A program made the translations under genes and the position numbers. The notes beneath the pieces are model-generated. The model was not told where the DNA came from. It ran no database searches and saw only the letters and a list, made by a program, of their open reading frames with translations. Positions 1 through 59,532 of a stretch of DNA of 59,532 nt are shown here, piece by piece. The first letter of the stretch is position 1, and each line of letters starts with the position of its first letter. Location: positions 181,756 through 241,287 of the forward strand of contig NZ_LQBL01000028.1 in NCBI RefSeq assembly GCF_001483745.1, read 5' to 3'. The stretch is from Serinicoccus chungangensis. Its GTDB lineage: Bacteria; Actinomycetota; Actinomycetes; Actinomycetales; Dermatophilaceae.

Positions 1-311
1 GCGGTCCGCGACGCCAGCCCCGGGCATACGCCCCGGACCCAGTCCACGTCGGAGAACCCGGCCTCCTGGTGCAACCCCCGCCCCAGACCCTCCCGCACCA
101 CCGCCACCACCAACGCCTGCGTCCGCGCCGCCACCCCGTCCAGGACCCCCAGCACCTCACCCAGCTCACGCTCCTGCAACAACGCCGGCGAGGCGAGCGC
201 CGCCGCGGACCGCTCGACCGCCTCAGCCAACTGCGCCACGACCGCGACCGCACCACCCCCGGCGCCGCCGTCACGGCCGCCGGTGGCCTCACTGCCCCAG
301 CTACCCCTCAT
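1..311 (-). CDS. DUF222 / HNH-endonuclease family protein, N-terminal part (runs off left edge)
   Basis: Minus-strand gene whose ATG is at 309-311; the first 103 codons are present and the rest lies outside the window. The product begins MRGSWGSEATGG and contains ALLQERELGEVLGVLDGVAA and EAGFSDVDWVRGVCPG, typical of the DUF222 helical domain that precedes an HNH nuclease domain in the actinobacterial 13E12-repeat family. The HNH part is not visible. It is a close paralogue of the gene at the right edge (same start, 4-codon indel near residue 14, nearly identical from about residue 45 on). No Shine-Dalgarno lies at the right distance; a -10-like TACACT ends 7 nt before the ATG, so the mRNA is probably leaderless. 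The role of these proteins is unsettled; some mycobacterial members are DNA-damage inducible. Confidence 0.85.
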   Translation of the reverse strand, partial: MRGSWGSEATGGRDGGAGGGAVAVVAQLAEAVERSAAALASPALLQERELGEVLGVLDGVAARTQALVVAVVREGLGRGLHQEAGFSDVDWVRGVCPGLASRT

Positions 312-312
312 A

Positions 313-326
313 CGAACAAGTGTACG
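313..326 (-). promoter_or_regulatory. Putative SOS (LexA) box overlapping the -10 of the left DUF222 gene
   Basis: Plus strand reads CGAACAAGTGTACG, one base off the perfect palindrome CGAAC-N4-GTTCG expected for Gram-positive LexA. On the gene strand TACACT lies inside the box and ends 7 nt before the ATG, so a bound repressor would cover the promoter. The same 14 bp occur at the same distance from the ATG of the paralogue at 59234. Confidence 0.55.
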
Positions 327-535
327 AACCACCTCCGACACACCCTCCCTCGTCGGGCGTCGTGTCGACGGATGTCGCATCCTCCGCCCCCCCGGCTCCT
401 TTTCACAGCCACCGCCTTCTCGACATTCGAGTCGTGAGTCTGTGACTCTTCCGCGATCACGCATTCCGTCCTATGCTTCTCCTCGCCTCCTGGGGAATGT
501 GAGGAGGTTTCGTCTGTATCCGTGAGCAGGGACCC

Positions 536-2071
536 GTGAACGTTCAACCACCCTTGTCCGCGACCCCTGCAGCACGGGCTCGCGTAAATCCTCTCCTCCT
601 CGTCACCCTGGGGGCGGTTCTCGCCGTCGTCATCGGGCTGGGCGGGGTCTATCTCGGCATGACGCTGCGCGGCGACAGCACCGCGGCCCCACCCGAGACC
701 GAGCCGGTCGCCGCCGCCACGCCCGACCCTGTGGTCGCCACGGCGGAACCGGCCTCCGACTCCCTCAGCACCGACGAGCTCGCTGACCGCTACGCCTCGG
801 GGGTGTTCAAGGTCGAGGTCGAGGGGTGCAACATGAGCGGCTCCGGCTCGGCCTGGGTCCTCGACGAGCACCACCTGGTCACGAACTGGCACGTCGTCAG
901 CATCGACCCGACGCCCGAGCTGGTGAGCCGGGACGGCAGGACCACGATGACCGGCACCGTCATCGGCGGCCGGACCGAGCCCGACATCGCCGTCATCGAG
1001 GTCGACGAGCCCATCCGCGGGGCTGCCCTCGACTGGGCCGACACCGACGACCTGCGGGAGGGCGAGGAGATCGTCTCCCTGGGCTACCCCGCTCCCGCCG
1101 GCGACTTCTCGGTCACCCCGTCCACCATCCTCAGCTTCCAGATGGACGGGTCCACCCGCGAGGCCATCCGGGGCGACGGTGCCCTGGACCACGGCAACTC
1201 CGGCGGTCCGGCGCTGACCGCCGACGGCGAGGTCGCGGGGGTCGCCACCGTCATGGTGCGCGAGGCCAACCAGCTGCAGATGGTGCCGCTACTCTTCACC
1301 ACGGACGCGCTGCGGTCCACGGTGCAGGACTTCATCGACGACCCGCAGACCGTGGAGGAGTCCTGCGACGAGGAGGTCGCCGAGCTCCCGGACGAGTGGG
1401 GTGACGACTTCGAGGACTGGTCCGCGAGCGGCCCGGACGCCTACGGGGACGACGCCACGCTGGACGCCCTGTGGGACTCGTGCGCCGCCGGGGACCTGGA
1501 GGCGTGCGACTCGCTGTGGTGGGACTCGCCGATCGGCTCGGGGTATGAGGCGTTCGCCGCCACGTGCGGGGGCACCAGCGAGGCCTCGCACGGGAGCTGC
1601 GTCTCGGACGCCGAGTGGGCTGCCCAGGAGGCTGCGTGGGAGGCGGAGCGGGTCCAGGACGAGGCCGACCGGGCCGCCGACGAGGCGGCAGAACAGGCCG
1701 CCGAGGAGCAGGCCCAGGCGGAGGAGGAGGCCGCCGTCGCGGCCCTGCTCTCCGTCTGCGAGGCGGGCGACATGCAGGCCTGCGACGACCTCTACTGGCA
1801 GTCCGCGTCGGGCAGCGAGGCCGAGGCCACGGCCGCGGACTGCGGCGGACACTTCGCGGACTACTGGGGCTCCTGCGTCGACCGCGAGGCCGAGGCCGGT
1901 GAGATCGCGACGCTGGTCGGGTCGTGCGGGGCGGGCGACATGCAGGCCTGCGACGACCTCTACTGGCAGTCACCGTCGGGCAGCGAGGCGGAGGCGATCG
2001 CGGAGGACTGCGGCGGCCGCTACCCCGGCGAGGGTGGCTCCTGTGTCTGGTCCGAGGAGGAAGAGGAGTAG
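536..2071 (+). CDS. Membrane-anchored trypsin-like serine protease with Cys-rich C-terminal repeats
   Basis: 511 aa, GTG start preceded by AGCAGGGA. Residues about 18-42 form one membrane segment, so the protein is probably an N-terminally anchored, outward-facing protease. After an acidic/Pro/Ala linker comes a chymotrypsin-fold (S1/HtrA-like) domain, about 80-275, with the triad visible as H119 (TNWHVV), D150 (PDIAVIEV) and S222 (GNSGGPAL). No PDZ domain is seen. The tail holds three repeats (about 309-358, 401-450, 457-505), each with C-(AGD)-x-x-x-C-D-x-L-x-W and CGG...GSCV, separated by a charged Ala/Glu helix at about 362-400. Repeats 2 and 3 are nearly identical in DNA. The substrate is unknown. 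It stands alone, convergent with the next gene 13 nt downstream. Confidence 0.85.
   Translation: MNVQPPLSATPAARARVNPLLLVTLGAVLAVVIGLGGVYLGMTLRGDSTAAPPETEPVAAATPDPVVATAEPASDSLSTDELADRYASGVFKVEVEGCNMSGSGSAWVLDEHHLVTNWHVVSIDPTPELVSRDGRTTMTGTVIGGRTEPDIAVIEVDEPIRGAALDWADTDDLREGEEIVSLGYPAPAGDFSVTPSTILSFQMDGSTREAIRGDGALDHGNSGGPALTADGEVAGVATVMVREANQLQMVPLLFTTDALRSTVQDFIDDPQTVEESCDEEVAELPDEWGDDFEDWSASGPDAYGDDATLDALWDSCAAGDLEACDSLWWDSPIGSGYEAFAATCGGTSEASHGSCVSDAEWAAQEAAWEAERVQDEADRAADEAAEQAAEEQAQAEEEAAVAALLSVCEAGDMQACDDLYWQSASGSEAEATAADCGGHFADYWGSCVDREAEAGEIATLVGSCGAGDMQACDDLYWQSPSGSEAEAIAEDCGGRYPGEGGSCVWSEEEEE
1460..2053 (+). repeat. Three in-gene repeats coding Cys-rich ~50-residue units
   Basis: Units at about 1460-1609, 1736-1885 and 1904-2053. 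Units 2 and 3 are 168 nt apart and share about 40 consecutive identical bases around the codons for GDMQACDDLYWQS; unit 1 is more diverged. Each unit codes four conserved Cys. Recent duplication of units 2 and 3 is inferred from the base identity. Confidence 0.85.
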
Positions 2072-2084
2072 ATCACCGAGCGTG

Positions 2085-3155
2085 TCAGACCTCGGTGCCG
2101 AGCAGCTCCGAGAGGTGGCCGTCGAGCTCGGCGAGGTAGGACTCCTCGAACCCGAAGAGCCCGAAGTGCCCGGCCACCGAGTGCAGGACGCGCAGCTCGC
2201 TGCCGGGGACCAGCTCCTGCTCCCGGGCGCAGTCGCGCGGCGGGAAGAACATGTCCTCGTCGATGGGCAGCACGAAGGTCGTGGCGGTGATCCGCCCGAG
2301 CGCCGCCGCCAGGTCCCCGCCGGTATGCCGCGCGACGTCCCCGCGCTGCCACTTCCACGCCATACTCAACAAGGCGTTCGGGTCCATCGCGGCGAACGTC
2401 GGCCGCAGGAACCGGTCGCGGAACTCCTCGAAGGTGTCCCAGGTGACGTCCGGCAGCTCGATCCCGCGCCAGAACTCCGAGCGCCAGAACTCGGTGGACA
2501 GACCGACCACCGCCCAGATGTCGGCGTGCCGGCGCAACCCCTCGCCCACGTCGGCCGGGGAGGCGTAGTCGCCGCCGTTCCACCCCGGGTCCGAGGTGAT
2601 GGCGTCCATGAGCGTCTGGGTGAAGAGGAAGTCGTGCGGGGTGTTCTGCGCGGTGCCCGCGATCATCGCGGCGCGCTGCACCTTGTCCGGGAAGCGGACC
2701 GCCCACTCCCACGTCTGCTGGGCCCCCATCGAGCCGCCGACGACGAGCGCGAGCCGCTCGATGCCGAACGTCTCGCGCAGCAGCTGCTCCTGCGCGCGGA
2801 CGTCGTCACCGATGCGCACGTGCGGGAAGCCCGCCATCGCGATCTCGCCCTCGGCGGTGTGCGGGGAGGTCGACAGCCCGTTGCCGATCTGGTTGACGAC
2901 GACGATGAAGTAGCGCGACGGGTCCAACGCCCGCCCCTCCCCGATGTAGGTCAGGTCCCAGGTCTGGTGAGTGCCGGAGAACCAGGTGGGGATGAGGATC
3001 GCGTTGTCCTTCGCCTCGTTCAGCTCCCCGTAGGTGGCAACCGCGAGCTGGAGGTCCGGTATGACGCCACCCTCCTCGAGCTCGAACCTCCCGAGGCTGT
3101 GGAGCTCGTAGGCGCCCTGCACCTCGGGTGTGTAGAAGGGGTTGTCGATCGGCAT
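2085..3155 (-). CDS. Alpha/beta hydrolase of the MetX (homoserine acetyltransferase-like) family
   Basis: 356 aa from ATG 3155, chosen because GAGGAG sits 7 nt upstream; an in-frame GTG at 3182 lacks a site. Alpha/beta-hydrolase fold with nucleophile S142 in GGSMGAQQTWEW, an oxyanion/substrate segment NGLSTSPHT, an acid probably in LPIDEDMFFPP, and a late His in VAGHFGLFGF. The GGSMGxxQ elbow and the overall length match the homoserine O-acetyltransferase superfamily, but the C-terminal HDAFL-type signature of true MetX is replaced by GHFGLFG, and no methionine genes are near. It is more likely one of the MetX-like hydrolases or transferases of unknown substrate. Single gene, convergent with the protease. 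Confidence 0.75.
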   Translation of the reverse strand: MPIDNPFYTPEVQGAYELHSLGRFELEEGGVIPDLQLAVATYGELNEAKDNAILIPTWFSGTHQTWDLTYIGEGRALDPSRYFIVVVNQIGNGLSTSPHTAEGEIAMAGFPHVRIGDDVRAQEQLLRETFGIERLALVVGGSMGAQQTWEWAVRFPDKVQRAAMIAGTAQNTPHDFLFTQTLMDAITSDPGWNGGDYASPADVGEGLRRHADIWAVVGLSTEFWRSEFWRGIELPDVTWDTFEEFRDRFLRPTFAAMDPNALLSMAWKWQRGDVARHTGGDLAAALGRITATTFVLPIDEDMFFPPRDCAREQELVPGSELRVLHSVAGHFGLFGFEESYLAELDGHLSELLGTEV

Positions 3156-3236
3156 GGCGGACTCCTCGTCGAGCGCGGTCACGGTGGTCGTGAGCCTAGC
3201 CGCAAGGGCCCGCCGCCGGGAAGAGGTACCACGTCG

Positions 3237-4400
3237 TCAGGCGCGGGCCTCCAGCACCATGTTGAAGTCGTTCTCCGCGGCCCGGCGCACCGTGCCGAAG
3301 CCGGCCTCGGTGAGCACCTGGGTCAGCTTCCTCTCGCCCGCCTGCGACCCGAGCGCGAGACCGACCGGCTGGGACAGCGAGTTGGCGGTGCACAGGAACG
3401 TGGAGGCGGCGAAGCTGACCGGTGCCATCGGCACCGTCGCCAGGGTCGTCGACAGGTCGTCCGCGGCGAGCGGCTCGACGAGCAGCAGCCGACCGTCGGC
3501 AGCGAGTGCCCGACGGGCGTGCGCCGCTGCCCCGACCGGATCGCCCAGGTCGTGCAAGGTGTCGAAGTAGGTGATGAGGTCCACCTCCCGGTCCGGGTAG
3601 CTCTGCGCGTCGTCGACCTCGAAGCGCACCCGGTCGCTCACCCCGTGCTCCTGCGCACGGCGTCGGGCGACCTCGACGGAGGGCTCGTGCGCGTCGTAGC
3701 CGACGAAGCGCGAGGCGGGGAACGCCTGGGCCAACAGCACCAGCGGCGCCCCGCGACCGCAACCGACATCGACGACCGTGGCCCCGGCCTCCAGCCGCTG
3801 CGACAGGCCCTCGACGGCGGGCACCCACTCGGAGAGCAGACTGTTGCGGTAGCCGACGCGGAAGAATCGCTCGATCGCCTCGAAGATCGCCGGGTCCTGC
3901 TCCGACCACGGGATGCCGTGCCCGGTGCGGAACGCCTCGCTGAGCCGCTCGGTCCGTCGGTGCAGACCGCTGATGAGCGGGGCTGCCCCGATCATCGCGG
4001 CCGGCGAGTCGTCCGAGGCCAGGACGGCGGCGTGCTCCGCCGGGAGGGTGAAGGTGCCGGCGTCCGGGTCGTGGAGCAGGATGCCGACGGAGGCCTGCTG
4101 CGCGAGCCACTCGCGGACGTACCGTTCTGCGGTGCCGGTCGACGCTGCCAGCTCGGCCGGGGTCACCGGGCCGGAGCCGGCGAGCGCGGCATACAGTCCG
4201 ACGCGGTCGCCGACGGCCATCATCGCGGCGGTCGCGCCCCCGGCGAGCATCATCGCGATCTGCTGCGCGAAGGCGCCGACCTGCTCGAGATCGAGCTCGG
4301 ACGAGGCCGCCTCAGTGGCGCCCGGGGTGTCGGCCGGGGTGCCGGCCGGACCGCCGTGGTCGGCCTGGTCGGCGTGGTGGGGTGCTGTGTGCGTGGTCAT
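3237..4400 (-). CDS. Class I SAM-dependent methyltransferase with N-terminal winged helix
   Basis: 387 aa from ATG 4400 (GAGAGAGG upstream); a further upstream start at 4454 would overlap the divergent promoter. Residues about 45-140 look like the dimerisation winged-helix seen in O-methyltransferase-like and rRNA-methyltransferase-like proteins (LAASTGTAERYVREWLAQQ). The Rossmann fold begins with the SAM motif VVDVGCGRGAP, followed by GYDAHEPSVEVARRRA and TYFDTLHDLGDP. The last segment ends in FNMVLEARA. The acceptor is unknown. It is divergent from the AfsR-type regulator with only 90 bp between starts, so the regulator may act on it. The His/Pro-rich first 40 residues look disordered. Confidence 0.8.
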   Translation of the reverse strand: MTTHTAPHHADQADHGGPAGTPADTPGATEAASSELDLEQVGAFAQQIAMMLAGGATAAMMAVGDRVGLYAALAGSGPVTPAELAASTGTAERYVREWLAQQASVGILLHDPDAGTFTLPAEHAAVLASDDSPAAMIGAAPLISGLHRRTERLSEAFRTGHGIPWSEQDPAIFEAIERFFRVGYRNSLLSEWVPAVEGLSQRLEAGATVVDVGCGRGAPLVLLAQAFPASRFVGYDAHEPSVEVARRRAQEHGVSDRVRFEVDDAQSYPDREVDLITYFDTLHDLGDPVGAAAHARRALAADGRLLLVEPLAADDLSTTLATVPMAPVSFAASTFLCTANSLSQPVGLALGSQAGERKLTQVLTEAGFGTVRRAAENDFNMVLEARA

Positions 4401-4458
4401 GTCGCCTCTCTCTCGTCGTGCTGACCGTCCCACCGTGGACCGCCGCGCTTGCACGGCG

Positions 4459-4476
4459 CTGTCACCCCACTGTCAG
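4459..4476 (+). promoter_or_regulatory. Possible SARP direct-repeat operator
   Basis: CTGTCAC at 4459-4465 and CTGTCAG at 4470-4476, exactly 11 bp apart start to start. Heptamer direct repeats with 11-bp spacing are the known binding pattern of OmpR-type SARP/AfsR winged helices. The site is 14 nt before the GTG of the BTAD regulator and 59 bp from the divergent methyltransferase start, so autoregulation or shared control is possible. Two half-sites only. Confidence 0.35.
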
Positions 4477-4490
4477 GCAGACTGGTCGAC

Positions 4491-7400
4491 GTGCCCCAGC
4501 TGCGGTTCGGCGTGCTCGGCACGCTGGAGGTGCTCGTCGACGGCCGACCGGTCCACGTCCCCGCCGGACGTCGTCGGGCGGTGCTGACCTGCCTGCTCGT
4601 GCACGCGGACACCCCGGTCTCCACGGACGCCCTGGTCGAGGCGGCGTGGGGCGACGAGCCACCGGCCGACCCACGCGGCGCGCTGCAGACCGTGGTCTCC
4701 CGCCTGCGGGTGCTCCTCGGACCGGACGCGGTGCAGACCGTGGAGCACGGCTACCGCCTACCGGCTCCCCCGGCGCAGGTGGACGCCCTCGAGCTGGAGG
4801 ACCTTCTCGCCCGGGCTCGGGCCGCCGAGCCTGCCAGCGCGTCGGTTCTCCTGGAGCAGGCCCGGGCGCTGTGGCGAGGGCCGCCCTTCGGTGCGCTCAC
4901 CGACCGGGAGCCGGTGGTGGCCGCAGCCGCACGACTGGAGGGTATGCGGCACGACGCCACCGAGCTGCAGGCCGCGGCCCTGCTCGACCTGGGTGAGGAG
5001 GCCGCCGCGGTGCCGCTCCTGGGCGAGCTGCTGGCCGAGGAGCCCTACCGCGAGCGCGCCGTCGGCGTGCTGGCGCGGGCCCTCTACCGTCTGGGACGGC
5101 AGACCGAGGCGCTCGACCTGCTCGACCGGCACCGCCGCCGCATGGCCGACGAGCTGGCGCTCGACCCGTCCCCGGAGCTGGTCGACCTGCAGGCACGGGT
5201 GCTGGGGCACGAGCTGGAGGCCCCCGTCGCATCCCCGGCCGGGCGACCCCGCCGACGGGACGACCCCGACCTCTCGGACACCGCCGAGCCGGTCGACGGC
5301 CCAGCGGTGGCAGGACGAGCACCGGGGCCCGCACCAGGGCCAGCGCCCAGGCCCTCGCCGCCGGACTGGCTCCGGGGAGCGGCCCCCCTGGTGGGGCGGG
5401 AGGACGACCTCGCCCGCGTCCTGGAGGCGGTGCGGGCTGGTCCGCTCACGACGGTGACGGGCCCGGGCGGTGTCGGCAAGACCAGACTCGCCGGGGAGGC
5501 TGTTCGCCTCATCGCGCGCCAGTCGGCGCTGCCGGTCGTGGTGACCGAGCTCGCCGGCGCCGGGCCCGGCGAGGTCGCGACCACCCTCGCCGGCGCGCTG
5601 CGGCTGGGGCGCCGGATCGCGGACCCGGCCGAGGCGGTCGTCGACCTGCTGACGATCGCTCCGCACGTGCTGGTCGTCGACGACGCGGAGCACCTCCTCG
5701 GGGAGGTCGCCGAGCTGCTCGCCCAGGTGGCGCGGCGGTGCAGCGGCACGCACGTGCTCGTCACCAGCCGCCAACGCCTCGGTCTGGGCTCTGAGGTGGT
5801 GCTGCCGCTCGAACCGCTGGCGGTGCCCGGCCCGGACGACGGCGACGGGCTGGGCACCTCGGCGGCGGTCCGCCTCTTCACCGACCGGGTGCGGCGGCTG
5901 AGCCCCGGGTTCGGCGTCACCGCGGACAACGCGGTGGCGGTGGGCGAGCTCTGCCGCCGTCTCGACGGGCTGCCGTTGGCGCTGGAGCTGGCAGCCGCGC
6001 GCACGGTGACGCTGGGGCTGGAGGAGGTCCTGGCCCTCCTGCCGACACCCGACCGCGCCGATGACGGGCACCTCACTCCGGGGGACAGCCTGGCACCCGG
6101 CCGGGCCGGCACTGGGCGCGTGACTCCGCAGGACGGCCCGCCACCCCCGGCTCCCGACGGGCTCGGGCTCGACCGGACGGTCGACTGGTCCTGCCGGCTC
6201 CTCGACGCCGAGCAGCAGGTCCTGCTGGCGCGGCTGTCCGTCTTCGCCGGTGACTTCGACGTCGAGGCGGTCCGGGCGCTCTACGCCGGTCTCGAGGTCG
6301 CCCCGGACCCGGGCGCGGCCCTGGCCGGACTCGTGGAGGCCTCGCTCGTCTCAGCGCGGGTGGAGGGTCCGCGCGCGCGGCACCGCTTGCTGGGCGTGGT
6401 GCGGGAGTATGCCGCTCGTCGGCTGCGCGGACGCGGGACCGAGGAGGTCGCGGTGCAGCGGGCGCATGCGACCTGGGCAGCCACCGAGTGCGAGCAGGTG
6501 GCCGAGGTGTGGGCCACTCAGGACGGGGCGCTCCTCGCCGGCCGGCTCGAGGAGCTGGTGCCGGACGTGGTGGCGGCGCTGCGCCGCACGGTGGCCAGCA
6601 CAAGGACCGCCCGCTCCGCCCCGGTCCTGCTCGTCGCGCTGCGGACCGCCGGCGCGGTGGGACGGTGCCTGCACTGGGTGCCCCCGCCGGACCTCGGCGA
6701 CCTCCACCTGGCGGTCGCCGAGCTGGCGGTCTCCCGGCTGGGGCCCCGCGACCTCGCGGTCGGTGACGCACCGGTCGTCGCGAACGGTGTGGGGGCGGGC
6801 GCGATGGTCGCGGTCGAGCGGGGCGAGCTCGACCGGGCGCGCCGACTGGCGCTGGCCGGGCACCAGCTCGTCGGCGGGACCGACGAAGCCATGGTCTGTC
6901 TGGTGCTGGGCGTGGAGGCGATGTACCGCGGGGACGCCGCCACCTGCACCGAGTGGTTCACCCGCCTCGGCCGCCTCCCCGGACTCGCCGGTGAGAGCCA
7001 CACCTCCCGGGCGCTGATGGCGCTGTATGCCGGTGACCTGGCGGCAGCGCAAGACCACCTCGCCGTGGCGCGCGCAGCCGCGGGCTCCGGCGCGGACGCC
7101 TCGCGGGCGTTCGCGCTGTATGCCGAGGGGGAGGTCATGGGAGTCACCGACACCCAGGCGGCGACCGACCGCTTCCGGGAGGCGGCGGCCTTGGCCGCCC
7201 AGATCAGCGCGGCCCAGGTGAGCAAGGTGGCGCGGCTGGCGCTCTTCGCCCGGCTGGTGCGCGACGGTCACCGCGGGGAGGCACGCACGCTGGGCGGGGC
7301 GTTGCTCCGTGACCTGCAGCGCACCGGGTCCTGGGCCCAGATCTGGACCATGCTCCGGGTGCTGGCCGAGCTGCTCCTCGAGGAGGGCGAGGCCTCGGGC

Positions 7401-7598
7401 GCCGCCTTCCTGCTCGGTGCGGCCGAGCAGGATCCCTCTGCTCCTCCCCTGATGGGTGAGGACATCGCTCGGCATGCCGCGATCCGGCAGCGTCTGGTCG
7501 ACGAGGTGGGAGCGGGCGTGCTGGAGCAGATCGCCGCGATGGCGTCCGCGACACCGCGGCCCCACGTCCTGCGCCGCGCCCTCACGCTGCTGACCTGA
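4491..7598 (+). CDS. AfsR/SARP-type transcriptional regulator (BTAD + NB-ARC ATPase + TPR-like tail)
   Basis: 1035 aa from GTG 4491, chosen because family members start just before the RFGVLGTLEV strand. Order: OmpR-type DNA-binding winged helix (about 1-90, GRRRAVLTCLLVHAD ... HGYRL); BTAD helical repeat domain (about 95-240, DALELEDLLARARA ... DELALDPSPELVDLQ); Pro-rich linker; STAND/NB-ARC ATPase with Walker A GPGGVGKTRLA (K330), Walker B LVVDDAEHLL, sensor VTSRQRLGL and LPLALELAAAR; then TPR-like helices to the C-terminus. Length and order match AfsR-type STAND activators, which use ATP-driven switching to activate nearby genes. No biosynthetic cluster is seen here; the divergent methyltransferase is the closest candidate target. 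Confidence 0.88.
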   Translation: MPQLRFGVLGTLEVLVDGRPVHVPAGRRRAVLTCLLVHADTPVSTDALVEAAWGDEPPADPRGALQTVVSRLRVLLGPDAVQTVEHGYRLPAPPAQVDALELEDLLARARAAEPASASVLLEQARALWRGPPFGALTDREPVVAAAARLEGMRHDATELQAAALLDLGEEAAAVPLLGELLAEEPYRERAVGVLARALYRLGRQTEALDLLDRHRRRMADELALDPSPELVDLQARVLGHELEAPVASPAGRPRRRDDPDLSDTAEPVDGPAVAGRAPGPAPGPAPRPSPPDWLRGAAPLVGREDDLARVLEAVRAGPLTTVTGPGGVGKTRLAGEAVRLIARQSALPVVVTELAGAGPGEVATTLAGALRLGRRIADPAEAVVDLLTIAPHVLVVDDAEHLLGEVAELLAQVARRCSGTHVLVTSRQRLGLGSEVVLPLEPLAVPGPDDGDGLGTSAAVRLFTDRVRRLSPGFGVTADNAVAVGELCRRLDGLPLALELAAARTVTLGLEEVLALLPTPDRADDGHLTPGDSLAPGRAGTGRVTPQDGPPPPAPDGLGLDRTVDWSCRLLDAEQQVLLARLSVFAGDFDVEAVRALYAGLEVAPDPGAALAGLVEASLVSARVEGPRARHRLLGVVREYAARRLRGRGTEEVAVQRAHATWAATECEQVAEVWATQDGALLAGRLEELVPDVVAALRRTVASTRTARSAPVLLVALRTAGAVGRCLHWVPPPDLGDLHLAVAELAVSRLGPRDLAVGDAPVVANGVGAGAMVAVERGELDRARRLALAGHQLVGGTDEAMVCLVLGVEAMYRGDAATCTEWFTRLGRLPGLAGESHTSRALMALYAGDLAAAQDHLAVARAAAGSGADASRAFALYAEGEVMGVTDTQAATDRFREAAALAAQISAAQVSKVARLALFARLVRDGHRGEARTLGGALLRDLQRTGSWAQIWTMLRVLAELLLEEGEASGAAFLLGAAEQDPSAPPLMGEDIARHAAIRQRLVDEVGAGVLEQIAAMASATPRPHVLRRALTLLT

Positions 7599-7655
7599 GA
7601 GCGGCCGGAGCTGCCTCCCGCTGATCACCCCGGCCCCCGGCCGAGGAGCCATCGA

Positions 7656-7749
7656 CTCACCCCGAGGGAACGCGACGCGGGGGCCTCAGCTCACCCCGAG
7701 GGAACGCGACGAGTGGGGCCTCGCCTCACACCGAGGCGAGCGCGACGAG
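7656..7749. repeat. Three tandem copies of a ~34-bp unit spanning the response-regulator stop codon
   Basis: CTCACCCCGAGGGAACGCGA begins at 7656 and at 7690; a diverged third copy starts at 7725 (CTCACACCGAGGCGAGCGCG) and encodes the last residues and stop of the response regulator. The period is 34-35 bp. The first two copies lie in the convergent space after the AfsR-type gene. They look like an out-of-gene duplication of the 3' end of the coding sequence. Confidence 0.75.
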
Positions 7750-8445
7750 GACGGCGACCTGGATGCGGTTGCCCACCCCCAGCTTGGTCTGGATCGAGGA
7801 CAGCTGGGTCTTCACCGTGCTCTCGCTGACGTAGAGGCGCTGGGCCAGCTCGACGTTCGACAGGCCCTGCGAGACGAGGGTCGCCACGTCCCGCTCGCGG
7901 TCCGTCAGCCGGGCCAGCGCCTGGCGGGCCTCCACGCACTCCGGGGCCGAGGAGACGGTGTGCAGGTGCTGCATGAACTGCCGCGCCGTGCGCTTGGACA
8001 CCGCTCCCTCCTCCGCGGCGACGGCGAGCACATGGGCGACCAGGTCGTCCGGCGACTCCGTCTTGAGCAGGAAGCCGCTGGCCCCGGCAGCCGCCGCCCG
8101 GAACGGCTCGTCGTCGCTGTCGAAGGTCGTCAGCACGATGACCTCCGGCGGTCGCGCCAGCGCCCGGACCCGCGCCGTCGCGGTCAACCCGTCGAGACGC
8201 TGCATCCGCACGTCCATGAGCACCACGTCGGGCCGGTGGCGCTCGACCGCCGGGACCGCCTCGTCGCCGTCCGCGACCGAGCTGACCACCTCGATCCGCC
8301 CCTGGCTGCCGCGCTGCAGGATCATCCGCAGCCCTGAGCAGACCATCGGGTCGTCGTCCACGAGAAGCACCCGCACCGGCCGATCCACCACCGGCCGCTG
8401 CCCCGCCGGCCCCTCTCGCTCTTCCCACCCCTCCGGCGTGCTCAT
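7726..8445 (-). CDS. NarL/LuxR-family response regulator
   Basis: 239 aa. N-terminal receiver domain with acidic pocket D30-D32 (LLVDDDPMV), phosphoacceptor D78 (VVLMDVRM), Thr in VIVLTTFDSDDE and Lys in GFLLKTE. C-terminal LuxR-type HTH about 172-235 with LTDRERDVATLVSQGLSN and STVKTQLSSIQTKLG. The first 20 residues are an extra charged extension. Its ATG overlaps the kinase stop as ATGA, so the two are translationally coupled and form one two-component system. The stimulus is unknown; the divergent DUF4352 protein may be a target. Confidence 0.93.
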   Translation of the reverse strand: MSTPEGWEEREGPAGQRPVVDRPVRVLLVDDDPMVCSGLRMILQRGSQGRIEVVSSVADGDEAVPAVERHRPDVVLMDVRMQRLDGLTATARVRALARPPEVIVLTTFDSDDEPFRAAAAGASGFLLKTESPDDLVAHVLAVAAEEGAVSKRTARQFMQHLHTVSSAPECVEARQALARLTDRERDVATLVSQGLSNVELAQRLYVSESTVKTQLSSIQTKLGVGNRIQVAVLVALASV

Positions 8446-9728
8446 GCCGCGTCCCCCGACCAGGGCAAGGTCACGGCGACGCGGAAGCGCCCGCCGTCGG
8501 TGCTCACCTCGCTCGTGCCGCCGAGGATCTCGACGCGCTCGTCGATGCCGCGGAGTCCGGACCCCGCACCCTCGACACCCGCCGGGACGGGCACTCGGAC
8601 GGAGGTCGGGTTCGACGACTCGATGCGGATGCCCTCGCCCGGGCCTCCCGACACCTGCAGCCGGACCAGCTCGCTCGGCGCGTGCTTGCGGGCGTTGGTG
8701 AGCAGCTCCTGGACGATGCGGTAGACCGAGTGAGCCAGGACGGGGTCCGCCTGGTCCGCGGAGTGGAGGAAGACCGTCGACGCCACCGGCACCCCGGCGT
8801 CGGCCATGTCGTCGATGACCGAGGACAGCTGGGAGAGCGATCGCACCGACACCGGCGACAGCGGTGCATCGCTCGCACCGGCCGCCGGGTCGCGGAGCAC
8901 CCCGACGAGGGAGCGCAGGTCGTCCATGGCGCGCTGGGCGTTGTCGCGGACGGCGCGGGCGCTCTCCCGCAGCTCAGGGTCGTCACCCGCCGCGACCTCG
9001 ATGCCGCCAGCGTGCAGCACGAGCAGCGACAGCCGATGACCGATGACGTCGTGGACCTCCCGGGCGATGAGCTCGCGCTCCCCCTGGCGGGACAGCTCGG
9101 CGGACAGCGCCCCGGCGGTGGCCCGCTCGACCGCGACCTCGTGCCGCGTGTCGTCGATCTCGTGCCGGGCCCGCAGCCAGAAGCCGACGACGACGGGGAC
9201 CACGATGACGACGAGGTAGACGACGCTCGCGGCATACACGTTGAAGTCGACCGGGTCGGTCTGGACGGTCTCGGTCGAGGAGAAGAAGCGGACCAGCGAC
9301 GAGGCCGGCGTGGGCCCGAGCGCGTCGCGCACGAACCACACCGTCCCGCCCAGCACGTGCAGGAAAGCGAGCGTCTCGGCCTCGTTGCGCTTCTCCCGCA
9401 CCAGCACCTGCGGCAGGACGAGCGCCATGACCGGGCCGATGGGGAAGATGAGCTGCAGGAAGCCCAGGCCCCACGCCGTGTTCGCGAGGTCTTTGCGGCG
9501 CAGGAGGAGCAGGAACGGCGCGCCGAGCGCGACCAGCGTGGACAGCCCCTGCACCGCGTCAGCGGCACCTCCCACCGGCCCGGTCCACGCCCAGACCCGG
9601 TTGCGCTCCTCCGCCGAGCTGACCGAGAGCACGGTGATCATCAGGGCGGCGAACACCATTGCCGCCGTGCGCGCCCAGTACCTCACGCCGCGGTCCCTGG
9701 GTGCCCGCCCCCTCGTCCTGTCCTCCAT
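8442..9728 (-). CDS. NarL-partner sensor histidine kinase (HisKA_3 type)
   Basis: 428 aa from ATG 9728; the frame stays open far upstream but only as an antisense shadow of the next gene. The N-terminus has about five hydrophobic segments (about 22-36, 56-77, 88-110, 120-135, 165-185), so the sensor is buried in the membrane with little outside loop. A short coiled segment precedes the HisKA_3 motif REVHDVIGHRLS with phosphoacceptor H226. The ATPase domain shows VQELLTNARKHAP (N box) and GSGLRGIDERVEILGG (G box). It phosphorylates the coupled response regulator. The Shine-Dalgarno is weak. Confidence 0.92.
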   Translation of the reverse strand: MEDRTRGRAPRDRGVRYWARTAAMVFAALMITVLSVSSAEERNRVWAWTGPVGGAADAVQGLSTLVALGAPFLLLLRRKDLANTAWGLGFLQLIFPIGPVMALVLPQVLVREKRNEAETLAFLHVLGGTVWFVRDALGPTPASSLVRFFSSTETVQTDPVDFNVYAASVVYLVVIVVPVVVGFWLRARHEIDDTRHEVAVERATAGALSAELSRQGERELIAREVHDVIGHRLSLLVLHAGGIEVAAGDDPELRESARAVRDNAQRAMDDLRSLVGVLRDPAAGASDAPLSPVSVRSLSQLSSVIDDMADAGVPVASTVFLHSADQADPVLAHSVYRIVQELLTNARKHAPSELVRLQVSGGPGEGIRIESSNPTSVRVPVPAGVEGAGSGLRGIDERVEILGGTSEVSTDGGRFRVAVTLPWSGDAA

Positions 9729-9795
9729 GTCGCGAAGGCTAGAGGCGAGCGCCGACAGACCCGTCAGCCACTCGGGCAGCCTCGCCGCGGCATAC

Positions 9796-9811
9796 CTGAC
9801 CGATCGGTCAG
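9796..9811. promoter_or_regulatory. Perfect 16-bp palindrome in the kinase/DUF4352 divergent promoter
   Basis: CTGACCGATCGGTCAG is an uninterrupted perfect palindrome, 68 bp before the kinase ATG and 87 bp before the DUF4352 ATG. GACCGnnCGGTC is a common TetR-family operator shape. No TetR gene lies within the window; NarL-type proteins usually prefer different sites. The binder is unknown. Confidence 0.5.
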
Positions 9812-9897
9812 TGCGATCTGCCCGGACGGCCGATGAGAGTTCCACCGTCCGCGGGTGGACTGACGACGTCCATCCCGCGAGCACCAAGGAGGCTCCC

Positions 9898-10680
9898 ATG
9901 AGCACCCCCGACCACACCCCGCACCACCAGCCCGGTTCCCCCGGCCCCCAGACGACGTGGGGCCACGACGAGCCCCCGAGGCGCAGCTGGTTCGCCCGGC
10001 ACAAGATCATCACCGGCAGCCTCGTGGTGCTCGGCCTCTTCATCATCATCGGCGCGTGGGGCGGGGACGAGGACCCCGCCGACAGCGCCGCACAGCCTTC
10101 GGCCACGAGCACCAGCTCGGCCGAGGAAGGCGCGGACTCGTCGGCCGGCTCGCCGGGATCGACGGCCGACGAGTCCGCTGCCGAGGAGGCGCCGGCCGAG
10201 ACCTCCGTCGAGGAGGGGACGACGGAGGACGCGGCGGAGGCGCCGGCCGAGGAGGCTGAGGCGCCTGCCGAGCAGGCGGGCGGTGACCCGCAGCAGGGTG
10301 ACGTCGTACAGATCGGTGACTTCGAGGTGAGCGTCACCGGTGTCGAGGGCGGCCTCGCCCAGATCGGCGACGACATGCTCGGCGAGGAGGCGCAGGGCCA
10401 GTTCGTCAAGGTCATGGTGACGGTGGAGAACACCGGTGACGCCGCGGAGTACTTCCTCGACAGCGAGCAGAAGCTCATCGACGACTCCGACCGGCAGCAC
10501 TCGACCTCGTCCGCCTCCTGGATGCTCGACGAGGAAAGCCTCTTCCTCACCGAGATCAACCCCGGCAACCGGGTCGAGGGCGTCCTGCTCTACGACATCC
10601 CCGCGGACGCGGTGCCGACCGCGATCGACCTGCAGGGCGGCTTCTTCAGCTCGCCGGTGCGGGTCTCGCTCGACGGCTGA
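9898..10680 (+). CDS. DUF4352-domain membrane-anchored secreted protein
   Basis: 260 aa, ATG with AAGGAGG 5 nt upstream. Cytoplasmic Pro/His-rich start, one membrane segment (about 40-55, ITGSLVVLGLFIIIGAW), then a long Ala/Glu/Ser low-complexity linker (about 58-125) and a DUF4352/telokin-like immunoglobulin fold (about 130-258: GDFEVSVTGVEGG, GQFVKVMVTVENTGD, LFLTEINPGNRVEGVLLYDIP). Such domains sit outside the membrane in Gram-positive bacteria; function is unknown. It is divergent from the two-component system and followed by a strong hairpin, so it forms a single-gene unit. Confidence 0.85.
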   Translation: MSTPDHTPHHQPGSPGPQTTWGHDEPPRRSWFARHKIITGSLVVLGLFIIIGAWGGDEDPADSAAQPSATSTSSAEEGADSSAGSPGSTADESAAEEAPAETSVEEGTTEDAAEAPAEEAEAPAEQAGGDPQQGDVVQIGDFEVSVTGVEGGLAQIGDDMLGEEAQGQFVKVMVTVENTGDAAEYFLDSEQKLIDDSDRQHSTSSASWMLDEESLFLTEINPGNRVEGVLLYDIPADAVPTAIDLQGGFFSSPVRVSLDG

Positions 10681-10698
10681 CGGGGGGGTATGACGATC

Positions 10699-10729
10699 GG
10701 GCTCGGCCGCGCAGGGTGCGGCCGAGCCC
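10699..10729 (+). terminator. Rho-independent-like hairpin after the DUF4352 gene
   Basis: Perfect 12-bp stem GGGCTCGGCCGC / GCGGCCGAGCCC with a 7-nt loop, 19 nt after the stop. There is no U tract, as is common in actinobacterial terminators. Confidence 0.75.
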
Positions 10730-10837
10730 GGTCCTGCTCGCCCGCCGCCGGGCATCGGCGCTACCTACCGTCGGACCTGAAGGTCGGCGGGGTGAAAGCG
10801 CTAGGTTGTCGCACAAGCAACCGAAGGCGAGGGCGTC

Positions 10838-11113
10838 GTGTCTGAACGGTCGATCGGCATCCGCGAGCTCCAGCAGAACGCCTCGGCGGTGGTCTCCCGG
10901 GCAGCCGCCGGGGAGGCGTTGCTGATCACTGACCACGGGAGGCCGGTCGCCCGCCTGGTGCCCCTCGGCGCGAGCCGCACCTCCGAGCTCCTCACCGCCG
11001 GGCTCGCCCGCGCGCCTCGGGCGGCGCTGGCGGACCTTCCTCGACCGCAGGGCGCGTCGAGCAACACGGTCTCGGAGGCTCTCGGCCAGGATCGTGAGGA
11101 CCAGCGCTACTGA
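10838..11113 (+). CDS. Phd/YefM-type antitoxin
   Basis: 91 aa, GTG with GCGAGGG upstream. The N-terminal half, MSERSIGIRELQQNAS, ALLITDHGRPVARLVPL, is the Phd/prevent-host-death DNA-binding and dimerisation fold. The C-terminal half (Arg/Pro/Ala-rich, ending EALGQDREDQRY) would be the toxin-wrapping tail. The stop overlaps the ATG of a truncated VapC, so this antitoxin has probably lost its toxin. A palindrome-free upstream region with TAGGTT at 10802 may be the promoter. Confidence 0.85.
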   Translation: MSERSIGIRELQQNASAVVSRAAAGEALLITDHGRPVARLVPLGASRTSELLTAGLARAPRAALADLPRPQGASSNTVSEALGQDREDQRY

Positions 11114-11220
11114 TGGCCTGGTATCTCGACACCTCGGCGCTAGTGAAGCTGGTCGCCCCGGAACCCGGCCCTACGCGCTGCACAAGTGCTATCATCTGCG
11201 CTATCAGTTCGGGGAGGTGA
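11113..11220 (+). pseudogene. Truncated VapC (PIN) toxin remnant
   Basis: ATG 11113 overlaps the antitoxin stop by one base (TGATG), the normal coupling for a toxin. The product starts MAWYLDTSALVKLVAPEPG, the classic PIN first strand with Asp6, then loses similarity after about 20 residues and stops at codon 36. The stop TGA lies inside the GGAGGTGA ribosome site of the next antitoxin. About 110 residues with the other acidic active-site residues are missing. This looks like a 3' deletion caused by arrival of the next toxin-antitoxin module. Confidence 0.8.
11187..11206 (+). promoter_or_regulatory. FitA-like operator half-sites upstream of the second antitoxin
   Basis: TGCTATCA at 11187-11194 and CGCTATCA at 11199-11206, a 12-bp-period direct repeat ending 19 nt before the antitoxin ATG. 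TGCTATCA is, from memory, the half-site bound by FitA of Neisseria, where it is inverted rather than direct. TATCAT at 11190-11195 could also serve as a -10. Autoregulation of the module is inferred. Confidence 0.45.
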
Positions 11221-11225
11221 ACACG

Positions 11226-11459
11226 ATGGCATCGATCGTCATCCGTGGGCTCGACCAGTCCGTGAAGGAGCGGCTGGCAGCTCAGGCGAGGGAGCACGGC
11301 CGGTCGATGGAGGCCGAAGCCCGTCACATCCTCGAGAGAGGCACGCAGCAACCCAACGTCGGGCTCGCACTGTTCTGGGCAGCGCAGGAGATCGGCGGCA
11401 TCGAGGACCTCCCCGTCCCCGAGCGCACCGATCATGCCCGAGCAGCGGATCTCGGGTGA
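11226..11459 (+). CDS. FitA/VapB-type ribbon-helix-helix antitoxin
   Basis: 77 aa, ATG with GGAGGTGA 5 nt upstream. The first 45 residues, MASIVIRGLDQSVKERLA ... HGRSMEAEARHILE, are the FitA-like RHH fold (strand, helix, helix). The C-terminal tail, ALFWAAQEIGGIEDLPVPER, is the part that normally occupies the PIN active site. GTG of the toxin overlaps the stop. Functions as repressor and neutraliser with the next gene. Confidence 0.9.
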   Translation: MASIVIRGLDQSVKERLAAQAREHGRSMEAEARHILERGTQQPNVGLALFWAAQEIGGIEDLPVPERTDHARAADLG

Positions 11460-11875
11460 TCGTCCTCGACACCAACGTCCTGTCCGAGGCGCTACGGCCG
11501 CAGCCTGACGGGCGTGTCCTGACGTGGTTGCAGACGATCACAGGTGAGGTCGCTATCACGTCGATCACTCTCGCTGAGCTGCTCGCTGGCGTGCGCCGTC
11601 TGCCGGATGGCCGGCGCAAGACCATGCTGGGCAGCCAGCTCGAGCATGCGCTGCGGCCCTACCGCGGGACCAGCGCCGTCCTGGCCTTCGATGACGTCGC
11701 TGCGGATCACTACGCAGCCGTGCTCGTGGCACGAGAACAGGCGGGGTTGCCGATCAGCACGGCTGATGCGCAGATCGCGGCAATCTGCCGAGCGCACGCC
11801 GCGACCTGCGCGACGCGCCACACCAAGGACTTCGAGCTGACCGGCGTCCAGCTCGTCGACCCTTGGGTCGCCTGA
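11456..11875 (+). CDS. FitB/VapC-type PIN-domain ribonuclease toxin
   Basis: 139 aa from GTG 11456, which overlaps the antitoxin stop (GTGA). The PIN fold has MIVLDTNVLSEALRP (first Asp), ITLAELLAGVRRLP (Glu), ISTADAQIAAICRAH (Asp) and TRHTKDFE (last acidic cluster), so all metal ligands are present. FitB/VapC toxins cut RNA. The module is complete, unlike the one just upstream. Confidence 0.92.
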   Translation: MIVLDTNVLSEALRPQPDGRVLTWLQTITGEVAITSITLAELLAGVRRLPDGRRKTMLGSQLEHALRPYRGTSAVLAFDDVAADHYAAVLVAREQAGLPISTADAQIAAICRAHAATCATRHTKDFELTGVQLVDPWVA

Positions 11876-11987
11876 CCACCTGACCGCTCCGCGACCGGTG
11901 GTGGCCGCGAGGACGCAGATCGCATGGCCACCATCCGGTGCGGCGGTGGGCGGCGAATGTCGTGATGAGGAGGGCAGGCCCCCGGCC

Positions 11988-12677
11988 TCAGTCGGCCCGC
12001 GGCAGCGTCCGCAGCGTGGCGGCCGCGGCGAAGGCGAGGTGCTCCCGCATCAGGGCGGCTGCGCGCGGACCGTCGCACTCGATGATCGCCTGGGTCACCG
12101 CCCGTAGCTCGCGGACCGCCGTGGCGCCGCGACCGGACTCGGACAAACTGGAGACGCACAGGACGCGCACCCGCGCCTGGACTACTCCCAGCTCCTCGCG
12201 CAGCACGGAGCTCCCCGCACCGGCGAAGAGCGCCTCGTAGAAGTCGTCCCGGACCCGCATCACCTCGGAGGCGGCGAGCCCGTCCTCGACCGCCCCGTCG
12301 AGCGCGTCGAGGGCCTCCTGCAGCCGCTGGACTTCGGCGACCCCGGCACGCTCGACGAAGGTCTCGACGAGCAGCCCCTCGATCGCGGCGCGCAGCCGGT
12401 AGAGGTCCCTCGCCTCGTCACTGTCGATGGCCCGCACCACGGCCCCGCGCCGCGGCTGGATCTGGACGAGCCCCTCGGCGGCCAGCTGGCGGAGCGTCTC
12501 GCGCACGGTCGCCCGGGACACCTCGAACCGGTCGATGAGCTCGCGCTCGATGAGGCGCTGCCCGGGCGCCAGCTGGTGGTCGAGGATCTGCCGGCTCAGC
12601 TCCTGGTGGACCCGCTCCGAGCGGGACGTCGGAGCCGCTCCGGTCGTGACCTCCCGGTATGTCGTCGCTGCAGTCAT
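11988..12677 (-). CDS. GntR-family FCD-domain transcriptional regulator
   Basis: 229 aa. N-terminal GntR winged helix (about 20-85: ILDHQLAPGQRLIERELIDR, VSRATVRETLRQLAAEGLV) and C-terminal FCD helical sensor domain (about 95-220) with Asp/His metal-site residues (RDDFYEALFAGAG, MREHLAFAA). It is divergent from the ring-cleavage dioxygenase with a TTGTC-G-GACAA palindrome between them, so it most likely represses or activates that aromatic operon in response to an acid or phenolic ligand. Confidence 0.9.
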   Translation of the reverse strand: MTAATTYREVTTGAAPTSRSERVHQELSRQILDHQLAPGQRLIERELIDRFEVSRATVRETLRQLAAEGLVQIQPRRGAVVRAIDSDEARDLYRLRAAIEGLLVETFVERAGVAEVQRLQEALDALDGAVEDGLAASEVMRVRDDFYEALFAGAGSSVLREELGVVQARVRVLCVSSLSESGRGATAVRELRAVTQAIIECDGPRAAALMREHLAFAAAATLRTLPRAD

Positions 12678-12750
12678 GGGACCGAAGCCTAGCGCTCAAC
12701 ACCCGGCGACGTGGTCACAGACCGGACAAGAACGTCATACCTCGCATCTA

Positions 12751-12779
12751 TTGTCGGACAAGACGAGGCGTGCTAGCGT
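12751..12779 (+). promoter_or_regulatory. Promoter and GntR-type operator of the aromatic operon
   Basis: TTGTCGGACAA (12751-12761) is a perfect odd-centred palindrome of the FCD-GntR type. Its left half is also the -35 (TTGTCG), 17 nt from the -10 TAGCGT (12774-12779). Binding would block polymerase. The dioxygenase ATG is 60 nt downstream, with AAAGGAGA as ribosome site. Confidence 0.6.
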
Positions 12780-12839
12780 CCGAGAACCGACGATCGGGTC
12801 GGTCACCGCGCTGGGTGCACATCAAAGGAGATCTCGCCC

Positions 12840-13793
12840 ATGACGTACATCAACGGCTCTCACCACGTCACGCTCTCGGTCGCCGGCGCCCAGGAGGACG
12901 TCGACTTCCACACCAGGATCCTCGGCCTGCGCTTCATCAAGAAGACCGTGCTCTACGACGGGTCCAAGCCCGTCTACCACCTCTACTACTCCAACGCGAA
13001 CGGCGACCCGTCCTCGGTGATCACGACGTTCCCGTGGGCCCAGGCGAACCTCTACGGCAGCCGCGGCACCAACCAGGCCCGTGAGGTGCTGCTCGCGGTG
13101 CCCCACGGCTCGCTCGACTGGTGGTCCAAGCGGCTCGCCGATCACGAGGTGGACAGCACCTCGGTCGAGGTCTTCGGCGCCCGCCGGCTCGCCTTCGCGC
13201 ACCCGTCCGGCATCGAGTACCAGCTCGTCGAGAGCGACGACGACCCCCGCGTCGGCCACCAGGCCCACGGGGTGACCCGCGAGCACGCGGTCCACGGCAT
13301 CCACGGCATCGGCATCCACGTCTACGACCAGGACCGCTCGGTCGACTTCGGCCAGGAGGCGTTCTTCCTCGCCGGCGACGTCGAGGAGGAGGGCGACCTG
13401 GCCCGGTTCCGGGTCGGCGACGCCAAGCACGGCAACTGGGTCGAGCTGCGCGGCAACCGCACCGACGACCAGGGCACCTGGCGGTTCGGCGCGGGCACCT
13501 ACCACCACTTCGCCTGGAACCTCGGCGACCTGGAGAACCAGGAGCAGGTCAAGTTCGACATCGAGGGTGCCGGCTACACCGACATCTCCGAGCTGAAGGA
13601 CCGCACCTACTTCAAGTCCCACTACGTCCGGATGCCCGGTGGCGCCCTCTTCGAGCTGGCCGTCACGCACAACGAGGGCGGCTGGGACTGCGACGAGTCC
13701 CCCGAGGAGCTCGGCCAGGCCTTCATGCTGCCGCCCCAGTTCGAGTCCGAGCGCAGCCACATCATGGCCCAGCTCGAACCGATCGAGGTGTGA
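12840..13793 (+). CDS. Ring-cleaving dioxygenase, VOC superfamily (LinE/PcpA/MhqO type)
   Basis: 317 aa, with four beta-alpha-beta-beta-beta modules in two halves. Predicted Fe(II) ligands H9 (GSHHVTLSV), H223 (TYHHFAWN) and E272 (GALFELAV) lie at almost the same places as in PcpA. This family opens hydroquinones (for example chloro- or methylhydroquinone) next to a hydroxyl group, unlike catechol dioxygenases. Followed without gap by a serine hydrolase and a maleylacetate reductase, which fits hydroquinone breakdown or detoxification. The exact substrate is unknown. Confidence 0.88.
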   Translation: MTYINGSHHVTLSVAGAQEDVDFHTRILGLRFIKKTVLYDGSKPVYHLYYSNANGDPSSVITTFPWAQANLYGSRGTNQAREVLLAVPHGSLDWWSKRLADHEVDSTSVEVFGARRLAFAHPSGIEYQLVESDDDPRVGHQAHGVTREHAVHGIHGIGIHVYDQDRSVDFGQEAFFLAGDVEEEGDLARFRVGDAKHGNWVELRGNRTDDQGTWRFGAGTYHHFAWNLGDLENQEQVKFDIEGAGYTDISELKDRTYFKSHYVRMPGGALFELAVTHNEGGWDCDESPEELGQAFMLPPQFESERSHIMAQLEPIEV

Positions 13794-14473
13794 CCAGCTC
13801 CGCAGCCCCGGCACGACCGCAAGGCGGCGAGAACCCGCACCTGGCCGCGGGCGCGGAGTGCTGGGGCGAGGAGGACGCGCCGGTCGCGGTGCTTGCCGTG
13901 CACGGACGCACCCAGTCCCCCGCCGACATGCGCGCTCTCGCCGAGCGCCTGGACGTCGAGGGTCTGCGGTGGCTCGCGCCGGCCGCCGCCGGACAGAGCT
14001 GGTATCCCTACGGCTTCATGGAGGAGCGACCGGACGACGACCCGTGGCTCGCCTGGTCGCTCGATGCGGTCGACGAGCATGTGGGTCGCCTCGCGGAGGC
14101 GGGGTGGCCGCCGGAGAGGGTAGTGCTGCTCGGGTTCTCCCAGGGGGCCTGCCTGCTCGCGCACTGGGCGCTCCTGCACCCCAGGAGGTATGCCGGCCTC
14201 GTCGTCCTCACCGGTGGTTACGTCGGGACCGAGCGCGAGGAGGTGTCGTTCGCGGGTGACTTCAACGGGACGCCTGCCCTGCTTGCCGGGTGCGAGGCCG
14301 ACCCCTGGGTGCCCCGCAACCGGATGGCGCAGACCGAGGACCGGCTCCGAGGTATGGGCGCCCACCTCACCTCGCTCGTCGAGCCGGGCACCGAGCACGA
14401 GGTCAGCGCGACGGCGAGCGAGCTCACCGCCCGGTTGCTGCGGCATACCGTGAGCGCGACCGGACGAGGATGA
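13790..14473 (+). CDS. Phospholipase/carboxylesterase-type serine hydrolase (MhqD-like)
   Basis: 227 aa from GTG 13790, overlapping the dioxygenase stop (GTGA), so co-translated. Alpha/beta-hydrolase with AVHGRTQSPADM (oxyanion), nucleophile in GFSQGACLLA, acid in CEADPWVP and His in PGTEHEV. It resembles the small hydrolases paired with hydroquinone dioxygenases in quinone-response operons (mhqD beside mhqO in Bacillus subtilis). It may hydrolyse an ester or acyl product of ring cleavage; this is inference. Confidence 0.82.
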   Translation: MTSSAAPARPQGGENPHLAAGAECWGEEDAPVAVLAVHGRTQSPADMRALAERLDVEGLRWLAPAAAGQSWYPYGFMEERPDDDPWLAWSLDAVDEHVGRLAEAGWPPERVVLLGFSQGACLLAHWALLHPRRYAGLVVLTGGYVGTEREEVSFAGDFNGTPALLAGCEADPWVPRNRMAQTEDRLRGMGAHLTSLVEPGTEHEVSATASELTARLLRHTVSATGRG

Positions 14474-14508
14474 CCGCGCCACCGGTGCGGGACGAGGGAG
14501 AGGATCGT

Positions 14509-15573
14509 ATGGAGATCAGGTTCGACCACACCACCCTGGGTCAGCGTGTGCTCTTCGGCGCCGGGGAGGCCGGGGCGAATATCGCCGCGGCCCTGCGGGA
14601 CCTCGGGACCTCCCGACCGCTGCTCGTGGGAGGTGGTCATGCGGCCGGGGTCGTGGACCAGGTGTCTGAGGAGTTCATCGTCGCGGGTCACATCCGCGAG
14701 GTCGTCCAGCATGTGCCGGCGGAGCGGGCCCGCGAGGCGGTCGCGCTGGCCCAGCAGGTGGGTGCGGACTTGGTCGTCGCCATCGGCGGCGGCTCGGCCA
14801 CGGGGCTCGCCAAGATCGTTGCCCGGGACACCGGGCTGCCGGTGGTCGCGGTGCCCACCACGTTCTCGGGGTCGGAGGCGACCGACATCTGGGGGATGAC
14901 CGAGGACGAGCGCAAGACCACCGGGACCGACCTCAGGGTGCTGCCGAGGGTCGTGGTCTACGACGCGACGCTGACCCTGGGCCTGCCGCCCGACCTCGCG
15001 GTCCACTCCGGCCTGAACGCCCTGGCCCACGCCGTGGACAGCCTGTGGGCCTCGCGCGCCGACCCCATCAACCGGGCCATGGCCGGTGAGGGGATGCGCG
15101 CGCTAGTGCCAGGACTGCGCGGCCTCCGGGCGGACCCGGCGGATGTGCGCGCCCATGAGCAGGTGCTCTACGGCACCTACCTCTCGGGAGTCGCCCTGGC
15201 CTCGGCGGGGGCCGGGATGCACCACAAGATCTGCCACGTCCTGGGCGGGACGTTCAACCTGCCGCATGCCCCGACCCATGCGGTGGTGCTGCCCTATGTC
15301 GCCGCCTTCAACGCCGAGGCGGACCCGGACTCCGACGCGCGCATCGCGGAGACCCTCGGGACGCCGCAGGGCGCCGCCGGGCTGTGGGACCTGGCGCGAG
15401 AGGTGGGGGCGCCCGGTTCGCTGGGCGGGATCGGCTTCACCGAGGACGACGTGGAGCTCGCTGCTGAGCTGGCGACAGCGGCGATCCCGGACTCCAACCC
15501 GGCGCCGGTGAGTCAGGAGCGCATCACGACGCTCCTCCGGTCTGCGCTCTGGGGTGACCACGTTTGCGGATGA
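14509..15573 (+). CDS. Maleylacetate reductase (iron-containing alcohol dehydrogenase family)
   Basis: 354 aa from ATG 14509 (GGGAGAGG 5 nt upstream; an ATG at 14470 overlapping the previous stop is a weaker alternative). Rossmann half with VVAIGGGSATGLAK and AVPTTFSGSEAT; C-terminal helical half with HSGLNALAHAVDSLW and GMHHKICHVLGG plus LPHAPTHAVVLP, the conserved His set of the family. MAR reduces maleylacetate to 3-oxoadipate with NAD(P)H. As third gene after a hydroquinone-type dioxygenase it links ring cleavage to the oxoadipate route. Confidence 0.88.
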   Translation: MEIRFDHTTLGQRVLFGAGEAGANIAAALRDLGTSRPLLVGGGHAAGVVDQVSEEFIVAGHIREVVQHVPAERAREAVALAQQVGADLVVAIGGGSATGLAKIVARDTGLPVVAVPTTFSGSEATDIWGMTEDERKTTGTDLRVLPRVVVYDATLTLGLPPDLAVHSGLNALAHAVDSLWASRADPINRAMAGEGMRALVPGLRGLRADPADVRAHEQVLYGTYLSGVALASAGAGMHHKICHVLGGTFNLPHAPTHAVVLPYVAAFNAEADPDSDARIAETLGTPQGAAGLWDLAREVGAPGSLGGIGFTEDDVELAAELATAAIPDSNPAPVSQERITTLLRSALWGDHVCG

Positions 15574-15853
15574 CCTGACGCGCCGTCAGCCCCTGGGCGC
15601 TAGAGCACCTGATGGTCAACCCGGTGGACGGGATTCCCGTACACGCGGCGTCATCTCCGTGAAGGCCCTCCGGGCAGGTCGCTCTCAAGGAACTCTCCGA
15701 TGTCGAGCGGCATACACTCCCGCCGACTAGCCGCTGGGCCGCGTACGCCAAAATCCAAGCGTCGGGACTGGGCAGCGCAACCGGCGCACGTGCCGACGTG
15801 CGTCATCGCTCAGGGTGACACCGCGTGAGCACTCCTCGACGCGGACACTAGGA
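15574..15853. other. Intergenic stretch, left border of the defence island
   Basis: 280 bp between convergent maleylacetate reductase and the PIN-like gene. It has no open frame worth calling, no tRNA, no clear terminator and no direct repeat matching the island's right side. GC falls from here on. Confidence 0.5.
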
Positions 15854-16384
15854 CTAGCGCAAGTCCTCCGGACGTCGAGGCATCCTGAGACGCCGATCGT
15901 GGTCCACCATGTCCTGCATCAGATCCCAGCCCTGCTGGGGGCTGAGGTCACCGTCCTGGATCACGGCCATCACAACGTCAATGGTCTCCCGCACGACCAG
16001 ACCTTGCTGTCGGGCGAAGATCAGGGCATCCACGTCGTCGCTTACCCACCAAGAGTCGCGCCATTCCGATTTCTCCTTAAGGAGAAAGCAAGTCTGGGCT
16101 TCGCCCAGGTGCTTGAGCGGGTCGGTCGAAGCTCCGCCGAAGACATCCCGGCGAATGATCTCGACTCGAGCGCTGTCCCGCTCATCGCTGATCTCGATGG
16201 CTTCACCCATCCATGCCGCCACGTCCGCCAAATCAGGCAATTGTTGGGAAGATCGCTGCGCCTCCGCCGCGATCGCTTCAACCCATCGCCCGCGCCCCCG
16301 AAAAAAGCCTTCAAGAAGTGCAAGGCGATGAACTGCGGCAAAGTTGCAGAGCACGGTATTGTCGGGGAACAGCGCACTGACCAC
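15854..16384 (-). CDS. PIN-like protein partnered with the XRE-ImmA protein
   Basis: 176 aa, GTG start one base after the stop of the upstream gene, so co-translated. N-terminus ALFPDNTVLCNFAAVHR resembles the first PIN strand and helix (D8-N9-T10), and the later segment VSDDVDALIFARQQGL resembles the third acidic strand. Overall similarity to classic VapC is weak. Its position directly after an XRE-ImmA regulator fits a toxin- or effector-like role, but it could be a nuclease helper of unknown target. GC here (about 55% in the line I counted) is below the surroundings. Confidence 0.6.
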   Translation of the reverse strand: MVSALFPDNTVLCNFAAVHRLALLEGFFRGRGRWVEAIAAEAQRSSQQLPDLADVAAWMGEAIEISDERDSARVEIIRRDVFGGASTDPLKHLGEAQTCFLLKEKSEWRDSWWVSDDVDALIFARQQGLVVRETIDVVMAVIQDGDLSPQQGWDLMQDMVDHDRRLRMPRRPEDLR

Positions 16385-16385
16385 T

Positions 16386-17483
16386 TCAGGTCTCCTCCGA
16401 GCCAGCCTGCTCCAAGATTACCCTCATCTCCTCCGGGTTTACGCCGAGCAGTTCAGCATACAACCGGACAGTGGTTTTCCCATCCAGATAGGCTTGCATA
16501 AGGTCGCGCGCAAGGAGCCCCGGTGGTCGCGGTGCCGAGCTACCTTGCACCGCTGTGGACAGGGCGGAGACTTCGTCGCACTCCTTGGCTGCGCCTAGGG
16601 CGGAAACCTGTCCCCACTGCCTGGCGGCCATCTCGTCGATCAACCGAAGATTTTGGAGGCGGAAGCCCAGTGCGCGTGGGGTTACCTGCAGACGAGTCGA
16701 GAGGAGGAGGAAGTCTGAGCGGGCGAATCCCGGTTTCACCGCGTCAAGGAGCACGCCCTGTGGCATGAGCAGGGCGGCCGCGAAGGCGTTGGCCCGGATC
16801 TCCGAGGGTTCCCGCTTGGTCCTCGCGCCATAGACGTCCTCGTCGAGGTGCAGTTCCTGGCTGTCCTCGACTAGGAGATGGGCGAGCTCGTGAGCAATCG
16901 TGAACCGCTGCCGATAGGCGTTCGGCGTGACGGACACGAGGATCATCCTGGCGTCCCGCGTCGCAACCGCCAGGCCGTCGAACCCATCGCCTAGGTCCGT
17001 TCGGCATACGTCGAAGCCAAACACCTCTTCGATGACCCCGGGAAGATCGTGCAAAGCCCCCATGCTTCGATCGCAACCGAAGTGTCTCTGCACCTGTTTG
17101 GCGAGCTCTTCACCCTGCTCGTAAGCCCTACCCGAGCACACTGTGAACTCGGGGAAGTTCCACCCTTGCGGATAGCCCAGCCGCGTAGCTGAGGTACGGA
17201 CATCAGCCATGCGCCGCGCCGTGGTCGACGCGATGCCGGTGCTGCTACCCGCGTGTGCCCGAGCTGCCAGCGCGAGCGTGGACTCGTTGCCGGTCAGCAG
17301 CCAGTCAACCGTGACGTTGGCGTGCTCTGCGATCCGAGCGAGATCGAGCGATGAGAATCGTCGAGCTCCGCCAAGTGACTTGGACAGTTTTGAGGGGTCT
17401 AGACCGACAGCCTGAGCGAAGTCCGCCTGGCTTGTACCGAGATCCGCGATCAGGTCGCGGACCCGTTGTGTCGTGTCGCTCAT
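16386..17483 (-). CDS. XRE-family regulator fused to ImmA/IrrE metallopeptidase
   Basis: 365 aa from ATG 17483. Residues about 5-65 are an XRE helix-turn-helix (IADLGTSQADFAQAVGLDP ... RIAEHANVTVDWLLTG). Residues about 140-260 are the ImmA/IrrE zinc peptidase, with HEXXH as H198-E199-L200-A201-H202 and a downstream Glu in EIRANAFAAALLMP. In such proteins the peptidase removes a repressor or the same chain when triggered. It is divergent from drmD and a perfect inverted repeat lies between the two starts, so it is the likely regulator of itself, the PIN-like gene and DISARM. Confidence 0.88.
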   Translation of the reverse strand: MSDTTQRVRDLIADLGTSQADFAQAVGLDPSKLSKSLGGARRFSSLDLARIAEHANVTVDWLLTGNESTLALAARAHAGSSTGIASTTARRMADVRTSATRLGYPQGWNFPEFTVCSGRAYEQGEELAKQVQRHFGCDRSMGALHDLPGVIEEVFGFDVCRTDLGDGFDGLAVATRDARMILVSVTPNAYRQRFTIAHELAHLLVEDSQELHLDEDVYGARTKREPSEIRANAFAAALLMPQGVLLDAVKPGFARSDFLLLSTRLQVTPRALGFRLQNLRLIDEMAARQWGQVSALGAAKECDEVSALSTAVQGSSAPRPPGLLARDLMQAYLDGKTTVRLYAELLGVNPEEMRVILEQAGSEET

Positions 17484-17502
17484 GCACACAGCGTGGCAGG
17501 CG

Positions 17503-17532
17503 GTTGCGATTTTCGCAACAGCGTGAAAGAGT
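17503..17532 (+). promoter_or_regulatory. Inverted-repeat operator overlapping the predicted drmD promoter
   Basis: GTTGCGA-TTT-TCGCAAC (17503-17519) is a perfect 7+3+7 inverted repeat. TTGCGA in its left arm is a possible -35, 17 nt from AAGAGT (17527-17532) as a weak -10; drmD starts at 17591. The repeat is 20 nt before the XRE-ImmA ATG on the other strand. An XRE dimer is the natural candidate binder. Confidence 0.6.
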
Positions 17533-17590
17533 GGCGGCGCCACGTGGCTGACGACCACGAGCCAACCACGGCAAGCGCAGAGAGGCCGCC

Positions 17591-20500
17591 ATGACTGTCA
17601 CCCAAGATCGCACCGCGCAGACTCTGCCGGACGTCCCTGAGCCCGGTCAGGTTGTCGAGGTCCGCGGAAGCGCCTGGGCCGTGGCCGACGTCCGCGCCCA
17701 GGGGCTGCCCCGCAGCCCGGCCGACGAGACGAATGCCCGCGTCCAGCACGTCGTGGCCCTCCAGTCCCTCGACGAGGACCGCCTCGGTGACGAGCTCACC
17801 GTCGTGTGGGAGCTCGAAGTCGGTCACACGGTCATCCCGGACCAAGGCCTTCCCGAGAAGCTGCACCGGAACGACTTCGACGACCCCAACACGCTCGGGG
17901 CCTTCGTGGACGCCGTCCGGTGGGGTGCGGTGACCTCCGCCGACGCGAGCGCCTTCCAGGCACCGTTCCGCAGCGGCGCCAACGTCGAGGCCTACCAGCT
18001 GGAGCCGTTGCGTCGTGCGCTGGCCGCTCCGCGCGCCAACCTCCTGCTGGCCGACGACGTGGGACTCGGCAAGACGATCGAGGCCGGCCTCGTCATCCAG
18101 GAGCTACTGCTGCGGCACCGGGCCCAGACCGCCATTATCGTCTGCCCGCCGAGCCTTGCGTTGAAGTGGCAGGAGGAAATGCGGGAGAAGTTCGGTCTGG
18201 ACTTCGTCATCATCAACAGCGAGCTGATGGCTCAGGTCCGACGCAGCCACGGACCGGGCGCCAACCCGTTCCGTCTCTTCCCACGGGTCATCGTCAGCAT
18301 GGCCTGGCTCCCCATGCCCCGCGCGCAGCGGCTGCTGCGCGACGTGCTCGCGAACGTCGGCCGGCCCGGATCTGCCCGGCGCTATGCCTTCGACATCCTG
18401 GTCGTCGACGAGGCCCACCACGTCGCGCCCGCCAGCCCGAGCCAGCTCGGAGGCGGGAGAGGGTATGCGCTCGACAGCAAACGCACCCGCGCGACGCGCG
18501 CCCTTGCGGAGCGCTGCGAGCACCGCCTCTTCCTCAGCGCGACGCCGCACAACGGGCACACCGAGTCCTTCACAGCCCTGATGGAGATGGTGGACAACCG
18601 TCGCTTCAGTCGTGGGGCAGCCCTAGACCCGGAGGCGCTCAAGGCGGTCACCGTCCGGCGGCTCAAGACCGACATCCCCAGCAAAGACTTCAAGACCCGA
18701 CAGATCAAGCCGATCCTGTTCACCCCCACTCCCGACGAGTCGTCGGCCTTCGAGCTGCTGGACACCCTCCTGCGCGAGAGCAGCCGGGCCGAGGGCCGTC
18801 GATCGGCCGGTGACATCGTGGCGCTGCTGCTCAAGAAGCGCTTCCTCTCCAGCCCCTACGCGTTCTCCCAGACCCTCGCGCACTACGACTCCAGCGCGGC
18901 CAGTGACTCCGCGGACCTGTGGGACGACGACCCCTATGCCGAGCTGCTCGGGAGCGAGCAGACCGATGAAGAGGAGGGTCTCTGGGAGCACCCGGAGGCG
19001 TCCGCGATCCGCCAGGAGAAGCGGCACGACCCGCTCAGCGCAGCCACCACCGCGCAGATCGAGCAGCTGGTGAGCTGGGGTGCTGGATACGAGCACAAGC
19101 CCGACTCCCGGGCCGTGGCGTTGGTCCGCTTCCTCGAGGCGGTCTGCCGCCCGGGTGGCACCTGGACCAACGAGCGGGTGGTCGTTTTCACCGAGTATGC
19201 CGCGACGTTGCGGTGGCTCGAGAGCATCCTCACCCAGCGTGGGTTCGGCGACCGGCTTGCTGTCATCCAGGGCAGCACCGACCCGGAGACCCGGGAGGAC
19301 ATCCGGGCCCAGTTCACGGCCAGCCCGGCAGCACACCCGCTTCGGGTCCTCCTTGCCACCGACGCCGCCGGCGAGGGCATCGACCTTCAGACCCACTGCC
19401 ACCGGCTCGTCAACTTCGATGTGCCGTTCAACCCGTCCCGGCTGGAGCAACGTATCGGACGGATCGACCGCTACGGTCAGGAGTACCCGCCGGAGATCTA
19501 CTACCTGACTCCCACCGACGCGGACACCCGACTGGCTGCGGACCTGTCGTTCATGCGGCGGATCGCAGAGAAGGTCTCCAGGATCGACGCCGATCTCGGG
19601 TCCATCAACCCGATCATCGACGACGAGATCCAGGAGCACTTCACCGGCGCGCGGTCCGCCCGACGCAAGGCAGCCACGAACGTGGGCGTCGAGACCACCA
19701 ACCGGGCGCGCGCCGGCGAGTTGGAGCTCAACGCCTCCTTGACCGAGCTTGCCCGGACCTACGGTCAGCGCAAGCAGGCCATGCACCTCACCCCCTACAG
19801 TGCCCAGCGGGTCGTCGACACGGCACTGGCCCTCACCAACCAGCCGGGTCTGATCGAGGTGGGTGACCAGGACACCGACGCCCCAGTCTTCGCGGTACCC
19901 AATCTGGGTCCACGCTGGGGTGAGGCCACGGTCGGCCTGGACACCCGACTCAACCGTGGCATGCTGCGGCCCATCACGTTCGACGACACCGCCGCCGCCG
20001 GACGCACCGACCTGGTGCACGTCCACCTCGGCCATCCCCTGCTCCAGACGTCGGCGCGCATCCTGCGCAACAGCCTGGTCGGGGCCGACGCCCAGGTCCG
20101 GCGGGTCACCGCCGTCGTCGACGACACGCTCCCCATGTCCTGCGTGGCTGCTGTCTCTCGACTGGTCCTGGTCGGTCGTGGCGGCCTGCGGCTCCACGAG
20201 GAGGTCTTCCTCTCCGGCATCCGGTTGCGCGGGAACGACATGGCGGAAGAACGGGTAAACGACCTCCTGGAGCGCGTGCTCGACTCGCCGGACCTATCCC
20301 TGGCCCCGGGCAGAGTCCGTGAAGCCGTCGCCGATCAATGGTCGGCCGAGGGATCCCGGATGCGGTCGCGGCTGGAGCAGGCCATGCAGACCCGCGCCGA
20401 GCGTCGACAGCAGGCCGTGGCGGACGCCCTGGCCCAGCGCCAGACCGACGACGTCGACCGGGCTCGGCAGATCTATACCGCCTTCCGGACAAACCTCACC

Positions 20501-20752
20501 GAGAGCATCCGGACCCTTCGGTCCGAACAGGAGGAGCAGGACGCGATGCTGCTGCCCGACGACCAGCAGCAGCAGCGCACTCGAGACATCGTGGCGATGG
20601 AGACCCGCCTGGCCACCCTGGATGAAGAGGAAGGCCGCGAGATCGCGGCGATTCGCGAGCGGTATGCCGAGGTGCGGGCGCACGTCACAGCGGCAGCCGT
20701 GATTTTCGCCCTGACCCCTGCGGACGCCGCAGCTCTGGGAGGAGGACAGTGA
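17591..20752 (+). CDS. drmD: DISARM class 1 helicase DrmD (Snf2-like SF2)
   Basis: 1053 aa, ATG with GAGAGG upstream. Snf2-type SF2 motor: Walker A ADDVGLGKTIEAG (K161), DEAHH (D273), LFLSATPHNGH, then the second RecA fold with VVFTEYAATLRWLES, ATDAAGEGIDLQ and motif VI RIGRIDRYGQ. The last ~130 residues are charged coiled helix (QTDDVDRARQIY ... DEEEGREIAAIRERY). First gene of a five-gene run (drmD-drmMI-drmA-drmB-drmC) in the order of class 1 DISARM, a restriction-modification-like anti-phage system. DrmD is the class 1 hallmark; its precise job is not established. Confidence 0.92.
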   Translation: MTVTQDRTAQTLPDVPEPGQVVEVRGSAWAVADVRAQGLPRSPADETNARVQHVVALQSLDEDRLGDELTVVWELEVGHTVIPDQGLPEKLHRNDFDDPNTLGAFVDAVRWGAVTSADASAFQAPFRSGANVEAYQLEPLRRALAAPRANLLLADDVGLGKTIEAGLVIQELLLRHRAQTAIIVCPPSLALKWQEEMREKFGLDFVIINSELMAQVRRSHGPGANPFRLFPRVIVSMAWLPMPRAQRLLRDVLANVGRPGSARRYAFDILVVDEAHHVAPASPSQLGGGRGYALDSKRTRATRALAERCEHRLFLSATPHNGHTESFTALMEMVDNRRFSRGAALDPEALKAVTVRRLKTDIPSKDFKTRQIKPILFTPTPDESSAFELLDTLLRESSRAEGRRSAGDIVALLLKKRFLSSPYAFSQTLAHYDSSAASDSADLWDDDPYAELLGSEQTDEEEGLWEHPEASAIRQEKRHDPLSAATTAQIEQLVSWGAGYEHKPDSRAVALVRFLEAVCRPGGTWTNERVVVFTEYAATLRWLESILTQRGFGDRLAVIQGSTDPETREDIRAQFTASPAAHPLRVLLATDAAGEGIDLQTHCHRLVNFDVPFNPSRLEQRIGRIDRYGQEYPPEIYYLTPTDADTRLAADLSFMRRIAEKVSRIDADLGSINPIIDDEIQEHFTGARSARRKAATNVGVETTNRARAGELELNASLTELARTYGQRKQAMHLTPYSAQRVVDTALALTNQPGLIEVGDQDTDAPVFAVPNLGPRWGEATVGLDTRLNRGMLRPITFDDTAAAGRTDLVHVHLGHPLLQTSARILRNSLVGADAQVRRVTAVVDDTLPMSCVAAVSRLVLVGRGGLRLHEEVFLSGIRLRGNDMAEERVNDLLERVLDSPDLSLAPGRVREAVADQWSAEGSRMRSRLEQAMQTRAERRQQAVADALAQRQTDDVDRARQIYTAFRTNLTESIRTLRSEQEEQDAMLLPDDQQQQRTRDIVAMETRLATLDEEEGREIAAIRERYAEVRAHVTAAAVIFALTPADAAALGGGQ

Positions 20753-23700
20753 TGGCGATACAACGCCGCAGCACGCCGACAGGCCGCGACTTGCACACCG
20801 CGTGGCTGGAGCTCATCGACACCGAGGGTCCCTTCCTCGCCCTCCCACCACTGCTACAGGTCTGGCCCCAGGGCATGCCGCGCCTCAACGACGGCGTCCG
20901 AGTCACACTGTCCGACCGCAAGCGCCGGTTCGACCGCGCCTGGGACACCTGGGACGCGCAGCGGACCGAGGCAGCCACCGAGGCCTACCGGACGGAGCGG
21001 GATGCGTGGGTGGACGTCATCCTGAGCGAGGTCCTCGGATGGGGCGAGATGTGGTCACGGGGCGACGCTGCTACGAGCAACGCCCTCATCCACTCCCCCG
21101 ACCACTCGGTCAGCCTCCAACCCACCGGCGTGATGCGGCACGAGGACCAGGTCGCTGTCCTCGTCTGGGTGATCGATCCCGTCTCGGACCTGCGGGCGGT
21201 CTCCGAGGACGACTGGGCGACCAGCCCGGTCGACCGGATGGAGCTGATGCTCAAGGCAAGTGGCATACCGATCGGGGTCGTCACCGACGGACGCTGGTGG
21301 GGTCTGGTCAGTGACGCACCTGACACGCTCGCCGCGTCAGGGATCTTCGACGCGCAGACGTGGATCGAGGAGCCCACCGCGCGCGACGCACTCGTCGCAC
21401 TGCTCGCCCCAGTCCGGCTCGTCGGTGGCGAGGCAGAGAACCGGCTGACGGCCCTGTTCGCTAGCTCCGTGCTGGCTGCCGAAGAGATCACCGAGGCCCT
21501 GGGCGTCCAGGTCCGGCAGGCGGTCGAGCTGGTCGTGCAGGCCTTCTCCGAGTCCGCCGAGGCTGCCCGGCAACGTGGGGAAGACTCCTCCCTGCCCGTC
21601 CGCGACGGCCAGGTGGACGGCGACCAGGTCTACGAGGCCGTCGTCACCACGATGATGCGAGTCGTCTTTCTACTCTTTGCCGAAGAGCGTGGGCTGCTGC
21701 CCCAGGGCGAGCTGTTCGAGAAGGGCTATGGCCTCACGGGTCAGCTCGACCGACTGGAGCAGCGCGCCCGCCACCAGGGCGACGACGCCCTGGACCGGTC
21801 GTTCGGCACCTGGCACCGGCTGCTTGCCACGTCTCAGGCACTGCACCAGGGCGCGACGTTCGAAGACCTCCGCCTGCCGGCCTACGGTGGATCTCTCTTT
21901 GACCCGGCACGCTTCCCGTTCCTGACCGCGGTCACCTCCCGGGGCTCACTTGCGCTGCCGGTCAGCGACCGGGTCATGCTTCAGGTGCTGCGCGCGCTCC
22001 AGTTTGCGACCGTCAACCGGCAGGAGCGACGCCTGTCCTTCCGGGACATTGACGTCGAGCAGATCGGCTACATCTACGAGGGGCTGCTCGGCTACACCTG
22101 CGTGGTCGCCGACGAGGTGGTGCTCGGGCTGATCGGCAAGCAGGGCAGCGAGCCTGAGATCACCCTGGAGTCCCTCAACAACCTGTATGACGAGCATGGC
22201 ACCGATGCGCGCACCGCTGACGCAGTGATTGCACAGGTCAAGGAGGACCAGCCGGGCAGCGTCCCCCCGACAAAGGCTGCCTTGACGAGGGCGTTCGCCG
22301 CGAGCGACGGTCTCGAGGACGCCGAGCGGGCGCTTCGCGCGGTCACGAGCGACGAGGACCTCCGCGAGGAGCTGCGACCGTGGCTCGGAGCGATTCGGCG
22401 AGACCTGCGGGGCTGGCCGGTGGTCGTGCTGCCCGGCGGCCTGCTGGTGCGGGAGACGCCGTCGCGCCGCAACGCCGGCGCGCACTACACCCCCCGCGAG
22501 CTGGCGGAGGAGATCGTCCAGCACGCTCTGGAGCCGCTCGTCTACTCTCCTGGCCCGCACCAGGGCAACGACCCTGAGCGGTGGGTGCCGCTCGGTTCGA
22601 CCGACCTGCTCGGACTGAGGGTCGCCGACATCGCGTGCGGGTCTGGGGCCTTCCTGGTGGCAGCGGGCCGATACCTGGCCGCCCGGCTCGTCGAAGCGTG
22701 GCGCCGCGAAGGTGTGGCCGAGGGCTACTCCCCCGCGGAGCTGGAGACGCGTGCCGTGCGCGAGGTGGTCGCGAACTGCCTCTACGGCGCCGACATCAAC
22801 GCGATGGCGGTCGAGATGTGCAAGCTGTCGCTCTGGCTCGTCTCGCTCGACCCCAAGCTGCCGTTCTCGTTCGTCGACGACAAGGTCCTGCACGGCAACT
22901 CCCTGCTGGGCGTCACCGACCTGCGCCAGCTTGAGGACCTGCACGTCCGGCCCCGGCGCGGCCCGCAGCAGAGCGCCCTCGAGCTGGTCGGAGACAGGCT
23001 TGTCGACCGCCTCGACCTCGACCACCGGATCGAGCAGGCGGTCCGCCTGCGGCGGCAGCTGTCCGACCAGATCGTGGAGCACGACCCGCAGCGCTCCGGG
23101 CAGGCCAAGCGCGCCCAGCTGCGGCGGCTGCACGAGGTCACCGCCGACCTGCGGCTCATCGCCGACGCTGTGATCGCCGCCGGGCTGCGGGTCGGCGGCA
23201 AACCTGGTCGAGCGCTGGACGAGGCGTACGAGAACCTCCGCGCCGCCGTCGCCCGCGCGTTCCCCGCCTCCGGAACGGGCGACCGCACGGCACTTAAGGC
23301 GATGGCGGACGTCGGGCTGACTCCGGAAGTCGAGACGGACTACGCGCGCTGGCAGCCGTTGCACTGGGCCCTCGAGGTGCCGGACGTGATGCGCCGCGGC
23401 GGTTTCGACGCCATCGTGGGCAATCCCCCGTTCCTCGGCGGCAAGAAGCTGTCACCGGCCATGGGACAGAACCTCCGCGAGTGGTTCGTCAACCAACTCG
23501 CAGGCGGCACGAAGGGTAACGCCGACTTAGTCGCGTACTTCTTCCTCCGCGCCCAGTGCCTCCTGACCCCGCGCGGCACGATGGGCCTCATCGCTACCAA
23601 CACGATCGCCCAGGGCGACACTCGCGAGGTCGGCTTGGACCGGATGGTCAACGACGGAATGACCATCACGCGAGCGATCCAGAGCCGGCCGTGGCCGGCC

Positions 23701-24837
23701 AAGTCCGCCAACCTTGAGTATGCGGCCGTGTGGGCCACCAATGGACCGGTGGCGGACGGCGTGCCGCGGGTCTCCGACGACGTGCCGGTCCGGCGGATCT
23801 CGACGTTGCTGGAACCGTCCGGTCGGGTGACCGGAAACCCGCTACGCCTCGCGGAGAACTTGGGTATTGCGTTCCAGGGATGCATTGTCCTCGGCAAGGG
23901 GTTCGTGATTGATCCGCCCCTGGCGCTCGCGTGGCTCGACGACGATCCCCGGAACGCCGAGGTGCTGTTTCCCTACCTCAATGGCGACGATCTGAACTCT
24001 CGCCCCGACGGCTCGGCCTCGCGTTGGGTCATAGACTTCGGTGAGCGCACCGAGGAGGAAGCGCGCCAGTTCGAAAAGCCATGGAATCACGTCACCCGGT
24101 ACGTCAGACCGGAGCGACTAAAGCAGAACGCCAAGAAGTACCCCCGCATGGTCAACGAGTGGTGGAAGTTCTGGAACGCCCGCCCTGGAATGCGGCGGAC
24201 GATCGCTGGTCTGAGTTCAGTCATCGCATTGCCGCGAGTGAGCAGCACCCAGATGCCGTCCAAAGTTTCCACTGAAATGGTGTTCAGTGAGCAGGTCGTT
24301 GTCTTCGCGACAGCGAGCGACGCGTTTCTCTCAGTTCAGTCGTGTTCGATGCATCAATTATGGACCGTTCAGAACACATCCACGATGGGAGCCGGGATTC
24401 GCTACGCCCCTTCGGATGCCTTCGAGACCTTCCCTCGCCCAGCGGACAAGGATGTCCTGCGCCAGATCGGACGAACCCTGGATGAAGAGCGACGAGAGGT
24501 GATGCTCCGCCGCGATCTGGGGTTAACGAAGCTCTACAACCTGGTCAACGACCCCGACATAAGTGTGGCAGCAGACGCCGACGTAGCACGGCTGCGGGAG
24601 ATCCACGTGGAGCTCGACCATGCGGTCATGCACGCCTACGGCTGGGGCGACGTGACGCTCGCCCACGGCTTCCACACCTATCGCCAGATGACCCGCTGGA
24701 CGGTCAGCCCCGCGGCGCGGGTCGAGATCCTCGACCGGCTGCTGGAGGAGAACCACCGGCGCGCCGCTCTCCAGGGCGACGTAAAACCCGCCCTGTACGA
24801 GGACGAGAAGGATGAGGTGGGCTCGGATGCCGGCTGA
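20752..24837 (+). CDS. drmMI: DISARM class 1 adenine-specific DNA methyltransferase DrmMI
   Basis: 1361 aa from ATG 20752, overlapping the drmD stop by one base, with GGAGGAGG 6 nt upstream (GTG 20749 is an alternative). Large type IIG-like N6-adenine methylase: N-terminal region without visible nuclease motif, SAM motif IACGSGAFLVAAGRYL (about 628-643), catalytic NPPF at 891-894 (IVGNPPFLGGKK), then a target-recognition region to the C-terminus. It marks host DNA so that the DISARM effector spares it. GC dips to about 52% in two counted lines at 24241-24360 within the recognition part, against about 73% at motif I. Confidence 0.93.
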   Translation: MAIQRRSTPTGRDLHTAWLELIDTEGPFLALPPLLQVWPQGMPRLNDGVRVTLSDRKRRFDRAWDTWDAQRTEAATEAYRTERDAWVDVILSEVLGWGEMWSRGDAATSNALIHSPDHSVSLQPTGVMRHEDQVAVLVWVIDPVSDLRAVSEDDWATSPVDRMELMLKASGIPIGVVTDGRWWGLVSDAPDTLAASGIFDAQTWIEEPTARDALVALLAPVRLVGGEAENRLTALFASSVLAAEEITEALGVQVRQAVELVVQAFSESAEAARQRGEDSSLPVRDGQVDGDQVYEAVVTTMMRVVFLLFAEERGLLPQGELFEKGYGLTGQLDRLEQRARHQGDDALDRSFGTWHRLLATSQALHQGATFEDLRLPAYGGSLFDPARFPFLTAVTSRGSLALPVSDRVMLQVLRALQFATVNRQERRLSFRDIDVEQIGYIYEGLLGYTCVVADEVVLGLIGKQGSEPEITLESLNNLYDEHGTDARTADAVIAQVKEDQPGSVPPTKAALTRAFAASDGLEDAERALRAVTSDEDLREELRPWLGAIRRDLRGWPVVVLPGGLLVRETPSRRNAGAHYTPRELAEEIVQHALEPLVYSPGPHQGNDPERWVPLGSTDLLGLRVADIACGSGAFLVAAGRYLAARLVEAWRREGVAEGYSPAELETRAVREVVANCLYGADINAMAVEMCKLSLWLVSLDPKLPFSFVDDKVLHGNSLLGVTDLRQLEDLHVRPRRGPQQSALELVGDRLVDRLDLDHRIEQAVRLRRQLSDQIVEHDPQRSGQAKRAQLRRLHEVTADLRLIADAVIAAGLRVGGKPGRALDEAYENLRAAVARAFPASGTGDRTALKAMADVGLTPEVETDYARWQPLHWALEVPDVMRRGGFDAIVGNPPFLGGKKLSPAMGQNLREWFVNQLAGGTKGNADLVAYFFLRAQCLLTPRGTMGLIATNTIAQGDTREVGLDRMVNDGMTITRAIQSRPWPAKSANLEYAAVWATNGPVADGVPRVSDDVPVRRISTLLEPSGRVTGNPLRLAENLGIAFQGCIVLGKGFVIDPPLALAWLDDDPRNAEVLFPYLNGDDLNSRPDGSASRWVIDFGERTEEEARQFEKPWNHVTRYVRPERLKQNAKKYPRMVNEWWKFWNARPGMRRTIAGLSSVIALPRVSSTQMPSKVSTEMVFSEQVVVFATASDAFLSVQSCSMHQLWTVQNTSTMGAGIRYAPSDAFETFPRPADKDVLRQIGRTLDEERREVMLRRDLGLTKLYNLVNDPDISVAADADVARLREIHVELDHAVMHAYGWGDVTLAHGFHTYRQMTRWTVSPAARVEILDRLLEENHRRAALQGDVKPALYEDEKDEVGSDAG

Positions 24838-27800
24838 CTCCACCGCCTACGAACTGCGCCACGAGCCCGACGGGACCTCCTGGGTGGCGCGGGAGAACCT
24901 GGCCGACGTGCTGCGGCGCGAGCTGCTCGGACCGGCCGACGGTGACGACGAGGTGATCGAGGCGCCGCCGGACAGCCGCTACCTCGTGGGGCGGATCGCG
25001 CCGGTCCGCCTGAGCGACTCACCGGACAGCCCAGCCGTGGCCGATGTCGACGACGACTCACTGCTCGACGTCGGTGACGACCTCGCGGCCGCCGAGTCAC
25101 GCGGCGTCCCGGCTCTCGACGTGGACGACACCGCGACCGCTGCCGACGAGGACTCTGCCGAGGACCAGGCACTCAGACGGGGGCTGATGATCCCGGCCTC
25201 GATGGGACTACGGTTCCAGGTGCCGCTCGACCTCCCGACCGTGACGGTGAGGGCGTCGTGGGGGACCTACGACCCCAAGCCCACGGGTGAGGTCACCGCA
25301 ACCGGGCGGTCGATCCGCAAGTTCGCCCGGACGCAGCACGACATACCGACAGTGCTCGACCTTGCCCGTCTCCGCGACGGGGTCACCGAGGAGGTGCCGC
25401 TCAAGGACGATGTCACGTTGCGGGTGGACTCTTACACCGACCCCAAGCGGCACTGCCGCCTGGTGGAGCTGGCCCTGTGCAACGACCGTGAGACTCCACG
25501 GCAGATCCCCGTCAACGCGTGGCTCTTCCAGACCGGGCTGGTCGTCGAGGGGGGCGGGGCCGAGGTCTTCCTCCCCGTGCGCGACGTGGTCGAGGACCCT
25601 GACTCCCTCGGTCGCGACCCGGAGCAGCGACTCCTGGACCTGCAGTATCGCGACCGCCTCGAGTTCGCGATCGGCAGGACCTGCTCCGCGACCTGGCTGG
25701 TGGCCGAAGGCTCCCGCCGGGCGACCCGCGTGTCCACCACGTGGCTGCCGGAGGCCGAGACCCCGCAGACCCTGGCCGCCGACCCTGACGGCGTCGTCTT
25801 GGACATGGTCGCCCTCTCCCGCGCCACGCCGCCAGAGATCGACGCCGGCCTGCGACCCATCGTGGCTGGGTACGCCGAGTGGCTCGCCGGTCGTCGCGAC
25901 CGGATCGGAGCCCTGCCCGCGCACCTTCGCCAGGACGCGACCGACGCCGTCGAGATGGCCGAGTACGTGCAGCGCCAGCTCGCGGATGGCCTCGACTTCC
26001 TGCTCGGGGACGACGAGGCGCTCCGGTGCTTCGCCTTCATGAACCGGGTGATGGCCGACCAGCGCATCCACACCCAGATCGCCGAGCTGCGCGCCGAGCA
26101 GCCTCACCTCTCCCGCTCGGCAGCACGTCAGAAGGTGTTGGACCGCGGACCCGGCGCGCACTCCTGGCGCACCTTCCAGATCGCCTTCGTCCTCATGCAG
26201 ATCCGGGCCCTGTGCGAGCCCGAGACCTCCGTCCGCAGCGGCGACCTCGCCCAGGTCGAGCTCCTGTTCTTCCCGACCGGTGGTGGGAAGACGGAGGCCT
26301 ACCTCGGGCTTGCCGCGTTCGCGTTCGCCATCCGTCGGCGCCAGGGGGTGGTCGGCTCGCCGGATGGCCCGCTGGACGGGCGGTCCGGCGTCACGGTGCT
26401 GATGCGCTACACGCTGCGGTTGCTGACCGCCCAGCAGTTCCAGCGGGCGACGACGCTCGTGTGCGCGGCCGAGATGGCTCGCCGCGAGGACGAGGACACA
26501 TGGGGCACCGAGCCGTTCCGGATCGGGCTGTGGGTCGGTAGCGGCGTCTCGCCGAAACGGGTCGACGACGCTGCCAAGGAGCTGAAGCGGGTCAACGAGG
26601 GGACGGCCTACAAGCTGACGGCCCTGCAGATCCAGCGGTGCCCGTGGTGCGGCTCGGCCATCACGGCCGCCCAGGTGCGCGTGGACGAGACGACCCGACG
26701 GGTGCACGTCTACTGCTCGGACCCGCTCGCCCAGTGCCCGTTCGCGGAGGGCGGCACCGTCGAGGGTGGGGTCCCCGTCCTGACCGTCGACGAGGAGATC
26801 TACCGCCTCGCGCCGGCCTTCGTCATCGCGACGGTCGACAAGTTCGCCCGCCTGGCGCGTGAGGGCGAGGCGGCCTCGCTCTTCGGTTACGTCTCCCGGC
26901 GCTGTGCCAGGCACGGCTTCGTGCACCCCGACTACCAGGCGTGCGAGATCAAGGACGGCGGCAAGCATCCGGCAAAGGCCGGACACCCGGCAGCGCCCGT
27001 GTCCCCCCACGTCCGGCTGCGCCCCCCGGACCTGATCATCCAGGACGAGCTCCACCTGATCACCGGCGCGCTCGGCACCACGGTGGGGCTCTTCGAGGTG
27101 GCGATCGACGCGCTCACCCGGTGGCGGGACGCGCACGGTCGACCGTGCCGGCCGCTCGTGGTCGCGTCCAGCGCCACCGTCCGGAACGCCGCCGACCAGG
27201 TGCGCAACCTTTACGGCAGGGCGACCTCCATCTTTCCGCCCCAGGTGCTGGACGCGGGTGACACCTTTTTCTCCGCAGAGGTGCCCGTGTCCGCCGAGAC
27301 GCCGGGACGTCGCTACATCGGCGTGAGCACCACCGGCGTCCGCATGACCAACGCAGAGATCCGGCTCGCCGAAGTCATGATGGCCGGAGCGCAGTTGATG
27401 CTCGACCGCTGTGGCTCGGCCGCCGATCCGTACATGACTCTCGTCGGGTACTTCAGCTCCACGCGCGAGCTGGCCGGTATGACGCGTTACCTCGGTGATG
27501 ACGTCCGCACCGCGCTCGCGAAGGGCCGACCGGGCAGCGGGCTCCCACGGCGGTTCGGGACGGCCTACGGGGACCTCAACGCCACGGAGCTGACGGCTCG
27601 GGTCTCTGGCGCGGACATCACGACCACGCTGAACCAGATGGCGGTGCGCTTCGACCCCGACTTCGACAGCACCCAGGCCCTCATGCAACGCCGTGACGCC
27701 CGCCAGCGGGGCGAGAAGGTCGCCAACCGTCCGGTAGACCCCTACGACACGGTCCTGGCGACGTCGATGCTCCAGGTGGGTGTCGACGTCACCCGGCTGG

Positions 27801-28552
27801 GGCTGATGCTGATGGTCGGTCAGCCGAAGAACACCGCCGAGTACATCCAGGCGTCCTCCCGCGTCGGTCGGGACACCGGTCGCGCGGCCCGGGGCGACCA
27901 GCCGGCGGTGCCCGGACGTCCGGGGCTGGTCGTGACCCTCGGCAACTGGGCCAGACCACGAGACCTGGCGCACTTCGAGCAGTTCCGGCACTACCACGAG
28001 ACGTTCTACGCCCGGGTCGAAGCACTCTCCGTCACGCCGTTCTCGGAGACGTCGATGGAGAGGGGCCTCGACGGTGTCCTCGTCAGCGCTGCCCGGGTGG
28101 TCGACGCCACTCGGACGACCGACGGACTCTCGCCCGAGCGTTCCGCAGGACGGGTGTCCGATCGACGCCCCGTGCTGACCGCCCTCATCGACGCGATGGT
28201 GGACCGCATCACGGACGCCTCGGACGAGACGTCAGCCGACTTCGCACGGCAGCGCCTGCTCAACCGGCTGGACACGTGGGAGAAGCGACGGACCACCGTG
28301 ATCGCCGAGGGAAAGTCGCTGGCCTACGAGCGGATCAAGGACACCAGCCAGCTGGCTCCGTTGCTGCGCAGCGCGGAGAACACCGCCTCCCGGGATGCGG
28401 CGCTCACCGACGCACCCTTTGTGGTCGCCAACTCGATGCGCGAGGTCCAGCCTGAGATCAACCTGCTGGTCAGCCCGGACCCGTCGCGGCTGCACTACGT
28501 GCCGCCCGTGACTGCGCCGACCTGGACGCCGCAACCCGGGAGCACCTCATGA
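24827..28552 (+). CDS. drmA: DISARM helicase DrmA
   Basis: 1241 aa from ATG 24827, chosen for GAGGTGGG upstream and an 11-nt overlap with drmMI; ATG 24812 is possible. SF2 helicase with Walker A FFPTGGGKTEAYLG (K488), CxxC pair in RCPWCGS and later CSDPLAQCP (zinc-binding insert), ATVDKFARL, DEXH box as DELH (D740, IIQDELHLITGALG), ASSATVRNA, and motif V/VI VGVDVTRLGLM and IQASSRVGRD. DrmA and DrmB form the core DISARM complex that senses unmodified incoming DNA with 5' overhangs in the studied systems. Confidence 0.93.
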   Translation: MPADSTAYELRHEPDGTSWVARENLADVLRRELLGPADGDDEVIEAPPDSRYLVGRIAPVRLSDSPDSPAVADVDDDSLLDVGDDLAAAESRGVPALDVDDTATAADEDSAEDQALRRGLMIPASMGLRFQVPLDLPTVTVRASWGTYDPKPTGEVTATGRSIRKFARTQHDIPTVLDLARLRDGVTEEVPLKDDVTLRVDSYTDPKRHCRLVELALCNDRETPRQIPVNAWLFQTGLVVEGGGAEVFLPVRDVVEDPDSLGRDPEQRLLDLQYRDRLEFAIGRTCSATWLVAEGSRRATRVSTTWLPEAETPQTLAADPDGVVLDMVALSRATPPEIDAGLRPIVAGYAEWLAGRRDRIGALPAHLRQDATDAVEMAEYVQRQLADGLDFLLGDDEALRCFAFMNRVMADQRIHTQIAELRAEQPHLSRSAARQKVLDRGPGAHSWRTFQIAFVLMQIRALCEPETSVRSGDLAQVELLFFPTGGGKTEAYLGLAAFAFAIRRRQGVVGSPDGPLDGRSGVTVLMRYTLRLLTAQQFQRATTLVCAAEMARREDEDTWGTEPFRIGLWVGSGVSPKRVDDAAKELKRVNEGTAYKLTALQIQRCPWCGSAITAAQVRVDETTRRVHVYCSDPLAQCPFAEGGTVEGGVPVLTVDEEIYRLAPAFVIATVDKFARLAREGEAASLFGYVSRRCARHGFVHPDYQACEIKDGGKHPAKAGHPAAPVSPHVRLRPPDLIIQDELHLITGALGTTVGLFEVAIDALTRWRDAHGRPCRPLVVASSATVRNAADQVRNLYGRATSIFPPQVLDAGDTFFSAEVPVSAETPGRRYIGVSTTGVRMTNAEIRLAEVMMAGAQLMLDRCGSAADPYMTLVGYFSSTRELAGMTRYLGDDVRTALAKGRPGSGLPRRFGTAYGDLNATELTARVSGADITTTLNQMAVRFDPDFDSTQALMQRRDARQRGEKVANRPVDPYDTVLATSMLQVGVDVTRLGLMLMVGQPKNTAEYIQASSRVGRDTGRAARGDQPAVPGRPGLVVTLGNWARPRDLAHFEQFRHYHETFYARVEALSVTPFSETSMERGLDGVLVSAARVVDATRTTDGLSPERSAGRVSDRRPVLTALIDAMVDRITDASDETSADFARQRLLNRLDTWEKRRTTVIAEGKSLAYERIKDTSQLAPLLRSAENTASRDAALTDAPFVVANSMREVQPEINLLVSPDPSRLHYVPPVTAPTWTPQPGSTS

Positions 28553-30573
28553 GCACGGTCGCCCACCAGCCCGAGATCCCCTACGACCCCTTGGCGGACG
28601 GCGAGCGCCTCGCCGAGTCCGGGGTGAAGAAGAACTACGCCAAGGTCGGGGGCGCCCGGCCGTCCTCGCTGCTCTACACCTACGGGCCCGGCGCGATCAT
28701 GGACCTGCCGCACTTCACCGTCATGCCCCTGGGCCTGGACTCGTGGGACCCGATCTGGCGGCGGCGGGACGGCATACCGACGATCAACGCGCCCCGCCTG
28801 CTCGAGGTGGTCAGGATGATGCTCGGGCACCAGGTCGCCGAGCTGCGGCCGTTCCCTCACCAGCCCAACCTCACCTCCTTCTCGCGGGAGGGGAGCGACC
28901 TCGGCGTCCCTGCGCGGGTCTTCCCGCAGTGGATGCGGTGCACGGGCTGCGACCGGCTCGGGCCGATCAGCATCTTCTCGTACCACAACACGAACCCCTA
29001 CCGACCGGACGAGGCACAGTTCTTCCATCAGGACTGCCGGGGCCGTCGGGGACGGAACAAGGGGAAGAGGAAGCAGCCGGTGGTCACGGCACGCTATCTG
29101 CTCGCGTGCGCTGACGGGCATCTGGACGAGTTCCCCTACGACTGGTGGGTGCACGGAGGCGGCAGCTGCTCGGCGGCACCCGACGCGCCCGTCCTGACGA
29201 TGGACGACAGGACGAGCGGCCGGGGGGCAAGCGCGATCATCGGCTGCTCGTCGTGCGACGCCCGACGACCGATGAACGAGGCCCAGGGGCAGGCCGGGCG
29301 TGCCAAGCTGCCGCGGTGCCGGGGCCGGCTGCCGCACCTGGACGGCTTCGCCAACGGCGGATGCGTCCGGGAGGCACGCCTCATGCTGGTCGGTGCGTCG
29401 AACCTGTGGTTCCCGGCGCTCCAGTCGATCATCGACATGCCTCGCTTCGATCCAGCGGAGCAGGTGCGGGATCGGGCTGATCTGATCAAGGCGGCCCTGG
29501 GGGATGATCTCTCGGAGTTTGCAGACCAGCCCAAGTTTCTCCGAGCGCTGCTGAGGGGCAAGGTCGACGTCACGGAGATCGACGACGACGACCTGGCCAG
29601 GACCGTCGCCGTGGCCCTGGCTCCCGAGGAGTCGGACGAGGATCGCGAGCAGCGGCGAGCTGACTGGGAGCCGATCGACCTCCTAGTGCCCGAGTGGAGG
29701 TATCTGCTGAGGGACCCTGCGCGGGAGCGTCACCAGGACCTTCGTAGCGGCCTGACGCTGAGCCCCCGGGCGGTGGACGAGTCGATGCCGGACGGCGTGA
29801 GCCGCGTGCTCGCCGTGGACCGGTTGCGCAAGGTGAACTCGATTATCGGCTTCACCCGGATCGACGAGCTCGACCGGATCAACGACGTGAGCTCGCGCTT
29901 GGTGCCGCTGACCTCGGTCAGGCCGGCATGGGCCCTGGCCACCGAGGACCGCGGCGAAGGCATCTTCCTGCAGCTGGACGAGATTGCGGTCGCCGCCTGG
30001 GAAGACCGGGTGTCGCACAGCGCCCTGTGGGAGGCCCACAGGACATCGCACCTGCGCAACTTCGAGCGACGGTTCTCTGAGACAGCCGAGGTGGCTGATC
30101 CCGAGTCCCGCCTCAAGCCGCCGCGCTACTGGCTGCTCCATACCCTTGCCCACATCCTGATCCGTCAGATGGCCATGCACAGCGGCTACGGCGCCGCCAG
30201 TCTGAGCGAACGGATCTATGCCTGGCCGGACGGGGGTGACGGGCGGCCTCCGGCGGCCGGGCTGCTCATCTGCACCACCGCCTCCGACAGTGACGGAACC
30301 CTGGGGGGTCTGGTGCGGCTGAGCAAGCCGGAGCTCCTGGCTGGCATCGTGCGAGATGCGCTTCACCAGGCCTCCCGCTGCTCCAGCGACCCCGTGTGCG
30401 CACGACGTACGCCCGTGGACCCGGAGGACTTCCTGCACGGGGCGGCGTGCCACTGCTGCGTGATGGCGTCGGAGACCTCGTGCGAGCGGGCCAACCGGTT
30501 CCTCGACCGCCGGTTCCTGCTCAACGTGGGTGGGGAGAGCCTGGGCTTCTTCGGTGAGGCGCATGTCTGGTGA
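28549..30573 (+). CDS. drmB: DISARM DUF1998 protein DrmB
   Basis: 674 aa, ATG overlapping the drmA stop (ATGA). Starts with a conserved KVGGARPSSLLYTYGPGAI segment, followed by several Cys pairs (RCTGCDRLG, GCSSCDARRP) and a C-terminal DUF1998 domain with HTLAHILIRQMAMHSGYG, then CSSDPVCARR and ACHCCVMASETSC, which probably bind zinc. DrmB pairs with DrmA and is needed for DISARM defence. Full length for the family. Confidence 0.93.
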   Translation: MSTVAHQPEIPYDPLADGERLAESGVKKNYAKVGGARPSSLLYTYGPGAIMDLPHFTVMPLGLDSWDPIWRRRDGIPTINAPRLLEVVRMMLGHQVAELRPFPHQPNLTSFSREGSDLGVPARVFPQWMRCTGCDRLGPISIFSYHNTNPYRPDEAQFFHQDCRGRRGRNKGKRKQPVVTARYLLACADGHLDEFPYDWWVHGGGSCSAAPDAPVLTMDDRTSGRGASAIIGCSSCDARRPMNEAQGQAGRAKLPRCRGRLPHLDGFANGGCVREARLMLVGASNLWFPALQSIIDMPRFDPAEQVRDRADLIKAALGDDLSEFADQPKFLRALLRGKVDVTEIDDDDLARTVAVALAPEESDEDREQRRADWEPIDLLVPEWRYLLRDPARERHQDLRSGLTLSPRAVDESMPDGVSRVLAVDRLRKVNSIIGFTRIDELDRINDVSSRLVPLTSVRPAWALATEDRGEGIFLQLDEIAVAAWEDRVSHSALWEAHRTSHLRNFERRFSETAEVADPESRLKPPRYWLLHTLAHILIRQMAMHSGYGAASLSERIYAWPDGGDGRPPAAGLLICTTASDSDGTLGGLVRLSKPELLAGIVRDALHQASRCSSDPVCARRTPVDPEDFLHGAACHCCVMASETSCERANRFLDRRFLLNVGGESLGFFGEAHVW

Positions 30574-31297
30574 GCCGACCGCGGTCCGGGAGCTGGGTGA
30601 GCTGATCACCGGGGCCGAGGCAGAGTCCCTCGCTGCGCGCCTCGGCGGAGGCCAGCCACTGGCCATGGCTCTCGCCCAGCTGGACAACCAACGGTCGCAC
30701 AGGATCCGGATGCTGCTGGAGAGAGCTGCGCTGCTCGACGACCGCGCGACGCTCGTCCAGGTCCTTCAGGGGATCGCCGGAGCCAGAGCAGGTCCCACCA
30801 GCATCACCCCCGTCTGGACGACCCCTGCACATCTTGCGCAGCACGGGCAGCTCACGGCTTCGATCCATCACTACATCGAGCACGCCCGGGAGTCCGTCGT
30901 CTGCTCGACCTTCAATTTCCAGCGCAGCTCGGCACTGTGGTCAGCGTTGACCGCAGCAGCCGAGCGGCCCGAGGTCGCCGTACGGGTCTACGTGGACGCC
31001 GCCGCAGCGGACGAGAACCCGGCTCCGTGGAAGCCCACGACCCAGGAAGTGGCACAACAGCTCCGAGCGGCGCGAGTCTTCCGGACCAGGCAGTTCCACG
31101 GGAGCCCGGTCCGCAACCACGCCAAGTTCGTCGCCATCGACCACCAGTTCCTGGTCGTCACCAGCGCCAATTTCTCCAAGAGCGCCGAGCAGGTGAACGT
31201 TGAACTCGGGCTCGTCGTCGCCGATCAGCGCCTGGCTCAGGGAGTCGAGAGACAGATGATCGACCTGGAGGCTCACATCTTCGAGCGCATCGAGTGA
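30563..31297 (+). CDS. drmC: DISARM phospholipase-D-like protein DrmC
   Basis: 244 aa from ATG 30563, overlapping drmB by 11 nt. N-terminal helical part, then a PLD domain with one HKD motif, RNHAKFVAIDHQFLVVTSAN, and downstream EQVNVELGLVV. A single HKD implies dimerisation to form an active site. DrmC is usually dispensable for DISARM and its substrate is unknown. Last gene of the operon; convergent with the next gene 28 nt away. Confidence 0.92.
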   Translation: MSGEPTAVRELGELITGAEAESLAARLGGGQPLAMALAQLDNQRSHRIRMLLERAALLDDRATLVQVLQGIAGARAGPTSITPVWTTPAHLAQHGQLTASIHHYIEHARESVVCSTFNFQRSSALWSALTAAAERPEVAVRVYVDAAAADENPAPWKPTTQEVAQQLRAARVFRTRQFHGSPVRNHAKFVAIDHQFLVVTSANFSKSAEQVNVELGLVVADQRLAQGVERQMIDLEAHIFERIE

Positions 31298-31325
31298 GTG
31301 CACCACGCGCGGCGCTCTGTCGCGC

Positions 31326-32021
31326 TTAAACGAGGCGAGCGACGTAGTCCTCGATGCGGCCGTTCCGGGCGACGATGAAGTCGTTGCTGGCGTTGGCGTA
31401 ATCGAGATAGTCCTCGACCGTCTTCGGGACAGCCGCGCCTCGGAAGTCGTCGAAGTGGTGGAAGAAGCGGATCTCGCCGGCGGCGTCGAGGAGGTCATGC
31501 AGGAGCCAGAACTCCACATACCCGTCGAAGTCCACGAAAAGCTCAAAGAAATCGCGGTAGCGGTCCAGGACCTCGCCGAGCGGGCTGCCCTCGCTGCGGT
31601 AGTGCCTTCGGATGCACTCGAGAGTGAGGTCGAAGCGGTCCGCAATCCGCGGATGCGTGCCCCGGGCGCCGTTGATCGTCATCTTCGTGCCGATCCTGTC
31701 CCCCGGGAAGAGGATGGAGCTGCCGATCGTGTACCCGAGGTGCGGCGGCCTCTGTCCCTCCGGGATCTGCTCGATGATCCGAGCGGCCTTGCCACCCAAC
31801 GGCGTCGTGATGGCGTCGCTGGCCAGGAAGAACGTCCTGTCCTGGGCCTCGTACGCGAGGTAGGCGCGAGGGCGCTCTTGAAGTTCGAAGACCTGGCCGG
31901 ACGGCAACGGCTTGGTCCAGATCACACGGTGGTAGCGCTTGAGCGTCGGGCTGAAGGAGTCCGCGTCCTTGCCGGCCGGTGTGTCGGAAAGGAAGTTCAC
32001 GCTTGTGTCAATGCCGCTCAT
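31326..32021 (-). CDS. Unrecognised protein between the two defence operons (possibly DUF6994-like)
   Basis: 231 aa from ATG 32021 (AGGGG upstream; an in-frame ATG at 32042 lacks a site). Soluble, no signal or membrane segment. Conserved-looking stretches are PTLKRYHRVIWTKPLPSG, TKMTINGARGTHPRIADRFD and RRHYRSEGSPLGEVLDRYRD. The first two recall the uncharacterised DUF6994 family, from memory only. It lies alone on the minus strand between DISARM and the DUF6361 operon, divergent from the latter with 141 bp between starts. No function can be assigned. Confidence 0.6.
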   Translation of the reverse strand: MSGIDTSVNFLSDTPAGKDADSFSPTLKRYHRVIWTKPLPSGQVFELQERPRAYLAYEAQDRTFFLASDAITTPLGGKAARIIEQIPEGQRPPHLGYTIGSSILFPGDRIGTKMTINGARGTHPRIADRFDLTLECIRRHYRSEGSPLGEVLDRYRDFFELFVDFDGYVEFWLLHDLLDAAGEIRFFHHFDDFRGAAVPKTVEDYLDYANASNDFIVARNGRIEDYVARLV

Positions 32022-32162
32022 CGTTGAGCCCCTGTCTGTCATGCAACGCTTGCGGTTGCGCGAGCCTATCGAATCCCGCGGACCACCGTCGGGCTTGTCA
32101 TCCGCTGCGGCTAGAGTCACGATCGACAGCAGTCACCGCCGACTGTGAGTGAGGGGATCGGC

Positions 32163-33338
32163 ATGTCGGTCATGGCGTGGGTGGACTTCGGCCAGGAGCA
32201 CCGGGAGGGCATGGACCGTCTGCTGGACGCGTTCCGCGACGAGTCCACGGTCGACGAGCTCGGCATCGGGACGGTGCGTGACGCCTTTGCCGACATGATG
32301 TTCCCGGGGACGTCCACTCTGCACACGCGTGCGCGTTACCTGCTGTTCGTCTCCTGGCTCGCCACGTCTGTCGCCGCACAGCGCCTGCCGCTCGAGCGAG
32401 CCACGGGCGAGCTGCGGCGTCGCGAGACTCAGCTCATCGAAGCGCTCGTCGCGGGGGACCCTGACGGCGGCGTGATCGGCAGGGTTTCGCGAGCTCGGCT
32501 CAAGCGCATGCCCAGCGAGGTCTACTGGGGCGCTCTGGGCCGCTACCGGATCCGCCGCTGCGACGAAGGGCCGCAGCAGCACTTCCGGACGGTCACGGCC
32601 ATGCCCGTCCCTCCGCCCGAGGAGGAGGACGACGCCCCTCGGCATCTGCACGACCCGCACTTCGCCCAGCTCCCACCGGTCCCGGACGGTCTGGACACTC
32701 TTGTCGACTTCGACCTGACCCGGGAAGAGGCCGAGTTCCTGGACGAGCGGATCCAGGCGACCTGCCCGGGGTCCTACCTCGCCTGGCTTGTCCGGCACCG
32801 CACACCGGATGACGCGGCATATCCGTGGGACCCGGCCCTGACCGAGGACCTCGACGGTGAGCCGGCGGTCGTGGTCGCCCACGCCCGCCGGCTGCGGCAT
32901 CTGTACCAGGGGGCGCCCCTGCTCTACAACCTCCTCCTGGCGAGGTCGAAAGGGTGGGCCGAGGGGGTTGAGGACTACGAGGAGAGGCTGGATACCTGGT
33001 CCTCCTCGGAGGAGCTGCGGACCTCCGTCCAGGAGTGGGACACCAAGGCGTTTTGGCGGGTGGTGTTGGACGAACGCCGGGTCAACATCGGGACGCGCGG
33101 CTTCATCGACGCCTGGGTAGATCTCGTCCGTACCGACCCCGGTCAGGGGTGGCGCAGCGTTGAGGCGGCCGACCTCGTCCGCCAGCGCGAGCGCCGCCTG
33201 AAGCGCTCCCGATCACGGTTCGACAACCGCGACGCCCTGGCGGCGTGGGAGGGCGAGGCAGGGGTGGCGGGCCTGCACTACCGGTGGGCCAGCGCAAGCA
33301 CGATGGTCAACGACATCCGCGACGGGCTGGAGCGCTGA
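32163..33338 (+). CDS. DUF6361-family protein, first gene of a three-gene defence-type operon
   Basis: 391 aa from ATG 32163 (GAGGGG 7 nt upstream). Begins MAWVDFGQEHREGMDRLL, which with FPGTSTLHTRARYLLFVSW and the ending YRWASASTMVNDIRDGLER matches the DUF6361 pattern. No enzymatic motif is seen. The stop overlaps the ATG of the PLD protein (TGATG), which in turn overlaps the helicase, so the three are one translational unit. Function unknown; a structural or sensing subunit is a guess. Confidence 0.75.
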   Translation: MSVMAWVDFGQEHREGMDRLLDAFRDESTVDELGIGTVRDAFADMMFPGTSTLHTRARYLLFVSWLATSVAAQRLPLERATGELRRRETQLIEALVAGDPDGGVIGRVSRARLKRMPSEVYWGALGRYRIRRCDEGPQQHFRTVTAMPVPPPEEEDDAPRHLHDPHFAQLPPVPDGLDTLVDFDLTREEAEFLDERIQATCPGSYLAWLVRHRTPDDAAYPWDPALTEDLDGEPAVVVAHARRLRHLYQGAPLLYNLLLARSKGWAEGVEDYEERLDTWSSSEELRTSVQEWDTKAFWRVVLDERRVNIGTRGFIDAWVDLVRTDPGQGWRSVEAADLVRQRERRLKRSRSRFDNRDALAAWEGEAGVAGLHYRWASASTMVNDIRDGLER

Positions 33339-35218
33339 TGCTGGAGCCCACCGGACGACACTTGTTCGTCGACGGCCTCCGCCCGCCGCCGGGCTTCCGG
33401 ATGGACGTGGCAGTCGGGACCACCTACACGCTCGGCCTGGTCAGTCTCCTACTTCCACCCCTCGCGATGGCGGCGCACGACCGGGTGAACGTCGACGACG
33501 GGGACGTTCGGGACGACGACATCGCCCTGCTCGAGGCGGTGCGCCGGCTCGCGGACCGGACGACCGTCTTCTGCCACGCCGGGGCGATCCACGTGCCTGG
33601 GACCTACCGACGACTGCTGGCCTTTGCCGAGGACTGCGTCGTCGAGGTGCTTCCGACCCGCCCCGGGCGCACCTTCCACCCCAAGCTGTGGGCACTGCGG
33701 TTCAGCGATGGACAGTCTGTCCGTCATCGTCTACTGGTCCTGAGCCGCAACCTCACGGGGGACAGGTCGTGGGACACGGTAGTCCAGCTGGAGGAGGACC
33801 CCGCTGGTGCGATCGACGGTGCTCCCGCTGCTACCTTCCTGCGCCGGCTACCGGAGATGGCTGTCAAAGACGTGACCGCAGCTCGCTCGGCCCAAGTGGA
33901 GGACCTCGCCGACACGTTGCAGCGTGCGCGCTTCGCGACGCCTGCCCCTTTCACTCGCGGGGAGCTCTGGCCGCTCGGCGTGGGGACGGACCACGACTGG
34001 CCGATGCCTGACAACGTCGGGCGACCGGTGGTGATCTCGCCTTTCCTCGACCAGAAGACGCTCGACCGCGTCCCGGCCCGGGACTCGACCTACGTCTCAC
34101 GGCCCGACACCTTCGACGAGCTCGGGTCGGCGGCCTTCACTGGCCGTCGCACCCTCGTCCTCGACCCCTTGGCGGAGACGACGCACTTCACCGAGAACGA
34201 GGAGTCGGAGAGTCAGGGCGGCGTCGATGGCGAGTCCGACGACGGCGACACCGCTCAGGTCACCGCCCCTTGGGAGGTGCGGTCCGGCCTGCACGCGAAG
34301 GTCCTCGTGTGGAACTACGACGGCAGCGGCTGGTGGTTCGTCGGCTCGGCCAACGCGACGGGTGCGGCCTTCGACGGCAACGTGGAGTTCAACGTGCTGC
34401 TGCGCGGGCCGCAACGCAGCTGCGGTCCGCAGTCGCTCTTCCCGGAGGAGGACCGCAGGGGTGAGCTGACGCTCTCCAGGATCCTGACGCCATACGCCAT
34501 CGAGGAAGCAGATCCCCGTCCCGACCCGGGTCGACGGGTTGAGATGGACGTGGCTGCCTTCCACGCCGCTCTGGCGACGGCTGGTCCTCAGCTAGTCGCG
34601 GACGAGGGGCCTGACGGGCGGTATGACGTGCGCCTCGCCTTCAGCTCGCCCACTCCCGACGATCCGGGAGTGACGACGGTGCGCCCCCTGAGCCGGGCAC
34701 GGAACGACGCTCGAGCCTTGGGTGCGGAGGCACGTTGGGTCGATATAGGACTGGCCGACCTGACCCCCTTCATCGCGGTCATGACGGAGGTGGCGGTCGA
34801 TGGCGCGGACACGCCCGTGCGTCTGGAGTGCGTGCTCAAGACCGAGCTGGTCGGCGTCGAGCACGACCGGCCCGCCTTCATCCTGCGCACGCTGCTCGAC
34901 TCGGAGGACAGCGTCCTGCGCTACCTCTCGTTCCTGCTCGACGAGGCGGGTGGCCCCGGGTGGCACCTCGATGGTCAAGCGGACGGCGAACGTGCCGAGG
35001 GATCGGCTCTGCCTCGGCCGACCTACGAGGACCTTGCCCTGCTCGAGACGTTGGTCCGCGCCGCCGGCCGGGGAGACGAGTCATTGACCAGGGTGCACAG
35101 CCTCATGAGCGATCTCAGGGACCACAACGGCGACTCCCCCGTGGTGTCCGAACAGTTCCTCCAGGTGTGGGAGGCGGTCTGGGCCGCGGTCGGGCCGAAG
35201 AGGGGTGGAGCACGATGA
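33338..35218 (+). CDS. Double-HKD phospholipase-D-like protein of the three-gene operon
   Basis: 626 aa. Two PLD half-domains: HxK at H114/K116 (GRTFHPKLWALRF) with SRNLTGDRSWD after it, and H319/K321 (SGLHAKVLVWNY) with FVGSANATGAAFDGNVEF after it, so one chain could form a full active site. The last ~190 residues carry no recognised domain. PLD-fold proteins in defence operons are often nucleases; a nuclease role here is inference. Coupled by 1-nt and 4-nt overlaps to its neighbours. Confidence 0.82.
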   Translation: MLEPTGRHLFVDGLRPPPGFRMDVAVGTTYTLGLVSLLLPPLAMAAHDRVNVDDGDVRDDDIALLEAVRRLADRTTVFCHAGAIHVPGTYRRLLAFAEDCVVEVLPTRPGRTFHPKLWALRFSDGQSVRHRLLVLSRNLTGDRSWDTVVQLEEDPAGAIDGAPAATFLRRLPEMAVKDVTAARSAQVEDLADTLQRARFATPAPFTRGELWPLGVGTDHDWPMPDNVGRPVVISPFLDQKTLDRVPARDSTYVSRPDTFDELGSAAFTGRRTLVLDPLAETTHFTENEESESQGGVDGESDDGDTAQVTAPWEVRSGLHAKVLVWNYDGSGWWFVGSANATGAAFDGNVEFNVLLRGPQRSCGPQSLFPEEDRRGELTLSRILTPYAIEEADPRPDPGRRVEMDVAAFHAALATAGPQLVADEGPDGRYDVRLAFSSPTPDDPGVTTVRPLSRARNDARALGAEARWVDIGLADLTPFIAVMTEVAVDGADTPVRLECVLKTELVGVEHDRPAFILRTLLDSEDSVLRYLSFLLDEAGGPGWHLDGQADGERAEGSALPRPTYEDLALLETLVRAAGRGDESLTRVHSLMSDLRDHNGDSPVVSEQFLQVWEAVWAAVGPKRGGAR

Positions 35219-38200
35219 CCGAGAAGGTGCGGACGAGTGAGGCTCTCCGGGGGTTGAAGGACTTCCAACGACGTTCGGTGGACAACGCCTTCGAGCGTCT
35301 GTGGGGCACGAACCCCGTGTCGCGCTTCCTGGTCGCCGACGAGGTCGGCCTTGGCAAGACACTCGTCGCCAGAGGAGTGGTCGCGCGGACGGTCGAGCAC
35401 CTACGCCGAAAGGGCGAGAAGCGGATCGACATCGTCTACATCTGCTCCAACCGCCAGATCGCGCAGCAGAACCTGCGGCGCCTGCACGACGGCGTCAACG
35501 TGAACATCCCGCACGCCGACCGCCTCACTCTCCTGCCCAAGGTGCTGCACGAGATGAACCGCCCCAAGGGCGACGGGCCGGCCATCAACATCGTGTCCCT
35601 GACCCCAGGCACCTCCTTCGACCTGCGCAGCAGCGGGGGCGTCGCCGGGGAGCGAGCGCTTCTCCACGTGCTGCTCGAGGAGCTGTGGGGCCGCAGAGCG
35701 GTGTCATCCGGCAAGTGGGAGCGCTTCTTCCGCGGCGGGGCCAGCCAGAGGCGCATGGCATGGGAGCGTCGGTGGGGAGTGGACCGTTCCACGCTGACCG
35801 ACGACGTGCTCAGCTCCTTCGACGGGTGCCTGGCCGCCGCGACGTTCGGAGACGGCGGTACTTCTCTCGTCGACGCCCTGCACGACACGGTCGACCTCTT
35901 CGACGGCCGGCGCCGGCTCACATCCCGAGCATCCTCCGAGCGGTATGCCGTGCTCAGCCAGCTGCGCCGCGCCCTCGCAGAGGCGTGCGTGGGTCACCTC
36001 GACCCTGACCTGGTGATCCTCGACGAGTTCCAGCGGTTCGGCTCTCTCCTGCACGGAGACAACGAGGCGGCGCTGCTCGCCCGGCACCTGCTGGGTGACG
36101 AGGCCATCGACCCCGACAATCGGCACACCCAGACGCGTGTCCTGCTGCTCTCGGCGACACCTTTCAAGATGTACACGCTCCCCGACGAGCCTGAGGGTGA
36201 CGACCACTACCGGGACTTCATCCGGACGGTGGCGTTCCTCGGCGGCGCGGAACGAGCGGACGCTGTGCGGCGCACGTTGAAGGACATGCGTACCGCCCTG
36301 CTGGTGGGCGACACGGAGCGTGCGATCGCGGCCAAGGACCTTGCACAAGGGGAGCTGCGCCAGGTCATGTCTCGGACCGAGCGCCTCGCCGTGTCCTCGA
36401 GCCGCGACGGCATGCTCAGCTCGCACGACGACCTGCAGATCGAGCTCACGCCCGACGACGTCCGGGACTACGTCTCGCAATCCGAGGTCGCGCGCCTGCT
36501 CGGCGCAGGCGACATGCTCGAGTACTGGCGCAGTTCTCCTTACGCCCTCGAGCTGATGGACCAGTACCAGGTGAAGAAGAAGCTGAAGACGCAGCTCGAC
36601 GCCGGTGATGCCGCGCTGCGGCAGGTGCTGAGCAGCCGACTCCGGCATGACGAGATACGGCAGTACGGGCAGATCGACCTGGCCAACCCCAAGCTGCGTT
36701 GGCTCGCGGATGACGTCGTCAGGTCCGGCGCCTGGCAGGTGGCGTGGCTCCCTCCTGCGCTGCCCTACTACACACCCGCGGGCGCGTATGCCGACCCGCG
36801 CCTGCAGGGGTTCACGAAGCGGCTGGTCTTCTCCGCCTGGACCGTCGCACCGAAGGGCATCGCTGCGCTGCTGAGCTATGAGGTCGAGCGGCTGCTGCAG
36901 AGCCGCAGCACAAGCAGCGCCGCACGGGACTACTTCGGCACCCGCCGGACCGGACTGCTGACGTTCAACCGTTCAGATGGCCGACTGTCGGGCATGCCGG
37001 TCCTCGGCCTGCTCTATCCGAGCCGGGCGCTGGCGGAGCTCGGCGACCCACTGACCGTGGCACGCGAGGCAGGAGCGACTCTGCCGCTCGATCGCGACGC
37101 TCTTCACGACGTGGTTCGTCGCCGGGTTGAGGCAGCGCTCAAGCAGCTGCCGCTGGGGTCACCCGATGGCTCGCTGCCGGCGGGCGCCTGGTACTGGGCC
37201 GCACCGATGCTGCTCGACAGGTTTGCCGGGCAACAGGTGGCACTCAGCGACCTCCCCTTCGGCGCCGTGACCGACGGTGACGGCGAGGACCACGGGACTG
37301 TCTTCCAGGCTCACCTGGACCAGGCGGACACGCTGGATCCGGCTGATCTTCCGGCGAGGCCCGACGACCTGGCCGATGTCTTGACGTCAGTGGCTCTGGC
37401 CGGACTCGGCGTCGCGGCGCTGCGGGGGCTGAACCGTGTGGTGAACGAGGAAGCGGTCAACGACGCAGCGACGGTCCGAGCAGCATCCAGCTGGGCCTGG
37501 TCGTTGCGTGCACTCTTCAACACGCCGGAGATCATGGCGATGCTCCAGGGCGGCGAGGGCACCTACTGGCGTCAGGTGCTGGAGCACTCCATCGACGGCA
37601 ACCTCCAGGCGGTGCTCGATGAGTATGCCGAGGTGCTCGTCTCCTCGCGGTCCCTGCGGCACGAGCCCGTCGACGTGCAGCTGTCAGACCTTGTGTCCGC
37701 GTTCGCCGAGGGGTCCGGGCTGCGTGCGGCGACCCAGGCCGTCGACCACTTCGGCGCCGAGTACGAGGGCCATGTGCGCCGCGACCGCCTGCGCAGCCAT
37801 TTTGCGGTGCGTTACGGCCGGCACGCCGCCGAGGACGACAAGACTGTCCAGCGGGAGACGCAGGTCAGGGACGCCTTCAACTCACCGTTCTGGCCGTTCG
37901 TCCTGGCCTCGACGTCCGTGGGTCAGGAGGGGCTCGACTTCCACCACTACTCGCACGCCGTCGTGCACTGGAACCTGCCGGGCAACCCCGTGGACATGGA
38001 ACAGCGCGAGGGCCGCGTCCACCGGTTCCGGGGGCACGCCGTCCGCAAGAACGTGGCCGCGGCTTTCGGCCAGCGCGAAGAGGTCCTGGCCAAGCGCAAC
38101 CCATGGGAGGCGCTGTTCGAGTTGGCGAAGTCGTCGACGGACGGGGCGGGCGGCATCGTGCCCGACTGGGTCTTCCCGTTAGCAAGCGGTGCCACCATCG

Positions 38201-38364
38201 AGCGCTACGTCCCAGCGCTCCCCATGAGTCGGGAGCGTCAGCACTATCGGCGCCTTCTCCGGACCATGGGGGCATACCGGCTCACGCTCGGGCACCCCCG
38301 CCAGTCCGACCTGTTGGCCTACGTCGGCAACGACGCAGATCTCGCACTGGACCTCGCCCCGTGA
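35215..38364 (+). CDS. SF2 (Snf2-like) helicase of the three-gene operon
   Basis: 1049 aa from ATG 35215, ATGA overlap with the PLD gene. Walker A VADEVGLGKTLVARG (K48), DEFQ box (D270, VILDEFQRFGSLL), LLLSATPFKMYTL, and a far downstream second lobe with STSVGQEGLDFHHY and motif VI QREGRVHRF (Q930). The two lobes are separated by a very long insert (about 330-880) with no recognised domain. DUF6361 plus PLD plus helicase is the content I recall for the Azaca anti-phage system (ZacA-C), but that is memory, not a search. Confidence 0.85.
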   Translation: MTEKVRTSEALRGLKDFQRRSVDNAFERLWGTNPVSRFLVADEVGLGKTLVARGVVARTVEHLRRKGEKRIDIVYICSNRQIAQQNLRRLHDGVNVNIPHADRLTLLPKVLHEMNRPKGDGPAINIVSLTPGTSFDLRSSGGVAGERALLHVLLEELWGRRAVSSGKWERFFRGGASQRRMAWERRWGVDRSTLTDDVLSSFDGCLAAATFGDGGTSLVDALHDTVDLFDGRRRLTSRASSERYAVLSQLRRALAEACVGHLDPDLVILDEFQRFGSLLHGDNEAALLARHLLGDEAIDPDNRHTQTRVLLLSATPFKMYTLPDEPEGDDHYRDFIRTVAFLGGAERADAVRRTLKDMRTALLVGDTERAIAAKDLAQGELRQVMSRTERLAVSSSRDGMLSSHDDLQIELTPDDVRDYVSQSEVARLLGAGDMLEYWRSSPYALELMDQYQVKKKLKTQLDAGDAALRQVLSSRLRHDEIRQYGQIDLANPKLRWLADDVVRSGAWQVAWLPPALPYYTPAGAYADPRLQGFTKRLVFSAWTVAPKGIAALLSYEVERLLQSRSTSSAARDYFGTRRTGLLTFNRSDGRLSGMPVLGLLYPSRALAELGDPLTVAREAGATLPLDRDALHDVVRRRVEAALKQLPLGSPDGSLPAGAWYWAAPMLLDRFAGQQVALSDLPFGAVTDGDGEDHGTVFQAHLDQADTLDPADLPARPDDLADVLTSVALAGLGVAALRGLNRVVNEEAVNDAATVRAASSWAWSLRALFNTPEIMAMLQGGEGTYWRQVLEHSIDGNLQAVLDEYAEVLVSSRSLRHEPVDVQLSDLVSAFAEGSGLRAATQAVDHFGAEYEGHVRRDRLRSHFAVRYGRHAAEDDKTVQRETQVRDAFNSPFWPFVLASTSVGQEGLDFHHYSHAVVHWNLPGNPVDMEQREGRVHRFRGHAVRKNVAAAFGQREEVLAKRNPWEALFELAKSSTDGAGGIVPDWVFPLASGATIERYVPALPMSRERQHYRRLLRTMGAYRLTLGHPRQSDLLAYVGNDADLALDLAP

Positions 38365-38437
38365 CCGCCAGCCTTTCGGATCTGCACCTGCACTGGCACC
38401 AGCACCACTCACCCCCTCCCCCGACGAAAGGTACGAC

Positions 38438-39160
38438 GTGACGGATCTCGACACCCCCGAGCTGGACGAGCAAAGCGACGGCGATCCCGAGGAGCCGAAC
38501 ACGCTTCAGCGGATGGTGCTCTCGGTCATCAGCAAGGGCGTCGGCCCTGTGACCGGTTCTGTGGACTACGCGCATGCGAGGCTTCGGGACGAGAACGGCG
38601 GATCCATCCCCGTGCCGGAAGATCCGCTTAACGCGGTCTACGAAGACGCTGGCTCGCCAGCGGCGGAGCGCGCCATCCAGCGCATCCGACGGGAAGCCGC
38701 GGCTGCCGCCGGCACGAATGGTTTCCTCACCGGGCTCGGCGGATTCGTGACGCTGCCCGTGGCCATCCCGGCCAACGTGGCCGGCGTACTGATCATCAAC
38801 GCACGACTGGTGGGGGCGATCGCCTACCTTCGCGGCTATAGGCTGACCGATCCGCACACGCAGGCGATGGCCATGCTCGTGGTCGCAGGGACGAGCGCCC
38901 AGCGGGCCGCCTCTCTCGTCGGCATCAAGGTGGGGGCCAACGTGACCAAGGCGCTCATCCGGCAGGTGCCGATCTCGGTCATCCGCCAGATCAATAAGCG
39001 CGTCGGCTTCATGCTGGTCGCCAAATACGGAACTAAGAGAGCGGCCGTCACCCTCGCCAAGAGCGTTCCGATCGTCGGAGGGCTAGCGGGGGGCGCCGTC
39101 GACGCCACCATGACCGGCACCATCGGACGTGTGGCTTGCCGGGTGTTCCCGAGCGAATAG
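38438..39160 (+). CDS. EcsC-family protein
   Basis: 240 aa, GTG with GAAAGG upstream, 73 nt after the helicase. An acidic start is followed by a hydrophobic, helical EcsC-like core: GFLTGLGGFVTLPVAIPANV, VLIINARLVGAIAYLRGY, and Gly/Ala-rich VPIVGGLAGGAVDATMTGTI near the end. The hydrophobic runs could insert in or lie on membrane. EcsC proteins have no clear role. In this position it could be an accessory or effector of the upstream operon; equally it may be independent. Confidence 0.8.
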   Translation: MTDLDTPELDEQSDGDPEEPNTLQRMVLSVISKGVGPVTGSVDYAHARLRDENGGSIPVPEDPLNAVYEDAGSPAAERAIQRIRREAAAAAGTNGFLTGLGGFVTLPVAIPANVAGVLIINARLVGAIAYLRGYRLTDPHTQAMAMLVVAGTSAQRAASLVGIKVGANVTKALIRQVPISVIRQINKRVGFMLVAKYGTKRAAVTLAKSVPIVGGLAGGAVDATMTGTIGRVACRVFPSE

Positions 39161-39246
39161 CCGATCTGAGACCGATCGAAGTGACGGGTCCAGCCTGTGC
39201 CTGATGACCTGAGAGTGAACACCGCCAACCCACGAAGAGAGAAGAC

Positions 39247-39927
39247 ATGATCACGACGGACGATGTCATGACGCTGCAGCGTGCGATCGACACCGAGTTG
39301 CCGCGACCATGGACTGAATGGCCAGGAGGGTGGCCGGATGAGGTCGAGGCAGCGCTCCTGGACGCCGTCCTGTCGATCCGTGCGCGATACGGACGCGAGG
39401 AGACGGGCGTCCGCGGCGCCGTCGAGCGGTACCGGCAAGAGGTCAATGGCGGGCGCCTCGATGATCTGCCTCGCCTCGCCAGCTTCGACGCGGACCGGCT
39501 TGCAGAGGTTCTGCGCAACGAGCAACGCGCCAGCGGCCGGCCCAAGGCGCAGGCGATTGTCGAGGCTGCGCGCAGCCTCGTCGATGCTGGTCTGCGTTCG
39601 GCGGTTGATCTTGACCTCGAGACGCACAAGCGTGCCTACACGCGAGTTCACGGACTGGGATGGATCACCTGGGAGTACTTCACGATGTTGCTCGGCCAGC
39701 CCGGTGCCAAGGCGGACACGTGGGTCGTCAGGTGGGTTTCTCAGCAACTGAACCGGGACGTCTCCTCGAAGGAGGCTCGCAGCCTCCTAGGAGAGGTAGC
39801 GACCCAGTTGTCGGATGGCGAAACCAACTCCCCCCGTGCCCTGCTCACGCGACTTGACCACCAGATCTGGCGCACCGCACGGTCCGCGCAACCGTCTCCA
39901 GCACGCGAAAGTACTTCCTCGCGCTGA
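39247..39927 (+). CDS. Helix-hairpin-helix (HhH-GPD-like) protein of unknown function
   Basis: 226 aa, ATG with GAGAGA upstream. The segment VHGLGWITWEYFTMLLGQP followed by AKADTWVVRWVSQQL resembles the HhH hairpin and the (V/A)DTxV helix of endonuclease III-type glycosylases. No Lys is found at the usual bifunctional position in the hairpin and no [4Fe-4S] cluster Cys are present, so DNA binding without cleavage, or a monofunctional activity, is possible. Lone gene between EcsC and the convergent SF2 helicase. Confidence 0.5.
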   Translation: MITTDDVMTLQRAIDTELPRPWTEWPGGWPDEVEAALLDAVLSIRARYGREETGVRGAVERYRQEVNGGRLDDLPRLASFDADRLAEVLRNEQRASGRPKAQAIVEAARSLVDAGLRSAVDLDLETHKRAYTRVHGLGWITWEYFTMLLGQPGAKADTWVVRWVSQQLNRDVSSKEARSLLGEVATQLSDGETNSPRALLTRLDHQIWRTARSAQPSPARESTSSR

Positions 39928-40012
39928 AGGGGCCTCAGACTTACGGAGCCAGGTCGCCCGCTTGATCGACACCACGTCGTCCTGGCAGATCCCCCGGCCT
40001 TGCCGGGTGCAC

Positions 40013-42004
40013 CTAGAGCTGAAGAACGCGTTTTTTCGCCGCTGAGAACTCCTCTTCAGTGAGCATCCCGGACGAGCGCAGGGCCGCAAGTCTCTCGAGT
40101 TGCACGACCACGGGCTCGGGCCCTTCTTCCCCAGCGGCCGTGGGGGTCACGACACGCGTTCGTGTGACCGCTGCACTAGACGTACTATCCGCCTCGACCG
40201 CCTCAAGGAGGCTCCTGTGTCCATCACCGCGCGATGCCCCTGCGTCCCCGGGCGCTCGGGAACCCGCACCGCCGCGGGTGCCTTCCACGTCAGATCCGTC
40301 GTGAGCGACCACTGAGCACGTTGTCCTTTTGTCCACCGCCTCGACGCGCGCCACGGAATCGAAGCTCGCCAAAGGCTTTGGCTCCTCACGGGTAACGCCC
40401 GGGGCGGCCCCATGTCCCGCGACCGGCAGATGCGCGATCGGCGCCAGCACGCCGTCCTCCCGCACGGAGTCGGCATGGCGAACCAGAAGGTCGAGACACC
40501 CCTCCTCGCCCGAGTGGGCAGACACGTCCTCAACCGTTCCGGCGGCGTAGACGAGCACGAACCGCGCGGGGCGTCCGTCATTCTTGCGTCGGAGGACGCG
40601 CCCCATTCGTTGGATCATCTGTCGACGCGACTGGGAACCTCCCAGCACCACACCCAGGTCGACGTCCGGGACGTCGATCCCCTCATCGAGAACAGTGGGC
40701 GCTACAACGGCGCGCAGCCTGCCGGCGCGCAGGTCCGCGAGGCGATCCCTGCGTTCGGCCCCAGAGAGGTCGCTGTGCACCGCGGCAGCGGGCACGCCTT
40801 CACGGACAAGAATCTGGGTGATCTCCTCGGCAGCGCTCACGCGGCGAGTGAACAGCAGTGCGCCCCGTGAGGACTTGATGAGCGGAGCGACCCGTCGAGC
40901 CGCCTCCATCTTGGACCGGGCGTTCGACATCACGCTCAGGCGTTGGGAAAAGGCAGAGAGATAGCGGCGTGCCAGGTCGCGGAGCTCGTAGTCGGGCTCG
41001 TCGTCTGCAGCTGCGATCTGCACTGCAGCCAGGAATTCACCGAACGGACTCTCGGGGAGACCCCGATCCAGCAGCTCCGCCCGACTGTCCACAACAGCTT
41101 CATGTGCCTCGTCGTACCGGGCTCTCTCTGTGACCGACAGCTGTACGGGCACAAGATCCAGGGAGTACCGCGCGATGACGTCGTCCGCCATGGCTCGACC
41201 GAAGCCGATCCGGTAGACACATTCACCTCCGAAGTAGTCCCGAAGAATGTCTATCCCGTCGTCGGCGCGCTCAAAGGTGGCGGTCAGCCCAAGGCGCCGG
41301 CGATATGAGGGGTGAAGCACCTTGCTCCACTGCTCGGCACCGTATCGGTGACACTCATCTGCGACGAGAAGCACTTTGCCGTCATCACGCGACGGCGGCG
41401 ACAGATACAGCGACTGGACTGTGGCGACAAGGACGTCGCAGTGGTCAAGGGGCGTCCGAGGTGCGTCGGCGGAGGTCGCTACGCGCTGTACCCCGTGCCT
41501 GCGAAGGGCATCTCGCCACTGCCCGACCAGTTCGACCGTGGGCACCACGACGATGCACGAGTAGTCATGCCGGATGCCTTCGCGAATGGCTTCGATGCCC
41601 ACCCGGGACTTGCCGGTCCCGGTCACCGCTTCGACTACACCGTGTCGACCGTGCTCCGCCCAGGCGTCCAGCGCCTCGACCTGCCACTTACGCATCTGCG
41701 GCAAGGTCTCAGGGCTCAGGTCCAGCCAATCACTTGCCGGCCTGCCAACCTCGAGCAACCACTCCTCGCCGTCACTGTTGAGGTCGTATTGGCCGTCTCC
41801 GTTTGCCCGGACTAGGGGCAGCAGTGCGGCCACCGCGAGGGCATGGTCCTGCGGGCAGGAGCTCTCCTCGACAAGGCGATGCATTGCACCACCAACGACA
41901 GGACCTTCTTCATCAACGAAGGTCAAGACCTGCGCCATTCGAGCTCGGCAGGTGACAGGTGGCACAGCATTCCTCATGATTCCCCAAGCGACTTCATCAG
42001 CCAC
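40013..42004 (-). CDS. XPB/RAD25-like SF2 helicase with C-terminal SHOCT domain
   Basis: 663 aa from GTG 42004; the start is uncertain, as no good ribosome site is seen and internal ATGs at codons 10 and 23 are possible. Walker A EAVTGTGKSRVGIE (K132), DEXH box as DECH (VADECHRYGAEQW), LGLTATFERADDG, then GALLFTRRVSAAEEI, TVLDEGIDVPDVDLGVV and RQMIQRMGRVLRRK. A ~110-residue low-complexity linker leads to LERLAALRSSGMLTEEEFSA at the very end, a clear SHOCT motif, usually an oligomerisation or membrane-association tag. Helicases of this type occur in many defence loci; partner genes here are not obvious. Confidence 0.85.
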   Translation of the reverse strand: MADEVAWGIMRNAVPPVTCRARMAQVLTFVDEEGPVVGGAMHRLVEESSCPQDHALAVAALLPLVRANGDGQYDLNSDGEEWLLEVGRPASDWLDLSPETLPQMRKWQVEALDAWAEHGRHGVVEAVTGTGKSRVGIEAIREGIRHDYSCIVVVPTVELVGQWRDALRRHGVQRVATSADAPRTPLDHCDVLVATVQSLYLSPPSRDDGKVLLVADECHRYGAEQWSKVLHPSYRRRLGLTATFERADDGIDILRDYFGGECVYRIGFGRAMADDVIARYSLDLVPVQLSVTERARYDEAHEAVVDSRAELLDRGLPESPFGEFLAAVQIAAADDEPDYELRDLARRYLSAFSQRLSVMSNARSKMEAARRVAPLIKSSRGALLFTRRVSAAEEITQILVREGVPAAAVHSDLSGAERRDRLADLRAGRLRAVVAPTVLDEGIDVPDVDLGVVLGGSQSRRQMIQRMGRVLRRKNDGRPARFVLVYAAGTVEDVSAHSGEEGCLDLLVRHADSVREDGVLAPIAHLPVAGHGAAPGVTREEPKPLASFDSVARVEAVDKRTTCSVVAHDGSDVEGTRGGAGSRAPGDAGASRGDGHRSLLEAVEADSTSSAAVTRTRVVTPTAAGEEGPEPVVVQLERLAALRSSGMLTEEEFSAAKKRVLQL

Positions 42005-42559
42005 ATCATGGACTACGCCCCGATGAACGGAGCACGCACCTGCCGGGTATCGCTTGAACAGTTCACCGCGGGGTGGCTGAGGCGGCGACTGCCGTCAACT
42101 CGAACGGCGGTAAGCGACGCCCCGCGAGCCGGTCGCCGCGCACCTGCGGCCGGGGGCTTCTGGGCCGAACCGCGATCTGCTGGCTTTCAGCCAGCTGGCG
42201 CTTCCGTGCACGTGGTCATCGGCGAGTTTGTCGTCCCTGTCGGCAAGTACACAACGCTGGTGTCGGTCCAGCAGAACGCCCGCGCGTGTCTTCAGACCGC
42301 CCCTTGCGAATACCGGCCGCAGCAGCGAGCAAATGGCGATGCGATGTCCGCGCCGCGGCGGGACGAGCGAGTGGAAACAGGTACACCTAGGGAGCTGACC
42401 AACCGTCACGGCGGCCACTGTCAGCGACAAACCCTGCTAAGGTCCCGCTTTCTGGGCCGTGCCGCCACGAGCCGCGACGATGCGTAAATGCAGACTCGGC
42501 CCAGGCAAGAGGGGGTTAGGGCCGTGGGCACCCACCCTGAACGACGAAGGGGTGTGACC
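42005..42559. other. 555-bp divergent intergenic region
   Basis: Lies between the minus-strand SHOCT helicase and the plus-strand HelD-like gene. No supported coding frame, tRNA or clear hairpin is seen. TAAGGT at 42438 may be a -10 but has no well-spaced -35. The length suggests two promoters and possibly decayed coding sequence. Confidence 0.5.
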
Positions 42560-45274
42560 ATGGCGGTTGCCGTCATCTGGCGCGGCACCACGCCGCGCGG
42601 CGAGGACTGGGTCCTCGCCCGGCGCGACGACAGGTTCACCCTCCGTCACGGCACGGACGAGATCGACATCCCCGCCTCCGGGGCCGACCGCATCTCGGTG
42701 ACCCGCCGATGGTGGCGGACGACCGTGACCGTGGCCGGGGTGCCGGAGCGAGCCCGTGTCCTCAACGGTCTGTCCGGCGAGGAGGGCCGGCGCCTCGAGA
42801 ACGCCGTGCAGGAGGCACTCTCCAGGTCGCTCCCCGTCTGGACCGCGAGGCTCTCGACCACGATCGAGACGTCTAGGCGTGACCTCCGGTGGATCACCGA
42901 GGAGGAGGTCACCACGCTGCTCTCGACCCGTCCAAGCATCGCGGAGGGAGAGCCAGCCGTCGCCAACCACGCATCGGGAGCCGGTCCCCTCTGGCTGACC
43001 GAGGAAGGTACGCGCCGGTGGGCGCAGGCGGTCAACGAGGAGATCGCGACTGCGATCACCCAGCAGCAGCGCCAGTTCTTCGACACGATCGAGAGCAGCC
43101 CGCTGACCGACGAGCAGGCGCGCGCGGTCGTGACCTACGACAACCGGGTCAACGTCATCGCCGCAGCCGGGTCCGGCAAGACGTCGGTCATGGTGGCCCG
43201 GGCCGCGTATGCCGTGTCCCGCGGGCTGACAAAGCCTGAGGAGATCGTGCTCCTCGCCTTCAACAGGGACGCCGCCACCGAGCTGCAGACGCGCATACGA
43301 CGCCGGTTCGCGGCAGCCGGCCTGCCCGCCGAGGGGGTCGAGGCCACGACCTTCCACGCCTTCGGGCTCAAGGTCATCGGCCGGGCCACCGGTCGCAAAC
43401 CGACGGTGGCGCCGTGGCTGACGAACAACGACGACGATCTCGGCGTCCTCTCCGAGATCGTGGCCGAGCTCAAGGACAGCGATTCCCACTTCCGGTATGC
43501 CTGGGACTGGTTCCGGCTGCTGCTCTTCACCCGGCCGGACGAAGACTTCACCGAGCCGGCTGCTCCAGACGCGTGGGACCATGCCCGACGCGCGACGGGC
43601 TACCGCGCGATGGACGGCACCACGGTCAAGAGCGAGGGAGAGCGCTGGGTCGCGAACTTCCTCTACCTCCACGGCGTCACCTACGAGTACGAACGCCCCT
43701 ACACCTACGACACCGCGGACGCCGAGCACCGCCAGTACCACCCCGACTTCTACTACCCCGACATCGACGTCTGGCACGAGCACTGGAGTCTCGACGCCGA
43801 CGGCAACCCGCGCCCCGGCTGGACCGACTACCTCGACGGTATGGAGTGGAAGCGCCAGCTGCATCAGCAGCACGGCACGACGCTGGTGGAGACCACGTGG
43901 GCCGAGGTCATGCACGGTGACGGCCTGTCCCGCCTTGAGAAAGAGCTGGTGGGGCACGGCATACGCCTCGACTGGGACCCCGACCGACCGCCCGCGCGAG
44001 GCGTCGAAGTTGTCACCGACGCCGATATGCTCCGCCTCGTGCGGACCTTCATGCTGCACGTCAAGGCGAACTCGCTGGACCAGCAGGAGGTCGAACGACG
44101 CCTCGGCGCCGGCCTCCTGCGCAACCGGCGACGCGCCAGTATCTTCCTGGACTTCTACTGGCCGATCCACGACGCCTGGCAGGCCCGGCTCGCCGACGGC
44201 GGCTACGTGGACTTCGAGGACGTGCTCGTGCAGGCCGCCGACCACCTCGAGTCGGGCAGGTACGTCAGCCCCCACCGGCTGGTCATGGTCGACGAGCTCC
44301 AGGACGCCAGCCAGGCGCGGGCCCGGCTCACCCGAGCCCTGGTCGCACAGCCCGGCCGGCACCTGCTCGCCGTCGGGGACGACTGGCAGTCCATCAACCG
44401 CTTCGCCGGGGCCGACCTGAGCGTGGTGACGGGATTTCACGACCAGTTCGGCCCAGGCCCCACGGTGCACCTGACGACGACCTTCCGCTGCCACCAGTCC
44501 ATCAGCCACACCGCTGCCCGCTTCGTCATGAAGAACCCCGCCCAGGTGCGCAAGACCGTCGTGTCGGTCCACGACCGGCCGGTCGACCGTGCCGCGCACG
44601 AGGGGGTGCAGCTGCGCACGGTGGCGAGCGCCGCCGAGGTCCCCGGCGCAATCGGCGACTTCCTCACCCGGCTGCGTGACGCCATACACGGGGGCGCCCT
44701 CGGGGCGGACTCGGTGAGCGTCGACGTCCTCGGGCGCTATCAGCAGGACCGCGGCCTCATGCCGCACGCAGCCCCGCCGGAGATTCGGCTGGCGTTCCGC
44801 ACCATCCACTCCGCCAAGGGGCTTGAGGCCGACTACGTCGTCATCCCGAACCTGTCGGCAGGCTCCTACGCCTTCCCGAGCCGGATCGCGGACGACCCGG
44901 TCCTGGCGCTGGCCATGACCGGTGGTGACACCTACCCGCACGCCGAGGAGCGCCGGCTCTTCTACGTGGCGCTTACCCGGGCACGCCGCGGAGTGCTGCT
45001 CATCAGCCCGGAGTACCACCCCTCCCCCTTCGTGACCGAGCTCATCCAGGACGGACTCGTGCGAGACGTCGGCCCCCGCCCGGTCGCCACCCCCTGCCCC
45101 GGGTGCAGGGTCAGCGTGCTCCGCCCACGGTCCGGCCGCACCGGCCACTTTTGGGGCCGCAGCACTTTCCCGGCCTGCACGTACACGTGCAACACCCTGC
45201 CCGTGCCGGGCGCGGCCGAGCAGGTCCATGTCCACCACCCGTCGGCAAGCCTTCTGAGAGGCGGAGCACCATGA
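42560..45274 (+). CDS. HelD/UvrD-like SF1 helicase with internal nuclease-like insert and C-terminal zinc ribbon
   Basis: 904 aa from ATG 42560 (AAGGGG upstream). After ~190 residues of N-terminal helices come Walker A AAAGSGKTSVM (K207) and LLAFNRDAATELQTRI. An insert follows with HPDFYYPD (D396) and GMEWKRQLHQ (E429-W430-K431) that fits a PD-(D/E)XK or Vsr-like nuclease core. Then DELQD (D578), VGDDWQSINRFAGAD, TTFRCHQSIS, TIHSAKGLEADYVV and LFYVALTRARRG complete the SF1 motor. The tail CPGCRVSVL ... FPACTYTC is a topoisomerase-type zinc ribbon. Coupled by ATGA to the NERD gene. Confidence 0.88.
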   Translation: MAVAVIWRGTTPRGEDWVLARRDDRFTLRHGTDEIDIPASGADRISVTRRWWRTTVTVAGVPERARVLNGLSGEEGRRLENAVQEALSRSLPVWTARLSTTIETSRRDLRWITEEEVTTLLSTRPSIAEGEPAVANHASGAGPLWLTEEGTRRWAQAVNEEIATAITQQQRQFFDTIESSPLTDEQARAVVTYDNRVNVIAAAGSGKTSVMVARAAYAVSRGLTKPEEIVLLAFNRDAATELQTRIRRRFAAAGLPAEGVEATTFHAFGLKVIGRATGRKPTVAPWLTNNDDDLGVLSEIVAELKDSDSHFRYAWDWFRLLLFTRPDEDFTEPAAPDAWDHARRATGYRAMDGTTVKSEGERWVANFLYLHGVTYEYERPYTYDTADAEHRQYHPDFYYPDIDVWHEHWSLDADGNPRPGWTDYLDGMEWKRQLHQQHGTTLVETTWAEVMHGDGLSRLEKELVGHGIRLDWDPDRPPARGVEVVTDADMLRLVRTFMLHVKANSLDQQEVERRLGAGLLRNRRRASIFLDFYWPIHDAWQARLADGGYVDFEDVLVQAADHLESGRYVSPHRLVMVDELQDASQARARLTRALVAQPGRHLLAVGDDWQSINRFAGADLSVVTGFHDQFGPGPTVHLTTTFRCHQSISHTAARFVMKNPAQVRKTVVSVHDRPVDRAAHEGVQLRTVASAAEVPGAIGDFLTRLRDAIHGGALGADSVSVDVLGRYQQDRGLMPHAAPPEIRLAFRTIHSAKGLEADYVVIPNLSAGSYAFPSRIADDPVLALAMTGGDTYPHAEERRLFYVALTRARRGVLLISPEYHPSPFVTELIQDGLVRDVGPRPVATPCPGCRVSVLRPRSGRTGHFWGRSTFPACTYTCNTLPVPGAAEQVHVHHPSASLLRGGAP

Positions 45275-46221
45275 CAGCGACAGACTCCCCCAGTGTCGCC
45301 CCTCGCGAGATGCGACTGAGGTATGCCGGTCGGTGCCGCGGGTGCGCCACCGAGCTTCCCCGCGGGACGCGTGCGGTCTACGACCCGGGGACGAAGACGG
45401 TCTGCTGCCTGACCTGCCAGGTCCCGGCCACCGACGACGCAGGGTCACCGGGCGAGGAGACCATAGTCGGTGACACGGGGCACGGGGAGACCTGGCAGCC
45501 GCCCGCAGCGACACCCCCACGGGCGCCCGCACCGACACCCCCACCAGTAGAGGCGCCGGTTGCAGCCGACACCTCGCCGGGCGTTGCGGGCTCGTCGGCC
45601 CGCCGAGAGCACGAGCGTCGCGTCGCCCAGCGCGAGGAACGGGTCCGGAGCAGGCATCCCAGGCTGGGCGGGCTCCTGCTCGCCCTCTCTGACGAGCCGC
45701 AGAGCACCAAGGCGTGGGCGACCGGCGCGGTGGGCGAGGAACGGCTGGGTCGACGGCTCGACGCCACCGCCGGTCCCCTGGTGCGCGTGCTGCACGACCG
45801 CGGCATCCCGAGGAGTCGCGCCAACCTCGACCACCTGGTGGTGTGCGCCGGCGGGGTCTTCGTCGTGGATGCGAAGCGCTACCAGGGTCGACCGCATCAC
45901 GTCGTCGAGGGCGGCTTCTTCACGCCCCGCGTCGACAAGCTGGTCGTCGGCCGGCGCGACTGCACCCGGCTCGTGGACGCCGGCCTGAAGCAGGCGGACC
46001 TCGTGCGCAGAGCACTGGACGACGACACCGTCGAGGTGCGCAGCATGCTCTGCTTCGTCGAGGCCGACTGGCCTCTCTTCGGCGGTGACTTCGTCATCCG
46101 CGACGTCACGGTGACCTGGCCGAAGAAGCTGGCGACGATCATCACGCGGCCGGGTCCGTTGTCCGAGGAGCGCATCACCGCCATCCACCAGCGACTGGCC
46201 GCCGCCTTCCCTCCGGCCTGA
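45271..46221 (+). CDS. NERD-domain nuclease-related protein with N-terminal zinc ribbon
   Basis: 316 aa, overlapping the helicase stop (ATGA). N-terminal CRGCATEL ... CCLTC zinc ribbon, a long Pro/Ala/Thr linker (about 60-110), a basic helix, then the NERD domain with TGAVGEERLGRRLD, RANLDHLVVCAGGVFVVDAK (conserved D and DAK of the nuclease-like core) and a basic C-terminus. NERD domains belong to the restriction-endonuclease-like group. The tight coupling to a helicase with its own nuclease insert suggests a two-protein DNA-processing or defence machine. Confidence 0.87.
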   Translation: MTATDSPSVAPREMRLRYAGRCRGCATELPRGTRAVYDPGTKTVCCLTCQVPATDDAGSPGEETIVGDTGHGETWQPPAATPPRAPAPTPPPVEAPVAADTSPGVAGSSARREHERRVAQREERVRSRHPRLGGLLLALSDEPQSTKAWATGAVGEERLGRRLDATAGPLVRVLHDRGIPRSRANLDHLVVCAGGVFVVDAKRYQGRPHHVVEGGFFTPRVDKLVVGRRDCTRLVDAGLKQADLVRRALDDDTVEVRSMLCFVEADWPLFGGDFVIRDVTVTWPKKLATIITRPGPLSEERITAIHQRLAAAFPPA

Positions 46222-46271
46222 CCCACGTCCGCCGACCGCTCGGACGACCTCATACCGCGACGTGTCGCCGA

Positions 46272-46277
46272 TAGGGT
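46272..46277 (+). promoter_or_regulatory. -10 element giving a probable leaderless mRNA
   Basis: TAGGGT ends 6 nt before the GTG at 46284, the spacing expected if transcription starts at the start codon. No Shine-Dalgarno is present. Confidence 0.55.
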
Positions 46278-46283
46278 GCTGAC

Positions 46284-46805
46284 GTGCGCCGCATCCTGGA
46301 TCTCCTGGACGCTCTCAACGACGCGGGCGTCGACTACGTGGTCGTCGGCGGCGTCGCGGTCGTGCTGCGCGGTCACGCTCGCATGACGGTCGACCTGGAC
46401 CTTGCGCTCGACCTCACGACCGACAACCTCACCGCCGCCCTCGACGTCCTCAAGGCGCAGGGGCTCGTGCCCAGGCTCCCGGTCGCACCCGAACAGTTCG
46501 CCGACCCGGACACCCGACGCGCCTGGGTGGAGGAGCGCAACCTGGTGGCCTTCACGCTGCACGACCCCTCCGACGCGCTGCGCGAGGTGGATCTGCTGGC
46601 GGACATCCCCCTGCCCTTCGCCGCCCTCCGCACATCCTCGGACCTCGTCGACGTCGACGGTGTCCCCGTGCGCGTGGCGTCGGTCGAGCACCTGGTGACC
46701 ATGAAACGCCATTCCGGGCGCGCGCAGGACCTGGCTGACATCGAGGCGTTGTCGCAGCTGACGAGCGCACCTAGGGTGGTGAGGGATGAGCACGACCAAG
46801 GCTGA
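46284..46805 (+). CDS. AbiEii-like nucleotidyltransferase
   Basis: 173 aa, GTG start, leaderless by position. Nucleotidyltransferase fold: YVVVGGVAVVLRGHARMTVD with GG at 22-23 and the DxD pair D37/D39 (TVDLDLAL), then a third acidic residue in REVDLLADIP. This matches the minimal NTase / AbiEii-type family, whose toxin members add nucleotides to tRNA or proteins. Overlaps the next small gene by 20 nt, which suggests a toxin-antitoxin or regulator pair. Confidence 0.8.
   Translation: MRRILDLLDALNDAGVDYVVVGGVAVVLRGHARMTVDLDLALDLTTDNLTAALDVLKAQGLVPRLPVAPEQFADPDTRRAWVEERNLVAFTLHDPSDALREVDLLADIPLPFAALRTSSDLVDVDGVPVRVASVEHLVTMKRHSGRAQDLADIEALSQLTSAPRVVRDEHDQG
46772..46777 (+). promoter_or_regulatory. 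Internal -10 element before the small partner gene
   Basis: TAGGGT inside the 3' end of the nucleotidyltransferase gene, 8 nt before the ATG at 46786. It is the same hexamer as the -10 of the nucleotidyltransferase gene, so the small gene could be expressed on its own as well as by read-through. GAGGG directly before the ATG is too close for a normal ribosome site. Confidence 0.4.
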
Positions 46806-46986
46806 GGACCTCTGGTGCGGCACCTCGGACGCGGGGCCTGCCATCCGGGCGCGCGCGGCGACGACGCCGGCGCAACGACTCGAGTGGCTCGAGGAGAGTC
46901 TCCTGCTCGCGCAGGCATCCGGGGCCTTGGCGCGGGACCGGGCCAGGCGGCAGCGTCAGGCGCAGGAGTGGGGCTCGTCCCGCTGA
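46786..46986 (+). CDS. Small partner of the nucleotidyltransferase
   Basis: 66 aa, starting 20 nt inside the nucleotidyltransferase gene. Begins MSTTKAEDLWCGTSDAGP and continues with a charged helix, TPAQRLEWLEESLLLAQASG. No named domain is recognised. Short helical proteins with RLxWLEE are often found next to this kind of nucleotidyltransferase, so an antitoxin or chaperone role is inferred. Convergent with the next gene. Confidence 0.65.
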   Translation: MSTTKAEDLWCGTSDAGPAIRARAATTPAQRLEWLEESLLLAQASGALARDRARRQRQAQEWGSSR

Positions 46987-46998
46987 CGCATCCTGCGT

Positions 46999-47643
46999 TC
47001 AGGCCTGCGTTGCCCCGAGGCGATCCACACCCGCGAGGTAGTCGAGCGCCTCCTGCACACTGCCCACCTCGGCATACTTCGCCTGCAGGTCGTAGAGCGC
47101 GGCCCGGTGGGCGGTCTCGTCCCGGTCCAGCGACGCCTCCCGCACGACGAGCGGGACGAAGCCGTGCTGCAGGGCGTCCACGGCGGTGGCCCGCACGCAC
47201 CCGCTCGTGCTGGCCCCGACGATGACCACCGTGTCGACCCGCCGGGCCTGCAGCATCGAGGCGAGCGAGGTGCCGAAGAAGCTGCTCGCATACTGCTTGA
47301 CGACCACCACCTCGTGCGGCCGCGGCGCCACCTGAGGCATCAGCTCGCCCATCGGGGCGTCGCCGATCAGCTGCCGCAGCGCCGGCACCTTCTGCAGGAA
47401 GATCCCGCCGTCGAGCCCGTCCTCGCCGTAGCTGACGCGGGTGTGCACCACCGGGATGCCGGCGGCGCGGGCCGCCGCGAGCACTGCGGCCGCCTCGGCG
47501 AGGCCGTCGTCCGACGGCAGGCACAGGGGGGACGCCTGGTCGAAGTAGGCCCGCATGAGGTCGACCACGAGCAGCGCCGGACGAGGCCCCGGGGTCAGGG
47601 TCCCCGCGAAGCCGTCGTCGAAGGCGCGCTCGGGACTGGTCAC
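46999..47643 (-). CDS. Isochorismatase-family cysteine amidohydrolase
   Basis: 214 aa from GTG 47643, overlapping the hyuB stop (GTGA). Catalytic set D28 (LLVVDLMRAYF), K116 (VVVKQYASSFFGT) and C149 (GASTSGCVRATA), all present. This pattern is that of N-carbamoylsarcosine-amidase-like enzymes that release ammonia from amides or carbamoyl groups. Third gene of the hyuA-hyuB transcription unit, so it most likely acts on the ring-opened product of HyuAB. Confidence 0.88.
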   Translation of the reverse strand: MTSPERAFDDGFAGTLTPGPRPALLVVDLMRAYFDQASPLCLPSDDGLAEAAAVLAAARAAGIPVVHTRVSYGEDGLDGGIFLQKVPALRQLIGDAPMGELMPQVAPRPHEVVVVKQYASSFFGTSLASMLQARRVDTVVIVGASTSGCVRATAVDALQHGFVPLVVREASLDRDETAHRAALYDLQAKYAEVGSVQEALDYLAGVDRLGATQA

Positions 47644-49514
47644 AGTGCTCGCGGCGGGGTCGGGGGTCGTAGGCCGGTCTCCTCCTCGGCACGGTCCAGG
47701 ATGGTCTCCAGGTCAGGGCCCTTGTCGAAGAGGGGCAGGTCGCCCTCACCGCGGGCGCCGCGCAGCTCGGTGCGCAGCTGCTCGGTGGCACCCGGGTCGA
47801 GCTCGCCCGCCTCGCTGCAGACGACGCCATACCGGCGGGCGCCCTCGGCGCTGACCAGGCCGCGGCGCACCTCCAGGGCCACCAGCTCGGGGTCGCGCTC
47901 GAGCGGGTCGCCCCACCCGCCGCCGCCCCAGGTGACGAAGTGGAGCACGTCGTCCTTGCCGACCTCGACGTCGTGGACCTTGCTCGGCAGCACCTCGATG
48001 GTGCCGTCGGCCCGGTCCACCCACTTGCGGCCGCGCGCGCCGGGCTCGCCGCCGCGCACGCCCCACGGGTAGGTGAGCCAGCGGTCGTCGTGGATCGCGA
48101 TGGTGCCCGGCTCGAGGAACCGGTAGGACACGTCGACCCCGTTGCCGCCCCGGTGCAGCCCGGCGCCGCCGGTGTCGGTGACCGTCTCCCACCGGTCGAT
48201 CCGCAGCGGGTAGTAGGACTCGAGGTACTCGCAGGGGATGTTGACGAAGGAGGGCCACAGCGAGTGGCCGTCGGGGCCGTCGCCGACCGGCCGGCCCGGG
48301 ATGCCGCCGAAGCCGATGGAGTAGAGCTGGAACCACTCGCCCTTGCGGTCTCCCCCGCTGTAGTTGCCGGAGTACATGAAGTGCGGCGAGGAGGAGAAGC
48401 CGGCCCCGTTGAGCAGGTCCGGGTTGGACTGGCCGAGCAGCCCGCCGAAGAGGTCGAAGAGCCGGCCGATGCCGTGGTTGCGGCCGTTGAGGGCGGCCGG
48501 GTAGCGCGGCTTCCAGAACGAGTCCTCCGGGATCTCCACGTCGACCAGCGGGTAGTAGCCGTCGTTCCAGAGGATCTGCGGGTCGGCCACGGTGATCATG
48601 TAGATCCCGAAGAACATCCGGATGAGGTTCTCGTTGATGTAGTAGTTGATCGGCCCCTCGGCCTGCGGGCTGGACCCGGTGAGGTCGATGAGCACCTTGT
48701 CGCCGGTGCGGGTGATCGTCATCTTCAGCTCGTAGGGGCCGTGGCCGCGCCCGTCGTCGTCGATGTAGTCGGTGAACGACAGCGGCTTGCCCTCCTCGAA
48801 GACCAGGGCCAGCAGCGTCTTCATCGCCCGGTAGTTGCGGTCGAGCAGGGCCTCCAGCGCCGAGGTGTAGGTGTCGACGCCGAAGCGGGCGCACATCTCC
48901 TGCACCCGGCGCGAAGCGGTCCGGCACGCGGCGACGATGCCGTTGAGGTCGGCGCGGTTCCAGTCCGGCTTGCGGACCTGGTTGAGGATGATCCGCAGCG
49001 CGTCGTCGTCGAGCACGCCCTTCTTGTAGAGCTTGAAGGGCGGGATGACCACGCCCTCCTCGAAGATCGTCCGGGCGTCGGTCGGCATCGAGGCCGGGGT
49101 CTTGCCGCCGACGTCCGACATGTGGCCGAACTGCGAGGCCCAGCCCACGATCCGGCCCTCGTAGAAGATCGGCATGACTACGAGCCAGTCGTTGGCGTGA
49201 CTGATCGCGGCGCCGCACGAGTAGGGGTCGGACGTCATGAGGACGTCGCCCTCCTCGATGGTGCCGTCGAAGTTGTCGAGGAAGTCCGGGATCGACAGGC
49301 CGAACTGGCCGACGACCATCTTGCCCTCGGGGTCGCCGATGAGCGGGAACTCGTCGTGCTGCTCGCGGATGCCCGGCGACAGCGCCGTCCGGAAGAGCAC
49401 CTCGTCCATCTCGTAGCGGGCGCTGCGCAGGCCGTTCTCGATGAGGTCCAGGGTGACGACGTCCACGTCGACCCGCTGCAGCGGCTCGGTGGTGGTCTGG
49501 ATCAGCTGTGCCAT
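47640..49514 (-). CDS. hyuB: Hydantoinase/oxoprolinase B subunit
   Basis: 624 aa. HyuB family: VLMTSDPYSCGAAISHAND, FGHMSDVGGKTP, ALNGRNHGIGRLFDLFG and FVTWGGGGWGDPLERDPEL near the end are hallmarks. HyuB pairs with HyuA in ATP-dependent opening of hydantoins, 5-oxoproline, lactams or in carboxylation of ketones. Start is 3 nt after the hyuA stop; the unit is hyuA-hyuB-amidohydrolase. The actual substrate is unknown. Confidence 0.92.
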   Translation of the reverse strand: MAQLIQTTTEPLQRVDVDVVTLDLIENGLRSARYEMDEVLFRTALSPGIREQHDEFPLIGDPEGKMVVGQFGLSIPDFLDNFDGTIEEGDVLMTSDPYSCGAAISHANDWLVVMPIFYEGRIVGWASQFGHMSDVGGKTPASMPTDARTIFEEGVVIPPFKLYKKGVLDDDALRIILNQVRKPDWNRADLNGIVAACRTASRRVQEMCARFGVDTYTSALEALLDRNYRAMKTLLALVFEEGKPLSFTDYIDDDGRGHGPYELKMTITRTGDKVLIDLTGSSPQAEGPINYYINENLIRMFFGIYMITVADPQILWNDGYYPLVDVEIPEDSFWKPRYPAALNGRNHGIGRLFDLFGGLLGQSNPDLLNGAGFSSSPHFMYSGNYSGGDRKGEWFQLYSIGFGGIPGRPVGDGPDGHSLWPSFVNIPCEYLESYYPLRIDRWETVTDTGGAGLHRGGNGVDVSYRFLEPGTIAIHDDRWLTYPWGVRGGEPGARGRKWVDRADGTIEVLPSKVHDVEVGKDDVLHFVTWGGGGWGDPLERDPELVALEVRRGLVSAEGARRYGVVCSEAGELDPGATEQLRTELRGARGEGDLPLFDKGPDLETILDRAEEETGLRPPTPPRAL

Positions 49515-49517
49515 GGC

Positions 49518-51596
49518 TCAGGCCTCCGGGGTGTCGGTGTGCTCGAGGGGACGGATGAGGAGGCTGCCGCTCGGGTGCACCGTGGCGGCGTGGTCGGGCA
49601 GGACGAGCGTGGTCGAGTCCATCTCGGCGATGACCGCCGGACCGGGTATGACGTTGCCGGCCTTGAGCTTGTCGCGGTCGTAGACCACCGCCTCCACCTG
49701 CGAGCCGCCCACCCACAACCGGTGGGCCTCCTCCCGGGCGGCGCCCGAGGGGTCGGGGCCGCCCTCCTCGAGGGTCGTCGCGGCGAGGTTGGGCCGGGGC
49801 CCGCTGGCGGTGGCCCGGGCGGTGACCAGCTCGTGCTCGTTGTCGAGGAGGAAGCTGAAGAGCCGCTCGTGCTCGGCGTTGAAGGCGGAGCGGAGCGTGC
49901 CCAGCACCCCCTCCCCCAGCGAGCCGGCCTCCACGGCGACCGGGATCTCGAAGCCCTGGCCGTGGTAGCGCAGGTCCACGGCATACGTGAGGGTCAGGTC
50001 CTCCTCGGCGAGCCCGGACTCCAGCAGCGAGCGCTTCGCCGAGCTCGCGAGCTCCTCGAGCATGCCGCTCAGCTCGGCGTCGGTGATCTCGCTGAAGCGG
50101 CGGATCAGGGTGCGCACCGACTCGTCGCGGTGGCTCGTGGTGGCGTCGCCGTAGGCGCAGAGCACACCGGGCGAGGGCGGGATGATGACCGGCCAGGCGC
50201 CGGTCAGGACGCCCAGGGCGTTGGCGTGCAGCGGCCCGGCCCCGCCGAAGGCGATGAGCGCGAAGTCGCGGGGGTCGAAGCCCTGCTGGGTGGAGACCAG
50301 TTTGAGGGCGCCGAAGATGTTCTCGTTGACGATGTCGTAGATGCCGGCCGCCGCGGCCTCCGCGGACGGCAGCCCGGTCGCGTCGGCAATGGTCTGCACC
50401 GCGGCGCGCGCGGCCTCCTCGTCGAGGGTGATCTCACCACCGGCGAGCTGGGTGGGAAGGTAGCCAAGGACGACGTCGGCGTCGGTGACGGTCGGCTCGG
50501 CACCACCGGCACCGTAGGCCGCCGGGCCGGGGACCGCCCCGGCCGACTGCGGGCCGACGCGCAGCGCCTGGGTCAGCGGCGGGACGTGGGCGATCGAGCC
50601 GCCGCCCGCACCGACCGTGCGGACGTCGACCGAGGTGGCGCGGACGGTCAGGTCCCCGACCGTCGTCTCCCGGCCGACCCGCGGACTCAGCCCCTGGACG
50701 AGCGCGACGTCGGTGGAGGTGCCTCCCATGTCGAAGGTGAGCAGGTCGGAGAAGCCCGCCTGCTCGGCGACCCAGACGGCCCCGGTCACGCCGCCGGCGG
50801 GGCCGGACAGCAGCAGGGAGACCGGGTTCTCCGCCGCGACCTGCGCCGAGACCAGCCCGCCGTCGCTGCGCAGGATCGACAGCGTCGAGTCCAGACCGGA
50901 GGAGCCCAGCTGGCTCTGCAGGTTGTTGACGTAGCGCGACACCTGACCTTGGACGTAGGCGTTGGCGACGGTCGTGAGGGTGCGCTCGTACTCCCGCAGC
51001 TCGGGGAGCACGGCCGAGGAGCGCGAGATCGGCAGGCCCGGCAGCTCCTCCGCGGCGATCTCCTCGACCCGGCGCTCGTGGGCGTCGTTGGCGTAGGCGT
51101 TGATGAAGCTGATGCTCAGCGCCTCGACCCCCTGGTCCTTGAGGGTGCGGAGCTGGGCGCGGACGTCGTCCTCGTCGAGCTCGGTGACCACGGAGCCGTC
51201 GGCGGCCATCCGCTCGGTCACCTCGACGGTGTCCTCCAGCGCGGCCAGCGGCTCCGGCTTGGGCCAGATGATCCACCCGGCCAGACCGCCGGGCACGAAG
51301 GAGCGCGCGATCTGCAGCACCTGGCGGAAGCCCCGGGTGGTGACCAGCCCGACCCGCGCGCCTTTCTTCTCCAGGATCGCGTTGGTCGCCACGGTCGTCC
51401 CGTGCAGGACCTCCTCCACCTCGGCCAGGCTCACCCCGGCGGCACGGCATACCTGCTCGATGCCGCGCAGCACACCCACGGACTGGTCCTGGGGCGTGGA
51501 GGAGGTTTTCCCCCGGTAGGTCTCCCCGGTGTCCTCGTTGATGAGCAGGATGTCGGTGAACGTGCCACCGACATCCACGCCGAGCCGATAGGTCAT
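49518..51596 (-). CDS. hyuA: Hydantoinase/oxoprolinase A subunit
   Basis: 692 aa, ATG with GAGGAGA 4 nt upstream. HyuA family ATPase with the ASKHA phosphate motif GVDVGGTFTDILL at the N-terminus, then LHGTTVATNAILEKKGARVG, LTFDMGGTSTDVALVQG (second phosphate motif) and IAFGGAGPLHANALG. It supplies ATP-driven activation for the HyuB partner. First gene of the minus-strand unit, divergent from the CoA-transferase with a shared 189-bp promoter region holding two GntR-type palindromes. Confidence 0.93.
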   Translation of the reverse strand: MTYRLGVDVGGTFTDILLINEDTGETYRGKTSSTPQDQSVGVLRGIEQVCRAAGVSLAEVEEVLHGTTVATNAILEKKGARVGLVTTRGFRQVLQIARSFVPGGLAGWIIWPKPEPLAALEDTVEVTERMAADGSVVTELDEDDVRAQLRTLKDQGVEALSISFINAYANDAHERRVEEIAAEELPGLPISRSSAVLPELREYERTLTTVANAYVQGQVSRYVNNLQSQLGSSGLDSTLSILRSDGGLVSAQVAAENPVSLLLSGPAGGVTGAVWVAEQAGFSDLLTFDMGGTSTDVALVQGLSPRVGRETTVGDLTVRATSVDVRTVGAGGGSIAHVPPLTQALRVGPQSAGAVPGPAAYGAGGAEPTVTDADVVLGYLPTQLAGGEITLDEEAARAAVQTIADATGLPSAEAAAAGIYDIVNENIFGALKLVSTQQGFDPRDFALIAFGGAGPLHANALGVLTGAWPVIIPPSPGVLCAYGDATTSHRDESVRTLIRRFSEITDAELSGMLEELASSAKRSLLESGLAEEDLTLTYAVDLRYHGQGFEIPVAVEAGSLGEGVLGTLRSAFNAEHERLFSFLLDNEHELVTARATASGPRPNLAATTLEEGGPDPSGAAREEAHRLWVGGSQVEAVVYDRDKLKAGNVIPGPAVIAEMDSTTLVLPDHAATVHPSGSLLIRPLEHTDTPEA

Positions 51597-51681
51597 GTCT
51601 TCTCCTCACGGGAAGCGCGGTCGTCCTCGACCCGCGCGCTGACGGTCACGCTAGGGAGGGAGAGTGCGGCACGTCAAGGGT

Positions 51682-51753
51682 TTGCATGCAATTGGTCGAC
51701 TATAGTTCGTCAGGGCTTGTCTCGGGGCGGGAGATCTGCAAGATTGCATACAA
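51682..51753. promoter_or_regulatory. Two GntR (FCD)-type operators in the hyuA / CoA-transferase divergent promoter
   Basis: TTGCATGCAA (51682-51691, perfect palindrome) and TTGCATACAA (51744-51753, one mismatch to it), 62 bp apart. Between them lies CTATAG (TATAGT at 51701 on plus, also readable as TATAGT on minus). The GntR gene at 54059 is the natural binder. Confidence 0.6.
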
Positions 51754-51785
51754 CTCCTTCCCTATCCGCGCACCGGAGGCCACCC

Positions 51786-53009
51786 GTGAGCACCTCGGAC
51801 GACGAGACCACCACCGACCGCACCGGCCCGCTGCACGGCCTGCGGGTCGTCGAGGTCGGCCAGCTGCTCGCCGGCCCGTTCTGCGGGCAGCTGCTCGGCG
51901 ACCTGGGCGCCGACATCGTCAAGCTCGAGGACCCCGGCCGGGGCGACCCGCTGCGGCAGTGGGGACGCGAGCGGCCGCAGGGGCAGTCGGTGTGGTGGTC
52001 GATCGTCGGGCGCAACAAGCGGTCGGTCACCGTCAACCTCCGCTCCCCCGAGGGGCAGGACATCGCCCGTCGCCTCATCGCGGACGCGGACATCGTGGTC
52101 GAGAACTTCCGCCCCGGCACGATGGAGCGATGGGGGTTGGGCTACGAGGCCCTGCGCGAGCTCAACCCGGGGCTGGTCATGGTGCGGGTCTCCGGCTTCG
52201 GGCAGGACGGCCCCTACGCCCAGCGCCCCGGCTACGGGGCGATCGGGGAGGCGATGGGCGGGCTGCGCTACGTCGTCGGCGACCCCTCGACCCCGCCGTC
52301 TCGGATGGGCATCTCGATCGGCGACACGCTGGCCGCGATGTTCGCGACCATCGGCGCGCTGGCGGCGCTGCGCGAGCGGGACGCCAGCGGCCGCGGCCAG
52401 GTCGTCGACTCGGCGATCTACGAGGCCGTGCTCGGCGTCATGGAGTCGCTGGTGCCGGAGTGGCAGCTGACCGGCTACCAGCGGGAGCGGACCGGGGCCG
52501 TGCTGCCCAACATCGCGCCGAGCAACGTCTACCCCACCCGCGACGGCATCTGGATGCTCATCGCCGCCAACCAGGACACGGTCTTCGCCCGGCTGGCCGC
52601 GGCCATGGGCCGCCCGGAGCTGGCCACCGACGAGCGGTATGCCACGCACGTCGCCCGGGGCGAGCGTCAGAAGGAGCTCGACGACCTCATCGCCGCGTGG
52701 ACGAGCACCCTGGACGCCGACGACCTCGAGGCCCTGCTCGTCGAGCACGCCGTGCCGGTCGGGAAGATCTTCCGCCCCGTGGAGATGCTCGCCGACCCGC
52801 ACTTCCGGGCGCGGCGGACGATCACCGAGGTCGAGCACCCGGTCCTGGGCGGCGTCCAGATGCAGAACGTCTTTCCCCGCCTGTCCCGCACCTCCGGCAT
52901 GATCCGCTGGCCCGGGCCCGCCCTGGGCGAGCACACCGAGGAGGTGCTCGCCGAGCTCGGGATGGCGCCGGAGGAGGTGGCCGCCCTGCGCGAGCGGGGG
53001 CTGGCATGA
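51786..53009 (+). CDS. Class III (CaiB/BaiF) CoA-transferase
   Basis: 407 aa, GTG with GGAGG 6 nt upstream. Family features: LRVVEVGQLLAGPFCGQLLG, DLGADIVKLEDPGRGDPLR, RNKRSVTVNLRSPEGQ, VVENFRPGTMERWGLGYE, and the active-site helix GQVVDSAIYEAVLGVME, where the residue aligned with the formyl-CoA-transferase Asp169 appears to be Glu. Such enzymes move CoA from an acyl-CoA donor to a carboxylic acid. Coupled by ATGA to the lyase, so it probably makes the lyase's CoA-ester substrate. Confidence 0.9.
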   Translation: MSTSDDETTTDRTGPLHGLRVVEVGQLLAGPFCGQLLGDLGADIVKLEDPGRGDPLRQWGRERPQGQSVWWSIVGRNKRSVTVNLRSPEGQDIARRLIADADIVVENFRPGTMERWGLGYEALRELNPGLVMVRVSGFGQDGPYAQRPGYGAIGEAMGGLRYVVGDPSTPPSRMGISIGDTLAAMFATIGALAALRERDASGRGQVVDSAIYEAVLGVMESLVPEWQLTGYQRERTGAVLPNIAPSNVYPTRDGIWMLIAANQDTVFARLAAAMGRPELATDERYATHVARGERQKELDDLIAAWTSTLDADDLEALLVEHAVPVGKIFRPVEMLADPHFRARRTITEVEHPVLGGVQMQNVFPRLSRTSGMIRWPGPALGEHTEEVLAELGMAPEEVAALRERGLA

Positions 53010-53977
53010 CGTCGCTCCCGCCCGGGGCCGGCGCGCTCACCCTCCCCACGTCGGTCCGGCTCGTCGAGGTCGGGCTGCGCGACGGGCTGCAGGCGGTGAG
53101 CCGGGTGCTGCGGACGCAGGACAAGGTCGAGCTCGTCCACCTGCTGCTCGAGGCCGGGGTACGCGAGATCGAGGCGGTCTCCTTCGCCCACCCCAGGGTG
53201 CTCCCCCAGCTCGCCGACGCCGCCGAGGTCATGGCGGCCGTCCCCCGCCGGGCCGACGTCACCTACCGGGGCCTGGTGCCCAACCTGCGCGGCGCCCAGC
53301 GGGCGGCCGACTGCGGGCTGGACGAGATGGTCGTGGTGGTCTCCGCCGACGACACCGTCAGCCTGAAGAACCAGCGCCGCACCACCGAGGAGGTCCTCGC
53401 CGAGCTGCCCGAGATCGCCAGGGTGGCCGAGGCGGCCGGGTCGCGCCTGGTCGTGGCGGTGGCCTGCGCCTTTTTCGCCCCCGCCCGCGGGCCGGTCCCC
53501 GCCGCGGAGCGCGACCTGGTCGTCGACGCGGCCGTCGACGTCGGTGCCTCCGGCGTCTACCTGGCCGCGACCTCCGGCGAGGAGACGCCGCGGGAGATGC
53601 ACGAGGGCCTCATCGCCACGCGGCGCCGCCACCCGGACCTGCCCGTGGGGGTCCACCTGCACAACCGCAACGGCTTCGCCCCGGCCAACGCCCTGGCCGC
53701 GCTCCAGGCGGGCGCCGCCTGGCTGGAGGCGTCCTTCGCCGGGCTCGGCGGTGACATGTGGTTCCCCGGTGACCCCACCGTGCTCGGCAACGCGCCTATG
53801 GAGGACCTGGTCCACCTGTGCGACGGGCTCGGGGTGCGCACCGGGATCGACCTCCCGGCCTACCTCGAGGTGGTGCGCCGCGCGGAGGCCCTCACCGGCA
53901 TACCGTCCACCTCGTTCGTCACGCGCGGCGGCACCCGGGACGACCTGGCGCGGGCATCGTGGCCGGACGAGTCGTGA
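53006..53977 (+). CDS. HMG-CoA-lyase-like (DRE-TIM) enzyme without the catalytic Cys
   Basis: 323 aa, ATG overlapping the CoA-transferase stop. TIM-barrel lyase with VEVGLRDGLQ (metal Asp and catalytic Arg), EIEAVSFAHPR, YLAATSGEETP and metal HxH in VHLHNRNG. The usual GGCPYA loop reads GLGGDMWFPGDP: the Cys is replaced by D250. It therefore should not be named hydroxymethylglutaryl-CoA lyase; a related aldol or Claisen cleavage of another acyl-CoA is more likely. Its 3' end is tandemly duplicated. Confidence 0.82.
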   Translation: MTSLPPGAGALTLPTSVRLVEVGLRDGLQAVSRVLRTQDKVELVHLLLEAGVREIEAVSFAHPRVLPQLADAAEVMAAVPRRADVTYRGLVPNLRGAQRAADCGLDEMVVVVSADDTVSLKNQRRTTEEVLAELPEIARVAEAAGSRLVVAVACAFFAPARGPVPAAERDLVVDAAVDVGASGVYLAATSGEETPREMHEGLIATRRRHPDLPVGVHLHNRNGFAPANALAALQAGAAWLEASFAGLGGDMWFPGDPTVLGNAPMEDLVHLCDGLGVRTGIDLPAYLEVVRRAEALTGIPSTSFVTRGGTRDDLARASWPDES

Positions 53978-54031
53978 CAGGGCCGGGGACCGGACGACCT
54001 GGCGCGGGCGTGGTGGCTGGACGAGGCGTCG
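53939..54031 (+). repeat. Tandem duplication of the lyase 3' end
   Basis: GACGACCTGGCGCGGGC at 53939 is repeated at 53993 (54-bp period) with about 38 bp of similarity; the first copy includes the last codons and stop of the lyase, and the second lies in the short gap before the GntR gene. Confidence 0.75.
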
Positions 54032-54044
54032 CTGGGGTGGGGCG

Positions 54045-54050
54045 TAGGGT
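54045..54050 (+). promoter_or_regulatory. -10 element of the GntR gene, probably leaderless
   Basis: TAGGGT ends 8 nt before GTG 54059 with no ribosome site between; same layout as the elements at 46272 and 46772. Confidence 0.5.
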
Positions 54051-54058
54051 CGCGAGTC

Positions 54059-54769
54059 GTGACCGCTGAGCCCGATGCCGGCCGGCCCTCCCGGGCCGAC
54101 TCCTCCGAGCGCGCCTACGCCGCCCTCTTCGCCCGCATCTCCGACGGGCAGATCCGGGCCGGCGACCGGCTCTTCGAGCAGTCCCTGGCACAGGACCTGG
54201 GCGTGAGCCGCACGCCGGTGCGGGACGCCCTCAAGCGCCTGGCGGCCGAGGGGCTCGTCGACATCGAGCCGCACCGAGGCGCCCAGGTCGTCTCCCTGAC
54301 CCCCGAGGACGTCGCCGCGCTGTACGCGATGCGCGCGGAGTTCGAGCCGGTGGCCGCCCGCCTCGCCGTCCCCACCATGACCGATGACGACGTGGCGCAC
54401 CTGGGCGACCTCGCCGGTCAGATGGAGCAGATCGTCGCCGACGGCGACGACGCCGGTGGGCTGACCGCGCTCAACAACGCCTTCCACGCCGTCTTCGTCG
54501 ACGGCGCGGGCAACCGGCACCTGTCGATCGCGCTGCAGGCGCTCTTCCGCCCGGCCGTCGTCACCCGGACCTTCCGGACCTACGACCGGAGGGCGCTGGA
54601 GCGCAGCCTGCAGCACCATGCCGAGCTCGTCGAGGCGGCCGGCGCCCGCGACGGCGAGTGGGCCGAGGCGGTCATGCGCGCCCACATCCTGTCCGCCCGG
54701 CACGCCACCGCGCCGCACCCCCGCGAGGGACAGGGAGGGCGCGGTACCGCGGACCCGGCGTCCCGCTGA
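54059..54769 (+). CDS. GntR-family FCD-domain regulator of the hyu / CoA-transferase locus
   Basis: 236 aa, GTG start. GntR winged helix (about 16-80: ISDGQIRAGDRLFEQSLAQD, VSRTPVRDALKRLAAEGLV, IEPHRGAQVVS) and FCD ligand-binding domain (about 90-215: YAMRAEFEPVAARLA, LNNAFHAVFVDGAGN, HHAELVEAA, MRAHILSARHA) with the His/Asp metal ligands. Downstream of the lyase with its own promoter. Likely controls the divergent hyuA and CoA-transferase promoters via the TTGCATNCAA sites. Confidence 0.9.
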   Translation: MTAEPDAGRPSRADSSERAYAALFARISDGQIRAGDRLFEQSLAQDLGVSRTPVRDALKRLAAEGLVDIEPHRGAQVVSLTPEDVAALYAMRAEFEPVAARLAVPTMTDDDVAHLGDLAGQMEQIVADGDDAGGLTALNNAFHAVFVDGAGNRHLSIALQALFRPAVVTRTFRTYDRRALERSLQHHAELVEAAGARDGEWAEAVMRAHILSARHATAPHPREGQGGRGTADPASR

Positions 54770-54836
54770 CGTGTCGCCGAGGTCATCCCCGGTCGACGGC
54801 GATCCGTCGCGGCCTAGACGACAGCAGGGTCCGCGG

Positions 54837-54866
54837 TTGACCAGGTCAGGTTGGTCGACTTATCCT
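54837..54866 (+). promoter_or_regulatory. Leaderless promoter of the Phd/VapC pair
   Basis: TTGACC (54837) and TATCCT (54861-54866) with an 18-nt spacer; the ATG begins 7 nt after the -10, so translation likely starts at the mRNA 5' end. GGTCAGGTTGGTC between the hexamers may be the antitoxin's operator. Confidence 0.6.
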
Positions 54867-54872
54867 GCACGA

Positions 54873-55094
54873 ATGGAGGTCACGGTCCAGGAGGCGAAGA
54901 CCCACCTCTCTCGGCTGCTCCGCAAGGTGGAGGCCGGTGAGACCGTCGTGATCCGTCGTGGCCGCACTCGCGTCGCCGTGCTCAGCCCCGCGCCGATGAC
55001 GACGAAGCAGCGGAAGATCTGGGGCGACCTGCCCGGTGAGCTGACGCCGATGTTCGACGAGCCCCTGGACGACCTCGCGCCATACACGCCATGA
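54873..55094 (+). CDS. Phd/YefM-type antitoxin
   Basis: 73 aa. MEVTVQEAKTHLSRLLRKVE and TVVIRRGRTRVAVLSP are the Phd DNA-binding/dimer fold; the C-terminal acidic tail with WGDLPGELTPMFDEPLDDLA is the toxin-binding part. ATGA overlap with the toxin. Expected to repress its own promoter and neutralise the next gene. Confidence 0.92.
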   Translation: MEVTVQEAKTHLSRLLRKVEAGETVVIRRGRTRVAVLSPAPMTTKQRKIWGDLPGELTPMFDEPLDDLAPYTP

Positions 55095-55483
55095 GGCTGC
55101 TCCTCGACACCAACGTCGTCATCTGGCTCTTGCTCGGCGAACGGCGGTCCGTGCCCCAGGACGTCGCGGACACCCTGGCTTCACCCTCGTCTTCGGTGAT
55201 CGTGAGCGCCGCGTCCGTGTGGGAGATCGCCATCAAGCGCTCGCTGGGCAAGCTGCGCATCGACGGCGACTGGTACCGCGCACTGATGGGCCTCGATCTC
55301 GAGCATCTTCCCGTCTCCGCCGAACACGCCCACGGTGTGCAAGACCTCCCCTGGCACCACCGGGACCCCTTCGACCGGATCCTCCTCGCCCAGTCCCTGG
55401 TCGAGGCCTGCACACTCGTCACCGCCGACCGGACCCTGGACGCCTACGAGGCGCCCACCTGGTGGGGTGGCCCAATCCCCTGA
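55091..55483 (+). CDS. VapC-type PIN-domain toxin
   Basis: 130 aa, coupled to the antitoxin. PIN domain with LLLDTNVVIWLLLGE (Asp6), SAASVWEIAIKRSLGKL (Glu), HHRDPFDRILLAQSLVE (Asp) and TLVTADRTLDAYE. All acidic residues are present. This HxxDPFDR subgroup is typical of Phd-paired PIN toxins, which cut RNA. Confidence 0.93.
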   Translation: MRLLLDTNVVIWLLLGERRSVPQDVADTLASPSSSVIVSAASVWEIAIKRSLGKLRIDGDWYRALMGLDLEHLPVSAEHAHGVQDLPWHHRDPFDRILLAQSLVEACTLVTADRTLDAYEAPTWWGGPIP

Positions 55484-55637
55484 CAGCGTCGGGACATGCC
55501 GCCAGCACGACGGCTCTGGCGCGGGCTCGGCAGCAGCCGCCGGACGACGTGGCGGAATGCGGGCGGCTTCGGCGTCCTGGGCAGGCACCATATTCTCGTG
55601 CCCGGCGTCCCACCCGCACACCTTCGAGGAGTCACAC

Positions 55638-58600
55638 ATGGCTGGCCCGCCGCCCGCCTTCGTCGCACCGGACTGGATCCGGCAGCTGGGCCGCGACGAC
55701 CTCAGCAGGGTCTTCGGCACGACCACGGTGAAACGGGCCGTCACCTACCAGCGGCGGGGTGCGGTCCACGATCTGCGGGAGGACCGAGACGGGGTGCTGA
55801 GGGCCACGGTCTACGGCAACCGCCGATACTCCACCACGGTCTGGTCGCAGGCCGGAGCCCGCCGGCCCGCGGGGCTGGCCACCTCGTGTTCCTGCCCCGT
55901 CGGCACGCTGTGCAAGCACGCGGCGGCGGTGATCCTGCACGCGCAGCGCACCGCAGGGGCCGCGACCCCCGCCTCGGGCACACCGCATACCCCAGCCTCC
56001 GCGGCCTGGGAGAACCTGCTCGCGCCCGTCCTGGCCGAGCTCGACTCCGCCTCCGAGGACCGCAGTGGCACGCCGCTCGCCCTGCAGGTCGAGCTGGCCC
56101 AGGCCACCACCGCGCACCCCACCCGGCTACGCCTGAAGCCGTTGGTCCGGGGAGCCTCGGGCGCCTGGATCCAGACCGGGATCTCCTGGGCCGACCTGCA
56201 CCGGGGCTACGCCTCTGCCCGCACCGACGACCGGCACCGGGCCGCGCTGGCCGCCGTCGTGCAGGCACAGGCGGCCCGCTCGCCGCACTGGTACCACCCC
56301 GGGGAGTGGGTCGAGGCCACCGCTCTGGGGCCGGCCGTCTGGCCGCTGCTGCGCGACGCGGCCCACGCCGGCGTCGCCCTGGTGACCGGGCGTGGTCGAC
56401 GGTCCGTCCGGCTGGCCGACCCGGTCGAGCTCTCGCTCGACCTCACGAGGGACTCCGACGCGGCCATCACCCTGGCCCCGGTCGTGGACCTGCCCGGCGC
56501 CACCGCGCCACCGCAGCTGGTCGGTGACCCCGGCCACGGGCTGGCCGCCGGGGACGAGCACGGGATGGTGCTCGCACCGCTGACCCGTCCGCTCAGCAAG
56601 GCGGTCACCACCCTGCTCGGCCAGGCCGGGCGGCTACGGGTGCCGGCGACGGACACCGAGCGCTTCCTCACGGCATACTCCCCCGCCCTGCGCCGCCACA
56701 CCACCCTCACCTCCAGCGACGGCAGCGTCCTCATCCCCGAGGTACGCCCGCCGCACCTCGGGCTGACGGTCACCTTCGAGCCCGGGCACGTCACCCGGCT
56801 CCGCTGGACGTTCAGGTATGCCGTCGGCCAGGTCACCCACGACGTCCCCCTGCGTCCGTCGCGCAACCCGCAGGACGCCCGTCCCACCACCCAGCAGCCC
56901 GTGGTCCGCGACACCGACCGCGAGGAGGCGCTGCTCTCCAGCCTCGACGTGCTGGACAGGGCGCCCGGGCTGCGCATCCCCCTGCCCGGCAAGGCGCGCC
57001 TCGGGGTGGTCCTGGAGCCCGAGCTCACCGGCTGGGCCACCGTGCAGTTCGCCCGCGACGTCCTCCCGGCGCTGCAGGAGCGGGACGACATCGACGTCAC
57101 CCTCGTCGGAGAGCCCCTGCCCTACGCCGAGGTCGAGGACGGCCCGGTCGTGCAGGTGTCCACCCGGGACCTCGGGCCGGCGGACGGCGCGGACGCCGCC
57201 GGGACGGGAGAGGCCGGCGACAACACTGACCGCGACTGGTTCGGTCTGGGTGTCAGCGTCCGGGCAGGTGACCAGGAGGTGCCGCTGCGCGACCTGCTCA
57301 CCGCCCTGACCCGCGACGAGGAGGTGCTGCTGCTCCCGGACGGGTCGTGGTTCCGGCTGGACACCGACGAGCTGCGCGCCCTGCACCGGCTGGTCCAGGA
57401 GGCCCTGGCCCTGGACGACGGCGACGGCGACGGTGACGACCTGCGGATCAACCGCTACCAGGCCGGGCTCTGGGAGGAGCTCGTCGCCCTCGGCGTGGTC
57501 ACCGAGCAGAGCGAGGGCTGGCAGCGCACCGTGGGAGCCCTGCTGGCCCTCGAGGAGCTGCCGCACCCGGACCCGCCTGGCACCGTCGAGGCGACCCTGC
57601 GCGACTACCAGCTCGACGGCTACCGGTGGCTGTCCTTCCTGCTCGACCACGACCTGGGCGGGATCCTCGCCGACGACATGGGGCTCGGCAAGACCCTGCA
57701 GGTCCTCACCGCCGCCGAGCGGCTGCGGGCCGAGGGCCGGCTGAGCCCGGAGAAGCCGCTGCTCGTCGTCGCGCCGACAAGCGTCCTCGCCACGTGGCAG
57801 CGCGAGGCGGCGCGGTTCACCCCGCACCTGGACGTGATGGCGCTCACCCAGACCACGCGCCGCACGGGCCAGCCGCTGACCGACGTGATGGCGGGCGCGC
57901 ACGTGGTGGTGACGTCATACACCCTGCTGCGGATCGAGGAGAAGCAGCTGGTGGGGCGCGCCTGGGCCGGGGTCGTGCTCGACGAAGCCCAGGCGGTCAA
58001 GAACCACCGGTCCCGGACCTACCAGGTGGCGCGTCGGCTGCGCGCGCCGGTGAAGATCGCGGTCACCGGCACGCCGCTCGAGAACTCGCTCATGGACCTG
58101 TGGGCGCTGCTGTCCATCGTGGCTCCAGGGCTGTTCAGCTCACCGGAGCGCTTCGGCACCGTCTTCCGCCGACCCATCGAGTCGGGGGCCGCCCCCGAGC
58201 TGCTGGACACGCTGCGCCGCCGCATCCGCCCCCTCGTGCTGCGCCGGACCAAGGAGTCGGTGGCGGCCGACCTGCCCCCGAAGATCGAGCAGGTCGTCTC
58301 GGTGCCGCTGAACCCCGCCCACCGGCGCATCTACGACACCCACCTGCAGCGCGAGCGGCAGCGCATCCTCGGCCTGCTGGACGACGTCGACCGGCACCGG
58401 ATCGCGATCCTCGCCGCGCTCACGAAGCTGCGCCAGCTCAGCCTCGACGTCCACCTCGTGGTGCCCGACGCCCCGGCCTCCGCCCGACCCAGCAAGGTCG
58501 ACGCCCTGCTGGAGCAGGTGGTCGAGCTCGCCGCCGAGGGGCACCGGTGCCTGGTCTTCAGCCAGTTCACCCGCTTCCTGCGGGTGGTCCGGGACCGCCT

Positions 58601-59012
58601 GCAGGCCGAGGGCATCGAGCACGTCTACCTCGACGGGCGCACCCGGGACCGGCCGCGGCGCATCGCGCAGTTCACCGACGGGGACGCCCCCGTCTTCCTC
58701 ATCAGCCTCAAGGCCGGGGGTTCGGGCTTGACGCTCACCGAGGCCGACTACGTCTTCGTGCTCGACCCGTGGTGGAACCCTGCCGTCGAGGCTCAGGCCG
58801 TCGATCGCACCCACCGCATCGGTCAGGACAAGACCGTCATGGTCTACCGGTTGGTCGCCGAGGGCACCATCGAGGAGAAGGTCGTCGAGCTGCAGGAGCA
58901 CAAGCGCGAGCTCTTCGACAAGGTCGTCGACGCCGGCGGCGCCCTGGGCGCGCCCCTGAGCGCCGAGGACATCCGCGGGCTGCTGGACGTCCCGGCCGGG
59001 CTCAGGTCCTGA
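55638..59012 (+). CDS. SWIM-domain Snf2-family helicase
   Basis: 1124 aa from ATG 55638 (GAGGAG upstream). N-terminal SWIM zinc finger SCSCPVGTLCKHAAAVI at about residue 85-97, a ~500-residue helicase-associated region, then the Snf2 motor: Walker A DDMGLGKTLQV (K685), VVLDEAQAVKNHRS, AVTGTPLENSLMDLW, LVFSQFTRFLRVV, LISLKAGGSGLTLTEADYV and DRTHRIGQDK. It matches the SWIM-Snf2 helicases common in actinobacteria, presumed DNA translocases in repair or transcription. It stands alone and looks like a housekeeping-type gene. Confidence 0.92.
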   Translation: MAGPPPAFVAPDWIRQLGRDDLSRVFGTTTVKRAVTYQRRGAVHDLREDRDGVLRATVYGNRRYSTTVWSQAGARRPAGLATSCSCPVGTLCKHAAAVILHAQRTAGAATPASGTPHTPASAAWENLLAPVLAELDSASEDRSGTPLALQVELAQATTAHPTRLRLKPLVRGASGAWIQTGISWADLHRGYASARTDDRHRAALAAVVQAQAARSPHWYHPGEWVEATALGPAVWPLLRDAAHAGVALVTGRGRRSVRLADPVELSLDLTRDSDAAITLAPVVDLPGATAPPQLVGDPGHGLAAGDEHGMVLAPLTRPLSKAVTTLLGQAGRLRVPATDTERFLTAYSPALRRHTTLTSSDGSVLIPEVRPPHLGLTVTFEPGHVTRLRWTFRYAVGQVTHDVPLRPSRNPQDARPTTQQPVVRDTDREEALLSSLDVLDRAPGLRIPLPGKARLGVVLEPELTGWATVQFARDVLPALQERDDIDVTLVGEPLPYAEVEDGPVVQVSTRDLGPADGADAAGTGEAGDNTDRDWFGLGVSVRAGDQEVPLRDLLTALTRDEEVLLLPDGSWFRLDTDELRALHRLVQEALALDDGDGDGDDLRINRYQAGLWEELVALGVVTEQSEGWQRTVGALLALEELPHPDPPGTVEATLRDYQLDGYRWLSFLLDHDLGGILADDMGLGKTLQVLTAAERLRAEGRLSPEKPLLVVAPTSVLATWQREAARFTPHLDVMALTQTTRRTGQPLTDVMAGAHVVVTSYTLLRIEEKQLVGRAWAGVVLDEAQAVKNHRSRTYQVARRLRAPVKIAVTGTPLENSLMDLWALLSIVAPGLFSSPERFGTVFRRPIESGAAPELLDTLRRRIRPLVLRRTKESVAADLPPKIEQVVSVPLNPAHRRIYDTHLQRERQRILGLLDDVDRHRIAILAALTKLRQLSLDVHLVVPDAPASARPSKVDALLEQVVELAAEGHRCLVFSQFTRFLRVVRDRLQAEGIEHVYLDGRTRDRPRRIAQFTDGDAPVFLISLKAGGSGLTLTEADYVFVLDPWWNPAVEAQAVDRTHRIGQDKTVMVYRLVAEGTIEEKVVELQEHKRELFDKVVDAGGALGAPLSAEDIRGLLDVPAGLRS

Positions 59013-59199
59013 CCAGGCTGCCGGCCCGGCGCTTTGCGGGGTCGGAACGCATCGCGTGGCAGGGTCGGGACGCGGCGTAGAAGCTGACGAGCGTGGCCTC
59101 GGGGGGTCGGTCCGACGTCCTCGCCGCCGACTCGACGGCGCGGGGATGACGCGGTCGGGCCGCTCCAGGTTCTCAGCGAAGTGCACTGTCGCAGGGAGA

Positions 59200-59232
59200 G
59201 GGTCTGTCAGACCCCACTCGTACACTTGTTCG
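59200..59232 (+). promoter_or_regulatory. Palindrome plus SOS-box-like element before the right DUF222 gene
   Basis: GGGTCTG-T-CAGACCC (59200-59214) is a perfect palindrome. Five bases on, CGTACACTTGTTCG (59219-59232) is the same SOS-box-like 14-mer found at the left edge, containing -10-like TACACT (59221-59226); the ATG starts at 59234. Confidence 0.55.
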
Positions 59233-59233
59233 C

Positions 59234-59532
59234 ATGAGGGGTAGCTGGGGTAGCGAGGCGACCGGCGGTCAGGCCGACGGCGCGGTAGCCGTCATGGGTG
59301 GTCTGGTCGACGCGGTCGAGCGGTCTGCGTCGGCGTTGGCGTCGCCTGCGTTGTTGCAGGAGCGTGAGCTGGGTGAGGTGCTGGGGGCCCTCGACGGGGT
59401 GGCGGCTCGGACGCACGCGCTGCTGGTGGCGGTGGCCCGGGAGGGTCTGGGGCGGGGGCTGCACCAGGAGGCCGGGTTCTCCGACGTCGACTGGGTCCGG
59501 GGCGTATGCCCGGGGCTGGCGTCGCGGACCGC
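59234..59532 (+). CDS. DUF222 / HNH-endonuclease family protein, N-terminal part (runs off right edge)
   Basis: First 99 codons, then cut by the window end at exactly the base where the left copy is cut. MRGSWGSEATGGQADG, ALLQERELGEVLGALDGVAA and DVDWVRGVCPG match the left paralogue, with a few substitutions and one 12-nt deletion. No ribosome site; 7 nt from the -10-like hexamer to ATG. Same interpretation as the left copy. Confidence 0.85.
   Translation, partial: MRGSWGSEATGGQADGAVAVMGGLVDAVERSASALASPALLQERELGEVLGALDGVAARTHALLVAVAREGLGRGLHQEAGFSDVDWVRGVCPGLASRT

Follow-up and report, generated by a model that had tools for sequence, protein, structure and literature searches.

A putative XRE-ImmA/PIN toxin-antitoxin pair predicted to share one operator with a divergent class 1 DISARM operon

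A minus-strand gene pair encoding an XRE-ImmA protein and a PIN-like protein was found divergent from class 1 DISARM in a 59,532-nucleotide stretch of Serinicoccus chungangensis DNA, which is called the window below. By sequence comparison and by analogy with characterised systems, we favour, with modest confidence, the reading of the pair as a VapBC52-type toxin-antitoxin module that is coupled to DISARM, its antitoxin repressing both its own operon and the drmD operon and a single cut releasing both. Besides controlling a toxin, the antitoxin would probably hold DISARM off via one shared DNA site. Neither immune-operon controllers that sense single-stranded DNA (ssDNA) nor XRE-ImmA/PIN pairs are new in themselves; what appears to be new is that the two meet at one operator shared with DISARM. 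The original prediction had stated that no DISARM regulator of this build was described. In agreement, a literature search limited to openly licensed papers yielded no paper on an XRE-ImmA/PIN pair at DISARM, although ssDNA-responsive controllers of immune operons including DISARM, namely CapW/BrxR and CapH+CapP, are described in the accessible part of PMC13373217.

Coordinates of the features are collected in Table 1. The layout given by the original prediction, two minus-strand genes one base apart and divergent from a class 1 drmD, was confirmed, and the DISARM set was complete (drmD-MI-A-B-C), the NCBIfam cut-offs being passed for DrmD, DrmA and DrmB. Compared with class 1 DISARM, all five drm genes are present here and the extra element is the divergent toxin-antitoxin pair, which shares the drmD promoter region.

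Table 1. Positions of the gene pair, the predicted regulatory elements and the DISARM genes in the window
Feature	Position	Strand	Description
PIN-fold protein gene	15854-16384	minus	176 aa, GTG start at 16384, end at 15854; putative VapC52-like toxin
XRE-ImmA gene	16386-17483	minus	365 aa, ATG start, TGA stop
XRE-ImmA protein			XRE-HTH, ImmA/IrrE (M78) peptidase and C-terminal domain; putative antitoxin and repressor
Inferred XRE-PIN promoter	17490-17518	minus	-35 TTGCGA inside operator, 17-bp spacer, -10 CACGCT, ATG six bases on
Predicted operator	17503-17519	unstranded	perfect inverted repeat GTTGCGA-TTT-TCGCAAC; conserved core 17504-17518
Inferred drmD promoter	17504-17532	plus	-35 TTGCGA (17504-17509) inside operator, 17-bp spacer, -10 AAGAGT (17527-17532)
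drmD	17591-20752	plus	SNF2-like helicase; NF038317 1228.8 bits, PADLOC DrmD
drmMI	20749-24837	plus	class 1 DISARM methyltransferase; PADLOC DrmMI 1627 bits
drmA	24812-28552	plus	helicase; NF038325 1314 bits
drmB	28549-30573	plus	NF038324 654 bits
drmC	30563-31297	plus	PLD nuclease; PADLOC DrmC 8.6e-95, PLDc_2

In Pfam, the XRE-ImmA protein matched Peptidase_M78 (1.1e-17), with HTH families just below or near their cut-offs. The predicted HEXXH motif with E199 was present in the translation as H198-E199-L-A-H202, followed by a further glutamate (E228) and preceded by the linker A73-A74-R75. The AlphaFold2 model was graded good (pLDDT 88.3, pTM 0.80) and contained a short strand at linker residues 71-74. 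Over 85 aligned rows, HEXXH was conserved in 85/85, E228 in 84/85, A73 in 85/85, A74 in 81/85 and R75 in 84/85. A profile built from 46 relatives matched IrrE (1.3e-15), CapP 7t5t (2.8e-12) and, in the peptidase region only, VapB52 9vzy (1.9e-11). The best PADLOC match was CapP (1.7e-20); CapH also matched (3.1e-6), as did several RmrA models (up to 1.8e-18, the best at 64.7 bits over residues 5-299, with no cut-off stated in the PADLOC output). No relative of the single XRE-ImmA protein was present among 156 pattern matches in a scan of genome contigs, and profile-profile comparison of the XRE-ImmA and PIN proteins of the pair gave no match.

The 176-aa partner had no match in Pfam, NCBIfam or PADLOC, and a search for the PIN family in Pfam at E 10 returned only scattered weak matches to unrelated families. 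By sequence, PIN proteins of the pairs matched no PDB chain, and the window protein matched no phage record. Its AlphaFold2 model (pLDDT 96.5, pTM 0.90) was compared using Foldseek and matched PDB PIN proteins (prob 0.99-1.00; best E 7.4e-3, none reaching E 0.001). Four of the first nine PDB rows, including the best, were titled VapC or VapBC and five were titled hypothetical proteins. The acidic residues D8, E41, E95, D116 and D117 were retained in 80, 84, 84, 83 and 84 of 85 rows, respectively. Model and residues together indicate a PIN fold with acidic active-site residues; the original prediction had called the protein PIN-like.

VapBC52 of M. tuberculosis (Rv2515c/Rv2514c) has the same gene order, the same succession of XRE-HTH, ImmA/IrrE and C-terminal antitoxin parts, and a PIN partner; likeness to the window pair is limited by a 9vzy match confined to the peptidase region and by PIN proteins lacking a PDB sequence match. 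According to the accessible part of PMC13273310 (NAR 2026), VapB52, an XRE-ImmA antitoxin, removes its own N-terminal domain by cleavage following addition of ssDNA, self-cleavage requires the HEXXH histidines, toxin binding is lost when the N-terminal domain is missing, and the PIN partner cleaves tRNA. The same part describes a cysteine switch (C229) and an F-R motif, and no tie to DISARM. Toxicity and rescue were reported for the VapBC52 pair in the accessible text of PMC6504116. As the window pair is built like VapBC52, an XRE-ImmA antitoxin with a PIN tRNase, it is probably not only a regulator. The window translation has no cysteine between H202 and E228, and the cysteine switch of VapB52 and CapP is therefore missing in that form; as a speculation, H212, kept in 47/85 rows, is one candidate for an alternative fourth ligand.

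Two further systems were compared. RosmerTA (RmrA/RmrT) likewise combines an ImmA-type antitoxin with a toxin next door, and the accessible part of PMC10440598 describes it together with a NetFlax ImmA node linked to PIN domains. It differs in that the validated toxin depolarises membranes and no DISARM link was seen in that part; the 176-aa protein had no RmrT match in PADLOC. CapW/BrxR (WYL) proteins are similar as ssDNA-responsive repressors of adjacent immune operons (PMC13373217, accessible part) but belong to another protein family and act without proteolysis.

The PADLOC matches to CapP and CapH would also fit a pure transcriptional switch, that is, CapH+CapP fused in one chain, with the PIN protein as an accessory DISARM effector instead of a toxin held by an antitoxin. 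In the accessible part of PMC13373217, CapH+CapP comprise an HTH repressor and an ssDNA-activated ImmA-like protease that govern adjacent immune operons, and the promoter geometry of the window would be compatible with control of this kind. CapH and CapP are, however, encoded by separate repressor and protease genes, whereas the window has one 365-aa chain with a PIN protein beside it. Moreover, in most pair loci the XRE and PIN genes overlap or lie end to end (one base apart in the window), an arrangement that in VapBC52 is that of antitoxin and toxin. A PIN-less XRE-ImmA relative was not found next to drmD in any of 27 pairless drmD loci, a 34% match in one of them (L056) lying about 4.4 kb away. 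We consider a pure switch improbable and retain the toxin-antitoxin module as the working reading.

The perfect inverted repeat that had been reported to overlap the predicted drmD -35 is present letter for letter at 17503-17519, and the end of the interval given in the original prediction (17532) coincides with the end of the drmD-side AAGAGT. Significance of the repeat on its own was rejected, because perfect repeats of this format, with 7-bp arms separated by 3 bp, number 17 in the window. A sigma-70 consensus scan of 17300-17700 returned no promoter (0 found, 0.0 expected). What raises the repeat above chance is its conservation across loci combined with a single occurrence of the operator core (TTGCGANNNTCGCAA) in the 3.56-Mb genome to which the window belongs, from which the reversed control pattern was absent. 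Allowing up to 2 mismatches, TTGCGA-N3-TCGCAA was found upstream of the XRE gene in 74/86 rows, with and without DISARM, mostly 20-21 bp before the start codon (one row, L101, was not testable, and the 12 rows lacking the site were left out of the spacing counts). Since the site is kept whether or not DISARM is present, it is best regarded as the operator of the pair itself, and a DISARM-specific element was rejected on the same ground. In L136, L138, L148, L157-L159 and L074, another conserved sequence replaces the usual operator before the XRE gene, consisting of a TTGTG or TTGAG half followed by TACTGT just ahead of a GTG start.

Spacing from the operator to the -10 boxes was scored using the pattern NANNNT. 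On the XRE side, a box at 17 bp was present in 11/18 divergent DISARM loci and in 43/56 others. On the drmD side, it was present at 17 bp in 16/18 divergent DISARM loci, with at most 2/18 for any other spacing from 9 to 44, and in 3 of the 56 others (L092, L129, L144). Non-DISARM loci had the box at 17 bp in 3/23 cases with a divergent neighbour and in 0/29 with a co-directional one. Fisher tests, in which related loci are treated as independent, gave 2e-11 for 16/18 versus 3/56 and 1.2e-6 versus 3/23. Four of the 22 divergent rows fall outside the 18: L116, which has a drmD fragment, dropped out with the rows lacking the site, as did L074 and L160, which have none within 2 mismatches, and L106, with a 1.1-kb gap, was counted among the 56 others, as were L130 and L168. 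The drmD -10 boxes are weak and rarely have T as first base. The comparison, which includes the repeat conservation named in the original prediction as a check, supports one predicted operator carrying the -35 boxes of both divergent promoters. A -10 box at 17 bp from the half-site would bring drmD under control of the repressor, irrespective of why it was selected.

Occurrence of the pair was surveyed at several levels. At E 0.001, a relative of the PIN protein was detected in 6/296 genomes of a phylum sample and in 15/248 of an order sample. In 394 genomes of the class, drmD passed the NCBIfam cut-off at 31 places, 4 of which, the window included, adjoin the pair. These represent 4/10 places where DrmD is at least 62% identical to that of the window and 0/21 of the others, leaving 6/10 window-like drmD loci and 21/21 others pairless. 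None of 10 upstream neighbours of pairless drmD examined with Pfam was clearly a regulator; they included mobilisation genes, a relaxase and a reverse transcriptase, and one gave a weak HTH_38 match below cut-off. A genome-wide PIN-alignment search of 30 genome handles (29 of the class sample and G810) detected PIN relatives in 7. In G596 the relative is on the same contig as drmD, about 1.1 Mb apart, and G546 and G521 carry weaker relatives.

Following a PIN-alignment scan of 84,980 species genomes, 107 relatives were obtained and the best 80 kept, so weak relatives are missing from the survey. Among these best 80 of 107, DISARM genes lay within 10 kb at 27 loci: 19 divergent from drmD (one, L116, with a drmD fragment only), 7 directly downstream of drmC in the order drmB-drmC-XRE-PIN, and 1 (L168) behind diverged drmA-drmB. 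A twenty-eighth flagged locus, L126, was rejected because its 29-32% matches are to other helicase and methyltransferase genes. Loci from G193 (L074) and G810 (L084), both divergent, and from G175 (L087) were added from other searches; L080, L081, L082, L086 and L171 duplicated L099, L112, L102, L162 and L170 and were omitted. In L087, the pair (7044-8723) interrupts the DISARM operon: it lies between drmA and drmMI and is encoded on the other strand. In L107, the pair is also flanked on its opposite side by a further drmD-like gene of 1085 aa.

Within the 450 bp preceding drmD, no full site was detected in 6 window-like loci without the pair, in 21 loci of the other DrmD subfamily or in 6 downstream-layout loci (L200-L205). 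In 6/7 downstream-layout loci, the XRE gene itself also lacks the site (L130 has it) and has another conserved upstream sequence. Lacking a site at drmD in the downstream layout, the pair cannot be the switch of DISARM everywhere, and the proposal made for the window does not extend that far.

A quick maximum-likelihood tree of the pair was built from 85 rows obtained in these searches, among which weak relatives are missing. A branch with SH-aLRT 99 separates 36 rows, the window among them, from 49 rows, and DISARM-adjacent pairs number 29/36 on the window's side versus 2/49 on the other. The 36 comprise 22 divergent and 7 downstream pairs, 6 without DISARM and 1 undecidable at a contig end; of the 49, 47 are without DISARM and the remaining two are L087 and L168. 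Whether the pair lies mostly away from DISARM, the point on which the original prediction could fail, thus depends on scope: 53/85 rows are away, while 29/36 adjoin in the window's branch. Distances between DrmD proteins and between pairs were correlated over 20 divergent loci (Spearman 0.80; 0/2000 permutations as high). The six window-like loci that lack the pair occupy two positions in the DrmD tree. One non-DISARM locus, L092, contains a DrmC C-terminal fragment beside the pair (8302-8999, profile positions 113-240 of 241) and retains the drmD-side -10; it is probably the scar of a lost DISARM. Another of the six window-side rows without DISARM, L088, is a very long branch.

Such a distribution bears on two alternatives. 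The pair might be an autonomous toxin-antitoxin module beside DISARM that autoregulates and stabilises the island or adds abortive defence, drmD having borrowed an existing promoter. Retention of the operator in loci without DISARM, the 53/85 rows away from it, downstream-layout loci in which the pair adjoins DISARM and drmD has no site, and VapBC52, which works without DISARM (PMC13273310, accessible part), all speak for such autonomy. The drmD -10 exactly 17 bp from the half-site in 16/18 divergent loci and the common history of DrmD and the pair argue against it, and we consider it unlikely, though it deserves weight. Defence-island clustering alone could account for adjacency in a window rich in defence genes, and Wadjet is another neighbour of the pair; tight divergent spacing, fixed promoter geometry and parallel histories would, however, be unexpected from loose grouping, which makes this already disfavoured explanation very improbable. 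As regards the pair as DISARM switch, its recurrence next to DISARM and the shared -35 boxes partly support the original prediction, but the pair appears to be foremost a toxin-antitoxin module and the repeat its own operator. An XRE-ImmA protein that cleaves itself and thereby sets free a PIN toxin is on record for one relative, VapBC52 (PMC13273310, accessible part).

According to the favoured reading, the XRE-ImmA protein would bind the 15-bp palindrome that holds the -35 boxes of the two divergent promoters. Bound there in the divergent layout, it would silence both the XRE-PIN operon and drmD-drmMI-drmA-drmB-drmC, and would meanwhile keep the PIN RNase inactive. Phage infection or DNA damage would lead to a build-up of ssDNA, upon which the ImmA domain would cut its own chain in the linker after the HTH, the likely site being the conserved A-A-R (A73-A74-R75). 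In several relatives, ImmA-type peptidases cleave immediately ahead of an arginine, as at the F-R motif of VapB52. Cleavage in the linker would part the HTH from the remainder, and operator and toxin would therefore be released together: DISARM would be induced, and the freed PIN toxin may add a second, abortive layer. More tentatively, and with somewhat less than even confidence, a single ssDNA-triggered cut may open two tiers, DISARM expression and then growth arrest, and the pair may be a portable stress switch used in at least two DISARM layouts and with Wadjet.

Control of DISARM, a large multi-enzyme system, between quiet and active states has been little described. The comparison yields an exact promoter model, with two -35 boxes within one operator and a 17-bp spacing to the -10, that predicts DISARM induction and RNase release to be one event, and it joins two lines of research, on ssDNA-responsive immune-operon controllers and on XRE-ImmA toxin-antitoxin pairs. 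If the model is correct, one self-cutting protein could free a defence system and a toxin on phage attack.

Further defence genes were recorded near the pair in several loci. Wadjet II jetA2-B2-C2-D2 comes next after the pair in L086; in L166 and L170, protein clustering placed Wadjet II genes directly after the pair, for the genes on the contig. Similarly, on Streptomyces plasmid NZ_CP134205.1 (L210), annotation puts the pair directly ahead of Wadjet II. L074 has the pair flanked by DISARM on one side and by jetC3/jetD3 of Wadjet III on the other, and clustered jetC3 was also found in L148, L152 and L160. In these four Streptomyces loci, the pair is located between DISARM and Wadjet III, the L152 contig ending before DISARM; in two of them the pair and drmD are divergent, and in one the pair follows drmC. 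L149 and L164 have an SMC/AAA ATPase of roughly 800 aa in divergent orientation next to the pair, with no -10 at 17 bp, and the L149 copy has LmuB/PtuA-like matches.

In the window, three genes directly behind drmC (32145-38364) gave strong PADLOC matches to ZacA, ZacB and ZacC, representing a second defence system in tandem. Defence-like genes span 38438-59012, comprising a PDC-S29 match (38438-39160), a PbeA-like helicase (40013-41884, minus strand), a UvrD/GajB-like helicase (42554-45274) and a DpdE-like helicase (55557-59012).
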